A stretch of 64,000 bases of DNA, taken from the NCBI GenBank assembly GCA_038869515.1, contig JAWCQZ010000001.1, positions 277,079 through 341,078 of the forward strand, read 5' to 3'. Shown here piece by piece: positions 1 to 64,000 of this stretch (position 1 is the first letter of the stretch; each line of letters opens with the position of its first letter). The notes below the pieces were generated by a model. The model did no database searches, was not told the DNA's origin, and was given only the letters and a program-made list of their open reading frames with translations. The position numbers and the translations under genes were made by a program. The stretch is from JAWCQZ01 sp038869515 [NCBI: Halobacteria archaeon]. GTDB taxonomy: Archaea; Halobacteriota; Syntropharchaeia; JACQPP01.

Positions 1-351
1 CGCGGAGGTCAAGCGGACCACACCGCCCCCATATTCGGGCGCCGGCGCCCGGGCCACCGGGGCGCCCAGGGCCCGGGCCAGCATCTGGGCGCCGAGGCAG
101 ATGCCGAGGAAGGGGGTCCCGGCCCGGGCGACTCGGCGGATGGCGCGCAGGGCCTGGCGCGTGGGGGCGTCGCGGTCGTTGGCGCTCTGGGGCCCCCCCA
201 GCACCACCACCGCGCCGAAGCCGCGCGGGTCGAGGGGCTGGCCCCGCCCCCGTTCCGCCACGGTGTAGGGGACCCCCCGCCGGTCCATCACATCCGCCAG
301 GATTCCAGGCCCCTCGGTGGGGAAGTTCTTGTAGAGCAGGACGGGGCGCAC
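1..351 (-). CDS. Class I glutamine amidotransferase domain protein (C-terminal part cut by window edge)
   Basis: The visible 117 codons are the N-terminal part of a class I glutamine amidotransferase of the GMP-synthase-subunit type, which hydrolyses glutamine to supply ammonia. The motif GICLGAQ near residue 85 contains the expected nucleophilic Cys, and GGPQSAND near residue 53 is typical of the fold. The catalytic His and Glu would lie beyond base 1. The start is GTG, placed directly after the TGA stop of the upstream lipoprotein gene (TGAGTG), so the two are probably co-transcribed. The acceptor enzyme cannot be named from this fragment. Confidence 0.8.
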   Translation of the reverse strand, partial: MRPVLLYKNFPTEGPGILADVMDRRGVPYTVAERGRGQPLDPRGFGAVVVLGGPQSANDRDAPTRQALRAIRRVARAGTPFLGICLGAQMLARALGAPVARAPAPEYGGGVVRLTSA

Positions 352-909
352 TCAGGCCGCCCCCTCGGGAACGCAGAAGCCTCCCGCGTCGGGAAGGGTT
401 CCCGCGGGGACGCACCGGTGCCCCGCGAGGCAGGGGAGGCGTGCGCTCCCGCCGCACGCGGGGGCGCGCTCGTCGGGCCCCGGGACGTAGAGGGTGGCGT
501 TCGCGAGTTCACTCCCGTTGACCACGACCCGGACCGCTGTGACCCCGCGCTCCAGACTCCCGACGCTGGCCGCGAAGGGGATGGCGCCGACGCACTGGAC
601 GCAGGCGGAGGGAGAGGGGTGCCGGGTGATGTCGAGAACCACCTCTCCCGGGGCAGTGCGGGGCCAGGCGGCGAGTTTGTGGCAGGGGTTCGGGACCCAG
701 ACCTCCCCGGCGACCCGAACCTCTCCCGGATTCGCCTTCAGGACAACGGGCGCCGCGCCCGCGGAGCAGTTGCCGAAGTCGTGGGCGAAGGAGAAGTTGG
801 GGAGCGGCGTCCCGGCGGGCGTCGGAGGCGCGGGCGGGGAGGGGACCGAGGCGCAGGCGGCCGCGAGGAGGGGCAGGAGGACGAGGGCGGCGGCCCGCGG
901 CGCGTCCAT
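352..909 (-). CDS. Putative secreted lipoprotein with Cys-rich tail
   Basis: The preferred ATG gives 185 residues beginning with a lipoprotein signal: a short positive end, a hydrophobic stretch and the lipobox LAAAC with Cys19. An in-frame upstream start at 957 would add 16 residues and overlap the preceding gene, and is less likely. After a Pro-rich linker comes a beta-rich domain, then a C-terminal segment with four closely spaced Cys. The central domain resembles the protein encoded immediately upstream: both have a C-x2-C pair followed by a conserved V-R-V-x-V-x-G strand, so they are tandem paralogues. Function unknown. It lies downstream of a secreted-sugar-enzyme-like gene in one operon. 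Confidence 0.65.
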   Translation of the reverse strand: MDAPRAAALVLLPLLAAACASVPSPPAPPTPAGTPLPNFSFAHDFGNCSAGAAPVVLKANPGEVRVAGEVWVPNPCHKLAAWPRTAPGEVVLDITRHPSPSACVQCVGAIPFAASVGSLERGVTAVRVVVNGSELANATLYVPGPDERAPACGGSARLPCLAGHRCVPAGTLPDAGGFCVPEGAA

Positions 910-946
910 CCGGGGGGAGGACCGTCGCGGGATGAAGCCTTTCCGA

Positions 947-1375
947 CTACCGGACATAGACCCCCTGCCGGTCCACCTCCAGGCCGTCCACCAGGACGCG
1001 GACCGTGTAGAGGTCGGGGGCGACCCCCTTGAGCCGCGCCGCGAATCCCACCGCTCCCGGGCAGGGCCCGCAGGGGGCGCGGGGCTCCCGCGTCTCGATC
1101 TCGAGGCGGATGTGCCCCTGTGCGAAGCCGGCCCGCGCCGAGAGCAGGGGGCAGGAGTCGCCGGTCGCGACGCTGCCGGTCAGGGTCACCTCCCCCGCTC
1201 CCGCGACGAGCCGGACGGAGGGCGGCCCGGGGACGCACCCCGGGGAGGCGTCGAAGGAGAGGTCGAAGGCCGGAACCGCGGGGGAGAGCGGGGGCCCGGA
1301 GGGGGCGGAGGCGCAGGCGGTGAGGAGCGCCAGGAGGGCAGCGGGCCAGACCCGGAGGGGCGGGGCGACGCTCAT
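947..1375 (-). CDS. Putative secreted lipoprotein, paralogue of the next gene
   Basis: 142 residues. The N-terminus has a hydrophobic segment ending in the lipobox LLTAC (Cys21), followed by a Pro/Ser-rich linker and a single domain with a CGPC motif near residue 102 and the strand YTVRVLVDG near residue 123. The same arrangement recurs in the downstream neighbour at 352-909. The ATG overlaps the stop of the GH51 gene by four bases (ATGA), indicating translational coupling. No family was recognised. The CGPC looks redox-like, but there is no thioredoxin fold signature around it and I would not call it an oxidoreductase. Confidence 0.65.
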   Translation of the reverse strand: MSVAPPLRVWPAALLALLTACASAPSGPPLSPAVPAFDLSFDASPGCVPGPPSVRLVAGAGEVTLTGSVATGDSCPLLSARAGFAQGHIRLEIETREPRAPCGPCPGAVGFAARLKGVAPDLYTVRVLVDGLEVDRQGVYVR

Positions 1376-2793
1376 GGCGCGAAGTCGAACCTGGTCGCCG
1401 ACGCGGCGGGGAAGGAGAACGTGAACCGGGACCTCCCGGGGGCCTCCACAGCCTTCACCGCGACCCGGTCGGACTCCCCGGCGGTGTTGCCCGCCCACGC
1501 CCCCGGGGCCACTTGGCGCGCCTCCACCCGCCCGAACTCCCACGCCACGAGGTCCACCTCCGCCGCAACGGGCGCTGCGGGGTGGCGGTTGATGACGAAG
1601 AGCCGCAGCGTCCCCCCCTCCCGGACGGCCGAAGCGTCCAGCAGCGGGACCCCCTTCCGGGCGGGAAGCCCCTCGAGGCGGGATACGTTGCAGGTCGGCC
1701 CGCGGACCTCGGCGGCCACCCCCTCGCCGAAGCCATCCCGGTAGAGCTGGAACGCCGAGTAGACCGGCGAGGTGAAGACCCCGGAGTCCGAGGCCCGGAT
1801 GAGCCCCAGGAGGTTCACCAGTTGGGCGTAGTTTCCGAGGGAGACCGCCGGCCCGAGCCGGTGGAGGGCGTGGAACATCCCGGCGGCCCAGAGCCCCTCC
1901 TGCCAGGTCCAGTCCCACCTCCAGTGGTCCCAGAGCGACCAGAGGACGTTCCACTCGTCGAGGGCGAGTTTGGCCCGCGCGCCCGACGCCTCCACGGTCC
2001 GGGCCGCGGCCCGCAGCCGCTCCTCCGCCGCGAGGGGGGAGGCGTTCAGGGAGAGGAACGCCGCGCGGCTCCGGCGCCGGGGCCTCCCGAGCAGGACCCA
2101 CAGGGAGTTGTCCACCGGGAAGTAGAAGTGGACCGCCAGGTGGTCCGCCTCCCGCCCCGCGCCCTCGAGGACGGCCCGGTTCCAGTCGGGCCAGTGGCGG
2201 GGGTCGGCGCCCACCGCCACCAGTTCGGCGTCCGGGTCCACCGCGCGCATGGTCTTCGAGAACTCGACGAAGCGGCGGACGTACTCTCCGGCCCCCATGT
2301 GGCCCGTGGCCCACCAGCCGTAGAGTTCGTTGCCTATCCCCCACAGTTTGACCCGCGGCTTCCGCCCCTTCGCATACTCGACCCACCGGCCCGCCTCCTC
2401 CGGACTCCCGGTGCCCACGTTCACGTTGACGTAGGGCTCGGTCCCGACGTCGCGGCAGAACCCGAGGAACTCGTCCGTGCCGAATTGGTTCGGTTCGGGG
2501 GGCCCCATGTTGCGCCCGAGCCGCCGCCAGTAGCTCTTCCGGACCGGCCGCCTCTCCGGAGCCCCGATGCCGTCCTCCCAGTGGTACTCGTCGGCGAAGA
2601 GTCCCCCGGGCCACCGGACGACCGGGGGGTGGAGGGCGCGGATGAGGTCGAGTACCTCCCGCCGGGGCCGGAACTTCGAGTCGAGGAGGCCCCCGTAGAC
2701 GCAGCCGTCCACGTGCTCGATGAAGTGGGAGTAGATGCGGGGGTCCACGGGGCCGGTGGAGCGGACGGGGTCCACGCGGATGCGGGCGTTCAC
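1372..2793 (-). CDS. GH51-type alpha-L-arabinofuranosidase
   Basis: 473 residues, about the family's usual length. The protein matches the GH51 retaining arabinofuranosidase pattern: a TIM barrel with the acid/base Glu156 in WGIGNEL, the nucleophile Glu280 in LALDEWN, and the N-terminal conserved segment around FIEHVDGCVYGG. A C-terminal beta domain follows from about residue 380. It would release terminal L-arabinofuranose from plant-type polysaccharides or oligosaccharides. No signal peptide is visible, so it is probably cytoplasmic, acting on imported sugars. It is first in a tight operon with two lipoproteins and a glutamine amidotransferase, an unusual set of partners. A weak AT-rich element about 30 bases upstream may be the promoter. 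Confidence 0.9.
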   Translation of the reverse strand: MNARIRVDPVRSTGPVDPRIYSHFIEHVDGCVYGGLLDSKFRPRREVLDLIRALHPPVVRWPGGLFADEYHWEDGIGAPERRPVRKSYWRRLGRNMGPPEPNQFGTDEFLGFCRDVGTEPYVNVNVGTGSPEEAGRWVEYAKGRKPRVKLWGIGNELYGWWATGHMGAGEYVRRFVEFSKTMRAVDPDAELVAVGADPRHWPDWNRAVLEGAGREADHLAVHFYFPVDNSLWVLLGRPRRRSRAAFLSLNASPLAAEERLRAAARTVEASGARAKLALDEWNVLWSLWDHWRWDWTWQEGLWAAGMFHALHRLGPAVSLGNYAQLVNLLGLIRASDSGVFTSPVYSAFQLYRDGFGEGVAAEVRGPTCNVSRLEGLPARKGVPLLDASAVREGGTLRLFVINRHPAAPVAAEVDLVAWEFGRVEARQVAPGAWAGNTAGESDRVAVKAVEAPGRSRFTFSFPAASATRFDFAP

Positions 2794-2915
2794 GACGGTC
2801 TATCGTGGGGTCGCCCGCCTTTCAATTTTGCCTGAGAACCTCCCGTCACCCGAACCCGCGGGCAACCAAGCAGGGACGGGAAAATGATTCGCCGGCGAGC
2901 ATGTTGGATCGGGCC

Positions 2916-4082
2916 CTATCCCCCGAGCGTCCCCTCGGTGATGACCGTCTCCCGGGCCGTGAACCGCCGCTTGACCATCTCCCGGATGAGGAACTCGATG
3001 TGGCCCGGTTCCACCGCCCCCTCGGGCGGAACCGCCCCCTTCACGGCGATTTTCCCGGTCGCAACCATCTGGGCCGCGATGGACATCGGGGTCCCGGTCC
3101 CCTCGTTCATTCGCCCCACGCCGGAGTAGGCCATCGTCGTCGGCCTCCCCTCCTTCTCCCCCTTCACGGTCACGCGGATCGCCGACTCCTTAGGGAAGGC
3201 GGCGAGCATCGGGTCGTTCCCCATCTTCGAGAGGAAGGCGACGACGAAGTCCACGGGCGCAATCTTGGTGCCGCGAATCTCCATCGGTTCCGAGGAGCCG
3301 AGGCCGAAGTTGCCGAGCTGGACCACCATGTCCTTGACCATGGGCGGGTTGAGGTTCAGTTTCATGCAGACGTGCTTCACCCCGGGGACGTATTTAGGCA
3401 GGGTCAGCGGCTCGGGGTGTCCGATGTGGAACACCTCCAGCGCCCCGACCGGCTTGGGAAACTCCGCGACCTCCTTGCCGGAGACGAACGCCTTGACCTC
3501 CTGGATTTTCCCGCCGTGCCAGGTGGGGACGGTCCCAGTCATCGAGTGGAAGACGTGGTAGGCCACGGCGGGCCCGCCGTTGGGGTCGGCGGCCGACTGG
3601 ACGCAGTGGATGTGGATGTCGTCGACGCGATCGAGTTTCGAGGCGCCATACTTGGCGAGGAGGTTGGTGATGCCCGGGGAGCCCCCCATCCCGGTGATGA
3701 GGGTGATTCCGGCCTTCTTCGCCTTCGCGTCGAGGTCGAGCACCTTCATCGCGACGTCGTAGTCGTCGCAGATGTCGACGAAGTTCGCCTTCGCCTCGAT
3801 GGCCGCCTCGCAGACCGGGAGGGCGAAGCGGTAGAAGGGGCCGACGGCCGAGACGCAGACGTCGTGGCCCTTCATCAGTTTCACCAGCGCCCCGCGGTCG
3901 GTGACGTCCACCGCGTGGGGGACGACCCTGGTCCTCCCGCCGCACTCCTTCGCCACCTTCTGCGCCGCGGCGAGGTTGATGTCGGCGACGTCGAGGGTGT
4001 CGAAGACGCCCGACGCGGCCATGTCCTTGATGGCGATGGAGCCCATCTCGCCGCATCCGAGAGCGAGGGCGGTGCGGGGCAT
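2916..4082 (-). CDS. Saccharopine dehydrogenase-family oxidoreductase
   Basis: 388 residues from the ATG at 4082; an in-frame TTG one codon earlier is ignored. The N-terminus has a Rossmann dinucleotide-binding motif, GCGEMGS, followed by the conserved family segments SAVGPFY near residue 80 and GGSPGITNL near residue 154. Family members are NAD(P)-dependent enzymes acting on saccharopine or other amino-acid-derived substrates such as lysine; the exact substrate cannot be read from the sequence. A TTTAAA box 26 bases upstream of the ATG implies a leaderless transcript of its own. No lysine pathway partners lie nearby, so the role is open. Confidence 0.8.
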   Translation of the reverse strand: MPRTALALGCGEMGSIAIKDMAASGVFDTLDVADINLAAAQKVAKECGGRTRVVPHAVDVTDRGALVKLMKGHDVCVSAVGPFYRFALPVCEAAIEAKANFVDICDDYDVAMKVLDLDAKAKKAGITLITGMGGSPGITNLLAKYGASKLDRVDDIHIHCVQSAADPNGGPAVAYHVFHSMTGTVPTWHGGKIQEVKAFVSGKEVAEFPKPVGALEVFHIGHPEPLTLPKYVPGVKHVCMKLNLNPPMVKDMVVQLGNFGLGSSEPMEIRGTKIAPVDFVVAFLSKMGNDPMLAAFPKESAIRVTVKGEKEGRPTTMAYSGVGRMNEGTGTPMSIAAQMVATGKIAVKGAVPPEGAVEPGHIEFLIREMVKRRFTARETVITEGTLGG

Positions 4083-4105
4083 CAAAGCGGGATGGCCCCG
4101 GGCGG

Positions 4106-4111
4106 TTTAAA
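4106..4111 (-). promoter_or_regulatory. TATA box for the saccharopine dehydrogenase-like gene
   Basis: TTTAAA on the minus strand, centred 26 bases before the ATG at 4082. That is the spacing expected when transcription starts at the start codon. Confidence 0.6.
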
Positions 4112-4177
4112 GGCTCCCGACCTGACCTTTCAGTCGGGGCGATTGGACTCCAGGGCTCCCGGAATAGGGCGCGGTTC

Positions 4178-4387
4178 CTACCTGAGCACCGCCACCAGCA
4201 TCACCACCATCACCGCGAAGGCGCACGCCACCGCCAGGAGGAGGCCGTATATCAGTTTCTCCCGCAGGCCCATCACGTCCTCCCACGTGATTTTCTGCAA
4301 ATCCTCCCACCGGCGGTCGAGCGCCCGCTTGCGGACCGCCTCCTTGTGGCGCGCTTCGTCGGCCGGGGTCCAGGGCTCGCCCGCCAT
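4178..4387 (-). CDS. Small single-pass membrane protein
   Basis: 69 residues. Residues 1-45 are highly charged and probably helical; residues 46-68 form one hydrophobic membrane segment at the extreme C-terminus, so it resembles a tail-anchored protein with its charged part in the cytoplasm. The ATG overlaps the TGA of FEN1 by one base (TGATG), so it is translationally coupled to that gene. No family recognised and no evidence for a role in replication beyond the linkage. Confidence 0.6.
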   Translation of the reverse strand: MAGEPWTPADEARHKEAVRKRALDRRWEDLQKITWEDVMGLREKLIYGLLLAVACAFAVMVVMLVAVLR

Positions 4388-5403
4388 CAGAATTGGAAGA
4401 GCGTCTTCTGCGCCTTCGCCCCGGCCGCCTCCTTGAGGCGCTCGACCGCCTTCTCGACCCGCTCGCGGGAGAAGTCGTGCTCGTCGCACAGAATCCGGAG
4501 GATGTCGTCCGGCCTCGGAGCCCGGGGCTTCAGGTCGTAGTCGTCGGCCACGTCGGGGTTGCGGAAGAACTCCTCGATGAGTCTCCCGTTCTCGATCTCC
4601 TGGCCGAGGGCCGCGAGGCACTTTTCAAGGGTCCCGTGCTCCTTCACCAGCTTCAGGGCCTTCTTCGGCCCGACGCCGCGGATGCCGGGGTGGAAGTCGG
4701 TCCCGACGAGGACGCCGAGGGCGATGAGTTGCTCCCGCGTGATTCCATGCGCCCCCAACCCCTCCTCAAGGACCACCTCCTCCGGCTCGACGTTGACGTA
4801 GAGGTTTCGGCGCGGGAGTTTCCTCCGCCCGGTGACCGCGAGGTTCCGGACCAGCCGGGGGGCCCCGAAGAGCAGGGAGTCGAAGTCCTGGGAGACCGCC
4901 GCCCAGGCGTCCCCCTTGCGCGCCATGTGGGCCGCCTGCGCCTCCCCCTCCGAGGGAGCCTGGACGGTGGCGACCCCCATCGCCTCCAGGAGACCCTTAG
5001 ACTCGGCCACGGTGTCCCGGGTGACGCGGCTGCTCGCCTGGGCCCACCGGAAGGCCTCCTCGTCATCACCCGCTCGGGCGGCCGCTTCCCACCTGACCTC
5101 GGCTTCCTGGCGGAGGGCGGCCCGGGCTTCGAGCGTCGCCCTCTTCAGGGGCGGGGGTCTCCCGTCGAAGACGAAGACCGGCCGGACGCCCGCCTCGACG
5201 AGATTGGTCGTCCGGTAGATGAGGCCGGAGAGGTGGGAGGTGACCCGCCCCTGCGAGTCGCGGAGCGGGGTGCCGTCGGGCTGCCGGATGATGCTCAGGA
5301 ACTGGTAGAGGACGTTGTGGGCGTCCACGGCCACCGTGCGCCCCTTGAGACTCTCCAGGGCGAGGGGGCGCTTCGGGAAGAGGTCGCCCAGGTCGACGCC
5401 CAT
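4387..5403 (-). CDS. fen: Flap endonuclease 1
   Basis: 338 residues, normal archaeal FEN1 length. The structure-specific nuclease removes 5' flaps during Okazaki fragment maturation and long-patch repair. Visible hallmarks: the N-terminal MGVDLGDLF with Asp27 in VDAHN, FVFDGRPP near residue 80, the metal-binding cluster APSEGEAQA and SQDFDSLLFG in the internal domain, the helix-hairpin-helix region VGTDFHPGIRGVGPKKA, and a C-terminal QKTLFQF that looks like a PCNA-interacting peptide. It is the first gene of a two-gene unit with a small membrane protein. A GC hairpin with a T tract lies immediately upstream. Confidence 0.95.
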   Translation of the reverse strand: MGVDLGDLFPKRPLALESLKGRTVAVDAHNVLYQFLSIIRQPDGTPLRDSQGRVTSHLSGLIYRTTNLVEAGVRPVFVFDGRPPPLKRATLEARAALRQEAEVRWEAAARAGDDEEAFRWAQASSRVTRDTVAESKGLLEAMGVATVQAPSEGEAQAAHMARKGDAWAAVSQDFDSLLFGAPRLVRNLAVTGRRKLPRRNLYVNVEPEEVVLEEGLGAHGITREQLIALGVLVGTDFHPGIRGVGPKKALKLVKEHGTLEKCLAALGQEIENGRLIEEFFRNPDVADDYDLKPRAPRPDDILRILCDEHDFSRERVEKAVERLKEAAGAKAQKTLFQF

Positions 5404-5425
5404 CGGTCAAACGGGGAAGGGATGG

Positions 5426-5461
5426 AAAAAAGAAGGCCCCGGGCCCGAAGGCCCGGGGCCT
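5426..5461 (-). terminator. UUCG-capped hairpin plus T tract (bacterial-style intrinsic terminator)
   Basis: On the minus strand a perfect 12-bp GC stem (5434-5445 with 5450-5461) is closed by TTCG in a C(UUCG)G context, the exceptionally stable tetraloop. It is followed by TTCTTTTTT (5433 down to 5426). It sits after the helical-repeat gene (stop at 5521) and 23-60 bases before the FEN1 ATG, so it could end the upstream transcript. The T tract might also act as a weak promoter element for FEN1. Archaeal terminators usually need only the T tract, so the hairpin is notable. Confidence 0.6.
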
Positions 5462-5476
5462 GGGGGGTTGGGGGGT

Positions 5477-5510
5477 CCACTCCGCGGCCCGGAGGCCGCG
5501 GGAGGAGTGG
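5477..5510. repeat. Inverted repeat downstream of the helical-repeat gene
   Basis: Arms CCACTCC-GCGGCC (5477-5489) and GGCCGC-GGAGTGG (5494-5510) pair with a 4-base bulge (5500-5503) and a CGGA loop. It lies between the stop of the 94-aa gene and the UUCG hairpin, giving two successive strong stems in the 3' region. Confidence 0.6.
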
Positions 5511-5520
5511 AAAAGGCCCT

Positions 5521-5805
5521 CTAGGAGAGGGTCTTGACGCTGAACCGGATGGTCCCGGTGGCGGTGACCTTGCGGTCCTCGCCGAGGTCGACGCCCACGT
5601 CGTCGAGGTTCAGCTCGACGGCGGACTCCTTGCCGGTGACCCGGTCGAGGACTTCGTTGACCGCCTTGCGCGCGTTCGTGGCGGCCTCCTCGACCGCCTT
5701 GCGGGCGTTCTCGGTGGCCTCCTCGAAGGCGTTCCGGGCGTTCTCCGAGGCCTCCGTGATGGCCTCGTTGATCCGCTCCACGAGGTTCAACTCCTGCTCT
5801 GCCAT
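5521..5805 (-). CDS. Small helical-repeat protein of unknown function
   Basis: 94 residues from the ATG at 5805. That start is chosen because AGGAGGTG lies nine bases upstream; a longer frame to 5847 would run through this ribosome-binding site. Residues 10-55 are three near-copies of an 11-residue unit of the type ENARKAVEEAT, predicting a long amphipathic helix of the 11-mer kind seen in LEA, apolipoprotein or phasin-like proteins. The last 30 residues look like a small beta segment. It has its own strong TATA box and is bounded by a strong terminator, so it is a monocistronic and probably well-expressed gene. A membrane- or polymer-surface role is possible; the sequence does not settle it. 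Confidence 0.75.
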   Translation of the reverse strand: MAEQELNLVERINEAITEASENARNAFEEATENARKAVEEAATNARKAVNEVLDRVTGKESAVELNLDDVGVDLGEDRKVTATGTIRFSVKTLS

Positions 5806-5814
5806 GGTGGTGCT

Positions 5815-5876
5815 CACCTCCTGTTCGCGCCTTTTAGACGCCATCATAACGTCTTAATTCGGAGGGGATATATAAA
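5815..5876 (-). promoter_or_regulatory. TATA box and ribosome-binding site of the helical-repeat gene
   Basis: TTTATATAT (5876 to 5868) is one of the best TATA boxes in the window. Transcription would begin near 5843, leaving a leader of about 40 bases that carries a strong AGGAGGTG (5822 to 5815). Most other units here look leaderless, so this leader is an exception. Confidence 0.65.
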
Positions 5877-5958
5877 GGTTTCGACGGCGACGATACAGTC
5901 TCTACCTCTCCCCGGCGGGGGGCGCTGCCCCCTCTCCCCCGGCCACGGCCGGAGGCGG

Positions 5959-6717
5959 CTACCTGAAAATCTGGTGGATCCTGCGCGCCCTCTCCTTGCC
6001 GATTCCGGGGACCTTGAGGAGGGCCTTCTCATCGGCCTGGGCGACCGCCTGGAGGGAGCCGAAGTGCTCCAGCAGGGCCCCCGCCACCTCCTCGCCGATG
6101 AGGGGGATGGCCGAGAGGAGGAGGCGCCGGTCGTCCTTGGTGGGGGCCTCCCACTTCCGCTTCCGCCAGTCCCGGAACCAGCGCGCCTCGGGGCTCGAGT
6201 CGTTGGCCCCCTCCGCCTCCCGCTTGAGGAGGTTCCGGAGGAGGGCCTCCAAGGCCTCGTCGCTCTCGGCGACCAACGGCGGGACTCCGTAGACCCAGAG
6301 CGCCTCCTGGAACGCCCCCAGGACCGACGACCAGAAGCGGCGGTAGTCGCCGTCCACGTCGAAGAGGGAGAGGGTGTCGAGGTACTCGGAGAAGGAACCG
6401 TGGACCACGAGGAGGGAGCGCGCGAGCGGCGCGCCGAGGACCTTTTCGGCCCTGGCGAAGCGGAGCAGCTGCTCCCAGAGGCGGTTGTCGCGGATGGAGC
6501 GGACGAAATCGGCGACCGTCTTGCGCTCGATGGCGACGCCACCCCCCTCGTTCCGGACGATGAGGAGGTCCCCCAGCTCCAGTTCCGCCCGGGCCGCCTC
6601 GAAGGGCTCCACCCCGCGCAGTCGCCCCTCCTCGATATCCCGGTTCAGGCCGGCGACCACATCCTTCGCCATCTCCAGGAGGAAGGGGCCCTCCCGTCGG
6701 TCCACCAGGATGCGCAT
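5959..6717 (-). CDS. XPF/ERCC4-family structure-specific nuclease
   Basis: 252 residues from the ATG at 6717 (MRILVDRREG). This start is preferred because it opens directly on the nuclease fold. The ERCC4 catalytic signature is present as ELGDLLI followed by IERKTVADF, and two helix-hairpin-helix motifs occupy the C-terminus (IPLIGEEVAGALLEHFG and KVPGIGKERA). This is the short archaeal XPF form without a helicase domain, which cuts 3' flaps and branched DNA, usually as a PCNA-bound dimer. There is no clear C-terminal PCNA peptide. It is the last gene of the ileS-mptE-membrane protein operon. Confidence 0.9.
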   Translation of the reverse strand: MRILVDRREGPFLLEMAKDVVAGLNRDIEEGRLRGVEPFEAARAELELGDLLIVRNEGGGVAIERKTVADFVRSIRDNRLWEQLLRFARAEKVLGAPLARSLLVVHGSFSEYLDTLSLFDVDGDYRRFWSSVLGAFQEALWVYGVPPLVAESDEALEALLRNLLKREAEGANDSSPEARWFRDWRKRKWEAPTKDDRRLLLSAIPLIGEEVAGALLEHFGSLQAVAQADEKALLKVPGIGKERARRIHQIFR

Positions 6718-6748
6718 CCAGAGGGGTCGCCCGGGACTCAAAAAGGGA

Positions 6749-7207
6749 TTAGGCCCCGAACCCCTTCAGCACCCCGAGGACCACCAGGGAGACGACCGCG
6801 ACCTCCTGGAGCACCCCCAGGGCGATGATGGGCACCGAGGTCCGCATCCGGAGGTTGAAGAGGTAGGCCACGAGGCACCCGGTCCACGCGCCGGTGAAGG
6901 GGGCGGGGATGGCGGCGGTCAGGATGAGTCCAGCGGTCCCCACCCTCCTGGAGCCGTGGCGCTCCCGGGTCCAGGCGAAGAGGCGGGTGACGATGCGGTC
7001 CAAGAAACCGAAGCGGCGGGCGAAGCGGGTGGCGGAGTCGAGGAAGAGGAGGAGGGGCAGAACAGGGACGAGGTTGCCCACCAGAGAGAGAGCGACGGCC
7101 TGCTCCAGGGGGAGGCCGAGGGCGAGGCCGATGGGGATGGCCCCCCGCGACTCCACGAAGGGGCTCATGGCGATGAGGAGGACCCAGAGTTCCGGGGGCA
7201 GGACCAT
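6749..7207 (-). CDS. Small multidrug-export-type integral membrane protein
   Basis: 152 residues with four or so hydrophobic segments. The motif ESRGAIPIG near residue 19 and the paired segment IPAPFTGAWTG near residue 100 mark the Sm_multidrug_ex (PF06695-type) family, which is related to DedA-like membrane proteins. The family name is historical; transported substrates are not established. The gene starts after a 3-base gap behind mptE and is part of the ileS operon. Confidence 0.75.
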   Translation of the reverse strand: MVLPPELWVLLIAMSPFVESRGAIPIGLALGLPLEQAVALSLVGNLVPVLPLLLFLDSATRFARRFGFLDRIVTRLFAWTRERHGSRRVGTAGLILTAAIPAPFTGAWTGCLVAYLFNLRMRTSVPIIALGVLQEVAVVSLVVLGVLKGFGA

Positions 7208-7210
7208 GGC

Positions 7211-7828
7211 TCAGACCATCCCGGCGCCTTGAAGGAGTTTCCGGGCCCACTCGAGTTTCTTCCGCTTCACCGGTCCGGCCGAGGGGTCGTCGAAGTCGAA
7301 CCCGAGGAGCCGGATGGAGGCCGCTCCGTAGGCCCGGGCGAGGAAGACGCACCGGTCGCCGTCGGTGAAGCCGCCGAAGTTCCTCAGGGAGCCGAAGGGC
7401 TCCGCCTGGGTCGTCCCGAGGACGCGCTCCATCCGGGCCACGGCCGGCAGCCGCTCCATGTTGTCCCCGTGGGCGTGGACCACCATCGCCGCCCCGCGCC
7501 GGTTCGCCTCCAGGAGGTCCTCCATCCGGCCGTCGAGGTCGGTGACGACCACCGCCGGCACCACCCCCCGGGCCAGGAGGCGCGTGGTGGCCCCGTTGGC
7601 CGAGACCACGACCTCCTCGGGTTCGAGGGTGGCGATGGCCTTATCGAGGGAGGGGCCCTTGCCGCAGACCGCGACCCGCATTCCCGCGAGGAGGGGGCGC
7701 AGGTCCGGGGCGGGCCGCCCCCTCAGCAGCCCGTCCAGCCTCCGGGCCGACTCCTCGTCCCGGGAGCGGTCGAAGCCGAAGTCGGCGAGGATTTCCCGGT
7801 AGAGCGGCTCCCACTCCCGCCAATTCAT
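7211..7828 (-). CDS. mptE: 6-hydroxymethyl-7,8-dihydropterin pyrophosphokinase, MptE type (DUF115)
   Basis: 205 residues. The conserved block CGKGPSLD near residue 55, VTDLDGR near residue 95, HAHGDN near residue 118 and the C-terminal LLGFDFDDPS identify the archaeal DUF115 family, whose Methanocaldococcus member transfers pyrophosphate to 6-hydroxymethyl-dihydropterin in pterin biosynthesis. The activity is known for the family and inferred here. The ATG overlaps the ileS stop by four bases (ATGA). Confidence 0.85.
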   Translation of the reverse strand: MNWREWEPLYREILADFGFDRSRDEESARRLDGLLRGRPAPDLRPLLAGMRVAVCGKGPSLDKAIATLEPEEVVVSANGATTRLLARGVVPAVVVTDLDGRMEDLLEANRRGAAMVVHAHGDNMERLPAVARMERVLGTTQAEPFGSLRNFGGFTDGDRCVFLARAYGAASIRLLGFDFDDPSAGPVKRKKLEWARKLLQGAGMV

Positions 7829-10800
7829 TTCCGTATCCCGACGGCGAGTCTCCACTCCTCCAGGTCCCACTCCTTCGTCCGGCCCGCCGTCTTCCCGAAG
7901 GCGAGGCGCGACGCCCGGACCCCGGCGGCGATGCGCGCCGGCCAGGGCGGGCGGGAGAGGGCGGCGGCGACCCTCGGGTCGGAGATGCGGAGGGAGATCT
8001 CGGCCCTCGCCGCGGGGGTGAGGCCGAACGTCTTCCGGGTCTCCTGGACCCGCCGGACCACCTCCCGGGCCCACCCCTCCGCCTCCAGTTCGGGGGTGAG
8101 GCGGCCGTCGACGACCACCTGGCCCCCCTCGAAGGGCTCGACGGCCACCCCCTCCGGGGCGCGCTCCCGCATCTCGAACATCTCCGGGGGAATCCGCACC
8201 CTCTCGCCGCCGAGCGTGATTTCGATTCCCCTCCCCCCCGCGTCGGAGGGCACCAGCCGGGCCGCCTTCAGCGCCTCGATGACCTCCTGCGCCCGCTGCT
8301 TGAAGGCGGGCCCGATTCTCCCCGGCAGCGGCCTGACTTCGACCTCCCGGTCGGGGAGTGGCGCGCCCGGGGGGAGGAGAGCGACCTCCTTGGCGTTGGT
8401 CTGCTCCCCCAAGACGCCGCGCAGCGGGACGAGGGCGCGGTGTGCCCCGGAGACGAGGGTGACGCGCGCCACGGGCCAACGCAGCTTCCGGCCGGTCTTC
8501 TGCCGCGCCCGCCACGCAGCCTCCACCGCGCGCCGGGCGACCGCCATCGCCTCCTCGATGCGGGGCTGCCGCTTCGCGGGCTTCGGCCACGGCGCGAGGT
8601 GGACCGACGGGGCCCGCCGACCGGGCAGGGCCCCGTAGAGCCGCTCGGCGAGGAAGGGGGCGAAGGGGGCGAGGAGACGCACGGCGGTGTCGAGGGCGGT
8701 GGCGAGGGACCACGCGGCGGCCGGGTCCCCCTCACCCAGCCGCTTCCGGACCAGGGGGATATACCAGCGGGAGAGGTCCTCCTCGTAGAATCCCTGCAGG
8801 GCGCGGGTCGCCTTGTGGAGGTGGAACGACTCCAGGCCTGCGGTCACCTCGGCGGTCGCGGCGTGGAGACGGGAGAGGAGCCACCGGTCCTCGACCCGGA
8901 GTTTCGCCGGGGCCCGGGCCGGAGCCGGGACCCCGGCGCTCTGGAGGAACCGGACCGCGTTGTAGAGGATGTTCAAACTCCGGAAGGCCCCCTCCGCCAT
9001 GGCCATGGAGAAGCGGAGGTCCTCCCACGGGGCGCCGGCCGAGAGGACGGCCCACCGCAGCGCGTCGGCCCCGAACTTGCCGGCGACCTCGCCCGGCTCG
9101 ACGACGTTCCCCAGGCTCTTCGACATCTTCCGGCCCGCCTCGTCGAGGGTGAATCCGTGCATGAGGACCGTCTTGTAGGGGGCGCGGCCGAAGGCCGAGA
9201 CCGAGGCGCCGAGTTGGGAAAAGAACCAGCCCCGGGTCTGGTCGTGCCCCTCGCAGACGAAATCGGAGGGTAACGGTTTCCCGCCCATGGCGGGCCAGCC
9301 CTGGACCGCCCACGAGGCCACCGCGGAGTCGAACCAGACATCGAAGATGTCGGGGACGCGCTTCATGGCTCCGCCGCAGCCCGGGTTCCCGCACTTCCAG
9401 GTCAACGGGTCCACGCTGGGCCGGTGGAGGTCCGCCACTTTGCGACCGGTCTTCTTTTGCAACTCCCGGCGAGTTCCCACAACCTCGATTCTGTGACATT
9501 TGTCGCAACGCCAAATCGGCAGCGGGATGCCCCAGTAGCGCTGGCGGGAGATGCACCAGTCGCGGGCCTCCCCGATGAAGTCGGCGAAGCGGGCCGAGCC
9601 CGCCCAGTCGGGGACCCATTGCGCCCTGCCGGCTTCGGCTTTCATTTTGTCCCGGAGCCGCGAGACCTTCAGGAACCACTGGTCAGTGGCGAGAAAAAGC
9701 AGGGGATTCTTGCACCGCCAGCAGTGGCCGTAGCGGTGGGACACCGGTTCCTCGCGGAATAGGGCCCCGGTCTGCCTGAGGCTCTCGACGATGGCCCGGT
9801 TGCCCTCTCGGAAATCCTGTCCTTCCAGCGCCGGAACGAGATTTGTGAAACGCCCCCGTCCGTTGACGGTATGGAAGAACGGCACCTGCTTCTGGTTTTC
9901 CCGCACCCAGCGCCGAATGGCCCGATAATCGTCCTCGCCATGCACCGGGGCGATGTGGACGCACCCCGTGCCCTCGGTGGTTTGAACGAAGTCGGCAGCA
10001 AGAACGGAATAGGGAGGGGGATTCGCCCGAAGGCGGGGGTCGGCGTCGAGATTGAGAAGTGGTTGGACGGGGCTTCGGTAGTGCAGGCCCACCAGCTCCC
10101 GGCCCTGACGGCGGCGGGTGACCCGGGCGCCGTCGGCCAAAAGACCCGGAACCTTTTCCAGGAGGGAGGAGGCCACAATCAAAACCTCGTTTCCCCGCCG
10201 AACCTCGGCATACTCGATGTCCGGGCGCACGGCGACGGCCATGTTCCCCGGAAGGGTCCACGGGGTCGTTGTCCACACCAAGAGCGAGGCGTTCAGATTC
10301 TCGCCAAAGCAGCTCGGGACGATGGGGAACTTCACATAAATCGAAGGGTCGGTGATGGTTTCATACTCCACCTCCGCCTCCGCCAACGCGGTCTCACAGC
10401 GGGGGCATTGGTTCACAACGCGATAGTTCTGCTCCAGGAGGGGCTCTTCCCTTCGAAGTCCCGCTTCATATGCGGCCTTCAGCGTGGACCAGGCCGCCTC
10501 CATGTAACCGGGCTCCACGGTCCGGTAGGGCCGCTCCCAGTCCATCCAGACGCCGAGGCGCTGGAACTGGCGGGTCATCTCCTTCCGGTTCTTCTCGGCG
10601 AATGCCTTGCAACGGGAGACGAACCTCCCGACCCCGAGCTCCTCGATCTGCTTCTTGGAGGTGAACCCCAACTCCTCCTCCACCTTCACCTCGATGGGGA
10701 GGCCGTGCATGTCCCACCCCGGGGTGTCGGAGACCCGGAACCCCGCCATCGTCCGGTGGCGCAGCACCGCGTCCTTGATGACCTTGTTCCAGGCGGTGCC

Positions 10801-10971
10801 GAGGTGGATGGCGCCGGTGGTGTAGGGGGGGCCGTCCACGAAGAAGAAGGGGGGGCCGGGCCGCTTGCGGACCTTCTCGCAGATGCGGTTCCGGTCCCAG
10901 AGCGCCTGGACCTCCCGCTCCAGGTCGGCGGGGCGGTAGGCGGGCTCCAGGGCTCGGATGGGGCCGGGCAT
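7825..10971 (-). CDS. ileS: Isoleucyl-tRNA synthetase
   Basis: 1048 residues, the archaeal/eukaryal-type length. Class I hallmarks are HLGT (residues 56-59, the HIGH motif) and RKMSKSLGN near residue 613. The editing domain is present (TTEGTGCVHIAPVHGEDD), and a pair of Cys motifs near QCPRCETALAE and the CDKC pair lie in the expected places. The anticodon-binding domain and a C-terminal beta domain follow. It leads an operon with mptE, a membrane protein and an XPF nuclease, and is divergent from rfcS with only 50 bases between the two starts. Confidence 0.96.
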   Translation of the reverse strand: MPGPIRALEPAYRPADLEREVQALWDRNRICEKVRKRPGPPFFFVDGPPYTTGAIHLGTAWNKVIKDAVLRHRTMAGFRVSDTPGWDMHGLPIEVKVEEELGFTSKKQIEELGVGRFVSRCKAFAEKNRKEMTRQFQRLGVWMDWERPYRTVEPGYMEAAWSTLKAAYEAGLRREEPLLEQNYRVVNQCPRCETALAEAEVEYETITDPSIYVKFPIVPSCFGENLNASLLVWTTTPWTLPGNMAVAVRPDIEYAEVRRGNEVLIVASSLLEKVPGLLADGARVTRRRQGRELVGLHYRSPVQPLLNLDADPRLRANPPPYSVLAADFVQTTEGTGCVHIAPVHGEDDYRAIRRWVRENQKQVPFFHTVNGRGRFTNLVPALEGQDFREGNRAIVESLRQTGALFREEPVSHRYGHCWRCKNPLLFLATDQWFLKVSRLRDKMKAEAGRAQWVPDWAGSARFADFIGEARDWCISRQRYWGIPLPIWRCDKCHRIEVVGTRRELQKKTGRKVADLHRPSVDPLTWKCGNPGCGGAMKRVPDIFDVWFDSAVASWAVQGWPAMGGKPLPSDFVCEGHDQTRGWFFSQLGASVSAFGRAPYKTVLMHGFTLDEAGRKMSKSLGNVVEPGEVAGKFGADALRWAVLSAGAPWEDLRFSMAMAEGAFRSLNILYNAVRFLQSAGVPAPARAPAKLRVEDRWLLSRLHAATAEVTAGLESFHLHKATRALQGFYEEDLSRWYIPLVRKRLGEGDPAAAWSLATALDTAVRLLAPFAPFLAERLYGALPGRRAPSVHLAPWPKPAKRQPRIEEAMAVARRAVEAAWRARQKTGRKLRWPVARVTLVSGAHRALVPLRGVLGEQTNAKEVALLPPGAPLPDREVEVRPLPGRIGPAFKQRAQEVIEALKAARLVPSDAGGRGIEITLGGERVRIPPEMFEMRERAPEGVAVEPFEGGQVVVDGRLTPELEAEGWAREVVRRVQETRKTFGLTPAARAEISLRISDPRVAAALSRPPWPARIAAGVRASRLAFGKTAGRTKEWDLEEWRLAVGIRK

Positions 10972-10993
10972 CGAGGGGGATGGGGGCAGCCTC

Positions 10994-10999
10994 TATAAA
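10994..10999. promoter_or_regulatory. Shared TATA element between ileS and rfcS
   Basis: TATAAA, within CTCTATAAAG, is centred 25 bases from the ileS ATG on one side and 25 bases from the rfcS ATG on the other. Read on the minus strand it is TTTATA. One symmetric element may drive both leaderless transcripts. Confidence 0.55.
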
Positions 11000-11021
11000 G
11001 TCTCCAGGGGGGTTTCTCTCC

Positions 11022-11987
11022 ATGGACCCGGCGGCGAGCCACCTCCCGTGGGTGGAGAAATACAGGCCCAAAAGCCTGGAGGAGGTGGTCGGCCAGGAGG
11101 AGACGGTGGCGCGGCTCGTCGCCTACCGGGACTCGAAGGAGATGCCCCACCTCCTCTTCGCCGGCCCCCCCGGGACCGGAAAGACCGCCTGCGCCGTCGC
11201 CCTCGTCCGGGGGATGTTCCCGGAGGAGTGGAGGGCCAACTTCCTCGAACTGAACGCTTCCGACGAGCGGGGCATCGACGTGGTCCGGGAGAACATCAAG
11301 AACTTCGCCCGGAGCTCCGCCTCGGGGAGTGCCGGCTTCCGGACCCTCTTCCTGGACGAGGCCGACATGCTCACCGCCGACGCCCAGGCCGCCCTCCGGC
11401 GCACCATGGAGCGCTTCTCCTCCACCTGCCGTTTCATCCTCTCGGTGAACTCCTCGGCGCGGGTCATCGAGCCCATCCAGTCCCGGTGCGCCCTCTTCCG
11501 GTTCCGGCCCCTCCCGGACGGGGCGGTGGCCAAGCGCATCCAAAAGGTGGCGGATGCCGAAGGAGTGGAGATCACGAAGGACGGCCTTGACGCCCTGGTC
11601 CGCATCGCGGAGGGGGACCTCCGGAGGGGCATCAACTCCCTCCAGGGCGCCTCCCTCCTCGGGAAGCGGGTGGACTCCGCCCGGGTCTACGAGACCTCCG
11701 CCGAGGCGCGGCCCGAGGAGGTGCGGGAGATGGTGGAGTTCGCCCTGGGGGGAAAGTTCCTCAAGGCGCAGAGGCTCCTGGGGACCCTTCTGGAGCGGGG
11801 GGTCGGGGGGGAGGATCTCCTCCGGCGCATCCACCGCGTCCTGGTGGAGAGGGAGATGGAGGACGGCGAAAAGGCCCGGCTCATGGACCTGACAGGGGAG
11901 GCCGATTTCCGTCTCGCGGAGGGGGCGGACGAGAGGATCCAGTTGGAGGCCCTTCTGGCGCAGATGGCGCTCCGCGCCCACCCGTGA
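11022..11987 (+). CDS. rfcS: Replication factor C small subunit
   Basis: 321 residues from the ATG at 11022. An in-frame upstream start at 10980 is rejected because it overlaps the TATA element. AAA+ clamp loader that places PCNA on primed DNA. Walker A is GPPGTGKT, Walker B FLDEADML, and the sensor/arginine-finger region contains the clamp-loader SRC motif QSRCALFRF. The N-terminal [15 protein letters not shown] is typical of the small subunit. The large subunit is not in this window. Confidence 0.95.
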
Positions 11988-12021
11988 TGCGATGGCGGGC
12001 GCGGTCCGCAGAGCATTGACT

Positions 12022-12048
12022 CTCGCTTCGCTCGGGCCGGGTTCCGCG
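12022..12048 (+). repeat. REP-like sequence, copy 1
   Basis: 27 bases starting CTCGCTTCGCTCGGG, upstream of the eS19 gene. It matches 37001-37027 at 26 of 27 positions, although the surroundings are unrelated. The second copy forms one arm region of a hairpin cluster in the nuo operon. Confidence 0.6.
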
Positions 12049-12082
12049 CCAAACTTATACGCTCTCGAAGAGAGGGGGGGCC

Positions 12083-12628
12083 ATGACCACCGTCCGGGAC
12101 GTCCCCGCGGAGCCCCTCCTGGAGATCCTGAGGGAGCGCCTGAAAGGGAGCCTGAAGCCCCCCGCCTGGGCCCCCTTCGTGAAGACCGGCGCCAGCCGGG
12201 AGCGCGCCCCGGTCCAGCCCGACTGGTGGTTCATCCGGAGCGCCTCGCTCCTCCGGCGCATCTACCTCGACGGACCCGTCGGCGTCTCCCGCCTCCGGAC
12301 CCACTACGGGGGGCGCCGCCGCCGGGGATCCGCGGGCCCCCACTTCCGGCCCGGCTCCGGCAACATCCTCCGCAAGGCCCTCCAGCAGATGGAGGCGCAG
12401 GGCCTCGTCCGGAGCCTCCCCGGCCGGGGGAGGGACCTCACCCCGAAGGGGCGCGCGCTCCTCGACAAACTGGCCCGGGAGGCGGCCGCGGCGCCCCCCA
12501 AGGTCCCGGCCCGGAAAGCCCCCCGGGAGAGCGGACTCCCCTCGCGGACCCCGAAGGAGGAGCGGGGGCCCAAGGAGACCAGGGGGGCCGGCCCCGCCCC
12601 TCCGGCCGGGGGCAAGCCCGCTTCCTGA
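12083..12628 (+). CDS. rps19e: Ribosomal protein eS19 with extended tail
   Basis: 181 residues. The core (residues 1-145) matches eS19, with the signature [15 protein letters not shown] near residue 47 and the Gly/Arg-rich [13 protein letters not shown]. The last 35 or so residues are a low-complexity Pro/Lys/Ala tail absent from typical 150-residue eS19 proteins. A TATA-like CTTATAC at 12054-12060 lies 26 bases before the ATG, so the message is probably leaderless. It heads the plus-strand run eS19, PDCD5-like protein, eL39 and a GTPase, a common archaeal order. Confidence 0.92.
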
Positions 12629-12635
12629 GCCGCCG

Positions 12636-12977
12636 ATGGCCGACGACGAACTGGAGGCGATCCGGCGAAAGAAGATGGAGCAATTGGCCGCCCAGCAGCA
12701 TGCGGCCCAGGCCCAGGCGGTCCAGCAGCAGGCGGCCCAGCAGGAGTTCGAGGCCCAGAAGGCGTCCATCCTCCGGCAGATTCTCACTCCGGAGGCGCGG
12801 GAGCGGCTCAACTCCCTCAAGATGGCCCGGCCCGACTTCGGGGCCCGGGTCGAGCTGCAGCTCATCTCCCTCGCCCAGAGCGGGCAGATCCGGACCGCCA
12901 TCACCGACGAGCAGCTCCGGGTCATCCTGGAGCGGCTCAGCCCCCAGAAGCGGGACATTAAAATCCGGAGGCTGTAA
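12636..12977 (+). CDS. DNA-binding protein of the PDCD5/TFAR19 family
   Basis: 113 residues. An acidic-basic start is followed by a Gln/Ala-rich helix (residues 16-40) and the conserved three-helix core containing [18 protein letters not shown] and a C-terminal KRDIKIRRL. The archaeal family is small, basic and binds DNA; its cellular role is uncertain. It starts seven bases after eS19, in the usual archaeal eS19-PDCD5-eL39 order. Confidence 0.9.
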
Positions 12978-12984
12978 TTGGACC

Positions 12985-13140
12985 ATGGGCAAAAAACCGG
13001 CCCCGAAGAAACTCCGCCTCGCCAAGAAGGGGAAGCAGAACCGCCGCGTTCCCGTCTGGGTCATCATGCGGACCAACCGGGGGTTCACGGCCCACACCAA
13101 GCGCCGGCAGTGGCGCCGCCGCCGGCACCTCGAAGGGTAA
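12985..13140 (+). CDS. rpl39e: Ribosomal protein eL39
   Basis: 51 residues, strongly basic, with the family pattern [13 protein letters not shown] and a C-terminal [11 protein letters not shown]. The length is right for eL39, which lines the peptide exit tunnel. The start ATG follows PDCD5 by seven bases, and the TAA overlaps the ATG of the downstream GTPase (TAATG). Confidence 0.93.
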
Positions 13141-14792
13141 TGGGGGGCCCGGGGGCCTCCCGCCCCCTCGACGACCTGCTCGCCGCCGGGGAGCGGGAGA
13201 ACGTGGAGTTCAAGGAGTTCCTGTCGCCGGAGGTCCACCTCGCCCGGGACCGCAAGGAGACCCTCGCCTGCCAGATGAACCACCGGCTCCTCGCCGGGGA
13301 GGGGACCGCCCTCTACGTCATCGGCATCTCCGACGACGGGGCGCCCGCCAATCTCGACGCCGCCAAGGCCGAGGGGACGGTGCGGGTCCTGGAGGCTGTG
13401 GCCGCCGAGGTCGGGGCGCGGGTGGCGTCGGTGGAACTGGCGCCGGTGAACGGGGGGCGGGCGGGGCTGGTCACGATTGAAAGACTCCGGGGGGAGGGGG
13501 GCGGGCCTGTGGACGGGGGGAGGAGGGCGATCGGCCCCCCTCCCCCCGGCGACAGCGCCCGCATCCTCGTCGGCACCGCGGGCCACGTCCACCACGGGAA
13601 GTCCACTCTCGTCGGGACCCTGACGACCCGCCACCGGGACGACGGGGCGGGGCGGACCCGCCTCTACCTCGACCTCCTGCCCCACGAGGTGGAGCGGCTC
13701 CTCAGTGCGGAGCTCTCCTACGGCGTCTACGGCTTCCGGGAGGGGCGCCCCCTCCGGGTCCGGAACCCCCGCGACAAGCGGGAGAAGGCGGTGGTGGTCG
13801 AGCGGGCCGAGAGGCTCGTCTCCTTCCTCGACACGGTGGGCCACGAGCCCTGGCTCCGGACGACCATCCGGGGGATCGTGGGGCAGCGCCTCGACTACGG
13901 GCTGCTGGTCGTCGCGGCGGACGACGGGGTGACCCACATCACCCGGGAGCATCTCGGCGTCCTCCTGGCGATGGAGCTGCCGGTCCTCATCGTGGTGACC
14001 AAGGTGGACCGGGTGGAGGCGCCGCGGCGGGCGGAGGTCCTCCAGGAGGTCTCAGACCTGCTCGCCCGCATCGGCCGCGCCGCGCGCCCCGTGACCCGGC
14101 TGGAGGAGATGGAGGACCTGCTGCGGGACCCGGGCCGGATGCGCGCTGTCTTCCCGGTCCTCCAGGCGAGCGCGGTGACCCTGGAGGGGTACGACCTGCT
14201 CGACGCGCTCTTCGGGGCCCTGCCGCCCCGGGCCGCCCCCGGCGGGGGGCCTTTCGAGCTCTACGTGGACAAGGTCTACTCGGTGGCGGGGGTCGGGGCG
14301 GTCCTCAGCGGCACCGTCAAGCAGGGGACGGTCCGGCCCGGCGAGGTCCTCCGCCTGGGGCCGAGGGAGGACGGCTCCTTCACCGAGGTGCGGGTCCAGT
14401 CGATCGAGGTCCACTACTTCCGGGTGGACCGGGCCCGCGCGGGCGACGTGGTGGGAGTCGCCGTCCGGGGCGTGCGGCCCTCCGAGGTCCGGCGGGGAAT
14501 GCTCCTCGCCTCGGAGCCCCCGCGGCCCGCCCGGGAGTTCGAGGCGGACGTCACCATCCTGAACCACCCCACCCGCATCAAGCGCGGCTACGAGCCGGTG
14601 GTCCACCTCGAGACGGTCTGCGAGTCGGCCCGCTTCACCTGGATGGAGCGGCCCTACATGATGGCGGGGCAGCGGGGGCGGGCGCGGCTCGCGTTCAAGT
14701 TCCGGCCCTACGCGGTCGCCCCGGGGCAGAAGTTCCTCTTCCGGGAGGGGAAAAGCAAGGGAATCGGGAAAGTGGTCCGGGTCGTGAACTGA
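13140..14792 (+). CDS. GTPBP1-like translational GTPase of the EF-Tu superfamily
   Basis: 550 residues from the ATG that overlaps the eL39 stop. G1 is GHVHHGKST, G3 is DTVGHE and G4 is TKVD. An N-terminal domain of about 135 residues (EFKEFLSPEVHLARDRKETL and VIGISDDG) precedes the G domain, and two beta-barrel domains follow, with the EF-Tu-like segments YSVAGVGAVLSGTV and FKFRPYAVAPGQKFLFREG. This architecture is that of archaeal and eukaryotic GTPBP1/2 proteins, linked in eukaryotes to ribosome rescue and mRNA turnover. The function in archaea is inferred. Confidence 0.85.
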   Translation: MGGPGASRPLDDLLAAGERENVEFKEFLSPEVHLARDRKETLACQMNHRLLAGEGTALYVIGISDDGAPANLDAAKAEGTVRVLEAVAAEVGARVASVELAPVNGGRAGLVTIERLRGEGGGPVDGGRRAIGPPPPGDSARILVGTAGHVHHGKSTLVGTLTTRHRDDGAGRTRLYLDLLPHEVERLLSAELSYGVYGFREGRPLRVRNPRDKREKAVVVERAERLVSFLDTVGHEPWLRTTIRGIVGQRLDYGLLVVAADDGVTHITREHLGVLLAMELPVLIVVTKVDRVEAPRRAEVLQEVSDLLARIGRAARPVTRLEEMEDLLRDPGRMRAVFPVLQASAVTLEGYDLLDALFGALPPRAAPGGGPFELYVDKVYSVAGVGAVLSGTVKQGTVRPGEVLRLGPREDGSFTEVRVQSIEVHYFRVDRARAGDVVGVAVRGVRPSEVRRGMLLASEPPRPAREFEADVTILNHPTRIKRGYEPVVHLETVCESARFTWMERPYMMAGQRGRARLAFKFRPYAVAPGQKFLFREGKSKGIGKVVRVVN

Positions 14793-14846
14793 GGGGGCTC
14801 GGCGCGGTTCGGATTTGGATCATTCGGTCGGGCGCCGTGTGATTCG

Positions 14847-14927
14847 GGTCTCGGTTACGGACTCTCGGCCTGCGCCCCCAGTGCGGGCTCCTCCTTCTTC
14901 CGCGCCTCCTCGGGGAGGACCGAGACC
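14847..14927. other. Inverted repeat in the convergent gap between GTPase and archaeosortase
   Basis: GGTCTCGGT (14847-14855) and ACCGAGACC (14919-14927) can close a 63-base loop, which itself contains a smaller hairpin (GCCTGCG with TGCGGGC). The gap 14793-14962 lies between two convergent stops. It may be a transcript-end structure or a small structured RNA; nothing identifies it as a tRNA or another known RNA. Confidence 0.3.
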
Positions 14928-14962
14928 ATCTCCGCCCCTCGCGCTCCCCGACTTGAATTTTG

Positions 14963-15802
14963 CTACCCGCCGCCCGGTCTCGCCTTGCGCCGGAACCCGG
15001 GCAGGAACTCCCCGACCACCTCGCGGACGAACTCGGCGGTCTCGGGGAGGATGCGGAAGAGGATGTAGGCGAGGGCGATGAGGGCGAGGGTGGAGCCGAC
15101 CTTCGCCATCGCCGCGTGGGCCGTCTCGAACGACTCCTCGGCGGTGCCGTACCAGGAGTAGGCGTAGGCGGCGGTCACGAACATGTTGCGGATGAGGTTG
15201 AGGAGGTAGATGGCGGGCAGGGTGGCCGCGGCGGCCAGGAACTGGCGGCGCCGGTTCTCCCCCACGGCGAGGATGACCCCGCCGAAGAGGGCGATCGACT
15301 CCACCGCGGTGCAGGCGAGGATGATCTCCACGATGGGGATGCCGTCGGGGAGGATGGTGGGGTTGGTGGTGTGGACCCAGAGGTAGGGCGGAGAGAAGGA
15401 GGCGGGGACGCCGAAGAGCCCGAGGGCCCCCACGGTCAACTGGTCGGTGAATCCGATGAGGGCCGCGCGGAGCGGCGCGATCTCGGTGAAGGGGAAGTAG
15501 ACGAGCCCGACGAACGCGGTGGCCCGGGTCAGCTTCCAGAGGGCGGGGGAGCCGCCGCGGAGGATTTTCGCCATGACGAAGAGGCAGAAGAAGACCATCA
15601 CCAGGGAGAGAGTCCCGTCCACGGCGTCCACCCGCGCCTCGACGCCCCCGGTGTAGCCGCGGAAGAAGAGGGCCATGGAGCCCCAGAAGGGGGCGAAAAC
15701 GCCCCAGCCCGCTGCGGATAGGGCGCGGCGGGCCTCGGGGCTCCGGACCAGCGAAGCGGCCACCAGGAGCGCGAGGGCGAGCCAGAGGATGGGGGAGGCC
15801 AT
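14963..15802 (-). CDS. artA: Archaeosortase (exosortase-family transpeptidase-like membrane protein)
   Basis: 279 residues with about eight hydrophobic segments. The catalytic triad expected of exosortase/archaeosortase proteins is visible: Cys164 in ILACTAVESI, Arg205 in LLNLIRNMF and His229 in ETAHAAMAK. In Haloferax ArtA cleaves C-terminal sorting signals and mediates lipid attachment of surface proteins. No protein in this window ends in a PGF-CTERM-like signal, so its targets must be elsewhere. ATG at 15802 is preferred over an adjacent GTG. A TATA-like run at 15826-15836 lies about 29 bases upstream, and the gene stands alone. Confidence 0.85.
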   Translation of the reverse strand: MASPILWLALALLVAASLVRSPEARRALSAAGWGVFAPFWGSMALFFRGYTGGVEARVDAVDGTLSLVMVFFCLFVMAKILRGGSPALWKLTRATAFVGLVYFPFTEIAPLRAALIGFTDQLTVGALGLFGVPASFSPPYLWVHTTNPTILPDGIPIVEIILACTAVESIALFGGVILAVGENRRRQFLAAAATLPAIYLLNLIRNMFVTAAYAYSWYGTAEESFETAHAAMAKVGSTLALIALAYILFRILPETAEFVREVVGEFLPGFRRKARPGGG

Positions 15803-15867
15803 CACGGGTTTTTCGGGAGGAGCGGCTTATCTATCTTTGGCCCTTCCCGACAGGCAGAACCGGATTC

Positions 15868-16374
15868 CTACCCCTTCTCCATCCGCCCCAGGATATCTGC
15901 GACCCTTTTCCGGAACGCCTCATCCACCCGCACCAGCACCACCCCTTCGTTGGGCTGACCGTAGAGAACCACGGTCCCCGTCGGGGCCGACTCGCCCACC
16001 GCCAGGACCGCCAAGTCCTCCTCGCCGTAGACGAAAATGCGGGTCCGGACGTCGTAGAGCGCCTTTCGGACCGCGTCCCTGAGCCCCTGGGTGAGCCGAC
16101 CCGCCGGGTTGTCAAGCCGGATCTCCTTTTGAGCCACCTTGTATTTCCGGTCGGGGGCGAACAGTTCCCGCTGCGCCTTGCCGTCGATGACGCTCAGGTC
16201 GGGGAGGGCGTTCCGCTTCAGCAACTCGTAGGAGACGACGTCCCCCACGGCCGCGACTTTCGGGGGCCTCAGTTTCCGGACTTCGGCCAGGGCCGCGTCC
16301 ATCTCCTTGAAGAGGGGGCCGAAGGGGCGCTTCAATTCCTCGCGCATTGGCTCCGGCAAAACCAAATCGGCCAC
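15868..16374 (-). CDS. GTP-dependent dephospho-CoA kinase (DUF359)
   Basis: 168 residues. The conserved blocks VGDVVSYELLK near residue 43, the central KNPAG-like LDNPAGRL and the C-terminal YGQPNEGVVLV identify the archaeal DUF359 enzyme, which performs the last step of coenzyme A synthesis with GTP as phosphate donor. It is last in the operon hppA-rpo7-spt4; linkage of this kinase to rpo7 and spt4 is common in euryarchaea. Confidence 0.85.
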   Translation of the reverse strand: MADLVLPEPMREELKRPFGPLFKEMDAALAEVRKLRPPKVAAVGDVVSYELLKRNALPDLSVIDGKAQRELFAPDRKYKVAQKEIRLDNPAGRLTQGLRDAVRKALYDVRTRIFVYGEEDLAVLAVGESAPTGTVVLYGQPNEGVVLVRVDEAFRKRVADILGRMEKG

Positions 16375-16384
16375 AGGCGCGCTC

Positions 16385-16570
16385 CTACCGGACCTTGAGC
16401 GCGAACTTCCCCTTCTCCTTGATGTTCAGCCGCCGGGCGATCTCGCTCTTTTCGGGGTCGAGGATGACCACGAACCCCTTCCAGTCGGGGCTCACGTCCT
16501 CGCTCCCGCAGTGGGGGCACGACTTGCCAACAAGGACACGGTGGCACATGCGACAGACCAGCTCAGCCAT
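16385..16570 (-). CDS. spt4: Transcription elongation factor Spt4 (RpoE2)
   Basis: 61 residues, full length. A four-Cys zinc site (Cys6, Cys9, Cys18, Cys21) opens the protein, and the rest matches the archaeal Spt4 fold with DPEKSEIARRLN and a final KGKFALKVR. It partners Spt5 to keep RNA polymerase processive. It is encoded nine bases after rpo7 and followed by the dephospho-CoA kinase. Confidence 0.94.
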   Translation of the reverse strand: MAELVCRMCHRVLVGKSCPHCGSEDVSPDWKGFVVILDPEKSEIARRLNIKEKGKFALKVR

Positions 16571-16579
16571 GGGTCCGTC

Positions 16580-17226
16580 CTACGCTCCGCCGGCCGAGGG
16601 CTTCGGTTCGCCGGCGGGCGCCTTGGGGGGCCTGGGCGCGGGCTCCGCGGGGGCCTCGCCGGCCGCCCTGGGGCGGGGGCCCGCAGGCCGCTTCCCCCCG
16701 ACCCACTCCAGTTTCCCGAGGGTCGGCTGGCGCATGGTGAGGCCGATTTTGCTCGCCCGGGGGTCCGCCTCGTTCAGGCTCACCGCGACGATGCGGGCCC
16801 GGACGAGGTCCCCCTCCTGGAGGACCTTCGACTCGTTGCGGCCGACGAGCCGGGCGTTCTTCTCGTCGTAGGTCATGAAGTCGTCCGAAATCTGGGAGAC
16901 GTGGAGGAGGGCGTCCATAGGCCCGATGGAGACGAAGGCCCCGAACTCGACGACCTCCACCACCCGGCCTTCGACAATCTCCTGGATGACGGGCCGGAAG
17001 GCGATGCAGTCGAAGGTGACGTCGTAGTAGACGCCCCCGTCGCCGGTGAGGATGCGCCCCTCGCCCACCGCGGAGATTCCGATGATCGCCACCACCATGC
17101 CGACCCGGCGGTCGATCTTCCCCTCCAGCTTCTCCCGGAGGAGGGAGTCGAGGACCCTCTCCTGGGAGTCCCCGAGTTTCTCCGGGGGGACGCGGACGGT
17201 GTCGGTCAGTTTGGCTTTGACGTACA

Positions 17227-17227
<1 letters not shown>
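16580..17227 (-). CDS. rpo7: RNA polymerase subunit Rpo7 (RpoE1) with Ala/Pro tail
   Basis: 215 residues. The N-terminal RNP-like domain and the C-terminal S1 domain (GRVVEVVEFGAFVSIGPMDALLHVSQ, given here only as its region 85-110) are clear. The subunit forms the polymerase stalk with Rpo4. The last 35 residues are an Ala/Pro/Lys-rich extension beyond the usual length of about 190. The ATG overlaps the TAA of hppA by one base (TAATG), so the two are transcribed together. Confidence 0.93.
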
Positions 17228-19275
<2,048 letters not shown>

Positions 19276-19305
19276 GGAGGACGCGTCCCCGTGAAAGGAA
19301 CGTTC

Positions 19306-19313
19306 TTTATAAA
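19306..19313 (-). promoter_or_regulatory. TATA box of hppA
   Basis: TTTATAAA, centred about 34 bases before the hppA ATG. It lies inside the annotated 3' end of the DUF58 gene, which is unusual for a promoter. Confidence 0.6.
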
Positions 19314-21277
19314 GGTTTGCGAACCCGCGCGCCCGTGAAACCGCGGGGAGGGGGCCTCCCGCGGGCGGGCCGGGGTCCGGTCGCCCATGCGGGAGACGCG
19401 GTCGAGGAGGCTGCGCGGAGCCTCGGTGGTCCGCACCTCGATGAGGGGGATGGCGAGCCGGTCGAGCCTCCGGCGCAGCCGGGCCCGGAGCTCCCGGGCG
19501 GCCGCCCGGTAGTCGCGGTGGAGGCGGGCGTCGGAGGTGTTCACCAGCTTGGCGGAACCGGTCTCGGGGTTCTCGATACAGGCGACCCCCAGGTCGGGCA
19601 ACTCCTCGTCCAGCGGGTCCACGACCCGCACCGCGACCAGTTTCTGCCCCCGGGAGCGGAAGGCCTGGACCGCCGCCTCGAACTCGGGCGGGGGCTCCTC
19701 GGTGAAGTCGGAGATGAGGAAAATCGTCCCCGGACCCCGGAGGTGGCGGCCGAGCCCCTCCAAGGCGCGCGGGAGGTCGGTCCCGACCTCCCGGGAGGCG
19801 TGGGCGGATAGGGCGGTCGCCACGCGCTCCGCCTGGCCCTTGCCCACCTGGGGCTGCACCACCTTCTCGAGGCCGGTGGTGAAGAGGGCGAGGCCGAAGC
19901 GGTGGTCCCCCAGCGATGCGGAGCGGGCAAGGGTGGAGACGAGTCGGGCCATGTGGTCCCGCTTCTCCCCCTGGATGCCGGAGTGGGTGCTCGCCGAGCA
20001 GTCCACCGCGAGCCACATCGAGGACTCGGCGTCGGGCGCGGAGAGTTTGGTGTACATCTTCCCCGTCCGGGCGGTGGCCCTCCAGTCGACGGCCCGGATG
20101 TCGTCGCCGGCCGCATACTCCCGGCGGTCCTCCGGGTCGTGGCCCCCCGCGACGAGGTGGGGGCCTCCGGAGCCGCCGAGGTCGAGGCGGGGGAGGGTCA
20201 TGTCGAAGGAGCCGGGGCGGAACGACCCCGCGCCCGGAGCGGAGGGGGCCGCGGCTGCGCCGGGGGCGGTTCCCACGACGGCGAGGCCGATGGCCCGGCC
20301 GAGGACCGACTCCCAGTCGAGGGTGTCCCCGGCGGGGCGCGGGAGGATTTCCCACAGGGTGAGGCCGGAGAGGAGGAGGAGGGCCGCGGCGGCGAGTGGG
20401 AGGCGGTTCTCCTCGCCGAGAGCCCCCGCCATGGCCAGGAGGAGGACGAGGGAGGCGAGCCCCATGGCCGAGACCGAGACCCAGCGGCGGCCGGAGCCCC
20501 CGGCCAGGGCGGCGGCCAGCACGGCGAGGGGGCGGTGGCGCAGCAGTCTCTCCGAGAGCCCCTGCGCCCACCGGGAGGCGAAGGGGCGGCGGATGGCGAG
20601 GAGGAGGGAGGAGAGGAGCAGGAGGGTCGAGGCGAGGAGGAGGGGATCGATCCACCGGGAGGCGAGGAGGGCTCCGGCGAGACCGAGCATGGCCGCCACC
20701 CGCAGGAGGGGCTGGATGATTGGGGGCGATGGGCCCCGGAGAGTGGCGACGTCGTAGAGGGCGCCGCTCAACTGGACCGATGGGAAGGTCCTCCGCCGGA
20801 CCCAGAGCGCGGCGAGGACGAGCGCCGGGGCCGAGGCGACCGGGAAGAGCCAGAGGGGGGCGGGAGCGGAGCCCGACACCGAGACGGTGACCACGGAGGA
20901 GCCCCACTCCGCGCCCTGCCGGAGGAGGTGGGCGGCGAGGCCCGTCCCTCCCCGCTCCCCCGGCACGAACGGGGGGGGAATCCCCTCCTCGGAGCCGTTC
21001 TCGAGCGAGTTTCCGGCCGCGATAAAGCTCTGGCCGAGGATTTTCAGCATGTCGGCGGCCATGGAGCGCCGGTAGTGGGCGGTCTGCTCCTGCGCCTGGT
21101 CGAAGGACGCCTTGTCCACCGGGGGGTCCGCGACCGCCCCCGGGGCGAGCAGAAGCAGACCGAGGGCCAGGACGGAGACCCGCCTCCAGCTCCTTCCTCC
21201 CATGAATCCATGTCTCCGTCCCAACGATTAAACTCGACGGCCACGGCCGCAGGCTCCCGGCCGGCGCGGGGCCGCGC

Positions 21278-21454
21278 TCAGGCTCGCGGGAACTCCGTGT
21301 AACCGCACTTCCCGCACGACTTCCGCCCTTCGTGGGCCGCCATGAAGACGCCTGGGCCGCAGCGGGGGCAGTTGTCTCGCTGCCGGCCGATCTTCCCGCC
21401 CTCGGTCTTGTAGGCCCGGGTGATGCGCCGCTCCCTCTCCTTCTTGTCGCCCAT
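21278..21454 (-). CDS. rps27ae: Ribosomal protein eS31 (S27ae)
   Basis: 58 residues. A C4 zinc ribbon is seen as NCPRCG followed by SCGKCGYTE, preceded by a basic N-terminus starting [10 protein letters not shown]. The archaeal form lacks the eukaryotic ubiquitin fusion. The ATG follows the TAG of eS24 with no gap, completing the aCPSF1-eS24-eS31 unit. Confidence 0.92.
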
Positions 21455-21877
21455 CTACTTCTTCTCGGCGGGTTTCTTCTCCGCGGGCTTCGCCTCCGGC
21501 TTCTTCTCCTCCTTGGCCTCCTCCTTCTTCGGCGCCTCCCTCTTCCCCGCCGGGGCCGCCTTCTCACTCTTCTCGCCGCTGAGCCGCTTCAGGATGTGGG
21601 GGGCCTCGACCTTCCTGAGGGCCTCGGGAGTGGAGTAGACCCGGGCGAGGCCGGAAGCGCCGGGCCTCCCGTAATCGACCCGCAGGCGGCGGATGGCCAC
21701 CCGCTCCGGGGGGACCTGGAGGGAGCCGGCGAGGGCCTGGAGGGCCCGGGCCCGGGGGACCATGGGGCCCGCGAAGTCGAGCCGGAAGGCGACCTCCTCC
21801 CGGTCCAAGAGGGGGTTGGGCCTCCGCTCCACCACGGTGACCGAGAGGGGCGCCGCGGGCGCGGGCTCGGGGGTCAT
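21455..21877 (-). CDS. rps24e: Ribosomal protein eS24 with Lys/Glu/Pro tail
   Basis: 140 residues. Residues 8-95 carry the eS24 fold ([17 protein letters not shown] and the segment [13 protein letters not shown]). The last 40 residues are a low-complexity Lys/Glu/Pro/Ala repeat of the PAEKK kind that is not part of the usual fold. The ATG overlaps the aCPSF1 stop by four bases (ATGA). Confidence 0.9.
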
Positions 21878-23766
21878 ACCAGCCGGACCGTCTCGAGGTT
21901 CATGGGGCTACGGGTCTCGATGCGGAACCTCTTGTAGATAAAACTGGCGAGTTCGATGCACTTGGAGCCGTCCCCGTGGGCGGTGATGACCCGCTCGGGG
22001 CGGGGGGAGCACCGGTGGACGTACTCCACCAGCTCCTCCCAGTCGCTGTGGCCCGAGAAGCCGTCCACGGTCTCCACCTGGAGGCCGATTTTGATGCTCT
22101 CCCCCTCCCGCTGGACCTCGTTCCACCCCTTCTGGATGCGGCGCCCCATCGTCCCCTCCGCCTGGTAGCCCACGAAGACGAGGGTGTTCTTCTCGCTCGG
22201 GGCGAAGTTTCGGAAGTGCTCCATGACCGGGCCGCCGTTCATCATGCCCGAGGTCGCGAGGACGATCGCCTGGCCCCTTTCGGCGATTTCGGCGCGCCGG
22301 GCCGGGCTCTCGACCTGGATGAAGAGGTCGGAGAGGAAGGGGTTCTCCCCCCGGTGGAAGATGCGGTCCCGGAGGTCGCTGTTCAGGTATTCGGGGTAGG
22401 CGGTGTGGATGGCGGTCGCCTCGGAGATCATCCCGTCGGTGTAGATGGGGACCTCGGGGATGCGTTTCCGCCGGAGGGAGTCCTCGAGGACCAGCATGAC
22501 CTCCTGGGAGCGGCCCACCGCGAAGGCGGGGATGAGCACCTTGCCGCCCCGGGCGAGGCTTCTCTGGATGATGGCCTCCATCTTCTCCTGGGCCTCCCGG
22601 CGGGTGGGCTGGAGATCTCCGTGGGCGCCGTAAGTCGCCTCCATGACCAGCGTCTCCAGGCGGGGGAACCGGAAGGAGGCGCCGTCGAACAGGAGGGAGC
22701 GCTCCAGCTTGAAGTCCCCCGTGAAGGCGACGTTGTAGGAGCCGTCGCCGATGTGGAAGTGGACCACCGAGGAGCCGAGGATGTGGCCCGAGTTCTGGAG
22801 GGTGATTTTCACGTCGGGGGCGATGTCGGTGACCTCGCCGAAGTCGATGGGGATGGTGTGCTTGATCGCCTCCCGGATGTCTCCCGAGTCGTAGGGGACC
22901 TTGCGCCCCTCGCGGGCCGCCACCTCGAGGAAGTCGAGGGTCAGGAGGGCCATGAGGTCCCGGGTCGGCGGCGAGCAGTAGACCGGGCCGTCGTAGCCGT
23001 ACTTGAAGAGGTAGGGGACGAGGCCGCAGTGGTCGAGGTGGGCGTGGGTGAGGACGACCGCGTCGAGCTGGGTGAGGGGCGAGGCCTCGGGGACGTAGAG
23101 GTATGGGGTGGAGTTTTTGTCGGAGCCCGCGGTGATGCCGCAGTCCACCAGGATGCGGGACTCGGGGGTGGAGAGGAGGTAGGCGTTCCGCCCCACCTCC
23201 CGGAACCCGCCGAGGGGGGTGAGGCGCACCCACTGGTCCCGGGGGGCCGAAGGGCGGTGGATTTTCTGGCCGATGCGGTGGAGGAGGACCTTCCGCTCGT
23301 CGGCGAAGGTGCGCAGGAGGGTCCGGATCTGCCGGACCGTCGAGGAGGCGAGGGGCGGGGTGCGGACCACCCGGGGGGACCACCCGATCGCCTTGGTGAC
23401 CTCCCGGAGCGTCGAGCCCTGGCGGCCGATGACCAGGCCCGGCTTCTGGGCCTCGATGACCACCTCCCCGGTCTCCGCGTTGAAGAAGAGGTCGCTGATG
23501 CCGCTGTCGGGGGGCACCATGGCGCGGAGGGTCTTCTCGGCGGCCTCGGGAGCGATGAGGTTCTTCGGGTCGGGTCGGATGGCGATGCGCTTCTTGAGCT
23601 CCCGGGCCAGGGTCCGGACCAGCTCGTGGTCCTCGGCGAGGCGGCGGGACTCGGGGGTGTAGATGACCAGCGTGGGGCCCTCGAACTGGACCGCGCTGAC
23701 GGGGACCTCCCTGGGGAGCCTCCGCTGGACCTCCTGCCGCAGTTGGGCGATGACTTCCGATGCCAT
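21874..23766 (-). CDS. fttA: aCPSF1/FttA, beta-CASP ribonuclease and transcription termination factor
   Basis: 630 residues. The order is two N-terminal KH domains (KH motif GLVIGRQGSTL at residues 110-120), a metallo-beta-lactamase domain with HAHLDH at 241-246, a beta-CASP insert, and the C-terminal metal-binding segments ending in ITAHGDGSKC. The archaeal family cleaves nascent RNA at U-rich 3' ends and terminates transcription. It starts the operon with eS24 and eS31 and lies just upstream of the proteasome beta gene on the same strand, a linkage that recurs in euryarchaea. Confidence 0.95.
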   Translation of the reverse strand: MASEVIAQLRQEVQRRLPREVPVSAVQFEGPTLVIYTPESRRLAEDHELVRTLARELKKRIAIRPDPKNLIAPEAAEKTLRAMVPPDSGISDLFFNAETGEVVIEAQKPGLVIGRQGSTLREVTKAIGWSPRVVRTPPLASSTVRQIRTLLRTFADERKVLLHRIGQKIHRPSAPRDQWVRLTPLGGFREVGRNAYLLSTPESRILVDCGITAGSDKNSTPYLYVPEASPLTQLDAVVLTHAHLDHCGLVPYLFKYGYDGPVYCSPPTRDLMALLTLDFLEVAAREGRKVPYDSGDIREAIKHTIPIDFGEVTDIAPDVKITLQNSGHILGSSVVHFHIGDGSYNVAFTGDFKLERSLLFDGASFRFPRLETLVMEATYGAHGDLQPTRREAQEKMEAIIQRSLARGGKVLIPAFAVGRSQEVMLVLEDSLRRKRIPEVPIYTDGMISEATAIHTAYPEYLNSDLRDRIFHRGENPFLSDLFIQVESPARRAEIAERGQAIVLATSGMMNGGPVMEHFRNFAPSEKNTLVFVGYQAEGTMGRRIQKGWNEVQREGESIKIGLQVETVDGFSGHSDWEELVEYVHRCSPRPERVITAHGDGSKCIELASFIYKRFRIETRSPMNLETVRLV

Positions 23767-23846
23767 GGGAGTGGGAAAGGGCCCGCCGGCCCGGGGGGCG
23801 GAGGGGGCGTGCCTGTGAACGGGGGACGGGGCCCCCCCGGAGAGAG

Positions 23847-24506
23847 TCAGGAGAGGCGGTCCCGGACGCGCCGGATCGCCTCTTCGGGGACGACCTCGAC
23901 GGTCCCGGAGGTGACCTTGACGGCCTCGATGCCCTCCCCCGACGCCGCGTCCCGCTTCATGGCGGCGTGGAGGGCCTGGACGGCGAGGGCGACGCCGTCG
24001 TCGAGGCTCATGTCCTTCTTGAAATGCTCCTCGAGGACGCCGTAGGCGATGGGGCTGCCGCTGCCGGTGGAGACGATGGTCTTCTCGTCCAACTGCCCGC
24101 CGACGGCGTCGATGGAGTAGACCGCGGGCCCGGTCCGGTCCACGCCGCCCGCGAGCAGTTGCACGTAGTAGGGGAAGTAGCGGTTCCCGTTGAGAATGTT
24201 GGCGAGGAGGCTCGACATGGCCCGGACCGACATCGGTTCGCCGCGGCGGAGGCGGTAGAGGCGCGCCTCGACGGCGACGATGCGGGCGAGGGTCTGGGCG
24301 TCCCCCACGAGACCCGCGGTGGTGAGGGCCATCCGGTCGTCCACGGTGTAGATTTTCTTGGCGCTCTTCGAGGCGATGAAGTGGCCCATGGTGGCCCGCC
24401 TCTCGCTCGCCAGGACCACGCCGTCCTTGCAGACGAGGCCGACGGTGGTGGTGCCGTGGTAGAGCTGCTGCTTCAGGTTCTCCAGGTCGGGTTTGGCGAC
24501 TTCCAT
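23847..24506 (-). CDS. psmB: Proteasome beta subunit
   Basis: 219 residues. An 18-residue propeptide ends in HG, and autocleavage would expose Thr19 of TTTVG as the N-terminal nucleophile. The conserved Lys of ASERRAT/SKSAKKIY and the GSGSPIAYG loop are present. It forms the inner rings of the 20S proteasome. A good TATA box (24537-24545) lies 35 bases upstream of the ATG. The alpha subunit is not in this window. Confidence 0.95.
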   Translation of the reverse strand: MEVAKPDLENLKQQLYHGTTTVGLVCKDGVVLASERRATMGHFIASKSAKKIYTVDDRMALTTAGLVGDAQTLARIVAVEARLYRLRRGEPMSVRAMSSLLANILNGNRYFPYYVQLLAGGVDRTGPAVYSIDAVGGQLDEKTIVSTGSGSPIAYGVLEEHFKKDMSLDDGVALAVQALHAAMKRDAASGEGIEAVKVTSGTVEVVPEEAIRRVRDRLS

Positions 24507-24536
24507 CGAAAACTCGTGCGGTGTTGGGGCCGGTGG

Positions 24537-24545
24537 CTATATAAG
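24537..24545 (-). promoter_or_regulatory. TATA box of psmB
   Basis: CTTATATAG on the minus strand, centred about 35 bases before the psmB ATG. The transcript would have a very short leader. Confidence 0.6.
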
Positions 24546-24629
24546 ACTTGCGGGCCGAGGTTTCGGCCCCTCCCCCGGGAGGCCGCCCGATTCGAAAAGC
24601 GTTATCTCCCGGCCCGGGGAAAGGGGTTC

Positions 24630-25385
24630 ATGGCGAGCGAGGAGGGCAACACCCGCGACGACGAGCGGGCCCGGACGGGCGTCGAGGGGTTCGACGACCT
24701 CTGCGGAGGCGGCCTCCTCCGGGACCACACCTACCTCGCCGCCGGGGCCGCGGGGTGCGGCAAGACCCTCTTCGCCCTCCAGTTCCTCTACAACGGCGCC
24801 ACGAAGTTCGACGAACCCGGCGTCTTCCTCGCGACCGAGGAGCGACCCGGGAGAATCCGGAGGAACGCCAAGCGGTTCGGCTGGGACTTCGAGGCCCTGG
24901 AACTGAAGAGCAAAATCGCCTTCCTCGACGGCACCTCGACCCGCGTGGGGCTCCCCTCCACGGAGAAGTACGTCGAGGTCCGCGGCCTCGACATGGACTC
25001 CCTGCTCGACGACCTCGTCCGCATCCAGGAGGAGATCGGCGCGGTCCGGGCCGTGGTGGACTCCTGGTCCTCCCTCTCCTACATCTACGGCGACCCCGCC
25101 AAGGCGCGGGCCGAGGCGCTGCGGCTCGCGGCCACCCTGGAGGCCCTGGGCATGACCGCCCTGGTGACCTCCGAGTGGTCCGACGAGAACCGGGTCCTAC
25201 TCGAGTCCTTCCTGGTGGACGGCGTCATCCTCTTCTACAACTCCCGGAAGGAGAACTTCCGGACCCGCTCCCTGGAGGTCTACAAGATGCGGGGCTCCGA
25301 CCACAGCCGGAAAATCCACCCGTTCGAGATCACCCCCCGGGGCATCGTGGTCCACGCCCGGGAAGAGGTCTACGGAGAGATTTGA
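24630..25385 (+). CDS. KaiC/RadA-like RecA-superfamily ATPase (single domain)
   Basis: 251 residues. Walker A is GAAGCGKT near residue 38 and a Walker B-like strand VRAVVDS lies near residue 140. The N-terminal TGVEGFDDLCGGGL is typical of single-domain archaeal KaiC homologues. The protein lacks the second ATPase domain of circadian KaiC and the N-terminal HhH of RadA. Archaeal relatives are signalling or motility ATPases of poorly known role. It is transcribed divergently from psmB; the adjacent RidA gene starts 55 bases downstream. Confidence 0.8.
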   Translation: MASEEGNTRDDERARTGVEGFDDLCGGGLLRDHTYLAAGAAGCGKTLFALQFLYNGATKFDEPGVFLATEERPGRIRRNAKRFGWDFEALELKSKIAFLDGTSTRVGLPSTEKYVEVRGLDMDSLLDDLVRIQEEIGAVRAVVDSWSSLSYIYGDPAKARAEALRLAATLEALGMTALVTSEWSDENRVLLESFLVDGVILFYNSRKENFRTRSLEVYKMRGSDHSRKIHPFEITPRGIVVHAREEVYGEI

Positions 25386-25440
25386 GGCCCTGCGGATTCT
25401 CCGTTCGAAACCTCTTTGTGTCCCGGAACGCCTTCGAAGT

Positions 25441-25905
25441 GTGGCCCCCGCCGAGAAGCGCCTGAAGGAGCTGGGTCTCCAGCTCCCCCCCGCCCCCGAG
25501 CCCATCGCCGCCTACGTCCCCTGCGTCCTGACCGGGAACCTCCTCTTCGTTTCGGCCCACATCCCGAAGGAGGGGGCGAGGATGCTCTACCGAGGCCAGG
25601 TGGGCGCCGACCTGACCCCCGAGCAGGGGGCGGAGGCGGCGAAGGTCGCGCTGCTGAACGCGCTGGCCAGCGTGAAAAAAGCCCTCGGTTCCCTCGACAG
25701 GGTGAAGCGGGTCGTGAAACTGACCGGGTTCGTCGCCTCCGCTCCGGGGTTCAACGACCAGCCGCGGGTGGTCAACGGCGCCTCCCGCCTGCTCATCGAC
25801 CTCTTCGGGGAGAGGGGCAAGCACGCGCGGGCCGCGGTGGGGGTGGCGGAGCTGGCGATGGACTCGCCGGTCTACATCGAGATGGTGCTGGAGGTGAAGG
25901 AGTAG
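25441..25905 (+). CDS. RidA (YjgF/YER057c/UK114) family protein
   Basis: 154 residues from a GTG start. The C-terminal block ARAAVGVAELAMDSPVYIE contains the conserved Arg that binds carboxylates in enamine/imine deaminases, and LTGFVASAPGF is also typical. Members hydrolyse reactive 2-aminoacrylate-type intermediates. The length is that of the longer subgroup, so the precise substrate may differ from classical RidA. Confidence 0.85.
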   Translation: MAPAEKRLKELGLQLPPAPEPIAAYVPCVLTGNLLFVSAHIPKEGARMLYRGQVGADLTPEQGAEAAKVALLNALASVKKALGSLDRVKRVVKLTGFVASAPGFNDQPRVVNGASRLLIDLFGERGKHARAAVGVAELAMDSPVYIEMVLEVKE

Positions 25906-25992
25906 CGGGGCCAATGAACGGGCTGGGGGGTTTCTTGCCCGGCCGCGCGCTCCGCGCCTCGTCGGCGGCGGGGACGCGATAGACCGGCGCCA

Positions 25993-27978
25993 ATGGCCAC
26001 CGCCCCCTCCCCGGACCTCCAGAGGCGGATGCTCCGCACGATGATTCTCATCCGGAGATTCGAGGAGAAGACGAAGGCGGAATACATGAAGGGGACCATG
26101 TATGGATGGTATCACTCCTGCATCGGCCAGGAGGCCGTCGCCGCAGGGGTCTGCGCGGTGCTGGAAAAGGATGACTGGGCCACCACCACCCACCGCGCCG
26201 ACGGCCACTGTGTCGCGAAGGGCGCGGACCTGAAAAAACTGATCGCGGAGGCCTTCGGGCGCGAGGGGGGCACATTCAAGGGGCGCGGGGGGCAGGACCA
26301 CTTCGGGGCGCCCGAGGTGAACATCCCGGTCGCCCTCGGCATCGTCGGCTCGCCGACCCTCCAGGCGGCGGGGCTCGCCCTCGCTTGCAAGCGCGAGAAA
26401 AATGGAAGAGCCGTCGCCTGCTTCACCGGCGACGACGCGACCAACATCGGCTTCTTCCACGAGGCGGCCAACCTCGCCTCCCTCTGGGACCTGCCGGTGG
26501 TCTTCGTCTGCGAGAACAACGGCTACGGCTGGACGACGCCGCAGCAGAAGCACACGAAACTGAAGCGGCTGGCCGACCGGGCCGCCGCCTACGCCATGCC
26601 CGGAGTCACGGTGGACGGCAACGACGCGGTCGCGGTCTGGTCGGCCGCGAAGGAGGCGTTCGAGCGGGCGCGCTCGGGCGGGGGGCCCACATTCCTCGAG
26701 TGCCTCACCACCCGCTGGGAGCCCCACGCCATCGGCGACCCCGACACCTACCGCACGAGGGAGCAGAAGGCGGAGTTGAGAAAGAACGACCCCATCCAGC
26801 GGCTGAGAGAAAAATTGGGGAGGGGGGGAGTCGTCACATCGGAGGCGGTCGAGGCCATGACCGCCGAGGCCGACCGCGCCCTCGACGAGGCCATCGCCTG
26901 GGCGAAGGCGAGCCCCGAGCCGAAGGTGGAAGACCTGACCGAATATGTCTACGCCCCCGAGCCGCCGGAGGTCCTGGAGGGCAAACCGCCCCCCAAGGAG
27001 GCGAAGTGGTCCAACATGGCGGTGAACGCGGCCATCCGGACGACGCTCGAAGAGGAGATGGCGAAGGACCCCCGGGTCTTTCTCCTCGGGGAGGATGTCT
27101 CCAACTCCATCTTCGAGACCGCCAAGGGGCTCGCCGAGAAGTTCCCGGAGCAGGTCCTGGACACCCCCATCTCGGAGTCGGCCATCGCGGGGGCGGCCAT
27201 GGGGGCGGCGCTCGCGGGCCAGCGGCCCGTGGCCGAAATCATGTTCCAGGACTTCATGTTCGTCGCCATGGACATGATTTTCAACGCCATCCCGAAGATG
27301 CGCTACATGAGCGGCGGGGCCCATAAGGTCCCGCTCGTCATTCGAAGCCCCGGCGGTGCGGGGCTCAACTCCGGCGCCCAGCACAGCCAATCCATCGAAG
27401 CGCTCTTCATGCACGCCCCGGGCCTCCGGGTGGTCTGCGCCTCCAACGCCTACGACGCCAAGGGGCTCCTCCGGGCGAGCCTCCTCAGCCCCAACCCGGT
27501 CCTCTTCTTCGAGCACAAAATCCTCTACCTGAGCATGGGAAAGGTGCCGCAGGCGGACTACGTGGTCCCCTTCGGGGTGGCCGACGTGAAGCGGGCCGGG
27601 AAGGACGTGACGGTCGTGGCGGTCCTCGGCATGGTCCCCGTGGCCCTGAAGGCCGCGGACCAGCTGGCGAAGGAGGGGATCGAATGCGAGGTGATTGACC
27701 CGAGGACCCTCAACCCCCTCGACATGGAGACGATACTCGCCAGCGTCCGGAAGACGGGGCGCTTGGTGACCGTCGAGGAGGGGTGCTTCACGGGGGGCAT
27801 CGGAGCCGAAATCGCCGCGCGGGTGGCGGAGCGGGGACTGGAGCTCCTCAAGGCGCCCCCGGCGCGGGTCGCGGCGCCCGACAGCCCGGTTCCCTACAGC
27901 CGGCCCCTGGAGAGGGCGTTCGTGCCGAAGGCGGAGAGGGTGGCGGAGGCGGTGAGGGGGGTTGTGACGGGGAAGTGA
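25993..27978 (+). CDS. 2-oxoacid/acetoin dehydrogenase E1, alpha and beta subunits fused
   Basis: 661 residues. Residues 1-320 are E1 alpha, with the thiamine diphosphate site GDDATNIG (about 146) through ENNGYG (about 175). Residues 337-661 are E1 beta, starting NMAVNAAIRTTLEEEMAKD and containing LGEDV and VIDPRTLNPLD. The classical thiamine motif is GDG; here the third position is Asp. Such enzymes decarboxylate pyruvate, acetoin or branched-chain oxoacids and pass the acyl group to E2. No E2 or E3 gene lies nearby, so the substrate and partners are unknown. Fusions of this type exist but are less common than separate subunits. Confidence 0.88.
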   Translation: MATAPSPDLQRRMLRTMILIRRFEEKTKAEYMKGTMYGWYHSCIGQEAVAAGVCAVLEKDDWATTTHRADGHCVAKGADLKKLIAEAFGREGGTFKGRGGQDHFGAPEVNIPVALGIVGSPTLQAAGLALACKREKNGRAVACFTGDDATNIGFFHEAANLASLWDLPVVFVCENNGYGWTTPQQKHTKLKRLADRAAAYAMPGVTVDGNDAVAVWSAAKEAFERARSGGGPTFLECLTTRWEPHAIGDPDTYRTREQKAELRKNDPIQRLREKLGRGGVVTSEAVEAMTAEADRALDEAIAWAKASPEPKVEDLTEYVYAPEPPEVLEGKPPPKEAKWSNMAVNAAIRTTLEEEMAKDPRVFLLGEDVSNSIFETAKGLAEKFPEQVLDTPISESAIAGAAMGAALAGQRPVAEIMFQDFMFVAMDMIFNAIPKMRYMSGGAHKVPLVIRSPGGAGLNSGAQHSQSIEALFMHAPGLRVVCASNAYDAKGLLRASLLSPNPVLFFEHKILYLSMGKVPQADYVVPFGVADVKRAGKDVTVVAVLGMVPVALKAADQLAKEGIECEVIDPRTLNPLDMETILASVRKTGRLVTVEEGCFTGGIGAEIAARVAERGLELLKAPPARVAAPDSPVPYSRPLERAFVPKAERVAEAVRGVVTGK

Positions 27979-28253
27979 GGAAAGCATACCGCGCGGCCGT
28001 GTCCCGCAATCGCTGAAAACCCCCGACCCGTGTCCCATCGAATCGGTGACGAACAGAGCGGGCTCCGCCCACCCCCTTGAACCCCCAAGTTTTTCAGGAG
28101 GAGTCCCCCGGTGGAAGATGGGGCGGGCTCTCCCGGGTGGTTCCTTCATCCGCTTCCAGTCGCGGGCTCGCCCCTCCCCCATCCCCGCAGGCAGCCGGGC
28201 CGGAGGGCGTTGCAGCACGCGACCCTCAGCAGCGCCTCGGGCCTCTGGTCTTC
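27979..28253. other. Gene-free convergent gap
   Basis: 275 bases between the stops of the E1 fusion gene and fumarase. I see no open frame with a plausible start, no tRNA or RNase P core, and no clear terminator hairpin. The composition is less biased at third-codon positions than the genes around it. Confidence 0.5.
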
Positions 28254-29651
28254 TTACTTCCCATGCGGCCTCACCAGCCGCTTGAGGTCGAGCATCTTGT
28301 TGATTTTATCCTTCGAGACCCCCTCCTTCGCCAGAGCCTCCTTGACGCTCAAATCCTCGTCCACCACCCTCCGCGCCACCTTCGCCGCCCGGTCATACCC
28401 CAAGTCGTGCGCCAGAGCCGTCACCAGCGCCATGCTCGACTCCGCCTGCCGCAGGCAGCGCTCCGGGTGGGCCGTGATGCCCTTGACGCACCTCTCCGCC
28501 AGGACCCGGCTGGCTCCTGCGAGGAGTTGAATCGACTCCAGCAGGTCGTAGGCAATCAGGGGCATCATCATGTTCAGTTCCAAGAACCCCCCCATGCCGC
28601 CGAGGGTGATGGCGGCGTCGTTCCCGATGACCTGGGCGCACGCCATCGTCACCGCCTCCGGGACCACCGGGTTCACCTTTCCCGGCATGATGGAGGAGCC
28701 TGGCTGGATGGCGGGGAGGTCGATTTCGCCGAGGCCCGCCCTCGGGCCCGACGACATCAGCCGCAGGTCGTTGGCGATTTTCGTGAGGCTCACCGCGACC
28801 GTCTTCAGCGCCCCGCTCGCCTCGACCGCGGCATCCTTCGCCCCGAGAGCCTCGAAGGGGTTCTCGGCGCGGCGCAGGTCCTCGATGCCGGTCATCTTCC
28901 GCAACTCCGAGACGACCTCCTCGGCGAACTCGGAGTGGGCCCCGACGCCGGTCCCCACCGCGGTGCCGCCGATGGCCAGCTCCTGCAGGTGGTTGCGGGC
29001 CGACTCGACCCTCCGGATGCGGTGGTCCAACTGGGCGGCGTAGGCGGAGAACTCCTGGCCCAGGGTGACCGGCAGGGCGTCCTGCATGTGGGTCCGGCCC
29101 GCCTTCACCACATCCTTGAACTGGCGCGCCTTCTCTTCGAGGCGCTTCTTCAGGAGCCGGAGGGCGGGGAGGAGGTCGTTTTCAATCTCTTCGAGGGCCG
29201 AGAGGTGGAGGGCGGTCGGAATCACGTCGTTGCTCGACTGGCCCAGGTTGACGTGGTCGTTCGGGTGGACCGGGGACTTGCCGCCGCGCTTCCCGGTGAG
29301 CATTTCGTTGGCCCGCCCCGCGACTACCTCGTTGGAGTTCATGTGGGTCGAGGTGCCGGAGCCGGTCTGGAAGAGGTCCACGACGAACTGGGAGTCGTGC
29401 TTCCCCGAGGCGACCTCCTTCGCGGCCGCCTCGATCGCCCTCCCCAACTTCGGGTCGAGCAGGCCGAGGGAGGTGTTCACCCGGGCCGCGGCGACCTTGA
29501 CCTCCCCGAGGGCGCGGAGGAATGGGCGCTGGAGCCTGCGGCCCGAGATGGGGAAGTTCTCGCGGGCCCGCTGCGTCTGGGCGCCGTAGTAGGCGTCCGC
29601 CGGCACCCGGACCCGGCCGAGGGCGTCCTTCTCGGTGCGGCGGGGGGGCAT
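28254..29651 (-). CDS. fumC: Class II fumarate hydratase
   Basis: 465 residues, usual length. The superfamily signature GSSIMPGKVN lies near residue 316, with TGSGTSTHMNSNEV near residue 100 and GRTHMQDALPVTLGQE near residue 185. Fumarase interconverts fumarate and malate in the citric acid cycle. Aspartase shares the fold; the Gly in MPGKVN favours fumarase over aspartase. The ATG is separated from the enoyl-CoA hydratase stop by 32 bases, so the two may be co-transcribed with the iron alcohol dehydrogenase. Confidence 0.88.
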   Translation of the reverse strand: MPPRRTEKDALGRVRVPADAYYGAQTQRARENFPISGRRLQRPFLRALGEVKVAAARVNTSLGLLDPKLGRAIEAAAKEVASGKHDSQFVVDLFQTGSGTSTHMNSNEVVAGRANEMLTGKRGGKSPVHPNDHVNLGQSSNDVIPTALHLSALEEIENDLLPALRLLKKRLEEKARQFKDVVKAGRTHMQDALPVTLGQEFSAYAAQLDHRIRRVESARNHLQELAIGGTAVGTGVGAHSEFAEEVVSELRKMTGIEDLRRAENPFEALGAKDAAVEASGALKTVAVSLTKIANDLRLMSSGPRAGLGEIDLPAIQPGSSIMPGKVNPVVPEAVTMACAQVIGNDAAITLGGMGGFLELNMMMPLIAYDLLESIQLLAGASRVLAERCVKGITAHPERCLRQAESSMALVTALAHDLGYDRAAKVARRVVDEDLSVKEALAKEGVSKDKINKMLDLKRLVRPHGK

Positions 29652-29683
29652 GGAGGGCGGGAGGGGAGGAGGGAAGGAAAACT

Positions 29684-30457
29684 TTACCGTCCCTTCCACA
29701 CCGGCTTCCGCTTCTCCAGGAACGCCCTCATCCCCTCCTTCTGGTCCTCGCTGGCGAAGACCGTCGCGAAGAGCGCCGCCTCCAACTTGTAGTTCCCCCG
29801 GTCCGCCCCGGCGAGCGCCTCCTTGGCGAGCCGCAGGGCCACGGGGGGCTTCTCGGCCAGTTTCTTGGCGAGGGCCGCGACCTCTTCCTCCAGTTTCTCC
29901 GGCGGCACGACCCGGTTCACGATTCCCCGCCGGTGGGCCTCCTTGGCGTCGAAGTTCTCCCCGAGGAGCACGGTCTCGGCGGCGTACCCCGGCAGGCCGG
30001 CGGTGAAGAGCCGCTGCGTCCCGCCCCCGCCCGGGAAGATGCCGACGTTGACCTCCGGCGCCCCGAAGAGCGCCCCTTCCGCCGCGATGCGGATGTCGCA
30101 CGCCAGCGCCAGTTCGAACCCGCCCCCCAGGGCGAACCCGTGGATGGCCGCAATCGTAGGCCAGGGGAAGGATGCGATTTCACCGTAGAGCGCCTGTCCG
30201 TAGGAGTTCACGTAGTTCCACGCCTCCGGGGGGTTCATCGGCACCAGGTCGCGCAGGTCGGCTCCCGCGATGAACCCCTTGCCCGCGCCGTTGAACACGA
30301 GGACCCGGACCTCGGGGTCGGCCCGCAGCTCCGCAAGCGCGGCCTTCAACTCCTTCCGGGTCTCGAGGCTCAGGGCGTTGCGGAAGTCGGGGCGGTTGAA
30401 CGTGACCCGGGCGACCGGGCCCGACTTCGCGACGAGGATGTTTTTGAATTCGGTCAT
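29684..30457 (-). CDS. Enoyl-CoA hydratase/isomerase (crotonase family)
   Basis: 257 residues. The oxyanion hole segments GKGFIAGADL (59-68) and FALGGGFELA (108-117) and both catalytic glutamates, Glu115 and Glu135 (in APEVNVGIFPGGG), are present, so it should hydrate 2-enoyl-CoA. It is downstream of an iron alcohol dehydrogenase and upstream of fumarase. Fatty-acid, amino-acid or 3-hydroxypropionyl-CoA metabolism are all possible roles. Confidence 0.88.
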   Translation of the reverse strand: MTEFKNILVAKSGPVARVTFNRPDFRNALSLETRKELKAALAELRADPEVRVLVFNGAGKGFIAGADLRDLVPMNPPEAWNYVNSYGQALYGEIASFPWPTIAAIHGFALGGGFELALACDIRIAAEGALFGAPEVNVGIFPGGGGTQRLFTAGLPGYAAETVLLGENFDAKEAHRRGIVNRVVPPEKLEEEVAALAKKLAEKPPVALRLAKEALAGADRGNYKLEAALFATVFASEDQKEGMRAFLEKRKPVWKGR

Positions 30458-30469
30458 CCCGGCCGGGCG

Positions 30470-31639
30470 TCAGAAGTCAATCGGCTCCCCTTCCAGGGCG
30501 TATTCGACGATCTTCCGGAAGTCCGCCGGCGAGGGGTTCCTCGGGTTGGTCAGCGTGCAGGGGTCGTTCCGGGAGTAGTTCACCATCTTGTCCATGTCGG
30601 CCTGGACCTTCTCGGGGGGCACCAGGTCCTTGAGGGCCGTGGGCTGCCCCAGTTTCTTGTACATCTCCCGCAGTTTCGCCACGTAGGCCTTCATCCCCGT
30701 CCGGCCGCTGCCGAGCCCCAGGAACCAGGCGACCTCGCCGTAGAGGTTGGCCACGGAGTCCTCCTTGGAGTTGAACTCGATGGAGTAGGGGAGCCAGAAC
30801 CCCACCGACCGGCCGTGGGGGACCTTGAACAGAGCGCCCATGGAGTGGCCCATCGAGTGGGCGATGCCGACCTGGGAGTTGCCGAACCCGAGCCCCGCGA
30901 TGGTGGCGCAGTTCGCCATCTTCTCCCGGGCCACCATGTCCTCGCCGTTCTCGTAGGCCCTCGGCAGGTACTCCATGCCGAGTTTGACCCCCTGGAGGCA
31001 GAGGGGGGCGGTGTAGTCGTTCCGCCACTTCGCGACGTAGCCCTCGGTGGCGTGGGTGATGGCGTCGAGTCCGGTGTCGGAGGTCACCCGCGGGGGCATC
31101 GTGGCCGCCATCACCGGGTCCACCACCGCGAGGTCGGGGATCGCCTCGTGGCTCGACATCGCGACCTTGCGGCGCGCCGCGGTGTCGGTGAGAATCATCG
31201 CCCAGGTCACCTCGGAGCCGGTGCCGCTCGTGGTCGGGATGGCGCAGAGGCGCGCCTTCGTGCGGAGGCCGAGCCTCTGGAAGGGGTTGATGGCGTCAGG
31301 GGCGATGGACGGGTTCTCGTAGAGGACCCACATCGCCTTCGAGGCGTCCATGCAGGAGCCCCCGCCGAGGCCGATGAGCCACTCCGGCTGAAACGCCTTC
31401 ACCCGCTCCGCGCCGCGCTGGACGGTCTGGATGGAGGGTTCCGGCTCCACCTCGTCGAACACCTCGACGCTCCAGCCCGACAGCGCCTTCCTCACCCGCT
31501 CGACGGTCCCCAGTTGGGACATCATCTTGTCGGTGACGATGAACGCCTTCTCCCCCGGCTTCAGCTTGTTCATCTCGACCGGGAGGTTCTTCAGGGCGTC
31601 CTGGCCGAAGACGATTCGGGGGGACAAAAACCACCACAT
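30470..31639 (-). CDS. Iron-dependent (group III) alcohol dehydrogenase
   Basis: 389 residues from the ATG at 31639. The NAD-binding GGGSCMDASK and the metal-ligand region DAITHATEG followed by IAHSMGHSMGALFKVPHG identify the iron ADH family. The long frame upstream of this ATG reads into the divergent gene and is not used. Substrate unknown; the linkage to an enoyl-CoA hydratase suggests a hydroxyacid or 1,3-diol type substrate, which is inference. Confidence 0.88.
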   Translation of the reverse strand: MWWFLSPRIVFGQDALKNLPVEMNKLKPGEKAFIVTDKMMSQLGTVERVRKALSGWSVEVFDEVEPEPSIQTVQRGAERVKAFQPEWLIGLGGGSCMDASKAMWVLYENPSIAPDAINPFQRLGLRTKARLCAIPTTSGTGSEVTWAMILTDTAARRKVAMSSHEAIPDLAVVDPVMAATMPPRVTSDTGLDAITHATEGYVAKWRNDYTAPLCLQGVKLGMEYLPRAYENGEDMVAREKMANCATIAGLGFGNSQVGIAHSMGHSMGALFKVPHGRSVGFWLPYSIEFNSKEDSVANLYGEVAWFLGLGSGRTGMKAYVAKLREMYKKLGQPTALKDLVPPEKVQADMDKMVNYSRNDPCTLTNPRNPSPADFRKIVEYALEGEPIDF

Positions 31640-31666
31640 CCTCCCCCCGACGGCCGCCGGTGGAAA

Positions 31667-31677
31667 AATCTTATCTT
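31667..31677. promoter_or_regulatory. Divergent promoter element between the iron ADH and SCP2 genes
   Basis: AATCTTATCTT is centred 26 bases before the SCP2 ATG and 33 bases before the ADH ATG. It is the only AT-rich tract in the 58-base gap. Confidence 0.45.
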
Positions 31678-31697
31678 CCCGGTGCGCCACTGCCGCC

Positions 31698-32114
31698 ATG
31701 GCCCAGCTCCCCTTTCCCTCCGAGGAGTGGTTCCGGAGGTTCGGCGAGGTCCTCAACGAGAGCGCCGAGTACGCCGAGGCGGCCGCCGACTGGGAGGGGG
31801 ACGTCGCCTTCATCCTGACCGCCGACCCGGCGCGGAACATCCCGGAGTTCATCGGATACATGGACCTCTGGCACGGGAAGTGCCGGGGCGTGAAGAAACT
31901 CAACACCCGGGCCGAGATCAAGGCGGAAATCATCCTCTCGGGCCACTACGACCAGTGGCTCGAGGTCATCCGGAAGGAGATGGAACCCCTCCAGTCCATC
32001 ATGCAGGGGCGGCTCCAGGTGGAGGGGAACATGGGGAAACTGATGAGGAACGTCCAGGCCCCGCTGGTCATGGTGGACCTCATCACGAAAATCGACACGA
32101 AGTTTCTCTACTAG
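31698..32114 (+). CDS. SCP2 sterol-transfer-like domain protein
   Basis: 138 residues: a stand-alone SCP2 domain with the C-terminal block QSIMQGRLQVEGNMGKLM. Archaeal SCP2 proteins bind hydrophobic ligands such as lipids or acyl-CoA; the ligand here is unknown. A second, shorter SCP2 protein is encoded at 52952. The stop codon TAG lies inside the palindrome CTAG that also forms the stop of convergent nuoN. Confidence 0.8.
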   Translation: MAQLPFPSEEWFRRFGEVLNESAEYAEAAADWEGDVAFILTADPARNIPEFIGYMDLWHGKCRGVKKLNTRAEIKAEIILSGHYDQWLEVIRKEMEPLQSIMQGRLQVEGNMGKLMRNVQAPLVMVDLITKIDTKFLY

Positions 32115-33556
32115 GGCACCGGGCTGAGCGCCGCCGACGCCTGCGCCGCCAGTTCGATGGCGGGGGTCGGGTAGACGCCGAGGAGGAGCACCCCGAAGAG
32201 GCAGAGGGCGAGGGCTGCGGAGACGCCCCACGGGGCGCGCAGGGGCGCCGAGCCCTCGGGCGGCGGCAGGAAGTAGATGTGCTTCACGACCTTGGCGTAG
32301 TAGAAGAGGGAGAGGGCGGAGTTGAGGATGAGGGCGACCGCGAGGACCACCGCGAGGCCGCCCGCCTGCAGGGAGCCGAGGACCAGAAAGGCCTTCGACC
32401 AGAAGCCGAGGAGGGGCGGCACCCCGGCCAGGGAGAAGAGGAGGACTGCCATCACGAACGCGGTGAAGGGGGCGCGGCGGCTCAGGCCGTTGAACGCTTC
32501 GAAGTCCTCCCGGCCGGTCCACTGGAGGACGGCCGCGAGTCCGACGAAGGCGCCGCCCGCCATGAAGGCGTGGGCGAGGGCGTGGAGGAGGCCGCCGGTG
32601 AGGAAGACCTGGTTCGCGGCCGCCGACGCCGTGGCCGCCCCGAGGGGGATGAGGATGTAGCCGGCGTGGGCGATGCTCGAGTAGGCGAGGAGCCGCTTCA
32701 CGCTCTTCTGGACGAGAGCCGCCGCGTTGCCGACGGTCATGGTGAGGATGGCCAGGACGAAGAAGGGGGGCGTCCAGTCCGCGCGCAGCGCGACGGCGGC
32801 GACGAAGAAGACCCGGAAGAGCGCGGCGAACCCCATTTTTTTCGAGGCAGAGGCGAGGAACGACGCGACTGGCGCCGTCGCCCCCTCGTAGGTGTCGGGG
32901 AGCCAGGCGTGGAACGGGACCGCCGCGACCTTGAACCCGAAGCCGACGATGAGGAGGGCGAGACCGGCGGTCGCCAGGGGCGCGCCCGACTGGAGGGCGG
33001 GGGCGAGCGCGTCGAGGCGGGTCGTCCCGGTGACCCCGTAGAGGAGCGAGATGCCGAAGAGCATGAGGGCGGCGGAGAAGGCCCCGACGACGAAGAACTT
33101 CATGGCGGCCTCGGAGGCCTCGGGCCTCGACTTCCGGTAGGCGACGAGCGCGAACGTCGAGAGGCTCGACAGCTCGAAGCCGACGAAGAGGGGGACGAGG
33201 TCGGCGCTCGCCGAGACCACCACCATCCCGAGGAGGGAGAGGAGGAGCAGCGCGTGGAACTCCCCCTGGTGGGGTTCGTCGGGCTTGATGTGGGAGAATA
33301 CGGCGAGGAGCGCGATGAGGCCGCCGGTGAGGACGAGGAAGGTGAAGAAGAGCGCGAACGCGTCGAACCGGAGCATGCCGCCGAGGGCGGGGCCCGGGGG
33401 CCCGGTCGCCCAGAGGAGGGCGGCGTAGGCGAGGGACGCCGCGAGGGCGAGGAGGGAGGCGCCGTGGAGGGGGGCGCGCTCCTTCGTCGCCCGGTCGAGG
33501 GCGGGGGAGGCGAGCCCGAAGGCGCCGAGAATCAGCAGCAGGAGGAGGGGCTCCAC
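32111..33556 (-). CDS. nuoN: NADH dehydrogenase-like complex subunit N
   Basis: 481 residues, about 14 membrane helices. Antiporter-like proton-pumping subunit with the conserved VAAVPFHAWLPDTYEGATAP region. The start is GTG at 33556, one base after the nuoM stop. Last gene of the six-gene nuo unit; its stop overlaps that of the convergent SCP2 gene. Confidence 0.92.
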   Translation of the reverse strand: MEPLLLLLILGAFGLASPALDRATKERAPLHGASLLALAASLAYAALLWATGPPGPALGGMLRFDAFALFFTFLVLTGGLIALLAVFSHIKPDEPHQGEFHALLLLSLLGMVVVSASADLVPLFVGFELSSLSTFALVAYRKSRPEASEAAMKFFVVGAFSAALMLFGISLLYGVTGTTRLDALAPALQSGAPLATAGLALLIVGFGFKVAAVPFHAWLPDTYEGATAPVASFLASASKKMGFAALFRVFFVAAVALRADWTPPFFVLAILTMTVGNAAALVQKSVKRLLAYSSIAHAGYILIPLGAATASAAANQVFLTGGLLHALAHAFMAGGAFVGLAAVLQWTGREDFEAFNGLSRRAPFTAFVMAVLLFSLAGVPPLLGFWSKAFLVLGSLQAGGLAVVLAVALILNSALSLFYYAKVVKHIYFLPPPEGSAPLRAPWGVSAALALCLFGVLLLGVYPTPAIELAAQASAALSPVP

Positions 33557-33557
33557 C

Positions 33558-35042
33558 TCAGCCCCCCGCCACCGAGAGGACCCTCAGGAGGGGCTCCGGG
33601 AAGAGGCCGAAGAGCACGATGGCGACCATCAGGAGCGCCATCGGGAGCGCCTCGTAGGCGGCGACGTCATATTTCGGACCGTGGGCCTCGGGGGGGACCC
33701 TCGCGGGCCCGAACATCGCCCGCATCAGGGCCCAGAAGAGGTAGGCCGTGCCGATGACCACCGCGCCGATGGGGAGGAGCGTCCAGATGCCGAGGACCGG
33801 CCATGCGCCGAGGAAGACGAGGAGCTCCGCGACGAACCCGCTCATCCCCGGGACCCCCGCCGAGGCGAGCGCCCCCAGCATCAGCAGGGTGGCGTAGAGC
33901 GGCATCTTCGCCGCCATTCCGGACATCCTCGGGATGTCGCGGGAGCCGGCGTGGTGCTGGAGCGCCCCCGCCGCCATGAAGAGCAGGGGCGAGATGAGCC
34001 CGTGGCTCACCATCATGAAAATCGCGCCCTGGATGGCCAGCGGCGTCCCGACCGTGTAGCCGAGGAGGACGAACCCCATGTGGCTGATGGAGGAGTAGGC
34101 GACGAGCCGCTTCAAGTCGCGCTGGGCGAGGCAGACCGCCGCGCCGTAGAGGATGGAGACCACGGCCAGGAGGAGCATGAGGTCGGTCATCTTGACGCGC
34201 AGCAGCGGGACCTCGCCCGCCACTCCGCCCGGCAGCATCCCGAAGCCGAAGCGGAAGAGCCCGTACCCCCCCATCTTCAGCAGCAGCCCCGCCAGCAGCA
34301 CCGAGCCCGCCGTGGGCGCCTCCACGTGGGCGTCGGGGAGCCAGGTGTGGACCGGGACGAGCGGGAATTTCACGCCGAAGCCGAAGAGGAAGGTGCAGAA
34401 GACGAGCACCTGGAGCCCCTGCGGCAGGCCCGGGGCCGCCTTGCCAATCTCGACCAGGTCGAAGGTCCAGCCGCCGGTGGCGAGGAAGAGGGCCACGAGG
34501 CCCAGCAGCATGACCAAGCCGCCGACGTGGGTGTAGATGAGGAACTTGAAGGAGGCGTAGTCGCGCCTCGGCCCCCCCCAGATGGCGATGAAGAAGTACA
34601 TCGGGATGAGGACCACCTCCCAGAAGACGAAGAAGAGGAAGAGGTCGAGCGAGGTGAAGACGCCGACCACGCCGGTCTCCATCAGCAGCAGGAGGCCGAA
34701 ATAGGCCCGGGGGCGGTGGGCGACGTCCCAGGAGAAGAGCGCGGCCAGGAAGAAGAGGAGCGTCGTGAGCGCGACCAGCGGGAGCGAGAGGCCGTCCACC
34801 CCGAGGGAGTAGGAGATGCCGAAGTATGGGACGAGGAGCGCCTTCTCGGCGAACTGGAAGTGCTGGTTGAACGTGCCGAAGGAGTGGACGAACTGCTGGA
34901 CGAGGGGGACCGTGAGGAGGAGGGGGATGAGGGTGAAAGCGAGGGCGATGGCCCGGGCCGCCTTGGCGTCGCGGGCGAGGGCGACCGCCGCAGCCCCCGC
35001 GAGCGGGAGGAAGAGGAGCATGGAGAGGAGGTTCTCGACCAT
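33558..35042 (-). CDS. nuoM: NADH dehydrogenase-like complex subunit M
   Basis: 494 residues, about 14 membrane helices. The NuoM signature FPLVPVHTWLPDAHVEAPTA is present, with the conserved Lys/Glu environment of the antiporter-like pump subunits (LVPYFGISYSLGVDGLSLP near the start). The ATG follows the NuoL TAA directly (TAAATG). Confidence 0.93.
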   Translation of the reverse strand: MVENLLSMLLFLPLAGAAAVALARDAKAARAIALAFTLIPLLLTVPLVQQFVHSFGTFNQHFQFAEKALLVPYFGISYSLGVDGLSLPLVALTTLLFFLAALFSWDVAHRPRAYFGLLLLMETGVVGVFTSLDLFLFFVFWEVVLIPMYFFIAIWGGPRRDYASFKFLIYTHVGGLVMLLGLVALFLATGGWTFDLVEIGKAAPGLPQGLQVLVFCTFLFGFGVKFPLVPVHTWLPDAHVEAPTAGSVLLAGLLLKMGGYGLFRFGFGMLPGGVAGEVPLLRVKMTDLMLLLAVVSILYGAAVCLAQRDLKRLVAYSSISHMGFVLLGYTVGTPLAIQGAIFMMVSHGLISPLLFMAAGALQHHAGSRDIPRMSGMAAKMPLYATLLMLGALASAGVPGMSGFVAELLVFLGAWPVLGIWTLLPIGAVVIGTAYLFWALMRAMFGPARVPPEAHGPKYDVAAYEALPMALLMVAIVLFGLFPEPLLRVLSVAGG

Positions 35043-36932
35043 TTACCGGAACCTCCAGGCGAGGATGATGAGGAGGGCCGCCCCGACCGCCACGAGGGTC
35101 GTGTAGTTCTGGACCATGCCGCTCTGGAGCCGCCGCAACTTCTGGCCGAGGCCCGCGGTCCCTCCGGCGATTCCGTGGATGACCCCGTCCACCACCTTGA
35201 GGTCGGTCCAGTGGATCCCGTCGGCGAGCCGGACGAAGCCGCGCGCCACGGCCCCGTAGGCGTCGTCGAACCCGAACTTGCGCTCCAGCATGCGGTGCAA
35301 CGCCGCGCGGGCCGGGGTGGCGGTGAACGCCTCGGGCGACGGCTTGCCCCTCGAGTAGACGGCGCGGGCCAGGAGGAGGCCGCCGACCGCGACCGCGATC
35401 GAGAGCGCGGCGACCGGCGGGAGGATGGCCTCCTCCATCAGTTTGCCGGGCGCGTAGAGGTGGGTGTGCCCGAGGTGGTAGGGCTCCTGGGCGAGGCCGA
35501 CGTAGTGGCCGAAGCCCGCGAAGCCCCAGAGGAAGGCGAGGGCCGCCGGGGGCATCAGCGCGACGAGGACCCACGTCATCACCCGGGGGGACTCGTGGAG
35601 GCGCTCCCTCTTCTCGGCGGAGCCCCGGAACTCCTTCCCGAACGCCATGAACCACAGGCGGAAGATGTAGAAGGCGGTGAAGAGCGCGGCCAGGAGACCC
35701 GCGGCGAAGAGGAGCGGGTGGGCGCGCCACGCCGCGCCGAGAACCTCGTCCTTCGACCAGAAGCCGCTGAAGGGCGGGACGCCCGCGAGACTCAGCCCGC
35801 CCACCAGCATCGCGAGGCTGGTGACCGGCATGACCTTCCGCAGCCCGCCCATCAGCCGCAGGTCGTTGGTCCCGACGGCGTGGATGACCGAGCCCGCGGC
35901 GAGGAAGAGGAGCGCCTTGAAATAGGCGTGGCTGAGCAGGTGGAACATCCCGGCGGCGTAGGCGCCGACGCCGAGGGCGAGGAACATGTAGCCCAGCTGG
36001 CTCACGGTCGAGTAGGCGAGGACCCGCTTGATGTCGTTGGCGACGAGCCCCATCGAAGCGGCCAGGAGGGCTGTGACCGCCCCGATGATGGCGACGACCA
36101 GCATCGCGTCGGGGGCGAGGAGGAAGAGGGGCATGGAGCGGGCCACCAGGTAGACCCCCGCCTTCACCATCGTCGCCGCGTGGATGAGGGCGGAAACCGT
36201 GGTGGGGCCCTCCATGGCGTCGGGCAGCCAGGTGTGGAGGGGGACCTGCGCCGACTTCCCGACCGCCCCGCCGAAGAGGAGCAGTGCGGCGAGGGTGACG
36301 TCGGCCTGCTGCGCCTGCGCCGCGTTGAATATGGAGTCGAAGTCGAGGGTCCCGAACTGCTTGAAGAGGAGCAGGATGCCCGCCAGCATGAAGAGGTCGC
36401 CGAACCGGGTCACCACGAACGCCTTCACCGCAGCGCGGGCCGCCGAGGGCTTTTCGAACCAGAAGCCGATGAGGAGGTAGGAGCAGACGCCGACCAGTTC
36501 CCAGAAGATGAAGAGCATGAGGTAGTTGCTCGCGAGGACGAGGCCGAGCATCGAGCCGACGAAGACCGAAATCTCCGCGAAGTAGCGCCGGAGGCCCGGG
36601 TCCCCCCTCATGTAGCCGAGCGAGTAGACCACGACTGCGAGCCCCACGGTGGTGACCACCAGGGACATGACGAGGCTCAGGGTGTCCGCGCGGACGCCGT
36701 AGGTCAGGGAGGTTCCGGGAATCCACTCCCGCTCCATCTTGAAGGGCAGCGCCTCGGGGTAGAGGAACGACTCCCGGAACGCGCCAAGAGTCAGGAGGAG
36801 GGAGAGCGCGACGCCAGCGATGGCGATGAGCCCCCCCTGGTGGGGGGTCCGCTTGCCGACGGCTGCGATGAGGAGGAAGGCGACGACCGGGGCGAGGGGT
36901 ATGACCCAAGACAACTCCAGGGCACTAACCAT
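35043..36932 (-). CDS. nuoL: NADH dehydrogenase-like complex subunit L
   Basis: 629 residues, about 16 membrane helices plus a C-terminal lateral helix. The hallmark AQVPLHTWLPDAMEGPT identifies NuoL/FpoL, the distal proton-pumping subunit. It is separated from nuoK by 200 bases of hairpin-forming sequence, so it may be partly uncoupled from nuoK. Confidence 0.93.
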   Translation of the reverse strand: MVSALELSWVIPLAPVVAFLLIAAVGKRTPHQGGLIAIAGVALSLLLTLGAFRESFLYPEALPFKMEREWIPGTSLTYGVRADTLSLVMSLVVTTVGLAVVVYSLGYMRGDPGLRRYFAEISVFVGSMLGLVLASNYLMLFIFWELVGVCSYLLIGFWFEKPSAARAAVKAFVVTRFGDLFMLAGILLLFKQFGTLDFDSIFNAAQAQQADVTLAALLLFGGAVGKSAQVPLHTWLPDAMEGPTTVSALIHAATMVKAGVYLVARSMPLFLLAPDAMLVVAIIGAVTALLAASMGLVANDIKRVLAYSTVSQLGYMFLALGVGAYAAGMFHLLSHAYFKALLFLAAGSVIHAVGTNDLRLMGGLRKVMPVTSLAMLVGGLSLAGVPPFSGFWSKDEVLGAAWRAHPLLFAAGLLAALFTAFYIFRLWFMAFGKEFRGSAEKRERLHESPRVMTWVLVALMPPAALAFLWGFAGFGHYVGLAQEPYHLGHTHLYAPGKLMEEAILPPVAALSIAVAVGGLLLARAVYSRGKPSPEAFTATPARAALHRMLERKFGFDDAYGAVARGFVRLADGIHWTDLKVVDGVIHGIAGGTAGLGQKLRRLQSGMVQNYTTLVAVGAALLIILAWRFR

Positions 36933-36943
36933 GGAACTCCCCT

Positions 36944-37100
36944 CCGCGCGAGGCTCGCTCGCTTCGCTCGCGAGCCTCGCGCGGCCGCAGAACCCTGCCC
37001 CTCGCTTCGCTCGGGGCGGGTTCCGCGGAATCGCCCTTCATGGCAACTCCGCAAAACCCGCCCGGAGCGAGCGCGAAGCTCGAGCGGAGGGCAGGGTTTT
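36944..37100. repeat. Cluster of three hairpins between nuoK and nuoL, containing REP copy 2
   Basis: The first hairpin has perfect 15-bp arms (36944-36958 with 36970-36984) and a loop containing CGCTTCGCT. The second uses GAACCCTGCCC (36990-37000) and GGGCGGGTTC (37014-37023) with one bulge. The third is an imperfect 11-12-base pair (37053-37063 with 37089-37100) that looks like an inverted relative of the second. Bases 37001-37027 match 12022-12048 at 26 of 27 positions. Such elements can protect or uncouple mRNA segments. Confidence 0.65.
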
Positions 37101-37132
37101 GAACTCACGGCTTGAACGCCATCCTTCAACAT

Positions 37133-37441
37133 CTACCATCGAAGGATTGACACCTCCCGCAGGTCCATCCGCCGGTGGCTCCGGAAGAGGACCACGTAGA
37201 TGGCCATGCCGATGGCCGCCTCGGCGGCGGCGAGGGAGATGGCGAAGAGGGCCCAAATCTGCCCAAGGGCGTCGCCGCCCCGGTGGACCGAGAAGGCGAC
37301 GAAGTTGAGCGCCGCGCCGTTGAGCATGATCTCGATCGCCATCAGGATGACCAGGCCGTTCCGCTTGGCGAGGACGCCGTAGAGGGCGATGGCGAAGAGA
37401 GCGGCCGAGACCGCGAGGTAGGCGGAGAGGGGAACGGTCAT
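37133..37441 (-). CDS. nuoK: NADH dehydrogenase-like complex subunit K
   Basis: 102 residues, three membrane helices. The conserved Glu of EIMLNGAALNFVAF in helix 2 and the Glu of AEAAIGMAIYV in helix 3 are the carboxylates of the NuoK proton path. The ATG at 37441 is preferred over an in-frame upstream start at 37519, which would read through the inverted repeat. Confidence 0.93.
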   Translation of the reverse strand: MTVPLSAYLAVSAALFAIALYGVLAKRNGLVILMAIEIMLNGAALNFVAFSVHRGGDALGQIWALFAISLAAAEAAIGMAIYVVLFRSHRRMDLREVSILRW

Positions 37442-37475
37442 TGTTGCCTCTCCCCTCGGGAACCCCCTCGTCCCG

Positions 37476-37542
37476 CCGGCGCGGGCCTCAATCCCGCGTC
37501 GCTTCGCGACGCGTGGCAATCAAAGGATGAGGCCCGCGCCGG
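37476..37542. repeat. Long nested inverted repeat between nuoJ2 and nuoK
   Basis: Perfect 15-bp arms (37476-37490 with 37528-37542) enclose a second perfect hairpin, CGCGTCGC (37495-37502) with GCGACGCG (37506-37513) and a TTC loop. It sits in the 136-base gap between nuoJ2 and nuoK and belongs to the same style of GC palindrome as the cluster between nuoK and nuoL. Confidence 0.65.
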
Positions 37543-37577
37543 TCCCCTGGGAAACTCTCTCGCATCGTCGGCAACGG

Positions 37578-37853
37578 TCATTCATCCTCCTTCGCCAGGG
37601 CCACGCCCGCCACCATCGCCACCGCGAGGATGAGACCAATGAGGACGAGGGGGAAGCCGTAGGCCGAGAGGAGCTCGAGGGCGAAGCGCCGGGTGTCGGG
37701 CGGGTGGGGAGAGCCCGGCAGGGGGGTCCGGAGGACCGCAGCGAGGAGGAGTCCGAGGAGGAGGGCCGCGACGGTCAGCCGGGTGGAGACCTCGAGGATT
37801 CCGGGCTTGGGGGACCGGGGCGCCGCCTCGGGGGCGGGGGAGGGTGCGCTCAT
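37578..37853 (-). CDS. nuoJ2: NADH dehydrogenase-like complex subunit J, C-terminal half
   Basis: 91 residues, two membrane helices. It is the second half of a split NuoJ, as seen in methanogen Fpo and haloarchaeal complexes (J1 and J2 genes). The ATG overlaps the nuoJ1 stop by four bases (ATGA), so stoichiometric co-translation is likely. Residues 1-20 are a Pro-rich leader outside the membrane. Confidence 0.78.
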   Translation of the reverse strand: MSAPSPAPEAAPRSPKPGILEVSTRLTVAALLLGLLLAAVLRTPLPGSPHPPDTRRFALELLSAYGFPLVLIGLILAVAMVAGVALAKEDE

Positions 37854-38152
37854 GCCCGCAGGGTCTCCCGGGTGGTCAACATCGCCGCGAAGAGGATGAG
37901 AACCGTCACCGCTCCGCCGTTGATGAGCAGCTGAACCACCGCCAGGAACTCGGCCCCGAGCAGGAAGAGGAGGCCGGAGACCCCCGCGAAGACCGCCGCG
38001 AGGAAAACCACCGCGCGGACCGTCTGGCGGGTCCAGAGAACGGCGACGGCCGCCGCCAGGGTGACCGCGGAGAGGAGAGCGAACGCGAGGAGCTCCGGGT
38101 CCACGCCCCCGAGGGTGGAGGCGACGCCCTGGACCGCTCCCTCGATTTGCAT
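37850..38152 (-). CDS. nuoJ1: NADH dehydrogenase-like complex subunit J, N-terminal half
   Basis: 100 residues, three membrane helices. It carries the NuoJ pi-bulge helix region (FLAVVQLLINGGAVTVLILF, region 67-87) known from complex I. First gene of the J1-J2-K-L-M-N unit. A TATA box 26 bases upstream makes it the operon's promoter-proximal, leaderless gene; subunits A, B, C, D, H and I must be encoded elsewhere. Confidence 0.83.
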   Translation of the reverse strand: MQIEGAVQGVASTLGGVDPELLAFALLSAVTLAAAVAVLWTRQTVRAVVFLAAVFAGVSGLLFLLGAEFLAVVQLLINGGAVTVLILFAAMLTTRETLRA

Positions 38153-38171
38153 CCCCGGCCATCTCGCGGGG

Positions 38172-38181
38172 CTTTTAAAAG
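38172..38181 (-). promoter_or_regulatory. TATA box of the nuo operon
   Basis: CTTTTAAAAG, a perfect palindrome, centred about 25 bases before the nuoJ1 ATG on the minus strand. Confidence 0.6.
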
Positions 38182-38266
38182 GTTACGCGCGCGAGGTTTT
38201 TTGCGAAATAGGTCCGCGGCCGCCGCCCTCCGACAAGGCCCGACCACGCGCGAATCGGAAACAAAC

Positions 38267-38274
38267 TTTAAATA
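38267..38274 (+). promoter_or_regulatory. TATA box of the ferredoxin gene
   Basis: TTTAAATA, centred 25 bases before the ferredoxin ATG. Combined with the nuo TATA box it makes a divergent promoter region of 143 bases. Confidence 0.65.
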
Positions 38275-38295
38275 CAGGCTCCCCCATCCCGCTCC

Positions 38296-38613
38296 ATGCC
38301 CTACGTCATCACGCTGAAGTGCCTCGAAGAGGTCTACGCCCAGTGCGTGGACGCCTGCCCCGTGGACTGCATCCACCCCGGCCCCTACCAGGGCAAGGCC
38401 TTCATGGTCATCGACCCCAACGACTGCATCGAGTGCGACGCCTGCCTCCCCGCCTGCCCCATCGGCGCCATCGTCCCCAACGCGGACGACGACCCGGAGG
38501 CGGCGAAAATCAACGCCGAGCTGGCGCCCGCGTTCAAGGGCAACCCGCCCGCGCCCCAGCGGGCCAAGAACGACCCGCCCAAGCGGGGCGACAACAAACT
38601 GGTCAACGTATAG
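38296..38613 (+). CDS. 7Fe-type ferredoxin
   Basis: 105 residues. The N-terminal CxxxxxxxCxxxCPVDC pattern (Cys9, Cys17, Cys21, Cys25) and the second cluster CIECDACLPACP fit a [3Fe-4S][4Fe-4S] ferredoxin of the Azotobacter/Thermus type. The tail from residue 75 is Pro/Lys-rich. It is divergent from the nuo operon, which lacks any NADH-oxidising module here, so it is a plausible electron donor; that link is inference. Confidence 0.87.
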   Translation: MPYVITLKCLEEVYAQCVDACPVDCIHPGPYQGKAFMVIDPNDCIECDACLPACPIGAIVPNADDDPEAAKINAELAPAFKGNPPAPQRAKNDPPKRGDNKLVNV

Positions 38614-38623
38614 GCCGGGGGTT

Positions 38624-39616
38624 TCACCGGTTCAGGAGGTTCGCCGCGCCGATGCGGAGCATCGTGACCATCGCCTTGAGCCTCCGGGCGGGGCTCTCCC
38701 GGATGACCACTCCCTGGAGCGCCCCGTCGATGCGGCGGGTCTCGTCCGCCGTGAGCCTCCACCCCATCGCCCCGGCGTTCTCCTCCGCCTGGGCCGCGCT
38801 CTTCGCGCCGGGGATGGCGACGATGGGCCCCCGGCCGAGGAGCCAGTTCAGGGCGACCTGCCCGGAACTCTTCCCGTGAGCGGCGCCGACCTCCCGGAGG
38901 ACCTGGACGAGGGGCGAGATCTTCCGCAGATTCTCCGGGGAGAAGTAGGCGTCCATCTTCCGGGCGAGGTCCTTGGGGGGGTTGTCGGGGCCATATTTCC
39001 CCGAGACGGCCCCCTTGGCGAGGGGGCTGTAGGCGATAAGGGTCTGCCCGTTTTCCCTCAGGTGGGGGAGGAGGTCCCTCTCGGGCCCCCGCTCCAGGAG
39101 GTTGTACTGGACCTGGTTCGAGACCACCTCGCCTTCCGGGAGCGAGGCGGCGGCGGCCCGCATCCTCCGCAGGTTGAAGTTGCTCACCCCGATGTGGCGG
39201 ACCCACCCCCTCTTCCGGAGCCGCGCCATCGCCCGCATCATCCGGGGGACCGTGTAGCGCACGCTCGGGAAGTGGATCTGGTAGAGGTCGATCGCGTCCA
39301 CCCCCAGGCGTCTCCGGGAGTTCTCGCACGCCCGCTCGAAGTCGTGGAAGGGGGCGACCTTGCTCGCCACGAAAATCTCCTCGCCCTTGTGCTGCTTCAG
39401 GAGGCGGCCGACCATCTCCTCGGAGCGGCCCATGCCGTAGACCTCGGCGGTGTCCACCCAGTTCACTCCCAAGGCGAGAGAGCGCTCGAAGGCGGCCGAG
39501 ACCTCCGCCTCGCCGTAGCTCCCGCCCCAGCCCCACTCGGGGGCGCCCCACTGCCAGGTCCCGAGGCCGATGGGGGAGAGGCGGAGCCCGGTTTTTCCCA
39601 ACCCGACGCGGTCCAC
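38624..39616 (-). CDS. Aldo/keto reductase
   Basis: 330 residues from a GTG start. The catalytic tetrad of the aldo/keto reductases is visible: Asp55 and Tyr60 in DTAEVYG, Lys86 in VASKVAP and His115 in LYQIHF. The C-terminal AIPGAKSAAQAEENAGA is the NADP(H) phosphate-binding segment. It reduces aldehydes or ketones with NAD(P)H; substrate unknown. It is separated from the downstream-facing exonuclease gene by only a few bases and is probably its operon partner. Confidence 0.88.
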   Translation of the reverse strand: MDRVGLGKTGLRLSPIGLGTWQWGAPEWGWGGSYGEAEVSAAFERSLALGVNWVDTAEVYGMGRSEEMVGRLLKQHKGEEIFVASKVAPFHDFERACENSRRRLGVDAIDLYQIHFPSVRYTVPRMMRAMARLRKRGWVRHIGVSNFNLRRMRAAAASLPEGEVVSNQVQYNLLERGPERDLLPHLRENGQTLIAYSPLAKGAVSGKYGPDNPPKDLARKMDAYFSPENLRKISPLVQVLREVGAAHGKSSGQVALNWLLGRGPIVAIPGAKSAAQAEENAGAMGWRLTADETRRIDGALQGVVIRESPARRLKAMVTMLRIGAANLLNR

Positions 39617-39619
39617 GGG

Positions 39620-40171
39620 TCAGAGTTCCCCGGCGGCCCGCAGCAACGGCTCCATCCTCTGGAAAATCTTGTAGAGGCTCCGCACGTCGTCCTCGCAGTG
39701 GACGAGAATCTCCCGGGCCTTCCGCCTGTCCTCCGTGGAGAGGAACTCGAGGAACTTCATCGGCATCTGGTCGCCCGTCAGGTCGTGGTTCTTCCCGATG
39801 CCCAGGAACCGGCACATGCTCGACTGGGAGGTGCGGTCGAGGCGCATGTGCTTCTCCGCGAACTCCGCCAGGTCGACCACTTTGAACCGGAGGAGGGGGG
39901 AGGCGTCGAGGCCGTGCCGGAGGGCCCGGGTCACCAGGAAGGGGACGTCGTAGGCGCGCCCCCTCCAGACGACGACGGTGTCGGAGGGGCGGAGGCGCGC
40001 CAGGAGCTCCTCCAGAGCCCTCTTCTCGTCGGAGACGCCGGCCACGAAGCGGGTGAGGACCTTAGGGGGGCGGGTCCCCTCGAGGAGCACGTAGGCGGTG
40101 ACCAGTCCGGTGTCGGCGGCGGTCCCGGTCGTCTCGATGTCGAGGACCTTCACCGGGTTCCGCTTCGCCAT
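39620..40171 (-). CDS. RNase H-like 3'-5' exonuclease (YprB type)
   Basis: 183 residues. The DEDD-type acidic residues are visible: Asp11 and Glu13 in LDIETTG, the Asp of RGRAYDVPFL and the Asp of HCEDDVRSL. This is the RNase_H_2 (YprB-like) fold that degrades single-stranded nucleic acids. The ATG at 40171 is chosen because the upstream frame lacks coding bias. Role in repair or RNA decay not established. Confidence 0.8.
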   Translation of the reverse strand: MAKRNPVKVLDIETTGTAADTGLVTAYVLLEGTRPPKVLTRFVAGVSDEKRALEELLARLRPSDTVVVWRGRAYDVPFLVTRALRHGLDASPLLRFKVVDLAEFAEKHMRLDRTSQSSMCRFLGIGKNHDLTGDQMPMKFLEFLSTEDRRKAREILVHCEDDVRSLYKIFQRMEPLLRAAGEL

Positions 40172-40377
40172 GGGCTCCCGGTGCGCGGAACAGGAAAAAC
40201 GTTTGCTGTCTCCGGGAGGGCAGTGCCGGAGGCGAACCCCCCGGGCTCCGCCCCCCTCGGCCCCCGACGCTCGTGTTGCGGAACGTGAACGCGGCTGTGT
40301 CGGGAGCCTCGCCCCCTCCCGTCGCACCTCCCGGTGCCCATGGCCCTCCCGCCCTCCCCCAACCCCGGTCGAGAGAA

Positions 40378-40782
40378 CTAAAGCAGGTAGAACGAGCCCG
40401 ACGCCCGGGCGACCTCGCGCCTTCCCTGCCGCGCCACCGACTCCATGACCGCGACGGTCCTCCCGCGCTTCACCACCCGGCCCTCCGCCCGGACCCGGCC
40501 GGAAACGACGGGGGAGAGGTAGCGGACATGGACCTCCATGGCGACGCTCGGGCGGGTCGGACGCAGTGTCCGGAGGGCGCTGCCCATGGAGGAGTCGAGC
40601 GCGGAGAAGAGGGCCCCTCCGTGAACCACCCCCCCGGGGTTGTGGTGCCGGGAGTCGAGGTCGATCTCGATGACGCACCGGCCGCGGCCCAGCGAGACGA
40701 TGCGCATCCCGATGAGGCGGCCGAAGGGAGAGGCGGGGAGGCTCCGGGGGGGCCGTCGGCGGGAGGTTCGCTCGGAGGCCAC
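40378..40782 (-). CDS. Hotdog-fold thioesterase (PaaI type)
   Basis: 134 residues from a GTG at 40782. The hotdog signature NPGGVVHGGALFSALDSS near residue 55 includes the catalytic Asn/Gly and Asp region. It probably hydrolyses acyl-CoA thioesters. The 206-base gap between this gene's stop and the start of the exonuclease gene contains nothing I can identify. Confidence 0.8.
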   Translation of the reverse strand: MASERTSRRRPPRSLPASPFGRLIGMRIVSLGRGRCVIEIDLDSRHHNPGGVVHGGALFSALDSSMGSALRTLRPTRPSVAMEVHVRYLSPVVSGRVRAEGRVVKRGRTVAVMESVARQGRREVARASGSFYLL

Positions 40783-40793
40783 GGGTGGCGGGA

Positions 40794-41192
40794 CTACTGG
40801 CTGACGAGCCGGTAGAGCGCGAGGAGGACCTTGGCGAAGGCGGCGTCGTCGAGGGCCCGGGCCGCCCGCCCCTCGAAGTTCTCCTTGGCGGACTGGAACT
40901 CCTTGTAGACCTCCTCCTCGAGGCCGATGGTGTGGAGGAGCCCGCCAGTCGTGGAGGGCTCGGCGCCCCCCGCGCCCCCGTCCTCCTTCTTGACGGCGCC
41001 CAGCTCTTTGGCGCTGAAGCCCGCCTTGTTCAGGGTGCGGTAGATCGTGTCCACCTTGAGGCCGTGCTCCTTCGCCACGGCGTCGATCCCCTTCTTCCGA
41101 AGCTCCTCGATGTCGAACCAGGGGGGGAGCTTCTTCCCCTTGGTCTTGGGCCGCTGAATCTCCTTTTTCGCCTTCGCCTTCTTCGACGGCAT
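40794..41192 (-). CDS. Putative helix-turn-helix protein of unknown role
   Basis: 132 residues. A very Lys-rich start (residues 1-23) precedes IDAVAKEHGLKVDTIYRTLN (about 36-55), which has the spacing of a helix-turn-helix: a first helix ending in Gly and a recognition helix. The C-terminal half is helical. No family recognised. It begins ten bases upstream of the thioesterase and may regulate or be co-transcribed with it. Confidence 0.55.
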   Translation of the reverse strand: MPSKKAKAKKEIQRPKTKGKKLPPWFDIEELRKKGIDAVAKEHGLKVDTIYRTLNKAGFSAKELGAVKKEDGGAGGAEPSTTGGLLHTIGLEEEVYKEFQSAKENFEGRAARALDDAAFAKVLLALYRLVSQ

Positions 41193-41215
41193 GGGGGGAG
41201 GACGCCCGGGGGGAT

Positions 41216-41575
41216 TCAAATAGATTGCGGGGGGCCGCGCAGGAGGGAGAGGAGGGGGAAGAGCGGGAAGCCGCAGCCGAACCCATAGAGGAGGCCGGTG
41301 GCGAACCGGAGGGAGTTGCGGGACTTCCGCCACCCCAGGGACTGGGTCACGCCGTCGAGCGCCAGGGGGGGCGTGAGCAGGAAGAAAACCGCGATGGATG
41401 CCAGGGCCGGGGGGTTCGCGAGGAGGCCCGCGACAGCGCCGGCGGCCAGGGCGGGGTAGATGGCGGTGCAGCGGGCGCAGAGGGGGAGGGGGCGCCCCCT
41501 CCACCGGAGGCAGCGGTCGGGCCGGGCGTGGCAGAACCACCGGGGGGGGGTCCAGCGGGGGCGGGCCTCCTCCAT
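41216..41575 (-). CDS. DUF2085 membrane protein
   Basis: 119 residues with two or three hydrophobic segments. The characteristic N-terminal Cys pattern CHARPDRC and LCARCTAIY, followed by the membrane part, is that of DUF2085. The Cys pairs probably bind metal or form disulfides. Function unknown. It shares a palindromic TATA element with the divergent eL32 gene. Confidence 0.75.
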   Translation of the reverse strand: MEEARPRWTPPRWFCHARPDRCLRWRGRPLPLCARCTAIYPALAAGAVAGLLANPPALASIAVFFLLTPPLALDGVTQSLGWRKSRNSLRFATGLLYGFGCGFPLFPLLSLLRGPPQSI

Positions 41576-41596
41576 CGGAGCGGGTCCCCGGTAAGG

Positions 41597-41606
41597 GATA
41601 TATCCC
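41597..41606. promoter_or_regulatory. Palindromic bidirectional TATA element
   Basis: GGATATATCC is a perfect 10-base palindrome centred about 26 bases from the DUF2085 ATG and 29 bases from the eL32 ATG. It can serve both genes equally, coupling an unknown membrane protein to ribosomal protein genes. Confidence 0.6.
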
Positions 41607-41629
41607 CTCCGCCGCGCAGGGGAGGGGAC

Positions 41630-42163
41630 ATGGCCCTCCTCCCCAAACTGGCCAAGGCCGGAATCCCCGAAGACCGGGTCGAGGCCCTCCGCAAGGCCGG
41701 GATCGCCTCCCTGGCCGCCCTGCGGGACCTCCCTGAGGAGCGCCTGAAGCAGCTGGCGGGCCCCTCGACCGACGCCCTCCGGGCCCTCCGCGACCGGTGG
41801 AGCCGCCAGCGGGCGGTGCGGGGGAGGCTCCACAAGAAGTTCGCCCGCTACCACTCCAACGGCCGCAAGAACCTCTCCCCCGCGTGGCGCAAGCCCCGGG
41901 GCATCCATAACAAGGTCCGGCAGAGCCGGAAGGGGAAGCCCGCGAAGGTCCGGAGCGGCTACGGCTTCCGGGACGACCTCCGCCACGTCCATCCCTCGGG
42001 ATTCCTGGAGGTCCTCGTCCACCGGCCCGAGGAGCTCGCGGGGGTCGGGCCCGACCGGGCGGTCCGGGTCGGCGGCAGGGTGGGACGGAAGAAGAGGCTC
42101 GAAATCCAGTCCAAGGCCCGGGAGATGGGCCTTCGGGTCCTCAACCCGGTGCGGGAGGGGTGA
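41630..42163 (+). CDS. rpl32e: Ribosomal protein eL32 with N-terminal HhH-like extension
   Basis: 177 residues. The eL32 core begins near residue 65 and carries the conserved RKPRGIHNKVR and VRSGYGF segments. The first 55 residues are a helix-hairpin-helix-like domain (PEDRVEALRKAGIASLAAL). It opens the ribosomal operon eL32-eL19-uL18-uS5-uL30. Confidence 0.9.
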   Translation: MALLPKLAKAGIPEDRVEALRKAGIASLAALRDLPEERLKQLAGPSTDALRALRDRWSRQRAVRGRLHKKFARYHSNGRKNLSPAWRKPRGIHNKVRQSRKGKPAKVRSGYGFRDDLRHVHPSGFLEVLVHRPEELAGVGPDRAVRVGGRVGRKKRLEIQSKAREMGLRVLNPVREG

Positions 42164-42711
42164 TGGGCGGACTGCGCACCCAGAGGCGCATGGCCGCCTC
42201 CCTCCTGGGAGTGGGAGCGCACAAGGTCTGGATGGACCCCGAGAAGGGCGAAGACATCGCCAAAGCCATCACGCGCGAGGATGTCCGGGGGCTCATCGCC
42301 GACGGGAGCATCCGGCGCATCTTCAACCGGGGCCCCTCCCGGGGGCGCTGGCGCGCCTTCAAGGCTCTCCGGGACTACGGCCACCGGAAGGGGCCCGGCT
42401 CCCGGAAGGGGGCGCGGGGGGCCCGCATGGGCCACAAGGGGCCGTGGATCAAGCGCATCCGGCTGCAGCGGGCGCGCCTCCAATCCCTGCGGGACGCCGG
42501 GGCGTTGAAGCGCCGGGCCTACCGCGACCTCTACCGCCGGGCGGGCGGGGCGCAGTTCCGGAACCTGGCCCACCTCGACCAGACGCTCGAGGCGATGGGG
42601 GTCAAATCGGCCGCCGCCAAGAGGGGGGGGCGCAAGGCGGCGCGCAGGGCCGTGAAGACGAAAGAGGCCCCCCGGAAGGCGGGAAAGGAGAAGGGGAGGG
42701 CGAAGGAGTAG
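42163..42711 (+). CDS. rpl19e: Ribosomal protein eL19
   Basis: 182 residues from the ATG that overlaps the eL32 stop (TGATG). The N-terminal LRTQRRMAASLLGVGAHKVW and the Arg/Gly-rich middle GPGSRKGARGARMG are diagnostic. The last 30 residues are a Lys/Ala tail. It binds the large subunit rRNA. Confidence 0.93.
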   Translation: MGGLRTQRRMAASLLGVGAHKVWMDPEKGEDIAKAITREDVRGLIADGSIRRIFNRGPSRGRWRAFKALRDYGHRKGPGSRKGARGARMGHKGPWIKRIRLQRARLQSLRDAGALKRRAYRDLYRRAGGAQFRNLAHLDQTLEAMGVKSAAAKRGGRKAARRAVKTKEAPRKAGKEKGRAKE

Positions 42712-43200
42712 ATGGCGGGCCAGCGCCGCGTCCCCTTCCGCCGCGAGAGGAGCGGGGAGACCGACTACCGGCAGCGCCGCAAACTCATCAAGGGGCGGAC
42801 CCCCCTCGCGGTCTTCCGCCGGAGCAACCGCGCGCTCACCCTCCAACTCGTGAAGTTCGACCCGAAAGGGGACCGGACCCTGGTCTCGGTCAACTCCGCC
42901 GAGTTGAAGGGGGCGGGCCTCGATGGGAGCGCCAAGTCGGCGACCGCCGCCTACCTGGCGGGACGCCTCTTCGCCCTCCGCGCCAAAGCCGCGGGGGTCG
43001 AGCGCTCCTTTCTCCACTTGGGGCGCCACGCCTCGACCCCGGGGAGCCGGCTCTACGCCGCCCTGCGGGGGGCGCGGGAGGGGGGGCTCGACATCCCGGC
43101 GGACGAGGAGGTGCTCCCGGACGATGACCGGTTCGATGAAAAAGTCGTGAAGGCGGTGGAGCCGAAGTTGGCAAGCCTGGTCAACGGGGGGAAGAGATGA
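42712..43200 (+). CDS. rpl18: Ribosomal protein uL18
   Basis: 162 residues. The conserved FRRERSGETDYRQRRKLIK start and the C-terminal half binding 5S rRNA are recognisable. It follows eL19 with no gap (TAG ATG) and overlaps uS5 by four bases. Confidence 0.93.
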   Translation: MAGQRRVPFRRERSGETDYRQRRKLIKGRTPLAVFRRSNRALTLQLVKFDPKGDRTLVSVNSAELKGAGLDGSAKSATAAYLAGRLFALRAKAAGVERSFLHLGRHASTPGSRLYAALRGAREGGLDIPADEEVLPDDDRFDEKVVKAVEPKLASLVNGGKR

Positions 43201-43892
43201 GGAAGCAGCAGCGGCGCCCGCCGCGAAGGGAGGAGGAGGCGCCGTGGGTCCCCCGGACCCGGCTCGGCCGCATGGTGGCGTCGGGCGAAGTCGCCACCTG
43301 GGAGGGGGCGCTCGCCACCGGCCTGCCCATCCGGGAGGCCCCCCTGGTGGACCGCATCGTCCCCGGGCTCTCGGAGGAGGTCATCGACATTTCGATGGTG
43401 CAGCGGATGACCGACTCGGGGAGGCGGGTCAAGTTTCGCGCCACGGTCGCCGTGGGGAACAAGGAGGGGTTCATCGGCATCGGGGGGGCCCGGGACGCCC
43501 AGGTGGGCGGGGCCGTGAAGCGGGCGGCGGGCTATGCGAAACTGAACCTGGTCCAGGTGGACCGGGGGTGCGGCTCCTGGGAGTGCGGCTGCTCCAACCC
43601 CCACTCCGTCCCCATCGAGGTCGTCGGAGAGGCGGGCTCCGTGCGCATCACCCTCATGCCTGCGCCCCGGGGGCTCGGCCTCGCCGCCGCCGAGACCGCC
43701 AAGAAGGTGCTGCGGCTCGCCGGCATCCGGGACTCCTGGACCCGGGTGGACGGGGAGAGCCGGAACGCCATGAACTTCGCCAAGGCGACCTACGACGCCC
43801 TGAAGCGGACGCGGCTGATGAAGGGGGCCGAGGGGCTCGCGCTGAAGGCCCCGCCCGCCGCCGCGGCCGGCGACGGCGGGGGGGAGGAGTAG
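43197..43892 (+). CDS. rps5: Ribosomal protein uS5
   Basis: 231 residues. The double-stranded RNA-binding N-domain (RRVKFRATVAVGNKEGFIG) and the C-domain GLGLAAAETAKKVLRLAGI are complete. An Ala/Gly tail of about 15 residues ends the protein. ATGA overlap with uL18. Confidence 0.94.
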   Translation: MRKQQRRPPRREEEAPWVPRTRLGRMVASGEVATWEGALATGLPIREAPLVDRIVPGLSEEVIDISMVQRMTDSGRRVKFRATVAVGNKEGFIGIGGARDAQVGGAVKRAAGYAKLNLVQVDRGCGSWECGCSNPHSVPIEVVGEAGSVRITLMPAPRGLGLAAAETAKKVLRLAGIRDSWTRVDGESRNAMNFAKATYDALKRTRLMKGAEGLALKAPPAAAAGDGGGEE

Positions 43893-44381
43893 GTGGCGTC
43901 GGGGAACGGGCAGGCGAAGCTCTACGCGGTTGTCCGCCTCCGGGGGGAGCCCCGGGTCAAGGGCGACATCACGGACACCCTCCGGATGCTCCGGCTCCAG
44001 AAAGTGAACCACTGCGCCCTGGTCCCCGGCGGGATGCTCGGCATGGTCCACAAGACGAAGGACCACGTCGCCTACGGGCCGGTGGACGCCGCCACCGTCG
44101 AGGCGCTACTGCGGAGCCGGGGGCGGGTCACCGGTCAGCGGAAACTCACCGACGAGTGGGTGAACAAACACACAGGGTTCGGGGACATCGGGCGCCTCGC
44201 GACGGCGCTCGCCTCGGGCGAGATTACGCTGAACAAAATCGAGGGGCTCCAGCCCCTCTTCCGGCTCCACCCTGCGCGGAAGGGGCTTCCGGGGAGGGGG
44301 AGCAAGGACCAGGTCCAGAAGGGCGGGGCCGTGGGGAACTGGGGGGAGAAGATTTCGGAGTTGCTGGAGAGGATGCGGTAG
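43893..44381 (+). CDS. rpl30: Ribosomal protein uL30
   Basis: 162 residues from a GTG directly after the uS5 stop. The archaeal-length uL30 carries the N-terminal YAVVRLRGEPRVKGDITDTL and the C-terminal extension GLPGRGSKDQVQKGG. In most euryarchaea uL15 and secY follow; here they do not. Confidence 0.93.
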   Translation: MASGNGQAKLYAVVRLRGEPRVKGDITDTLRMLRLQKVNHCALVPGGMLGMVHKTKDHVAYGPVDAATVEALLRSRGRVTGQRKLTDEWVNKHTGFGDIGRLATALASGEITLNKIEGLQPLFRLHPARKGLPGRGSKDQVQKGGAVGNWGEKISELLERMR

Positions 44382-44394
44382 GACCAAAGGTCCG

Positions 44395-44595
44395 CTGGAA
44401 AAACAAATCAAACTCCCCCGTGCGGCGCTCTTCCACCTCGCCCTCAACCCCGACCCGCGGAGGCAGCCGCCGCCCCCGCCCCCCCGGTCGCTCTCGGTCC
44501 TCCGGCGCCGCTGCGACGGGCTCCTGGAGAGGGACCTGCGGAGCGTCGAGGAGGTCTTCATCTCCAAGCGGGTCGTGGCCGTCGCCGAGTCGTAA
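44395..44595 (+). CDS. Coding-like small frame of unclear start
   Basis: From 44395 to the TAA at 44593-44595 the frame has almost only G or C at third positions and reads as a plausible 66-residue protein (LPRAALFHLALNPDP near the start, EEVFISKRVVAVAES at the end). No ATG, GTG or TTG opens it; a CTG at 44395 is the best candidate. It directly follows uL30. Either an unusual start is used, or a base is missing upstream, or the coding signal is coincidental. Confidence 0.35.
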   Translation: MEKQIKLPRAALFHLALNPDPRRQPPPPPPRSLSVLRRRCDGLLERDLRSVEEVFISKRVVAVAES

Positions 44596-44619
44596 TCCCG
44601 GCCCGCGACGGACCACCTC

Positions 44620-44625
44620 TTATAT
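44620..44625 (+). promoter_or_regulatory. TATA box of the PAC2 gene
   Basis: TTATAT, centred 26 bases before the ATG at 44648. Confidence 0.55.
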
Positions 44626-44647
44626 CCCCGCGAGCCGATTTTTCACC

Positions 44648-45439
44648 ATGGCATCTCCGCTGGCCAAGAGGTCCTCCGACCCCCCCGAGGACGACATCGA
44701 GATCGTGGAGACGGGCCAGGTGGATGCCCGGGGCGCCGTCCTCGTCAACGCCTTCCCCGCCATCGGGATGGTCTCCACCATCGCGGCCCGCTACATCGTG
44801 GACACCGTGAAGCTCCCCATGGTGGGGATGCTCCGCTCCCGCTACCTGCCCCCCGTGGCCCTGGTGAAGGACCACATCCCCCACCCTCCCGCCCGCATCT
44901 ACGCGGGAGAATGCGGCGGGGGGCGGGACTGCCGGAAGGTCGTCGTGGTAGTCTCGGAGTTCATGCCCGCCCCCGACCTGATGGGGACTCTCGGGGAGCG
45001 CATCCTCGGCTGGGCCCGCAGGAAGGGGGTCGAGACCCTGGTGACCCTGGAGGGCATCCACCTGGAGGAGGCCCCCGAGGTGGTGGTCTTCGGGGTCGGC
45101 TCCGGCCCCAGGACCCGGGACCTGCTCAAGAGCAACCGGGTCGAACTCCTCGAAGAGGGGGTGGTGGCTGGCCTCAGCGGCGTCCTCCTGCTCCAGGGGG
45201 CCGCCGCGGAGGTGGAGGTGGCCTGCCTCCTCGCGGGGACCCACGCCAACTACCCCGACGCCCGGGGCGCCGCCAGCCTCGTGGAGGTCCTGGGCCGCAT
45301 GCTCCCCGGCCTCAAAATCGACCCCGGGCCCCTCTACCAGCAGGCGGAGGCCATCGAGGCCCAGCTCAAGTCGGCCCTCTCCAAGGCCCGGACCACGGTC
45401 CCGCGCCTGCCCGAGCCCCCCCAGCCCTACTTCGGCTGA
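44648..45439 (+). CDS. PAC2-family protein (proteasome assembly chaperone-like)
   Basis: 263 residues. The conserved segments LVNAFPAIGMVSTIAARYI near residue 33, LEGIHLEE near residue 137 and the C-terminal GTHANYPDARGA mark the PAC2 family. Eukaryotic relatives assemble 20S proteasomes; the archaeal members' role is inferred. It has its own TATA box, so it is not part of the ribosomal operon. Confidence 0.82.
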   Translation: MASPLAKRSSDPPEDDIEIVETGQVDARGAVLVNAFPAIGMVSTIAARYIVDTVKLPMVGMLRSRYLPPVALVKDHIPHPPARIYAGECGGGRDCRKVVVVVSEFMPAPDLMGTLGERILGWARRKGVETLVTLEGIHLEEAPEVVVFGVGSGPRTRDLLKSNRVELLEEGVVAGLSGVLLLQGAAAEVEVACLLAGTHANYPDARGAASLVEVLGRMLPGLKIDPGPLYQQAEAIEAQLKSALSKARTTVPRLPEPPQPYFG

Positions 45440-45483
45440 CTGTCGCCGGGAGGCTTTCGGCTCCCCTCCCCCCGCAGAGGAGC

Positions 45484-45491
45484 AGATTAAT
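45484..45491 (+). promoter_or_regulatory. TATA box of the first pilin-like cassette
   Basis: AGATTAAT, about 27 bases before the ATG at 45515. The following five genes have gaps or overlaps of a few bases and are probably read from here. Confidence 0.5.
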
Positions 45492-45514
45492 GGACGAACG
45501 ACAGACCTTGGCCC

Positions 45515-46600
45515 ATGGTCCGCGACCTCCCGGACTCCCCCCGCGCCCCCCATTCCTGTCCCCCGGGAGGCGATACAGGCCAGATCAGCCTCGACTTCCT
45601 CTTCGGCATCGTCCTCTTCCTATTCGCCTTCACCTACGTGATTCTCTTCATCCCCGGCCTCTTCTCCCCCTTCGACACCGAGAGCGACGTCACGACCCTT
45701 CAGGGGGACAAGACGGCCATCTGGCTGGTGGAGGAGAAACTCGCGGACGACAAGAGCCGGCCCGGAGTCGTCAACCTGAGCAAGTTGACGGCCTTCATGG
45801 CGGAACTGAACGGCACCGACACCCAGAAGACCCTGCTCCGGCAGGAGGCGGGGCTCATCTCCGACATCCGGAGGCTCGACCTCAACGTGAGCGTGGACTG
45901 GCTGAACGGCACCGTGAACACCAGCGGGAACGCGACGCCGTCCAGCACCTCCGTGGGCCAGACGCGGCGCGTGGTCAAGGTGGTGAACGTGAGCCTGAAT
46001 GAATCCGGCATGTCCGGCCATCCACTCATCCACGAGGTGTTCACTTCGACCTCCGCCGACGCCGTGGTGCTGTTCAACCCCGCCAAGGACCCGGTGGACC
46101 TCGCCCGGTGGCGCCTCACCGACGGCGAGCAGAATCTCACCTTCCCGAACGCGACCCTTATTGGGCCGCGCGGCTTTCTGACCATCGTGCGCGGCAGCGC
46201 CTCCTCCTTTGTCCGTGGGTGCACGCCCGATCTCGAACTGGTCCAAGCGGGCTCCGTCAACTCCGATGCCATCCCGAATATGGTCAACGCTACGACGGCC
46301 GCCCCGTGGTTCGACTTGGACAGTGCCGACGAGGTCTGCCTCTACAACCACCGCGGAAACCTCACGGACGCAGTGAACATCGGCGCCGGTGGCGACGACT
46401 GCGGGGACGGCGGCGCGACCCGGACGCTGAGTGGCGCAAACCTGCCCCCCTTCACCTCCGACCTCTCGCAGCGCCGGGTCAACCCCGGGATCGAGGGAGC
46501 CGAGACCGACGAGACCGACGAGAACTGGGCGTCGTCCTTCGGCGTCTTCACCCCCTCCTGCCCTGCGACCGAGGCGGTCATCTCGGTCAGGGTGTGGTAG
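45515..46600 (+). CDS. Pilin-like surface protein, cassette 1 gene A, with lamin-tail domain
   Basis: 361 residues. The start GQISLDFLFGIVLFLFAF (residues 22-39) resembles archaeal type III signal peptides: a G-Q-x-S-x-D/E-F motif followed by a hydrophobic helix. Residues 40-165 are rich in N-x-S/T sequons. Residues 168-340 look like a lamin-tail domain (HEVFTSTSADAVVLFN, LARWRLTD and GFLTIV). Signal-peptide class and fold are inferred from motif and pattern. It is the first gene of the cassette and the counterpart of 54690-55697. Confidence 0.75.
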   Translation: MVRDLPDSPRAPHSCPPGGDTGQISLDFLFGIVLFLFAFTYVILFIPGLFSPFDTESDVTTLQGDKTAIWLVEEKLADDKSRPGVVNLSKLTAFMAELNGTDTQKTLLRQEAGLISDIRRLDLNVSVDWLNGTVNTSGNATPSSTSVGQTRRVVKVVNVSLNESGMSGHPLIHEVFTSTSADAVVLFNPAKDPVDLARWRLTDGEQNLTFPNATLIGPRGFLTIVRGSASSFVRGCTPDLELVQAGSVNSDAIPNMVNATTAAPWFDLDSADEVCLYNHRGNLTDAVNIGAGGDDCGDGGATRTLSGANLPPFTSDLSQRRVNPGIEGAETDETDENWASSFGVFTPSCPATEAVISVRVW

Positions 46601-46602
46601 CC

Positions 46603-47241
46603 GTGGCCCGCGGCGACTCGGGGCAACTCCACACCCTCGAGGGCTTCTCTGCTGCGGTGCTGATGATTCTCGTCCTCATCTTCGTTGTCCAGGCCACCTC
46701 CATCACCCCCCTCACCGCTTCCGCCGCCAACCTCCACGTCGAGGCTCAACTCCAGTTCTACGGGCGGGACATCCTGGCGGCTCTGGACGACCCATTCGTC
46801 GAGGGACCGTTCAACGGAACCCCGGGGAACCTCTCCATCCTGAAGTACGAACTGCTCCGCTGGGATGGCCAGGAATATGTGTGGAACGGGTCCCAGTATG
46901 TCCGCAGCGGCGCCTCCTCGGTCTCCGTCAACGTCTCCCCCATGTTCCGGCTCCTGTCGGGAGTCCTCCACCCCAACGGCATCGCCCACAACCTGGAGCT
47001 CATCTACATCAGCAACTCCTCGGGCGATCCCGCCCAGAAAAAGTGGATCTGGAACGGGAACCCCAGCCTGAACGCCATCTCCGTTTCCCGGACCCTCGCC
47101 CTCCACAACAACGTGACCGACATCTCCACCTTCAGCGCGTTCTATGACAATACCTCCATCGGGGACATCGACACCCGGACCTGCCCGCCCGGCTGCCTCT
47201 ACAACATCGTCGAGGCCCGCTTGACACTCTGGAGGCTATAG
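46603..47241 (+). CDS. Pilin-like surface protein, cassette 1 gene B
   Basis: 212 residues from a GTG three bases after gene A. The start GQLHTLEGFSAAVLMIL (residues 7-23) has a Gln-x-x-Thr-Leu-Glu pattern, the +5-type Glu typical of type IV pilins, followed by one hydrophobic helix and an extracellular domain with several N-x-S/T sites. It closely parallels gene B of the second cassette (SSQVLEGFAAGSLVIL), and I recall the same motif in haloarchaeal pilin-like proteins of this gene neighbourhood. Confidence 0.72.
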   Translation: MARGDSGQLHTLEGFSAAVLMILVLIFVVQATSITPLTASAANLHVEAQLQFYGRDILAALDDPFVEGPFNGTPGNLSILKYELLRWDGQEYVWNGSQYVRSGASSVSVNVSPMFRLLSGVLHPNGIAHNLELIYISNSSGDPAQKKWIWNGNPSLNAISVSRTLALHNNVTDISTFSAFYDNTSIGDIDTRTCPPGCLYNIVEARLTLWRL

Positions 47242-48647
47242 TGGCTCGCACCGGCTTCCGGAGAACGGGGGGCAAGGGAAAGTGGACTTGCGGGCGGGGG
47301 AAAGAGAGGACCCGACCCCTCCCCACCCCCGACAACTCGGCCCAACTCATCATCGTCACGGGATTCATCGTCGCCATCGCCCTCATCGCGGTGACCGTCA
47401 TGCTGAACGACATCATCTACGCCACCAACACCGCCTCCATTGAGACCCTCCGCTCGACCAAGTTCGACGCCGAGGAGGTCCTCGCCCTGGTCCGGCAAGA
47501 GGTCGCGTTCACCCGGAGGTCCGTCCCCGACGCAGACGGGCTGGCCCTCCACATGACCAACTTCACCCGCAACCTGTCGAAGCTCTACGGCGCCCGGGGC
47601 ATCGCGGTGGACCTGAACTGGAGCGGCGCGGTCTATGGGAACTCCGCGGTCCGGAACACCTCCTCCAGTCCGGCGGCCATTGCCTACTGCGGCGACGCCA
47701 GCCGCGGGGGGGCGAACGAGTCGGGCCTCAGAACGTGGATGACCGACCTGGGACTCAACTTCACGGATTACAGCTTCAACGGGAGATGCGACGACCAGAC
47801 CCACAGCGCCGCGAACCGGCTGTTTGTCAACCTGTGCCGGGGTTCGGTCACGACCGAGAACAACTGGCGATGCAACACCTCGGACCCCACTGTGGCCCTC
47901 AACGTCAGCACCGTCATCTTCGAGTTCGACCAGCTCTCCCCGAAGTACTCCATCGGCATCTACTCGAACCTCTACTGCGGCTCCACGGACAACGACTCCG
48001 TCGGCGGGAACTTCCTGAACCGGACCCAGTGCCAGACGCTCCAGAACTGGACCTATCTGGGGGGAACCCTCATCAAAACCGGAAGCAACGACACCTCCAG
48101 CCCCAACAACACCTCCATCCTCGACCTCTTCACCGTGAGCTACCACAACGCAGCGACGCGACCTCCGAACGCCGTCGCCATCGAGAGGCACGGCTTCGAT
48201 GTGCGGCGGGTCGTCACGGCCCCGGTGTCCGCAGGTTGCCTGGTCAACAACAGCACGACCGGAGCCCTCAAGAACGCCCCCAACGAGTCCCTGGTGAACT
48301 TCAGCCGGGGAGGCCTCGTCTTCCAGCGAGGGTCGAGTCCGCCCACCGTCCCGCCCAACCTCACCACTTACATCAGCGAGGCCGCGGACGACTGCGACCC
48401 GGTGGACCTGTGCGACTACGGGGGGACGGGGGTGTGCGGCATAGCGGTCAACTGGACCTACGGCAGCGGCAAAATCTACCACTTCCCTCACCTCCAGGGC
48501 GAGTTGCGCAACAGCAACCGGGTCATCATCAACGATCCGGACAACCTGCGGCCGATTTTCAATCTCTTCCCCCACGGGGGTGATTGCCGCATTGTCGTGA
48601 AGGTCTCTCTGGGGGGCGTGACCTATACGAGCACGCTCTACTGCTGA
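47241..48647 (+). CDS. Pilin-like surface protein, cassette 1 gene C
   Basis: 468 residues from a GTG overlapping the gene B stop (TAGTG). A basic N-terminus precedes the hydrophobic AQLIIVTGFIVAIALIAV helix (residues 34-51) and an extracellular domain with about 20 N-x-S/T sequons and paired Cys. It is much larger than its counterpart in cassette 2 (140 residues), which shares the RAQMLILMGLGV-like start. Function unknown; heavily glycosylated surface protein is likely. Confidence 0.72.
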   Translation: MARTGFRRTGGKGKWTCGRGKERTRPLPTPDNSAQLIIVTGFIVAIALIAVTVMLNDIIYATNTASIETLRSTKFDAEEVLALVRQEVAFTRRSVPDADGLALHMTNFTRNLSKLYGARGIAVDLNWSGAVYGNSAVRNTSSSPAAIAYCGDASRGGANESGLRTWMTDLGLNFTDYSFNGRCDDQTHSAANRLFVNLCRGSVTTENNWRCNTSDPTVALNVSTVIFEFDQLSPKYSIGIYSNLYCGSTDNDSVGGNFLNRTQCQTLQNWTYLGGTLIKTGSNDTSSPNNTSILDLFTVSYHNAATRPPNAVAIERHGFDVRRVVTAPVSAGCLVNNSTTGALKNAPNESLVNFSRGGLVFQRGSSPPTVPPNLTTYISEAADDCDPVDLCDYGGTGVCGIAVNWTYGSGKIYHFPHLQGELRNSNRVIINDPDNLRPIFNLFPHGGDCRIVVKVSLGGVTYTSTLYC

Positions 48648-48651
48648 CGCC

Positions 48652-49677
48652 ATGGACCCGAAATCCCGCCTCCGCACCGATTCATCGGGAGTCAGCACCG
48701 TCACCGGCTACATCATGACCTTCTTCATCGCCAGCATCATCCTCGGAATCACCATCCTTTCGAGCCAGACCTTGGTCTCCACCTACGGGGATGTCGTCGC
48801 GCGGAGGTCCCTGGAGACCATCGGGACAAACCTCGTCCTGCGCATCGTGCAGATGGACCGGGTGATCGCGTCGGCCGGGGCCAGTGCCAGCGACATCGCC
48901 GCGGTGAACACCACGATTGAGATTCCCCTGGAAGCCGGTAAGCAACCCTATACCATCGACGTCACAGACACCGCCCTGACCCTCCAAACGAAGGAGGGGT
49001 CCGCGACCCAGGTCAAAATCCCCCTCAACATCAGCACTCCGCTCATCGGCCGCACCATCTCCAGCGGGGGGGGAAAGTTGGACATGGTCTACGACCCGGC
49101 TCTCGGGAAACTCGACGTGGCCTACGAGGGGGGCGGGGCCGAGAACGCCCTCTACAACGCCACCAAGGGGGCCCCCGAGTGCGTCACGGGCTTCTCCCCC
49201 TGCACCGCAAAATCCGACATCATCAAGTCGAGGGACTCCATCGGAGGAACGGTGGAGCCGAATCAGCCAAATACCCTGGATGCCTGCACCGATGGAGCCG
49301 CGGGGGCCTACCAATCGGACGAATCCGTGGACCAGATCAAAATCACCGACCTCACGGACAACACTTTTACAACGGGGGATACGGTCCGGGTGGAGGTGAA
49401 GGTGTACTGCTTCACGTCTGGGACCTGCGGCAGCTCGGGGAACTGCATCGACGTCTTCTACACCACCGACGCCGCGAGCCCCTCCTGGTCCCAGCAGGGC
49501 TCCGCGTCACCCTGCGCCGCCGGACAGGGGTTCCAGACCCACGCATTCGCCTTCCCTCTGGGGAGCCCCGCAGGGACCCACGCGGTCCGGGGCGTCCTCC
49601 GCTACAACGAGGTTGCGTCGGCGTGCCCCGGGAGCGCCTGGAGCGACAAGGACGACGTCGCCTTCGTGGTTCGATGA
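48652..49677 (+). CDS. Pilin-like surface protein, cassette 1 gene D
   Basis: 341 residues. The N-terminal SSGVSTVTGYIMTFFIAS (residues 11-28) matches the DDRAVSSVMGYIMVMGI start of cassette 2 gene D. After one hydrophobic helix comes a beta-rich extracellular region with Cys pairs; the C-terminal 120 residues look like an Ig-type or CARDB-like domain (DNTFTTGDTVRVEVKVYCF). ATG at 48652 follows gene C by four bases, and the stop overlaps gene E (ATGA). Confidence 0.72.
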   Translation: MDPKSRLRTDSSGVSTVTGYIMTFFIASIILGITILSSQTLVSTYGDVVARRSLETIGTNLVLRIVQMDRVIASAGASASDIAAVNTTIEIPLEAGKQPYTIDVTDTALTLQTKEGSATQVKIPLNISTPLIGRTISSGGGKLDMVYDPALGKLDVAYEGGGAENALYNATKGAPECVTGFSPCTAKSDIIKSRDSIGGTVEPNQPNTLDACTDGAAGAYQSDESVDQIKITDLTDNTFTTGDTVRVEVKVYCFTSGTCGSSGNCIDVFYTTDAASPSWSQQGSASPCAAGQGFQTHAFAFPLGSPAGTHAVRGVLRYNEVASACPGSAWSDKDDVAFVVR

Positions 49678-50507
49678 CACAGGCCCGCAGCAGGAGGGTG
49701 GAGGGAACGTCCGGTGGGATGGACCGGGACGACCGGGCCGTCTCCGAGGTCGTTGGCTACCTCATCATCTTCGCCATCGTCATGCTCGCCATGAGCGTCA
49801 TCTATGTGAACTCGCTCTCGGCCATGCTGCGGACCGAGGAGCAGAGCTACCTGGCCAACGTGGACCAGAGTTTCAAAGTCATGTCCTTCAACATCAACCG
49901 CATCCTGGCGGGAAGCGCCCCCGCCCAGAGCATGGAGGTCCGGCTCCGGGACTCGACCATTTCCCTCCTGCAGAAGTCCACCCTGAACGTCTCCTGGATG
50001 AACCGGACCTCCGGCGGGAACGACACGACCGGCGTCGAGACCCTGGCCACCGTGGAGCACTATTTCCGGGACCGGAAAATCGCCTACGAGGGCGGGGGGG
50101 TCTGGACGAAGAGCCCCGACGGGGGGGTGGCCATGCTCTCCGCCCCGCCTTTCATCGTCGATAACACCACCGTCATCCCTTACGCCACTCTCTCTACGGC
50201 GAACACCTCCCGCTCCGGTCGCAGCCTTGTCCACGTTGAGTTAGAGGTCCCCTGCCGCGTCCTGGGCCAATGCGCGCCCCCGGTGGAGACGAAGATCAAC
50301 GCCACCCGGGTCACGCTCAACGTGACCAGCGAATATTGCGACGGGTGGAAGACCTTCTTCGAGAGGACCCTCGAGTTCGCCGCCGCCCACTTCGACGACG
50401 CCGACTGCGCGGACAACCGGGTCATCGCCAACGTGACCCGGCGGCTGAGCGGGGCCAACACCACCCTCCACCTCGCCGATGTCGCCATGCAGGGGAGCAT
50501 CCAGTGA
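49674..50507 (+). CDS. Pilin-like surface protein, cassette 1 gene E
   Basis: 277 residues. The start DRAVSEVVGYLIIFAIVM (residues 20-37) is the archaeal pilin-like D-R-A-V-S-x-x-x-G pattern. A conserved extracellular block follows: RKIAYEGGGVWTKSPDGG near residue 140. The same block recurs in the next gene and in cassette 2 gene E, so all three are paralogues. ATGA overlap with gene D. Confidence 0.75.
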   Translation: MTQARSRRVEGTSGGMDRDDRAVSEVVGYLIIFAIVMLAMSVIYVNSLSAMLRTEEQSYLANVDQSFKVMSFNINRILAGSAPAQSMEVRLRDSTISLLQKSTLNVSWMNRTSGGNDTTGVETLATVEHYFRDRKIAYEGGGVWTKSPDGGVAMLSAPPFIVDNTTVIPYATLSTANTSRSGRSLVHVELEVPCRVLGQCAPPVETKINATRVTLNVTSEYCDGWKTFFERTLEFAAAHFDDADCADNRVIANVTRRLSGANTTLHLADVAMQGSIQ

Positions 50508-50610
50508 CGCCGTCACCCCAGGAAACCCGCACGCCGGAGCGGGTGGCGGGCGTGAGGAGGGCACACCCTCCTCCCGCGGTGTGGTTTTCCCGGCCCGGAG
50601 GCAAGTGGGG

Positions 50611-52419
50611 ATGATGAAACAGCGGGGGGCCCGGGACGATTTCATCGGAGATTGGGACGGCGCCGAGGAGGTCATGGGGGTCCTCATGCTCCTGGGAATC
50701 TTCGCCATCTCCCTCGCGGTCATCTACGCCGGGGGGGTCCCATCTCTCCAAGCGAGCCAGTCCGGGGCGAGCCTCCAGCAGGTCGAGCAGGCGTTCACCG
50801 CCCTCGACTCGAAACTGAGCAAGGCGGCCCTCGGGGAGTCGCCGAGCCAGTCTGTGGAGGTCAATCTGGCCGGGGGAGCGCTCACGCTGCGGAACACCTC
50901 CTGGATGAACATCACTTTCAAGGACTCGGCCGGGACACTCATCGGCTGCATCAACGTCTCCCTCGGGACCCTTGAATACACGAAGGAGAACCGCACCATC
51001 GCCTACGAGAGCGGGGGGCTCTTCGCCAGATATCCCGACGGCGGTCAGGCGTTCCTCTCCCCCCCCGAGCTCCACTACGACGGAGAGACGCTGACCCTCC
51101 CTATCATCCAGCTCAACGGGACGGGCAGCCAGTCGGGGGCGGGGACCACCACGGTCCGCATCGACACCTCGAACCAGCCGGTGGTCTATTTCCCGAACGG
51201 CAGCGCCACCGGGTGCGGAACGAACGCCCTCAACCGGGTCAACCCGCTGGAGGAGGTCACGGTCAACGTCACCGTCCGGAGCGATTACTGGCAGGCGTGG
51301 GCCGCAGCGATGCGGCGCCAGACCAGCATCACCGCGTCCACGGACAACACGAACCAACTGGCGATCGCCCAGTTTGGCACCGAGACCGCCACCACGCCGT
51401 TCCAGCAGGGGGTCTTCGCCGCGACGGCGCTGAAGCTCTACAACTCGGCGGAGGTCTGGTCCTACAACTCCGCCACCCAGACTTGCGGCTCCGGCGCCCA
51501 GGAGGGGGATGTGGCCGCCGCCAATTCCATCGAACTGCAGAGCAGCGCCAAGGTTTACGGGAACGCCAGCACGGAGGGGACCATCACCCTCCGGAGCAGC
51601 GCGCGGGTGGTGGACGGCCCCAACCCCATCACCTCGGGCATCTGCAAGGCGGCCTCGGTGGTCAACGAGGGGGCCGGGTGCGACGGGGGCATCCAAGCTG
51701 CGGCTTCCATCTCCTCCATGCCCTCGGTGGACGGGACCGTCGCGAGCAAGATATCGAGCTACTCCGACCCCGCCGTGAACGAGAACGCGGAGAACGGCGC
51801 AGGGTGCGGAATTTCGGACTCCGATTTCGTGCTGAACCTCGGCAACAGCGCCTCCTGCACCCTCACGGCGGGGCAGTATTATGTCACCGAGGTGGACCTG
51901 GGCAACTCGGCGACCCTCATCCTCGACACCTCCGCGGGCGGCATCGACATCGCGGTGGACAACACCGGCGCCACATCCAAGTTCGATCTGGGCAACAGCG
52001 CCATCATCGAGGTGCGGGGGAGCAACAACAACCCCGTCAACTACTACCTGGACAGCGGTCTCAAACCCGCCCTCGCGAATTCCGCGAAATTGACCATGCA
52101 GAACGACGGCGGGGGCGGGGACGCCAACCTCCGCAACACCAGCCGCCACCGGGTGTGGCTCCACTCCGGCTCGGGCACGTGGACCATTGACAACAGCGCC
52201 TACTTCGTGGGCGTCATGTACGGGCCGAAGAACAACGTGGTGGTTCAGAACTCCGGGAAGGTGTGCGGCGCCCTCATCGGATACGCGGTGGACCTCAAGA
52301 ACTCCCAGAGGGTGGACTTCGACGTGAACCTGAAGAACGTCCAGCTCTTCTCCAGCGTCCCCCTGGTCATCCAGTACCTCCACCTCAGCGGGAACCGGCT
52401 GAACGTCACGCTGGGCTGA
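50611..52419 (+). CDS. Large surface protein with pilin-like start and N-S-A repeat ladder
   Basis: 602 residues from the ATG at 50611. One N-terminal hydrophobic helix (VLMLLGIFAISLAVIYAGG, about 22-40) and a gene-E-like domain with RTIAYESGGLFARYPDGG near residue 130 are followed, from residue 275, by about ten repeats of a strand-turn unit with N-S-A at the turn (LYNSAEV, LQSSAKV, LRSSARV, LGNSATL, LGNSAII, LANSAKL and others). This predicts a right-handed beta-helix or bactofilin-like stack outside the cell. It has no counterpart in cassette 2 and sits 103 bases after gene E. Confidence 0.72.
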   Translation: MMKQRGARDDFIGDWDGAEEVMGVLMLLGIFAISLAVIYAGGVPSLQASQSGASLQQVEQAFTALDSKLSKAALGESPSQSVEVNLAGGALTLRNTSWMNITFKDSAGTLIGCINVSLGTLEYTKENRTIAYESGGLFARYPDGGQAFLSPPELHYDGETLTLPIIQLNGTGSQSGAGTTTVRIDTSNQPVVYFPNGSATGCGTNALNRVNPLEEVTVNVTVRSDYWQAWAAAMRRQTSITASTDNTNQLAIAQFGTETATTPFQQGVFAATALKLYNSAEVWSYNSATQTCGSGAQEGDVAAANSIELQSSAKVYGNASTEGTITLRSSARVVDGPNPITSGICKAASVVNEGAGCDGGIQAAASISSMPSVDGTVASKISSYSDPAVNENAENGAGCGISDSDFVLNLGNSASCTLTAGQYYVTEVDLGNSATLILDTSAGGIDIAVDNTGATSKFDLGNSAIIEVRGSNNNPVNYYLDSGLKPALANSAKLTMQNDGGGGDANLRNTSRHRVWLHSGSGTWTIDNSAYFVGVMYGPKNNVVVQNSGKVCGALIGYAVDLKNSQRVDFDVNLKNVQLFSSVPLVIQYLHLSGNRLNVTLG

Positions 52420-52420
52420 G

Positions 52421-52822
52421 TCAGAACACCCGCTTCACTCCCGGAATCAGGTCGAAGTCCCCGTCCGCGGAGTAGATTTCCTTCACGCCCAGCCGCTCCA
52501 TCTGGGCGGCGATGACAAGGTCGTCCCAGAGGTCCCCGGAGAGACCCGTCTTCGCCTGAAGCGCGGCCGCGGCGGTGAAATCGGTGTAGAGGGTCTCGGC
52601 CTTCACAAGCGCCTCCAGGTTTTTCACCGCGGCCAGGAAGGTCGCCGTCAACCGCGGCTTCTTCTGCCTCCTCAGGTAGGCGGTCACCTGCTGCACGACG
52701 AGTGTGGAGGTCGCGGTCTCTTCGCCCCTCTCCACCCGCCGCACGATCTCGCGTGCCCGCAACCCGTGCCGGAGATCTCCCGCGAGGTGGTAGATGAAGA
52801 CGCTGGCGTCGATGAACCTCAT
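52421..52822 (-). CDS. PIN-domain protein, possible VapC-like nuclease
   Basis: 133 residues. The first catalytic Asp (Asp5 in RFIDASVFIYHL) and the later Asp100/Asp101 (GDLWDDLVIAA) and Asp120/Asp122 (YSADGDF) fit a PIN RNase. The expected Glu in the second motif is replaced by Gln (TLVVQQV). No antitoxin gene could be recognised upstream, although the ATG does overlap the end of a small open frame. It may be an inactive or antitoxin-less PIN protein. Confidence 0.75.
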   Translation of the reverse strand: MRFIDASVFIYHLAGDLRHGLRAREIVRRVERGEETATSTLVVQQVTAYLRRQKKPRLTATFLAAVKNLEALVKAETLYTDFTAAAALQAKTGLSGDLWDDLVIAAQMERLGVKEIYSADGDFDLIPGVKRVF

Positions 52823-52924
52823 TCAATCTCGCCCGGGGCGTTCTCGATGCCCCAAGTTTGACCCGACGAGGGCGGCGCGAATGCCGCGCCGCCGAGGGGA
52901 GTCCCGCGGCGACGGCGATGGACT

Positions 52925-52931
52925 CTTATAC
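52925..52931 (+). promoter_or_regulatory. TATA box of the second SCP2 gene
   Basis: CTTATAC, centred 24 bases before the ATG at 52952. Confidence 0.5.
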
Positions 52932-52951
52932 TCCTTGAGGGACCGGTGGCG

Positions 52952-53356
52952 ATGGCCGCGCCAGAACTCGTCCTCCCCCCGAAGCCCAACGGCCTCATCT
53001 CGACCATGAAGTTCGTCGTGGAGGCGAACCTCAAGGATCCGAAGAAGGCCGAGGCGGCCTCGAAGATGAACCTGGTGGCCTCGGTCGAGACCGACTACAA
53101 CACCACCGCCACCCTCCGGTTCAGGGACGGGAAAATCATCTTCGAGAACGGCGCCGCCTCCGACGCCGAGGTCCACATGAAGGGGGACTTCGCCACCCTC
53201 GCGAAGGTCACGGCCCGGGAGATGCACCCCCTGCGGGCGATGCTCACCGGGAAAATCAGGGTCAGTGGTTCGAAGTGGAAGGGAATGAAACTCCAGAAAC
53301 TCACGATTCTGCCGAAGGAGATGGCCCGGGACCGGAAGAGGAAGACGAAGTCCTAG
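52952..53356 (+). CDS. SCP2-like lipid-binding domain protein
   Basis: 134 residues from the ATG at 52952; a GTG two codons earlier is less likely given the TATA spacing. The fold matches the SCP2 family (IIFENGAASDAEVHMKGDF near residue 65 and LRAMLTGKIRVSG near residue 91). It is distinct from the SCP2 protein at 31698. Its TAG lies in a CTAG shared with the convergent hydrolase stop. Confidence 0.72.
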   Translation: MAAPELVLPPKPNGLISTMKFVVEANLKDPKKAEAASKMNLVASVETDYNTTATLRFRDGKIIFENGAASDAEVHMKGDFATLAKVTAREMHPLRAMLTGKIRVSGSKWKGMKLQKLTILPKEMARDRKRKTKS

Positions 53357-53979
53357 AGGCGGGCCTGCGAGAGCCACTCCGCCACCTCTCGCGCCGGCCC
53401 CTCCACGCCCTGCATCCAGACGTGGTCCCCGTCGAGCATCACGAGTCTCTTCGGGCCGGGGAGCCCCTCCACCCACGCCTTCAGTTTCCCGGTCGGGACG
53501 AAGGGGTCGCTCTTCCCCGACACGACGAGGACCGGGCAGGGCAGTCTGGCGGGGAACTTGAACAGGGAGACCGGCGGCGAGACCAGAGCCACGGCCTCCA
53601 CCCGCAGGTCGGAGGCGGCCAGCCGCGCCCCAATCCATGCTCCGAAGGAGTAGCCCGCCACGGCGACTCGCCGGAAACCCCGGGCGGCGAGGAAGTCGAG
53701 GGCCGCCCGGGCGTCTTCAACAGCCCCCCACTCTCGGGCTCCGTCGGTGTAACGGGGTTGAGTCGCGGCCCTCGCCCCCACGCCGCGGAAGTTGAACCGG
53801 AGGGTCGCAAAAGCGGGGGCGAGAGCCTCCTCCAGGGCGCCGACCACAGGGTCGTCCATGGAGCCGCCGTACCGGGGGTGGGGGTGGAGGAGGAGGGCTG
53901 CGCATTCGGAGCCCTCTGGAGTTCGCAAGACCCCCTCCAGGCGGAAGGGGCCGCCGGGGAAGCGGACGGATCCCGTCAC
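53353..53979 (-). CDS. Alpha/beta hydrolase
   Basis: 208 residues from a GTG overlapping the upstream stop (GTGA). Nucleophile Ser111 in GYSFG, Asp158 in SGKSDPF and His186 in GDHVW complete the triad, and HPHPRYGG near residue 32 is the oxyanion strand typical of the small dienelactone-hydrolase-like group. Substrate unknown. Confidence 0.82.
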   Translation of the reverse strand: MTGSVRFPGGPFRLEGVLRTPEGSECAALLLHPHPRYGGSMDDPVVGALEEALAPAFATLRFNFRGVGARAATQPRYTDGAREWGAVEDARAALDFLAARGFRRVAVAGYSFGAWIGARLAASDLRVEAVALVSPPVSLFKFPARLPCPVLVVSGKSDPFVPTGKLKAWVEGLPGPKRLVMLDGDHVWMQGVEGPAREVAEWLSQARL

Positions 53980-54539
53980 GACTTGAGGGCCAGGAGAACA
54001 AGGGCCAGGACCAGGCCCGCGTTCATCACCATGGAGAGGACCAGCACGATGTAGAGGACCGGCCGCTCCAGGGTGAAGACCTGCCTCCAGGTGGCTTCCC
54101 GCAGGGGCGGCGGGGGGGCGGAGGGCGGGGGCGCTTTCAGGAGGGCGGGGAGCCGGACGGTCCCCGCCTCGAAGTCGAACTCCAGGGGGGAGTAGGTCCC
54201 GCTCCGGTCCGCCAGGCCCGGGGAGACCGGGACGAGGAAGACCCCCTGGGGCCGCAGATCCACCTCCCGGAAGAAGGAGGCGGCCCCCACGAGGCGGTGC
54301 TTGAAGTTGTAGGCGTCCCCGGTGGACATCCTTCGCTGGACCTCCTGGAGATTGGGGAACCGGTCGTGCGATGCGACGGTCTCCCGGGCGGCCGCGGCGT
54401 AGGCCTCCAGGAACGCCTGGGCCACCCGGTTCATCTTGTTCGGGTAGCGGCTCTGGAAGAGGGCCCGGAACGACTCCAGTTCCACTTCGGCCCGGGGAGG
54501 AGCCGAGCCCTTCCACCGGGAGTAGCGGGCCTCCTCCAT
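53976..54539 (-). CDS. Tail-anchored protein of unknown function
   Basis: 187 residues from the ATG at 54539, selected because a TTTTAA-containing box lies about 26 bases upstream; longer frames to 54572 or 54599 would include that box. The N-terminal half is helical and charged, a Pro-rich linker follows (APPPSAPPPPLREA), and residues 158-187 form a C-terminal membrane segment, so the bulk faces the cytoplasm. It is translationally coupled to the hydrolase. Confidence 0.6.
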   Translation of the reverse strand: MEEARYSRWKGSAPPRAEVELESFRALFQSRYPNKMNRVAQAFLEAYAAAARETVASHDRFPNLQEVQRRMSTGDAYNFKHRLVGAASFFREVDLRPQGVFLVPVSPGLADRSGTYSPLEFDFEAGTVRLPALLKAPPPSAPPPPLREATWRQVFTLERPVLYIVLVLSMVMNAGLVLALVLLALKS

Positions 54540-54560
54540 CCCCCGGAAACAGCGGGCCCC

Positions 54561-54570
54561 ATTAAAAGCC
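54561..54570 (-). promoter_or_regulatory. TATA box of the tail-anchored protein gene
   Basis: GGCTTTTAAT on the minus strand, about 26 bases before the ATG at 54539. Confidence 0.55.
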
Positions 54571-54660
54571 ATTTCTTCCGACGCATCGCGATTCGGCACC
54601 CGCCCGTCCTCCGCGTAGGTCTCCGTGGAAACCGGGCGCCATCCATGGGTGAAAAATCGG

Positions 54661-54668
54661 TTTTATTA
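54661..54668 (+). promoter_or_regulatory. TATA box of the second pilin-like cassette
   Basis: TTTTATTA, about 26 bases before the ATG at 54690; the five downstream genes are adjacent or overlapping. Confidence 0.6.
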
Positions 54669-54689
54669 GGTGCAGAGAGAGAGAAGCGA

Positions 54690-55697
54690 ATGGGGAGCAA
54701 CGGGAGGGGCCACCTCCTCCATCGCGAGCCGCCCGACACGGAGTTTTCCTCTCGCCCCCCACTGGCCCGCGACGACCGGGCCGCCACGGCCGTGCTCGAC
54801 TTCCTCATGGGGTTCCTCGTCTTCACCCCCTCCCTCTTCTTCGTCCTCCAGGCCGCCCCCTCCCTCTACACCGCCTTCCAGCAGGACGAGGTCTCCCTCC
54901 ACCCGGTCGCCTACCGGACCTCGGTGGTCCTCGTAGAGGACCCCGGCCTCGCGGTGAACGGCTCCCTCAACGCCTCCGACTGGGAGAGCTATGTCTCCAA
55001 CGCGACCGCCATAGCCAGGGTGGGCCTCGCGAAGAGCCGGGACGACCCCAACCTCCTCACCCTCCCCAAAATCGGGGCCCTGCGGAACCTCTCGGCCAAC
55101 CTCTCCCTCGACAATCTGCGCGTCGAGTTGGGCATCAACGCGAGCCGCAACAACCCCCGGTACAACATTTCCCTCCAGCGGTTCGCGAGCAACAGCAGCA
55201 GGCCCCTCTACGCCACAGACCTGAGCGGGACGAGGCTCCTGGCCGTGGGCCATCCGGTGGCCGGCGCGGAGAACCGGGAGCGGGTGGAGCGCGTCGTGGC
55301 TCTGGAGGACCCGGCCGGCAACCTCTCCCGGTCCGGGAGCCTGAGCACGACGGACGCCGCGACCCAGGTGGACATCGCCACCTTCTCGGCGGTCCCCCCC
55401 GTGGCCTCCTTCACCGCCACCATCACCGGCAAGTGGGCCGACCCCCCGGCCGCGGCCCGCCTGAGGGTGAACTTCAACGGGGGTCCGGTCGAGTATGACG
55501 CCAACATCCCTCCGGCGGCGGACGGAGACCTCATCAAGACCCACGACCTCACCGCGGCCCTGAACGCCTACCCTGCCGGGATCCCGGTCACCATCGACAT
55601 CACCATCAAGAACACGCTGGGCTCCTACCTCCTGACCGGGACTGACCGGACCGGCGGCGGCCGGCCGGCGGGCAAACTTGTCGTGGAGGTGTGGTAG
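54690..55697 (+). CDS. Pilin-like surface protein, cassette 2 gene A
   Basis: 335 residues. ARDDRAATAVLDFLMGFL (residues 26-43) is a pilin-like D-R-A-x-x-A-V-L-D-F start followed by a hydrophobic helix; it parallels the G-Q-I-S-L-D-F-L-F-G start of cassette 1 gene A. The rest is beta-rich with several N-x-S/T sites, but lacks the lamin-tail region of its counterpart. It is promoter-proximal in a five-gene unit. Confidence 0.7.
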   Translation: MGSNGRGHLLHREPPDTEFSSRPPLARDDRAATAVLDFLMGFLVFTPSLFFVLQAAPSLYTAFQQDEVSLHPVAYRTSVVLVEDPGLAVNGSLNASDWESYVSNATAIARVGLAKSRDDPNLLTLPKIGALRNLSANLSLDNLRVELGINASRNNPRYNISLQRFASNSSRPLYATDLSGTRLLAVGHPVAGAENRERVERVVALEDPAGNLSRSGSLSTTDAATQVDIATFSAVPPVASFTATITGKWADPPAAARLRVNFNGGPVEYDANIPPAADGDLIKTHDLTAALNAYPAGIPVTIDITIKNTLGSYLLTGTDRTGGGRPAGKLVVEVW

Positions 55698-56249
55698 ATG
55701 GCGAGCCCGCCTCCGCCGGCCGCCCGAAGGGCGACGATTCTCTCCCGCGACGACCGGGGGAGTTCCCAGGTCCTGGAGGGCTTCGCGGCGGGCTCCCTCG
55801 TCATCCTCGCCCTCCTCACCGTGGCCCAGACCAAGTCGGTCCTCGTCCCCCTCTCGGAGCAGACCCTCGACGTGAACCTCGAACTCGCGGGCAAGGACGC
55901 CCTCTACGCCATCGGGGACTCCCGGCTCGCCGCCCTGGTGGGCGAAATCAACACCTCCTATGCGGTCCCGTCCAACTTGAGCGCCGAGGTGGCGAACCTC
56001 CTCCCCGCCCGCGCCCGGGCGAACTACTACCTGGGGTTCGTGAACAACTCCACGGGGCTGGTCCACTACCGGAGCCTCTCCCCCTACGTCCGGCCCCCCG
56101 AAAACGGGGTCACCGTCCGCCACTATCTCGTCCTCTACAACGACCAACTGGCCAGCACCTCGCCCCTCAAGGTCAACCTGAGCAACGAGTCCTCGGGCTC
56201 CACCCTGCCCCGCGCGGCCCTCCTGGGCCTGGAGCTCTGGTGGCTGTGA
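55698..56249 (+). CDS. Pilin-like surface protein, cassette 2 gene B
   Basis: 183 residues. DDRGSSQVLEGFAAGSLVIL (residues 18-37) mirrors the GQLHTLEGF start of cassette 1 gene B, with the same L-E-G-F core. One hydrophobic helix then an extracellular domain. ATG follows the gene A stop directly (TAGATG). Confidence 0.72.
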   Translation: MASPPPPAARRATILSRDDRGSSQVLEGFAAGSLVILALLTVAQTKSVLVPLSEQTLDVNLELAGKDALYAIGDSRLAALVGEINTSYAVPSNLSAEVANLLPARARANYYLGFVNNSTGLVHYRSLSPYVRPPENGVTVRHYLVLYNDQLASTSPLKVNLSNESSGSTLPRAALLGLELWWL

Positions 56250-56668
56250 ACGGTCCCCTTCCCCGGGACGACAGGGCGCAGATGCTGATCCTCATGGGTT
56301 TGGGCGTCACCCTCGGCCTCGTCGCCGCGGCGGTCTTCCTGAACGAGATCGCCCTGACCGGCTTCCTGACGACCCAGTCGGAACTCACCTTCCCCAAGAG
56401 CGCCATACGGGACTTCCGCCTCCAGGCGGTTGCGGCGGTCAAGTCGGCGGCTCAGCGAAGCGCCCACGACCCGGCCACATTCACATCCGTCATGTCCAAC
56501 GCGAGCACCGAACTGGGAAAACTGGCCGCCCTCCAGGGAGCCTACCTGGAGATTCGGACCAACCCGGTCGTCTTCGAGGGCCAGACCACCTTCTCGAGCG
56601 TGTCCCTCACCGTCATCTACGACGACGCCGGCGTCCTCTACGAGTCCACGGAGGCGGTGGCCGCATGA
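56246..56668 (+). CDS. Pilin-like surface protein, cassette 2 gene C
   Basis: 140 residues from a GTG that overlaps the gene B stop (GTGA); an in-frame GTG two codons earlier is also possible. DDRAQMLILMGLGVTLGLVA (residues 9-28) matches the A-Q-L-I-I-V-T-G-F start of cassette 1 gene C. It is a compact version, without the long sequon-rich domain of its counterpart. Confidence 0.72.
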   Translation: MNGPLPRDDRAQMLILMGLGVTLGLVAAAVFLNEIALTGFLTTQSELTFPKSAIRDFRLQAVAAVKSAAQRSAHDPATFTSVMSNASTELGKLAALQGAYLEIRTNPVVFEGQTTFSSVSLTVIYDDAGVLYESTEAVAA

Positions 56669-59415
56669 GCGGCTTTCGGGCGGACGACCGGGCCGTCTCC
56701 TCGGTGATGGGCTACATCATGGTCATGGGAATCCTGGGGACCTTCGCCACCGTGGCGATGCTGGGGAGCGGGGGCGCCCTCCATCCCGGGATCCCCGCCA
56801 TGCAGAGCGAGTTCGAGGACGTGGCGAACTATGTGGCGGCCCAGGTGATGGACACCTATATCGTCTCCCCGCCGAGCAAGGGGACGCTGAACTCGACGCT
56901 TAAGATCCCCTTCACCATCGGCAACCAGCACTTCTCCGTGAACTTCGCGGATGCGGGGGACGACCGCGAAATCCGCGTCACGAACCTCGGGGAGTCGGTG
57001 GACGCCCGGGTGACGCTGTCCGGAGTCGTGCGCAGCGTCCCGGTCTCCGGCTCCATCTCCAGTTCCACCGGCGGAGGGAAGGTCTCCTTTTCCATCTCCA
57101 AAACCACGCCTCCCGTGGCTGTGGCCCGGGTCTACCCCCAGAGTGTCAAGGTCGGGAAGAACGTCACCTTCGACGGGACCCTCTCCACGGGGGAGGCGCC
57201 CCTCACCTTCCGGTGGACCTTCGGGGACGGGACCAACTCCTCCCTCGCCAAGCCCGTGAGGAGCTACTCGGTCGCCGGCAACTACACCGTGAACCTGACG
57301 GTCACCGATTCCAGCGGAGCCCAGGCGAGCGACACGGCCACGGTCCAGGTGACGAACGTCGCTCCGAGCCCCTGCCTCGAGTATGACAAGGCGGTGACCC
57401 CGGCCAACATCACCCCCGGGGGGACCGCCACCATCACCCTCTCCCTCTTCGGGTGCGGCGAGTCCACCCAGGAGCGGAAGGCCGACGTGGCCCTGGTTCT
57501 CGACACCTCGGGGAGCATGGATCCGGCAGACGTGGGGGACGACGGGTACACCAACATCAACACGACCCTCGGGACCGTGGCCCCGGCGAAGTTCACCCAC
57601 ACCTTCGCGGTGGCTTCGGGAGTGAGCAATCTTGAGGTCACGGCCCGGCACGACGGCGCCGCCACCTGCGGCGCGGGATTGTCGTGCGACATCGAGTTGT
57701 GGGTCGAGGACCCCTCGGGGACCGCAACCCGGGCCCAGACCACCGGGACCACATCGGAGACATTCACCCTCGCCAACCCCGCCGCCGGGAACTACACGGC
57801 CCACGTGGTCGGCAACTTCCCCGTCGGCTCCCAGGCGGTCCGGGTTTTCGTCAATACCACCGCCTTGACCCTCGCCCAGACCATCTCCGACAGCGTGTCC
57901 GCCGGGGGGGTGGACACCCACTCCTACAACCTGGGCGGCTCCCCGGCCTCCTTCCGCATCGAGGTCGCCAACGTGGGGGGGACCAGCGACCTCGACGGCT
58001 GCCAGAACCGGACCGGGGGCCTCACCTGGGGCTCCTCCTGCACTTCCTCGGGCAGCGGCTGGACCCACTTCCCCAACAGCCTCTCCCCCAACGGGGAGTA
58101 TGTGGAGGTCTCCTCCCCGGCCACCGGGTGGTGGGGGGTGAGGGTCCGCGGGGACTTCTCCAGCGGCAGCCAGAACTACGACCTCAAGTTCTACACGGGC
58201 TCGACCTCCTCCACCTCCGTCACAGGGACCATCATCGCCAACACGACCGCCGTTTTGAACCGGAACTACACCTCGGTCCAGGAGAACCTCACGAGCCTCT
58301 CCTACTTCCGGGTCGAGGCCCTCGCCGTCAACGGGAGCAAGGCCCTGGTCCTCTGGACCTACGATGCCGGCGCGGGGACCTGGAGCAGCGACTCCACCAG
58401 CCCCTACCGGTTCACGAAGACCTCGGCCAGCGGGGACTACCGGGCCTACGTGGTGGCCGACTTCGCCACGGGGACCCAGAACGCCACCCTCGCCGGCCAG
58501 GAGGCGAAGATTGACGCCGCGAAGATTGCGAGCCACATCTTCATCGGCCTCCTCAACAACTCCACCGACAAGTCCGGCCTCGTCCAGTTCCCCGACTCCC
58601 AGAACGTGAACGCCAGCACCATCAGCGACTCCTGCGACGCCGTGAACCGGACCCTCCTCAGCAGCGACCACTCCACGACCCGGGCGACCATCCTGGCTCT
58701 CTCCGCCGAGTTTGCCACTCCGTCCGGCTACGCACTCCGCGTCGGTCAGCGGCAACTGACCGCCCTCAGCAAGTTTTACCAAGGGAACGCGTCGGAGAAG
58801 AACAACACCAGCGCGGTCATCGTCTTCGTCTCCGACGGCGAGCCCACCCGGGGCTTGCCCACCGCCTGCAGCAGTTCCGGGTCCACCCCGGTGGCGCACG
58901 GCCTCCAGGAGGCCACCGCGGCCAAGAGCAACGGCACCGTCATTTTCACCATCGCCTTCGGGACCGACGCCAACGTAAGCTTCATGCGGGACGTCGCCTC
59001 GGAGCCCTCCTACGCCTTCGTGGCGGCGTCGGCGGAGAACCTGAAGAACATCTACGAGACCATCGCCCGGACCCTGAAGGAGATCGCCGCTTACGACGTC
59101 ACGGTCCAGGACACCCTGCCCGCGGGAGTCACGCCCGTCAATTCGACCCTTCCCTCCAATACTACGTTCATCTCCAACGCCAACGGGACCACGACCCTCA
59201 AGTGGACCTACAGCAACGTCAAGATCAATGAACTCAAGTCCATCCAGTTCCAGGTCACCGTGACCAACTCCTCCCTCTCCACCATGAACGACTACGCCAA
59301 CTCCTGGGTCTCCTGGGACGTCTGGCCCCAGGGCGGGGGCTACTCGACCTCCAACTTCCCCCAGACCAGCGTCACCATCACCACCCTCTCCGGCGGGGGG
59401 GTGACCGTGGGATGA
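56665..59415 (+). CDS. Large pilin-like adhesin, cassette 2 gene D: PKD plus interrupted VWA domain
   Basis: 916 residues. Residues 7-32 are the pilin-like start (DDRAVSSVMGYIMVMGILGT). A PKD domain (151-232) contains WTFGDGT. A VWA domain opens at 275 with the metal-site motif DTSGS (280-284), but is interrupted by about 330 residues holding three repeats, each ending G-x-Y/W-x3-V-x-G/A-N/D-F-x2-G-S/T-Q (near 375-390, 488-503 and 590-605). The VWA resumes near 613 with SDGEP at 723-727. A DUF11-like beta domain closes the protein (810-905). Likely a surface adhesin, ATGA-coupled to genes C and E. Confidence 0.8.
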   Translation: MSGFRADDRAVSSVMGYIMVMGILGTFATVAMLGSGGALHPGIPAMQSEFEDVANYVAAQVMDTYIVSPPSKGTLNSTLKIPFTIGNQHFSVNFADAGDDREIRVTNLGESVDARVTLSGVVRSVPVSGSISSSTGGGKVSFSISKTTPPVAVARVYPQSVKVGKNVTFDGTLSTGEAPLTFRWTFGDGTNSSLAKPVRSYSVAGNYTVNLTVTDSSGAQASDTATVQVTNVAPSPCLEYDKAVTPANITPGGTATITLSLFGCGESTQERKADVALVLDTSGSMDPADVGDDGYTNINTTLGTVAPAKFTHTFAVASGVSNLEVTARHDGAATCGAGLSCDIELWVEDPSGTATRAQTTGTTSETFTLANPAAGNYTAHVVGNFPVGSQAVRVFVNTTALTLAQTISDSVSAGGVDTHSYNLGGSPASFRIEVANVGGTSDLDGCQNRTGGLTWGSSCTSSGSGWTHFPNSLSPNGEYVEVSSPATGWWGVRVRGDFSSGSQNYDLKFYTGSTSSTSVTGTIIANTTAVLNRNYTSVQENLTSLSYFRVEALAVNGSKALVLWTYDAGAGTWSSDSTSPYRFTKTSASGDYRAYVVADFATGTQNATLAGQEAKIDAAKIASHIFIGLLNNSTDKSGLVQFPDSQNVNASTISDSCDAVNRTLLSSDHSTTRATILALSAEFATPSGYALRVGQRQLTALSKFYQGNASEKNNTSAVIVFVSDGEPTRGLPTACSSSGSTPVAHGLQEATAAKSNGTVIFTIAFGTDANVSFMRDVASEPSYAFVAASAENLKNIYETIARTLKEIAAYDVTVQDTLPAGVTPVNSTLPSNTTFISNANGTTTLKWTYSNVKINELKSIQFQVTVTNSSLSTMNDYANSWVSWDVWPQGGGYSTSNFPQTSVTITTLSGGGVTVG

Positions 59416-60215
59416 CGCGCGCTCGGGATTCCCTGGAGGCCGACGATGCGGGCGTGTCGGAAGTGGTGGGGCAACTGCTCATTTTCACCATGGTCATCAT
59501 CTCCGTGAGCGTCGTCTACTCCGCCGGCCTCCCTATCCTCAGCGGCTCCCAGGATGCCATCCAGTTCGAGGCCACCCGCCAGGGGTTCCTCGTCCTCCAG
59601 TCCGACGTGAACAAGGCCCTCTACGACCAGTCGCCGGTGAAGACGACCCTCCTCCAGATGGGGGGCGGGTCCCTGAGCCTCGGCACCGGCGGAACCCTCG
59701 GCGTCCTCGCCATCAACGCCTCCGGGGGGGCGGTCTACTCCACCTCCCTGAACCTGACCCACGTCGAATATCTCCAGGGGGACCGGCGCATCGCGTTCTC
59801 CAACGGGGGCGTCCTCGAGATGCATCCGGACGGCGGCGTCGTCCGGTCCCCTCCGAAACTGTTCGTCTACGAGGACGTGAAGAACGGCGAGGTGGTCCTG
59901 GCCGCCTCCCTGAGCCGCCTCCGGAACGCCACCAACACCACCACCGGGGTGAGCGGGAAGGGGGCCGTCCGGGTCCAGGCCGCCTACAACTCCACCAACG
60001 TCACCCTCTTCGAGAGCGGGAGCGGCCGGGTCCACCTGAACTTCAGCGCCCCGGTCTACTACCCCGCCTGGAGGAACTTCTTCAACGACATGCAGCGGAA
60101 GTTGAACAACACGGCCGCCGTGGTCATCGCGGGCGTGGACGAGGAGATCAACGTCACGGTCTACTACGACAAGTTGCAACTCACCGAGCACGTGGTGGAC
60201 CTGCGGCTCTCCTGA
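59412..60215 (+). CDS. Pilin-like surface protein, cassette 2 gene E
   Basis: 267 residues. DDAGVSEVVGQLLIFTMVII (residues 11-30) parallels cassette 1 gene E. The conserved RRIAFSNGGVLEMHPDGG block near residue 120 is shared with the two cassette 1 paralogues. ATGA overlap with the adhesin gene. It ends the second cassette. Confidence 0.75.
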   Translation: MTRARDSLEADDAGVSEVVGQLLIFTMVIISVSVVYSAGLPILSGSQDAIQFEATRQGFLVLQSDVNKALYDQSPVKTTLLQMGGGSLSLGTGGTLGVLAINASGGAVYSTSLNLTHVEYLQGDRRIAFSNGGVLEMHPDGGVVRSPPKLFVYEDVKNGEVVLAASLSRLRNATNTTTGVSGKGAVRVQAAYNSTNVTLFESGSGRVHLNFSAPVYYPAWRNFFNDMQRKLNNTAAVVIAGVDEEINVTVYYDKLQLTEHVVDLRLS

Positions 60216-60220
60216 CCGCA

Positions 60221-60427
60221 TCAGAGCGGGAACTTGGGGAGGACCGCCTTCACCGCGCACCACCCCTTCACACCCTCGAAGAGGGAGAACGCCCCGCCTC
60301 CGACGAGGAGGCCGGCGGCGAGGAACCGGGCGTCCACGGCGGCGGCGACTCCGAGGCCGACCAGGAGGGCGCCGAGGCCGAGTCTCAATCCGCGGCGAGG
60401 CGTGTCGATGTTGCAGGCGAGGGGCAT
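60221..60427 (-). CDS. DUF2892-type small membrane protein
   Basis: 68 residues with two hydrophobic segments. NIDTPRRGLRLGLGALLVG and the C-terminal GGGAFSLFEGVKGWCAVKA fit the DUF2892 (YgaP membrane part) family, including the conserved Cys. It is convergent with cassette 2 and has its own TATA-like ATTTAAG at 60451-60457, 27 bases upstream. Confidence 0.7.
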   Translation of the reverse strand: MPLACNIDTPRRGLRLGLGALLVGLGVAAAVDARFLAAGLLVGGGAFSLFEGVKGWCAVKAVLPKFPL

Positions 60428-60461
60428 GGTGGAGTGTTCGGGCCGGGCTCCTTAAATCGCT

Positions 60462-62381
60462 TCATGGCCCCGCCAGCCCGCCGAAGGCCCCCCGCGCCAC
60501 CGCCAGCGTCGCGAGATAGACCCCGGCGACGAGGGCCCAGCGGGGGCCGAGGGCGTGGGCGAAGATCTCGCGGGAGGAGCCCTCCTCGACCGCCCCCTCG
60601 AAGCGGACCAGGAGGGCGGCGAGGGCGAAGAGGTAGAGCCCCGCGGCGGGGGCGAGGAAGTCGAAGGTCAGCGGGCTCGCGGCCAGGGCGGGCGGCCCCT
60701 CCTCCAGGAGGCCGGCCGCGGTCGAGGCCCGGACCAGGATGGAGCCGACCGTGTCGGAGAGGGCCACGGTGACCCCGCCGATGAGGGGGGCGAAGACGCC
60801 GCTGGTGGTCCGCATGGTGGAGGTCACCTCGGCGAGCGCCCGACGCATCCGCTCCTCCACGCCCCCCAGTTCGCGGAGGTGGTCGGCCAGCCGGGTGATG
60901 GCCGCGCCCGCAGCCTCGGGGCTCTTCCCGACGCAAACCGCGAAGAGGCGGAAGAGAGCCTTGACCCGGGCCGAGGGGACGCGGCCCAGGGCCCCCGCGG
61001 GGCCGAGGAGGGCGCCCTCGAGGCCGGTCCTGGAGGCGAGGAGCCGGCCGGAGGCGTCGCCGAGAGCTGCCGCCAGCTCCCCGCCCTCCAGGGTCCGGGA
61101 GGCGAACTGCAGCGCCTCCTCGGGGGGCCGCCCCTCCCCGATGCGGCGGCCGAGGAGCAGCAGCGCGTCGGGCAGTTCGCCCTCCATCCCGCGTATCCGC
61201 TCCCGGAGCCTCCGGCGGGGCAGGGCCCACCGGACCGAGAAGAGGAGAGCCCCCGCGGCCACGCCCGGGAGCAGGGCGGCCGACGGAGGGAGGCCCGCCG
61301 CGGGGAGGAGCAGGAGCGCCGTCGCCCCGCCCGCCGCCCCCGCGAACGCCCCCTCGGCGAGGGAGCGGCGGGCCCCGGGCGCGCTCCGCAGGTCGGGGTG
61401 GTCTTCCGGGAGCGGCGCGGGGGCGTGGGCGAAGGGGCGCATCCGGAGCGTCCGCTCCGAGTAGAGGAGGGTGGCGAGGGGGAAGAGGACCAGGTAGAGG
61501 AGCGCCACCTCGGCGGGGCCGGGGCGGAACCCCACGACCCCCGCCGCCGGGAGCATGGCCACCAGCGCGAGGGGGATCATCACGAAGACCGAGAAGAGAA
61601 TCATCGCCGGCTGGCGGAGCCTCTCCGCCATCTCCTCCATGAGCCCCCGGGTCCCGTCGAGGACCACCTCCAGGGCGCGGTTCAGGGCCATCACCCGCTG
61701 CGCCTCGTCCCCCTCGGCGGTGGAGGCGCGGAGGAGGTGGAGGGCGCGGCGGAACGACTCCGATTTCCGGCCGAAGCGGTCCCCGAGGGCGGCGAGCCCC
61801 TCCTCGACCGTGGAGTGGACCCGGAGCCCCACGTCCCAGAGGGCCTTCCGCAGCTCCCGGGCCAGGCTCCGGTCGGAGGACTCGGCCGCGAACCGGACGG
61901 CCGTCTCGAGGCTCGGGACCAGCCGGAGGGCCATGACCATGTAGGCGGTGATTTCGGGGACGTCGCCGAGGGAGCGGAGGGCCTGGAGCCGGGCGAGACG
62001 CTTGGGGTGGTCCGAGAGAAGGATCATGGCGGCGGCGGGGAGGAGGGCCGCGCCGAGGGCGAACGCCCACGCCCCCGGGAGGGCGAGCAGGGCGGAGATG
62101 GCGGCCGCCGCCAGGAGGGGGATGGCGAGGAGGAGGGCCGCCCCGTAAGCGGCCAGGAGAACCTCCCCGGGTTCCAGGGGAAGGGCGGTGAGCCGGAGCG
62201 CCTCCTTCAACTCCCCCGACGCCCGGGCCTCCGCCCTCCGGGCGAACTCCCGGTAGTCTCCGTAGAGCGGGGCGAGGCGGCCCCTGCAGAATCGGGCGAA
62301 AGCGACGTAGAGGGAGACCCCCGGCCCCCCCTCGCCCGTCAGCCCCTCTTCGAGGCGAACCCCTTGAACCAGCTCCGCCAT
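60462..62381 (-). CDS. tadC: TadC/GspF-like membrane platform protein of a type IV pilus-like system
   Basis: 639 residues with two T2SF (GspF) repeats, one around PEITAYMVMALRLVPSLETA and one around PDALLLLGRRIGEGRPPEEA, and about nine hydrophobic segments. Such proteins are the inner-membrane platform on which the ATPase drives pilin assembly. ATG at 62381 gives a 43-base overlap with the ATPase gene; a later start without overlap is possible, so the N-terminus is uncertain. Confidence 0.83.
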   Translation of the reverse strand: MAELVQGVRLEEGLTGEGGPGVSLYVAFARFCRGRLAPLYGDYREFARRAEARASGELKEALRLTALPLEPGEVLLAAYGAALLLAIPLLAAAAISALLALPGAWAFALGAALLPAAAMILLSDHPKRLARLQALRSLGDVPEITAYMVMALRLVPSLETAVRFAAESSDRSLARELRKALWDVGLRVHSTVEEGLAALGDRFGRKSESFRRALHLLRASTAEGDEAQRVMALNRALEVVLDGTRGLMEEMAERLRQPAMILFSVFVMIPLALVAMLPAAGVVGFRPGPAEVALLYLVLFPLATLLYSERTLRMRPFAHAPAPLPEDHPDLRSAPGARRSLAEGAFAGAAGGATALLLLPAAGLPPSAALLPGVAAGALLFSVRWALPRRRLRERIRGMEGELPDALLLLGRRIGEGRPPEEALQFASRTLEGGELAAALGDASGRLLASRTGLEGALLGPAGALGRVPSARVKALFRLFAVCVGKSPEAAGAAITRLADHLRELGGVEERMRRALAEVTSTMRTTSGVFAPLIGGVTVALSDTVGSILVRASTAAGLLEEGPPALAASPLTFDFLAPAAGLYLFALAALLVRFEGAVEEGSSREIFAHALGPRWALVAGVYLATLAVARGAFGGLAGP

Positions 62382-64000
62382 TCCTCCAGCACCTTCCCGT
62401 GGTCCACCCGGCCGCCGCTGCGGCACCCGTCCACCGCCTGCCAGAACCGGGTGTTGGAGGCCGCCACCGCCGGGGCTTCCAGGAGACCGGGCCGCCCCGC
62501 GCCCACCATCGCCTCCAGGATGGCGGTCCGGGTCCGGAGTCGGGCCAGGACCTCCTTGCGGTCCACCCCCCACTTGGCGGCCACCCGGCCCAGGAGGGGC
62601 GACCCCTCCAGCTCGGGGGCGGAGGCGGGCCCCCGGTCGTGGCGGTAGAGGTCGGCGAACAGGAGGTCGCCGGGCCGGCCCCGGACCACCTCGGCGACCT
62701 GGAGGAGTTTGCGCGACCGGGCCGAGCCGCCCCCGGCCCGGACCCGGGAGCAGACCGCGACCGCGTCGGTGATGAGGAAGGAGTCGTGGGGGACCCCGAG
62801 GGTCCGGACGATGCGGTCGTAGACCGCCTGGGCCGAGGCCCCGTGGATGGTCCCCAGGACCGCGTTCCCCGCGCTCCCCACCTGCATCGCCTCGTAGAGG
62901 GTCTTCACCTCGGGCCCGCGCACCTCCCCCATCACGAGGGCGGAGTTCCCGAGGCGCAGGGCGGCCCGGAGGGCGGTCTCGGGGGCTGCCTCGGCCGACG
63001 AGCCCCCGACGGCTCCCTGGGTCCGGAGCCCCTGGAGCTTCCAGCCGAGCCCCTGGAGAGTCTCGATCGGGATTTCGGGGGTGTCTTCGATGGTGAGGAT
63101 GCGGGTCCGCTGGGGAATCTCAAGGAGGAGCGCCGTGAGGAGCGAGGTCTTGCCGGCCCCCACGTCCCCCGCCACCAGCAGGGAGCACTGGCCGTCCACG
63201 AGCAGGCCCAGCAGGGCCGCGGCCTCGGCGGAGAGCATCCCCCGCGCCACCAGCATCGGGAGGGTCCAGGGCTCCCTCCGGTGGCGCCGGAAGGCGTAGG
63301 CGACGCCGTGGCCGCTGATGGGGGAGCCCACCGCCGAGATGCGGGTGTGGAACTCCTCCAGGGCGAGGTCGAGGACCGGCGTCGCCTCGGAGAAGGGCCT
63401 CCCGCTGAGGGAGCGGAACCTGGAGGCGAGGGCCTCGGCGTCCTCCTCGGAGAGGGTGATGTTGGTGGTCGCCTCCCCCTCCTCCAGGACCACCTGGAGC
63501 GGGTTCTTGGCCACCGGGGCGTTCGCGTAGATGTCCTGCACGTGGGGGTCCGACAGGAGGTCCTCGAGGACACCCAGCCCCGCGGTGTTCTTCACCAGGA
63601 GCTCGGCCAGCTCCTCCGCCTCGCCCGGGGCCAACTCCGCCCCCCCGCGGCGGGCCGCCTCCGACACCGCCCTCTCGGCGACCGATTTCAGCGCCCGCCG
63701 GAACCGGCGCGGGTCGGCCATGTCGGCGCTCCCGGGCCGGTGGTCGAGGAGGGCGGCGCGCGCCTCCTCGAGGAGGGCGAGGCGCTCCTCCCCGAGTTCC
63801 GCCTCCCGGGGCTGCAGGAGGTAGAACTCTTCGAGGCTGTCGGGCAGGCGGTAGATGGAGACCGGGGTTCGGCCCGCCTCGTACGCGCGGAGGAAGAGCG
63901 CCCCGGAGGGGGGCTCCAGGCCGATGCGGGAGGTGAGGAGCCGGGGTCGCGCCCCAGAGGGGGAGGGCAGTCCCGGGGATTCGGGAAGCCGGCTCCTCCA
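62339..64000 (-). CDS. tadA: TadA/VirB11-family secretion ATPase (5' end beyond window)
   Basis: 553 codons are visible, without a stop up to the window edge at 64000, so the gene continues. Walker A is GDVGAGKTSL, the Asp box is ILTIEDTPE, Walker B LVMGEVRGPE and the His box LGTIHGASA: the full set of the secretion ATPase superfamily. An internal ATG at 63721 is not the start, because the frame reads on through a typical N-terminal domain (SIYRLPDSLEEFYLLQP). It powers assembly or secretion together with the TadC-like gene, in the same operon. Confidence 0.9.
   Translation of the reverse strand, partial: WRSRLPESPGLPSPSGARPRLLTSRIGLEPPSGALFLRAYEAGRTPVSIYRLPDSLEEFYLLQPREAELGEERLALLEEARAALLDHRPGSADMADPRRFRRALKSVAERAVSEAARRGGAELAPGEAEELAELLVKNTAGLGVLEDLLSDPHVQDIYANAPVAKNPLQVVLEEGEATTNITLSEEDAEALASRFRSLSGRPFSEATPVLDLALEEFHTRISAVGSPISGHGVAYAFRRHRREPWTLPMLVARGMLSAEAAALLGLLVDGQCSLLVAGDVGAGKTSLLTALLLEIPQRTRILTIEDTPEIPIETLQGLGWKLQGLRTQGAVGGSSAEAAPETALRAALRLGNSALVMGEVRGPEVKTLYEAMQVGSAGNAVLGTIHGASAQAVYDRIVRTLGVPHDSFLITDAVAVCSRVRAGGGSARSRKLLQVAEVVRGRPGDLLFADLYRHDRGPASAPELEGSPLLGRVAAKWGVDRKEVLARLRTRTAILEAMVGAGRPGLLEAPAVAASNTRFWQAVDGCRSGGRVDHGKVLEEWRSWFKGFASKRG

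What the first reader, a model, noticed from the sequence alone, without database searches (positions are those of the whole stretch)
45515..60215. Two copies of a five-gene pilin-like cassette in the same order
At 45515-50507 and 54690-60215 five consecutive genes share matching N-terminal motifs in matching order: A (x-L-D-F-L-x-G-F), B (L-E-G-F), C (A-Q-x-L-I), D (V-S-x-V-x-G-Y-I-M) and E (V-S-E-V-V-G). The extracellular parts have diverged: gene C is 468 versus 140 residues, gene D 341 versus 916. That fits an ancient duplication, with each cassette's five distinct subunits forming one surface structure. I recall similar ordered sets of pilin-like proteins in haloarchaea; the arrangement as a duplicated five-subunit system seems undescribed.
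Basis: partly seen in the sequence, partly recalled or inferred. Interest (0 to 1): 0.85.

Follow-up and report, generated by a model that had tools for sequence, protein, structure and literature searches.

The report
Paired ancient archaeal pilin gene cassettes
An uncultured archaeon carries two neighbouring, same-order sets of genes for pilus (surface fibre) subunits that split apart long ago and sit side by side in some other archaea too; this is a known kind of pilus gene set in a paired form that I did not find described.

Summary
Genes A-E at 45515-50507 and 54690-60215 match Pfam DUF7287, DUF7288, DUF7261 (weakly), DUF7266 and DUF7289 in the same order. A-D counterparts are mutual best matches; the three E-type proteins match one another best. 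The similarity survives removal of the membrane helix. Correction: cassette 1 has a sixth gene, a long second E (50611-52419).

The order recurs in Halobacteriota: 32 of 40 chosen neighbourhoods. A tree of 46 cassettes splits 100/100 into two classes, with one window cassette in each; a recent local duplication is rejected (p-AU 0.0003). In five other genomes class I is followed by class II with 97-119 bases between; in the window about 2.3 kb lies between.

So these are two old, coherently inherited pilin cassettes of a kind already described (euryarchaeal multi-pilin type IV pili, PMC4858521). I did not find the two-class pairing in the text I searched. Position D gained VWA, lectin, Ig or PKD domains in four lineages, so I favour a minor-pilin tip complex with D presenting adhesins. 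That is inferred; C is also often enlarged.

The parts
45515..46600 (+). A1: class I pilin, DUF7287, with a C-terminal Lamin Tail Domain
46603..47241 (+). B1: DUF7288 pilin (GTG start at 46603 or 46594, not certain)
47241..48647 (+). C1: DUF7261-like pilin, long form; start uncertain
   Evidence: (below Pfam cut-off)
48652..49677 (+). D1: DUF7266 pilin with about 180 residues of unidentified extension
49674..50507 (+). E1: DUF7289 pilin; start overlaps the stop of D1
50611..52419 (+). E' (sixth gene, called F1 in the scripts): second DUF7289 pilin with a DUF7305 domain and a weak bactofilin match
54690..55697 (+). A2: class II pilin, DUF7287, long form
55698..56249 (+). B2: DUF7288 pilin
56246..56668 (+). 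C2: DUF7261-like pilin, short form (GTG start 56246 or 56240)
   Evidence: (below Pfam cut-off)
56665..59415 (+). D2: DUF7266 pilin with PKD and VWA domains and PPC-like stretches (below cut-off); overlaps C2 and E2 by 4 bases
59412..60215 (+). E2: DUF7289 pilin
60462..62381 (-). TadC/T2SSF-like membrane platform protein, convergent with cassette 2 (Pfam T2SSF 21.3 bits, below cut-off; strong TadC relatives beside ATPases)
62339..64000 (-). Pilus assembly ATPase (T2SSE); the frame runs off the window end; relatives are longer, with a cysteine-bearing N-terminal part

Best explanation
The locus holds two ancient, coherently inherited pilin cassettes: class I (A-B-C-D-E-E') and class II (A-B-C-D-E). 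They descend from duplication of a whole five-pilin set before the sampled lineages diverged. Their products have a short leader ending in Gly or Ala before a hydrophobic helix, so a prepilin peptidase is expected to process them, and a PilB/TadC pair, perhaps the convergent one next door, would pull them from the membrane into a type IV pilus-like filament. My favoured mechanism is that each cassette makes a heteromeric minor-pilin complex that starts and caps the filament, with D as a modular subunit presenting adhesive domains (VWA/PKD in the class II D here). Two cassettes would give two alternative tips or two pili. Shown: identity, order, ancient split, coherent inheritance, domain gains at D. 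Inferred: processing, complex formation, tip location, adhesion, pairing with the adjacent ATPase.
For: Pfam identities in the same order; best-hit pattern that survives helix removal. Order kept in 32 of 40 chosen neighbourhoods from 37 genomes. Two classes at 100/100 support, one window cassette in each; all five single-gene trees place win1 on the class I side and win2 on the class II side at their best split, and 10 of 10 profile comparisons agree, E2 only narrowly (134.5 v 128.0 bits). Sister-pair tree rejected, p-AU 0.000268. Class I directly followed by class II in L159, L160, L161, L165, L166. Start/stop overlaps at D1/E1, C2/D2, D2/E2. Position marks shared by both classes: A Asp at +5 in 44 of 44 readable rows, B Glu at +6 in 46 of 46, C Gln at +1 in 46 of 46, E acidic at +3 in 42 of 46 (numbering assumes cleavage after Gly/Ala). 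In the 46 tree cassettes large extensions fall at D in 5, C in 2, A in 1, E in 1, B in 0; D carries VWA, PKD, Ig or LamG domains over Pfam's cut-off in four lineages. Streptococcus sanguinis pilins predicted at the tip carry VWA and ConA-like lectin modules (PMC9934059, passages).
Against: No experiment and no usable structure (E1 model mean pLDDT 45). Position C is enlarged too: beyond the tree set, C exceeds 400 residues in 6 of 14 pilin-bearing loci (up to 907) and B reaches 593 in one; of five such proteins scanned only one has even a weak Ig match, below cut-off. The ATPase/TadC pair stands without A-E genes in 10 of 10 loci of its relatives, and in the closest relative found (G535) the ATPase lies on another contig, without TadC, so its adjacency here may be accidental; 24 of 30 genomes with a close ATPase relative (over 380 bits) have family A against 136 of the other 216 (my count over), a modest, kinship-confounded excess. 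The order is rearranged in 4 of 40 loci and in 3 of 14 later ones. Makarova et al. suggest that all such pilins may be filament components. The single-gene split is weak for B (one row misplaced, support 50) and E (one misplaced, 44). win2 is a long row of unusual composition. Some D rows on both sides have an acidic residue at +6, so D is not uniformly like a capping subunit without Glu5.
Confidence: 0.46

Rival explanations
1. Each cassette encodes the shaft itself: A-E, or a major pilin among them, co-polymerise into a heteropolymeric filament, and the two cassettes make two different pili.
For: This is what Makarova et al. 2016 propose for the multi-pilin clade 2 systems (PMC4858521). A and B keep an invariant acidic residue at +5/+6, as shaft pilins do (recalled).
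Against: D2 (916 aa) and other large D, C and E' proteins are bulky for a shaft position; a strict one-of-each set kept through a whole-cassette duplication looks like a fixed complex. Neither point is decisive.
Confidence: 0.29
2. The cassettes form a pseudopilus of a type II-like secretion device that, with an ATPase/TadC pair, exports or displays surface proteins rather than making an adhesive pilus.
For: The best solved-structure match of the ATPase is named a type II secretion system protein (2oap); five pseudopilins also serve the type II system (abstract of PMC6211770 in the listing).
Against: No secretin or other dedicated secretion gene was noticed beside the cassettes (the whole window was not scanned for one); archaea mostly lack the outer membrane that the type II system serves (passage of PMC12448462); adhesin-type domains are fused to D.
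Confidence: 0.13
3. Recent tandem duplication of one cassette inside this lineage, followed by fast divergence.
For: Nearness and shared order; adjacent class I doublets exist in L153-L158.
Against: The two window cassettes lie in different 100/100 clades; forcing them together costs 91.75 log-likelihood units, p-AU 0.000268.
Confidence: 0.02
4. Chance: generic hydrophobic N-terminal helices that look alike.
For: Weak C-gene Pfam matches and a weak A1-A2 pairwise score of 9.9 bits.
Against: Helix-free tails match only their own family, above all 550 shuffled tails; the order is kept in 32 of 40 loci.
Confidence: 0.01

Closest known systems
Euryarchaeal clade 2 multi-pilin type IV pili (Haloferax volcanii PilB4-type, Makarova et al. 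2016)
   Same: Several distinct pilins in one locus, among them a signature minor pilin said to be prone to duplication and of variable length (which fits E and E'). In two named haloarchaeal loci (L171 Halospeciosus, where C was not detected, and L191 Halosimplex) an ATPase gene lies upstream on the same strand.
   Different: Here two cassette classes lie together; the neighbouring ATPase is closest to a separate group (about 50% identical relatives with a cysteine-bearing N-terminus, like the description of subclade 4F) and is convergent, not upstream.
H. volcanii pilB1-C1 operon / clade 4C (PMC6491452)
   Same: PilB/TadC pair with clade 2 pilins in one operon, needed for full adhesion (introduction and passages read).
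   Different: Whether its pilins are A-E was not tested here; the window ATPase is not shown to be clade 4C.
Streptococcus sanguinis tip pilins PilA, PilB, PilC (PMC9934059, passages)
   Same: Modular pilins: VWA on PilB and a ConA-like lectin on PilC, predicted at the pilus tip; the same two domain kinds occur at archaeal position D (VWA in window D2 and L180; LamG/ConA-like in L192).
   Different: No sequence homology shown; bacterial; three minor pilins, not five.
Bacterial HIJK priming complex (GspHIJK, FimU-PilVWX)
   Same: A fixed set of different minor pilins that act together.
   Different: No sequence relation seen; subunit correspondence unknown.

Membership tests
Archaeal clade 2 multi-pilin type IV pilus loci (Makarova 2016) | Locus with several distinct pilin families including the signature duplicating minor pilin | tested here: inconclusive
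   Five families A-E with E doubled as E'; equating E with arCOG02911 is my inference, arCOG numbers could not be mapped to Pfam here
Archaeal clade 2 multi-pilin type IV pilus loci (Makarova 2016) | Associated ATPase of clade 2 | tested here: inconclusive
   The window ATPase is 45-51% identical to the ten relatives whose loci I fetched, and only 26-28% to three cassette-adjacent ATPases in L171, L172, L191; no clade-labelled tree was built
Pfam DUF7287, DUF7288, DUF7266, DUF7289 | Score over the curated cut-off | tested here: met
   All eight proteins A, B, D, E are over the cut-off
Pfam DUF7261 (C) | Score over the curated cut-off | tested here: not met
   C1 23.9 and C2 17.1 bits against 27; C profiles made without the window give 68.0 (C1, class I) and 60.0 (C2, class II)
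Type IV pilins | Class III leader: short N-terminus, Gly/Ala before a hydrophobic helix | tested here: met
   Seen in all ten A-E proteins by sequence and hydropathy and in E' by eye; five of the ten lack Arg/Lys just before the Gly/Ala, and no leader predictor was run; cleavage not shown
Type IV pilins | Processed by prepilin peptidase and built into a filament | not testable with these tools
   Needs proteomics of surface fractions
HIJK-type tip complex | Sequence or fold correspondence with H, I, J, K | tested here: inconclusive
   The profile of the three window E proteins finds nothing in the PDB up to E 10; the model was too poor for a fold search; A-D were not tested
Subclade 4F secretion ATPases | Extra variable cysteine-rich N-terminal domain | tested here: inconclusive
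   Three relatives checked have 5, 6 and 11 Cys in their first 350 residues; the window's own N-terminus lies beyond base 64000

The most novel reading that the evidence does not exclude
The class I and class II cassettes are an ancestral euryarchaeal pair of complete minor-pilin tip complexes, an archaeal counterpart of the bacterial HIJK priming complex, with position D as an exchangeable adhesin socket, so that one assembly engine can cap pili with two different tips.
Probability: 0.28. Interest if true: 0.72.

Novelty: new variant of a known kind. Interest (0 to 1): 0.45.

Why it matters
How archaea start and cap type IV pili is poorly known. A five-part set that keeps its order and its position-specific marks through an ancient whole-cassette duplication hints at a fixed heteromeric machine. 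It names a gene (D) to look at first for adhesion and gives a clear test in cultured relatives that carry the same cassettes. It would also give five Pfam families of unknown function a shared role.

Tried and rejected
Structure of E1 from the three window E proteins gave pLDDT 45 and was not searched. Placing the organism: an S5 tree leaves it on a long unplaced branch. Thermoplasmatota, my first guess from G+C, gave family A in 0 of 292 (Pfam-level sensitivity). Conservation of the site next to S5/L30: no A-E gene at E 1e-5 in the 80 S5 loci L001-L080, many of them short. The adjacent ATPase as engine: not upheld in relatives. Class II in the closest relative G535: a D2 search found nothing (which warns that an empty answer shows nothing; the assembly is fragmented).

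Rows against or outside the pattern. Of the 40 loci (37 genomes), L174, L175, L182, L183 read E-D-A(-B-C), L171 and L190 lack a C hit, L177 is cut by a contig end, and in L168 the B frame starts before A although its pilin part lies after it. Sixteen more loci were fetched later and are not in the tree; L234 and L236 hold only the ATPase. Of the 14 with pilins, nine read A-B-C-D-E (L239-L242, L244-L248; L247 with a split A), L233 and L237 are cut by contig ends, and L235, L238, L243 are rearranged. In G332 the two classes lie on different contigs (L242, L243). Labels by gene count do not match the clades fully: L180 (six) sits in class II; L163, L167, L191, L192 (five) sit on the class I side, and L181 (six) is a very long row there.

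Literature: searches on the DUF names (no paper), archaeal pili, arCOG numbers (one paper), minor pilins and VWA, Methanosarcina pilins and cassette/duplication terms. I saw only the listings and the papers named next, no figures and no supplements, so Makarova's supplementary loci may show such pairs. PMC4858521: abstract, four sections, passages. PMC6491452: introduction and passages. PMC4292770, PMC12448462, PMC9934059, PMC4371748, PMC12369344: passages only. Others: listings only.

Full report
Observation. The window is archaeal: S5, L30, PAC2, RFC and FttA genes by Pfam. Pfam gives the same five families in the same order in both cassettes: DUF7287, DUF7288, DUF7261 (below cut-off for both C proteins), DUF7266, DUF7289. 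Cassette 1 continues with a sixth gene, a long second DUF7289 protein with a DUF7305 domain.

More than chance? Among the 11 pilins, A-D counterparts are reciprocal best hits at 9.9, 20.7, 21.0 and 15.7 bits; E1 and E2 score 73 bits with each other but both are slightly closer to E'. With the helix removed, profiles made from other genomes only recognise each tail as its own family; no other tail exceeds 3.4 bits and the best of 550 shuffled tails reached 8.8. Those outside rows were gathered by searches seeded with window proteins around Pfam hits, so Pfam is the more independent witness.

Elsewhere. Family A is found in 160 of 246 genomes of the phylum of G013 (an Archaeoglobaceae genome by its locus title), in 0 of 292 of the phylum of a Thermoplasmata genome, and among 14 control genomes only in Haloferax volcanii. 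I fetched 40 neighbourhoods from 37 genomes (chosen, not random) and assigned genes with iterated profiles. 32 of 40 hold at least one A-B-C-D-E run on one strand, 44 complete cassettes in all. The other eight are a permuted order (four), no C hit (two), a contig end (one) and one overlapping-frame case. Of 14 further pilin-bearing loci fetched later, nine keep the order, two are cut and three are rearranged (not used in the tree).

Two classes. A concatenated tree of the 44 plus the two window cassettes (852 columns) splits 100/100 into a class II side (16 rows plus window cassette 2) and a class I side (28 rows plus window cassette 1). At their best split all five single-gene trees place the window genes the same way, with support A 94, B 50, C 75, D 99, E 44; 10 of 10 profile comparisons agree, E2 narrowly. 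Holding the two window cassettes together is rejected (p-AU 0.000268), with the caveat that win2 is a long row of unusual composition. Each cassette is thus inherited as a unit, and the split is older than the divergence of the sampled lineages; the root is not inferred. The contrast in C length is a class mark (median 276 versus 127 residues from the helix), as is A (149 versus 314).

Pairing. Both classes are neighbours in six of the 40 loci. In five (L159, L160, L161, L165, L166) class I is followed by class II on the same strand with 97-119 bases between; L159, L160 and L165 are close relatives in the tree. The sixth, L164, has a rearranged class II before class I. In the window the same I to II order holds with about 2.3 kb between, occupied by a PIN-domain gene, an SCP2-family gene, an alpha/beta hydrolase gene and a frame for a small membrane protein seen by eye. 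Class I doublets occur in L153-L158 (43-173 bases apart).

Subunit marks. Counting from the presumed cleavage after Gly/Ala, A keeps Asp at +5 in 44 of 44 readable rows, B Glu at +6 in 46 of 46, C Gln at +1 in 46 of 46, E an acidic residue at +3 in 42 of 46. Both classes share them, so the five subunits were differentiated before the duplication.

Position D. In the 46 tree cassettes, extensions of over 120 residues above the class median occur at D in 5, C in 2, A in 1, E in 1, B in 0. D2 of the window carries PKD and VWA domains and PPC-like stretches below cut-off, with a DxSxS motif at residue 280 and SDG at 723 (that these are metal-site motifs is recalled). L170 (Methanoperedenaceae) D has Ig-type domains, L192 (Halosimplex) PKD plus a LamG lectin domain, L180 VWA (L180's D was assigned by the iterated profile, not by Pfam). 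D1 of the window has an extension without a Pfam match. Against a special role of D: in the later loci C exceeds 400 residues in six of 14 and reaches 907, and B reaches 593 in one; of five such proteins scanned, L244 C has weak Ig matches below cut-off, L238 B matches only DUF7288 and three match nothing. VWA and ConA-like lectin are the modules of S. sanguinis PilB and PilC (passages of PMC9934059). This is the main reason to prefer a tip complex with D as adhesin carrier; it is an analogy, not a test.

Engine. The convergent ATPase (open to base 64000) and TadC have relatives elsewhere as a pair (ATPase 45-51% identical in the ten loci fetched). In 10 of 10 such loci no A-E gene is near. 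Three relatives checked carry 5-11 cysteines in their first 350 residues, like Makarova's description of subclade 4F. The closest relative found, in G535 (63% over 429 residues), lies on a 12-kb contig without TadC or pilins, while that genome's class I cassette lies on two other contigs (A-B-C and C-D-E-E'). The link of this engine with the cassettes is therefore suggested only by adjacency in the window.

Known or new. Makarova et al. 2016 describe multi-pilin euryarchaeal loci, an ancestral doubling of the ATPase system and a signature minor pilin prone to duplication; H. volcanii pilB1-C1 is needed for full adhesion. The kind is thus known. The two coherent cassette classes, their pairing across genomes and the domain gains at D were not found in the text I saw. 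I rate it a new variant of a known kind.

Noticed in passing
window 62339-64000: The pilus ATPase frame is open to the window end; relatives have several hundred more N-terminal residues with cysteines, so the gene is cut by the window.
   Followed up: partly
window 45515-46600: Pilin A1 carries a Lamin Tail Domain at its C-terminus (Pfam 2.3e-11), which I would not expect on a pilin.
   Followed up: no
window 50611-52419: E' ends in a DUF7305 domain with a weak bactofilin match; E' in L153 has DUF7308 and the separate long E in L192 has VWA, so the C-terminal part of E' is exchanged too.
   Followed up: partly
window 52421-52822: PIN-domain (VapC-like) gene between the cassettes; no antitoxin gene recognised by eye just upstream.
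   Followed up: partly
L174, L175, L182, L183: The cassette is permuted to E-D-A(-B-C); G009 (L174, L175) is a Methanocellales genome by its locus title.
   Followed up: no
L164 about 10754-14114; L243 about 8050-11280: Class II cassettes (by length) in the order C-D-E-A-B in two genomes (G342, G332), as if circularly permuted.
   Followed up: no
L244 6043-8766, L237 3574-5946: Very long C pilins (907 and 790 aa) with no domain over Pfam's cut-off.
   Followed up: partly
window 43197-45439: S5 and L30 are followed by a PAC2-family gene and then the pilins; I saw no L15 or SecY gene after L30 (by eye only).
   Followed up: partly
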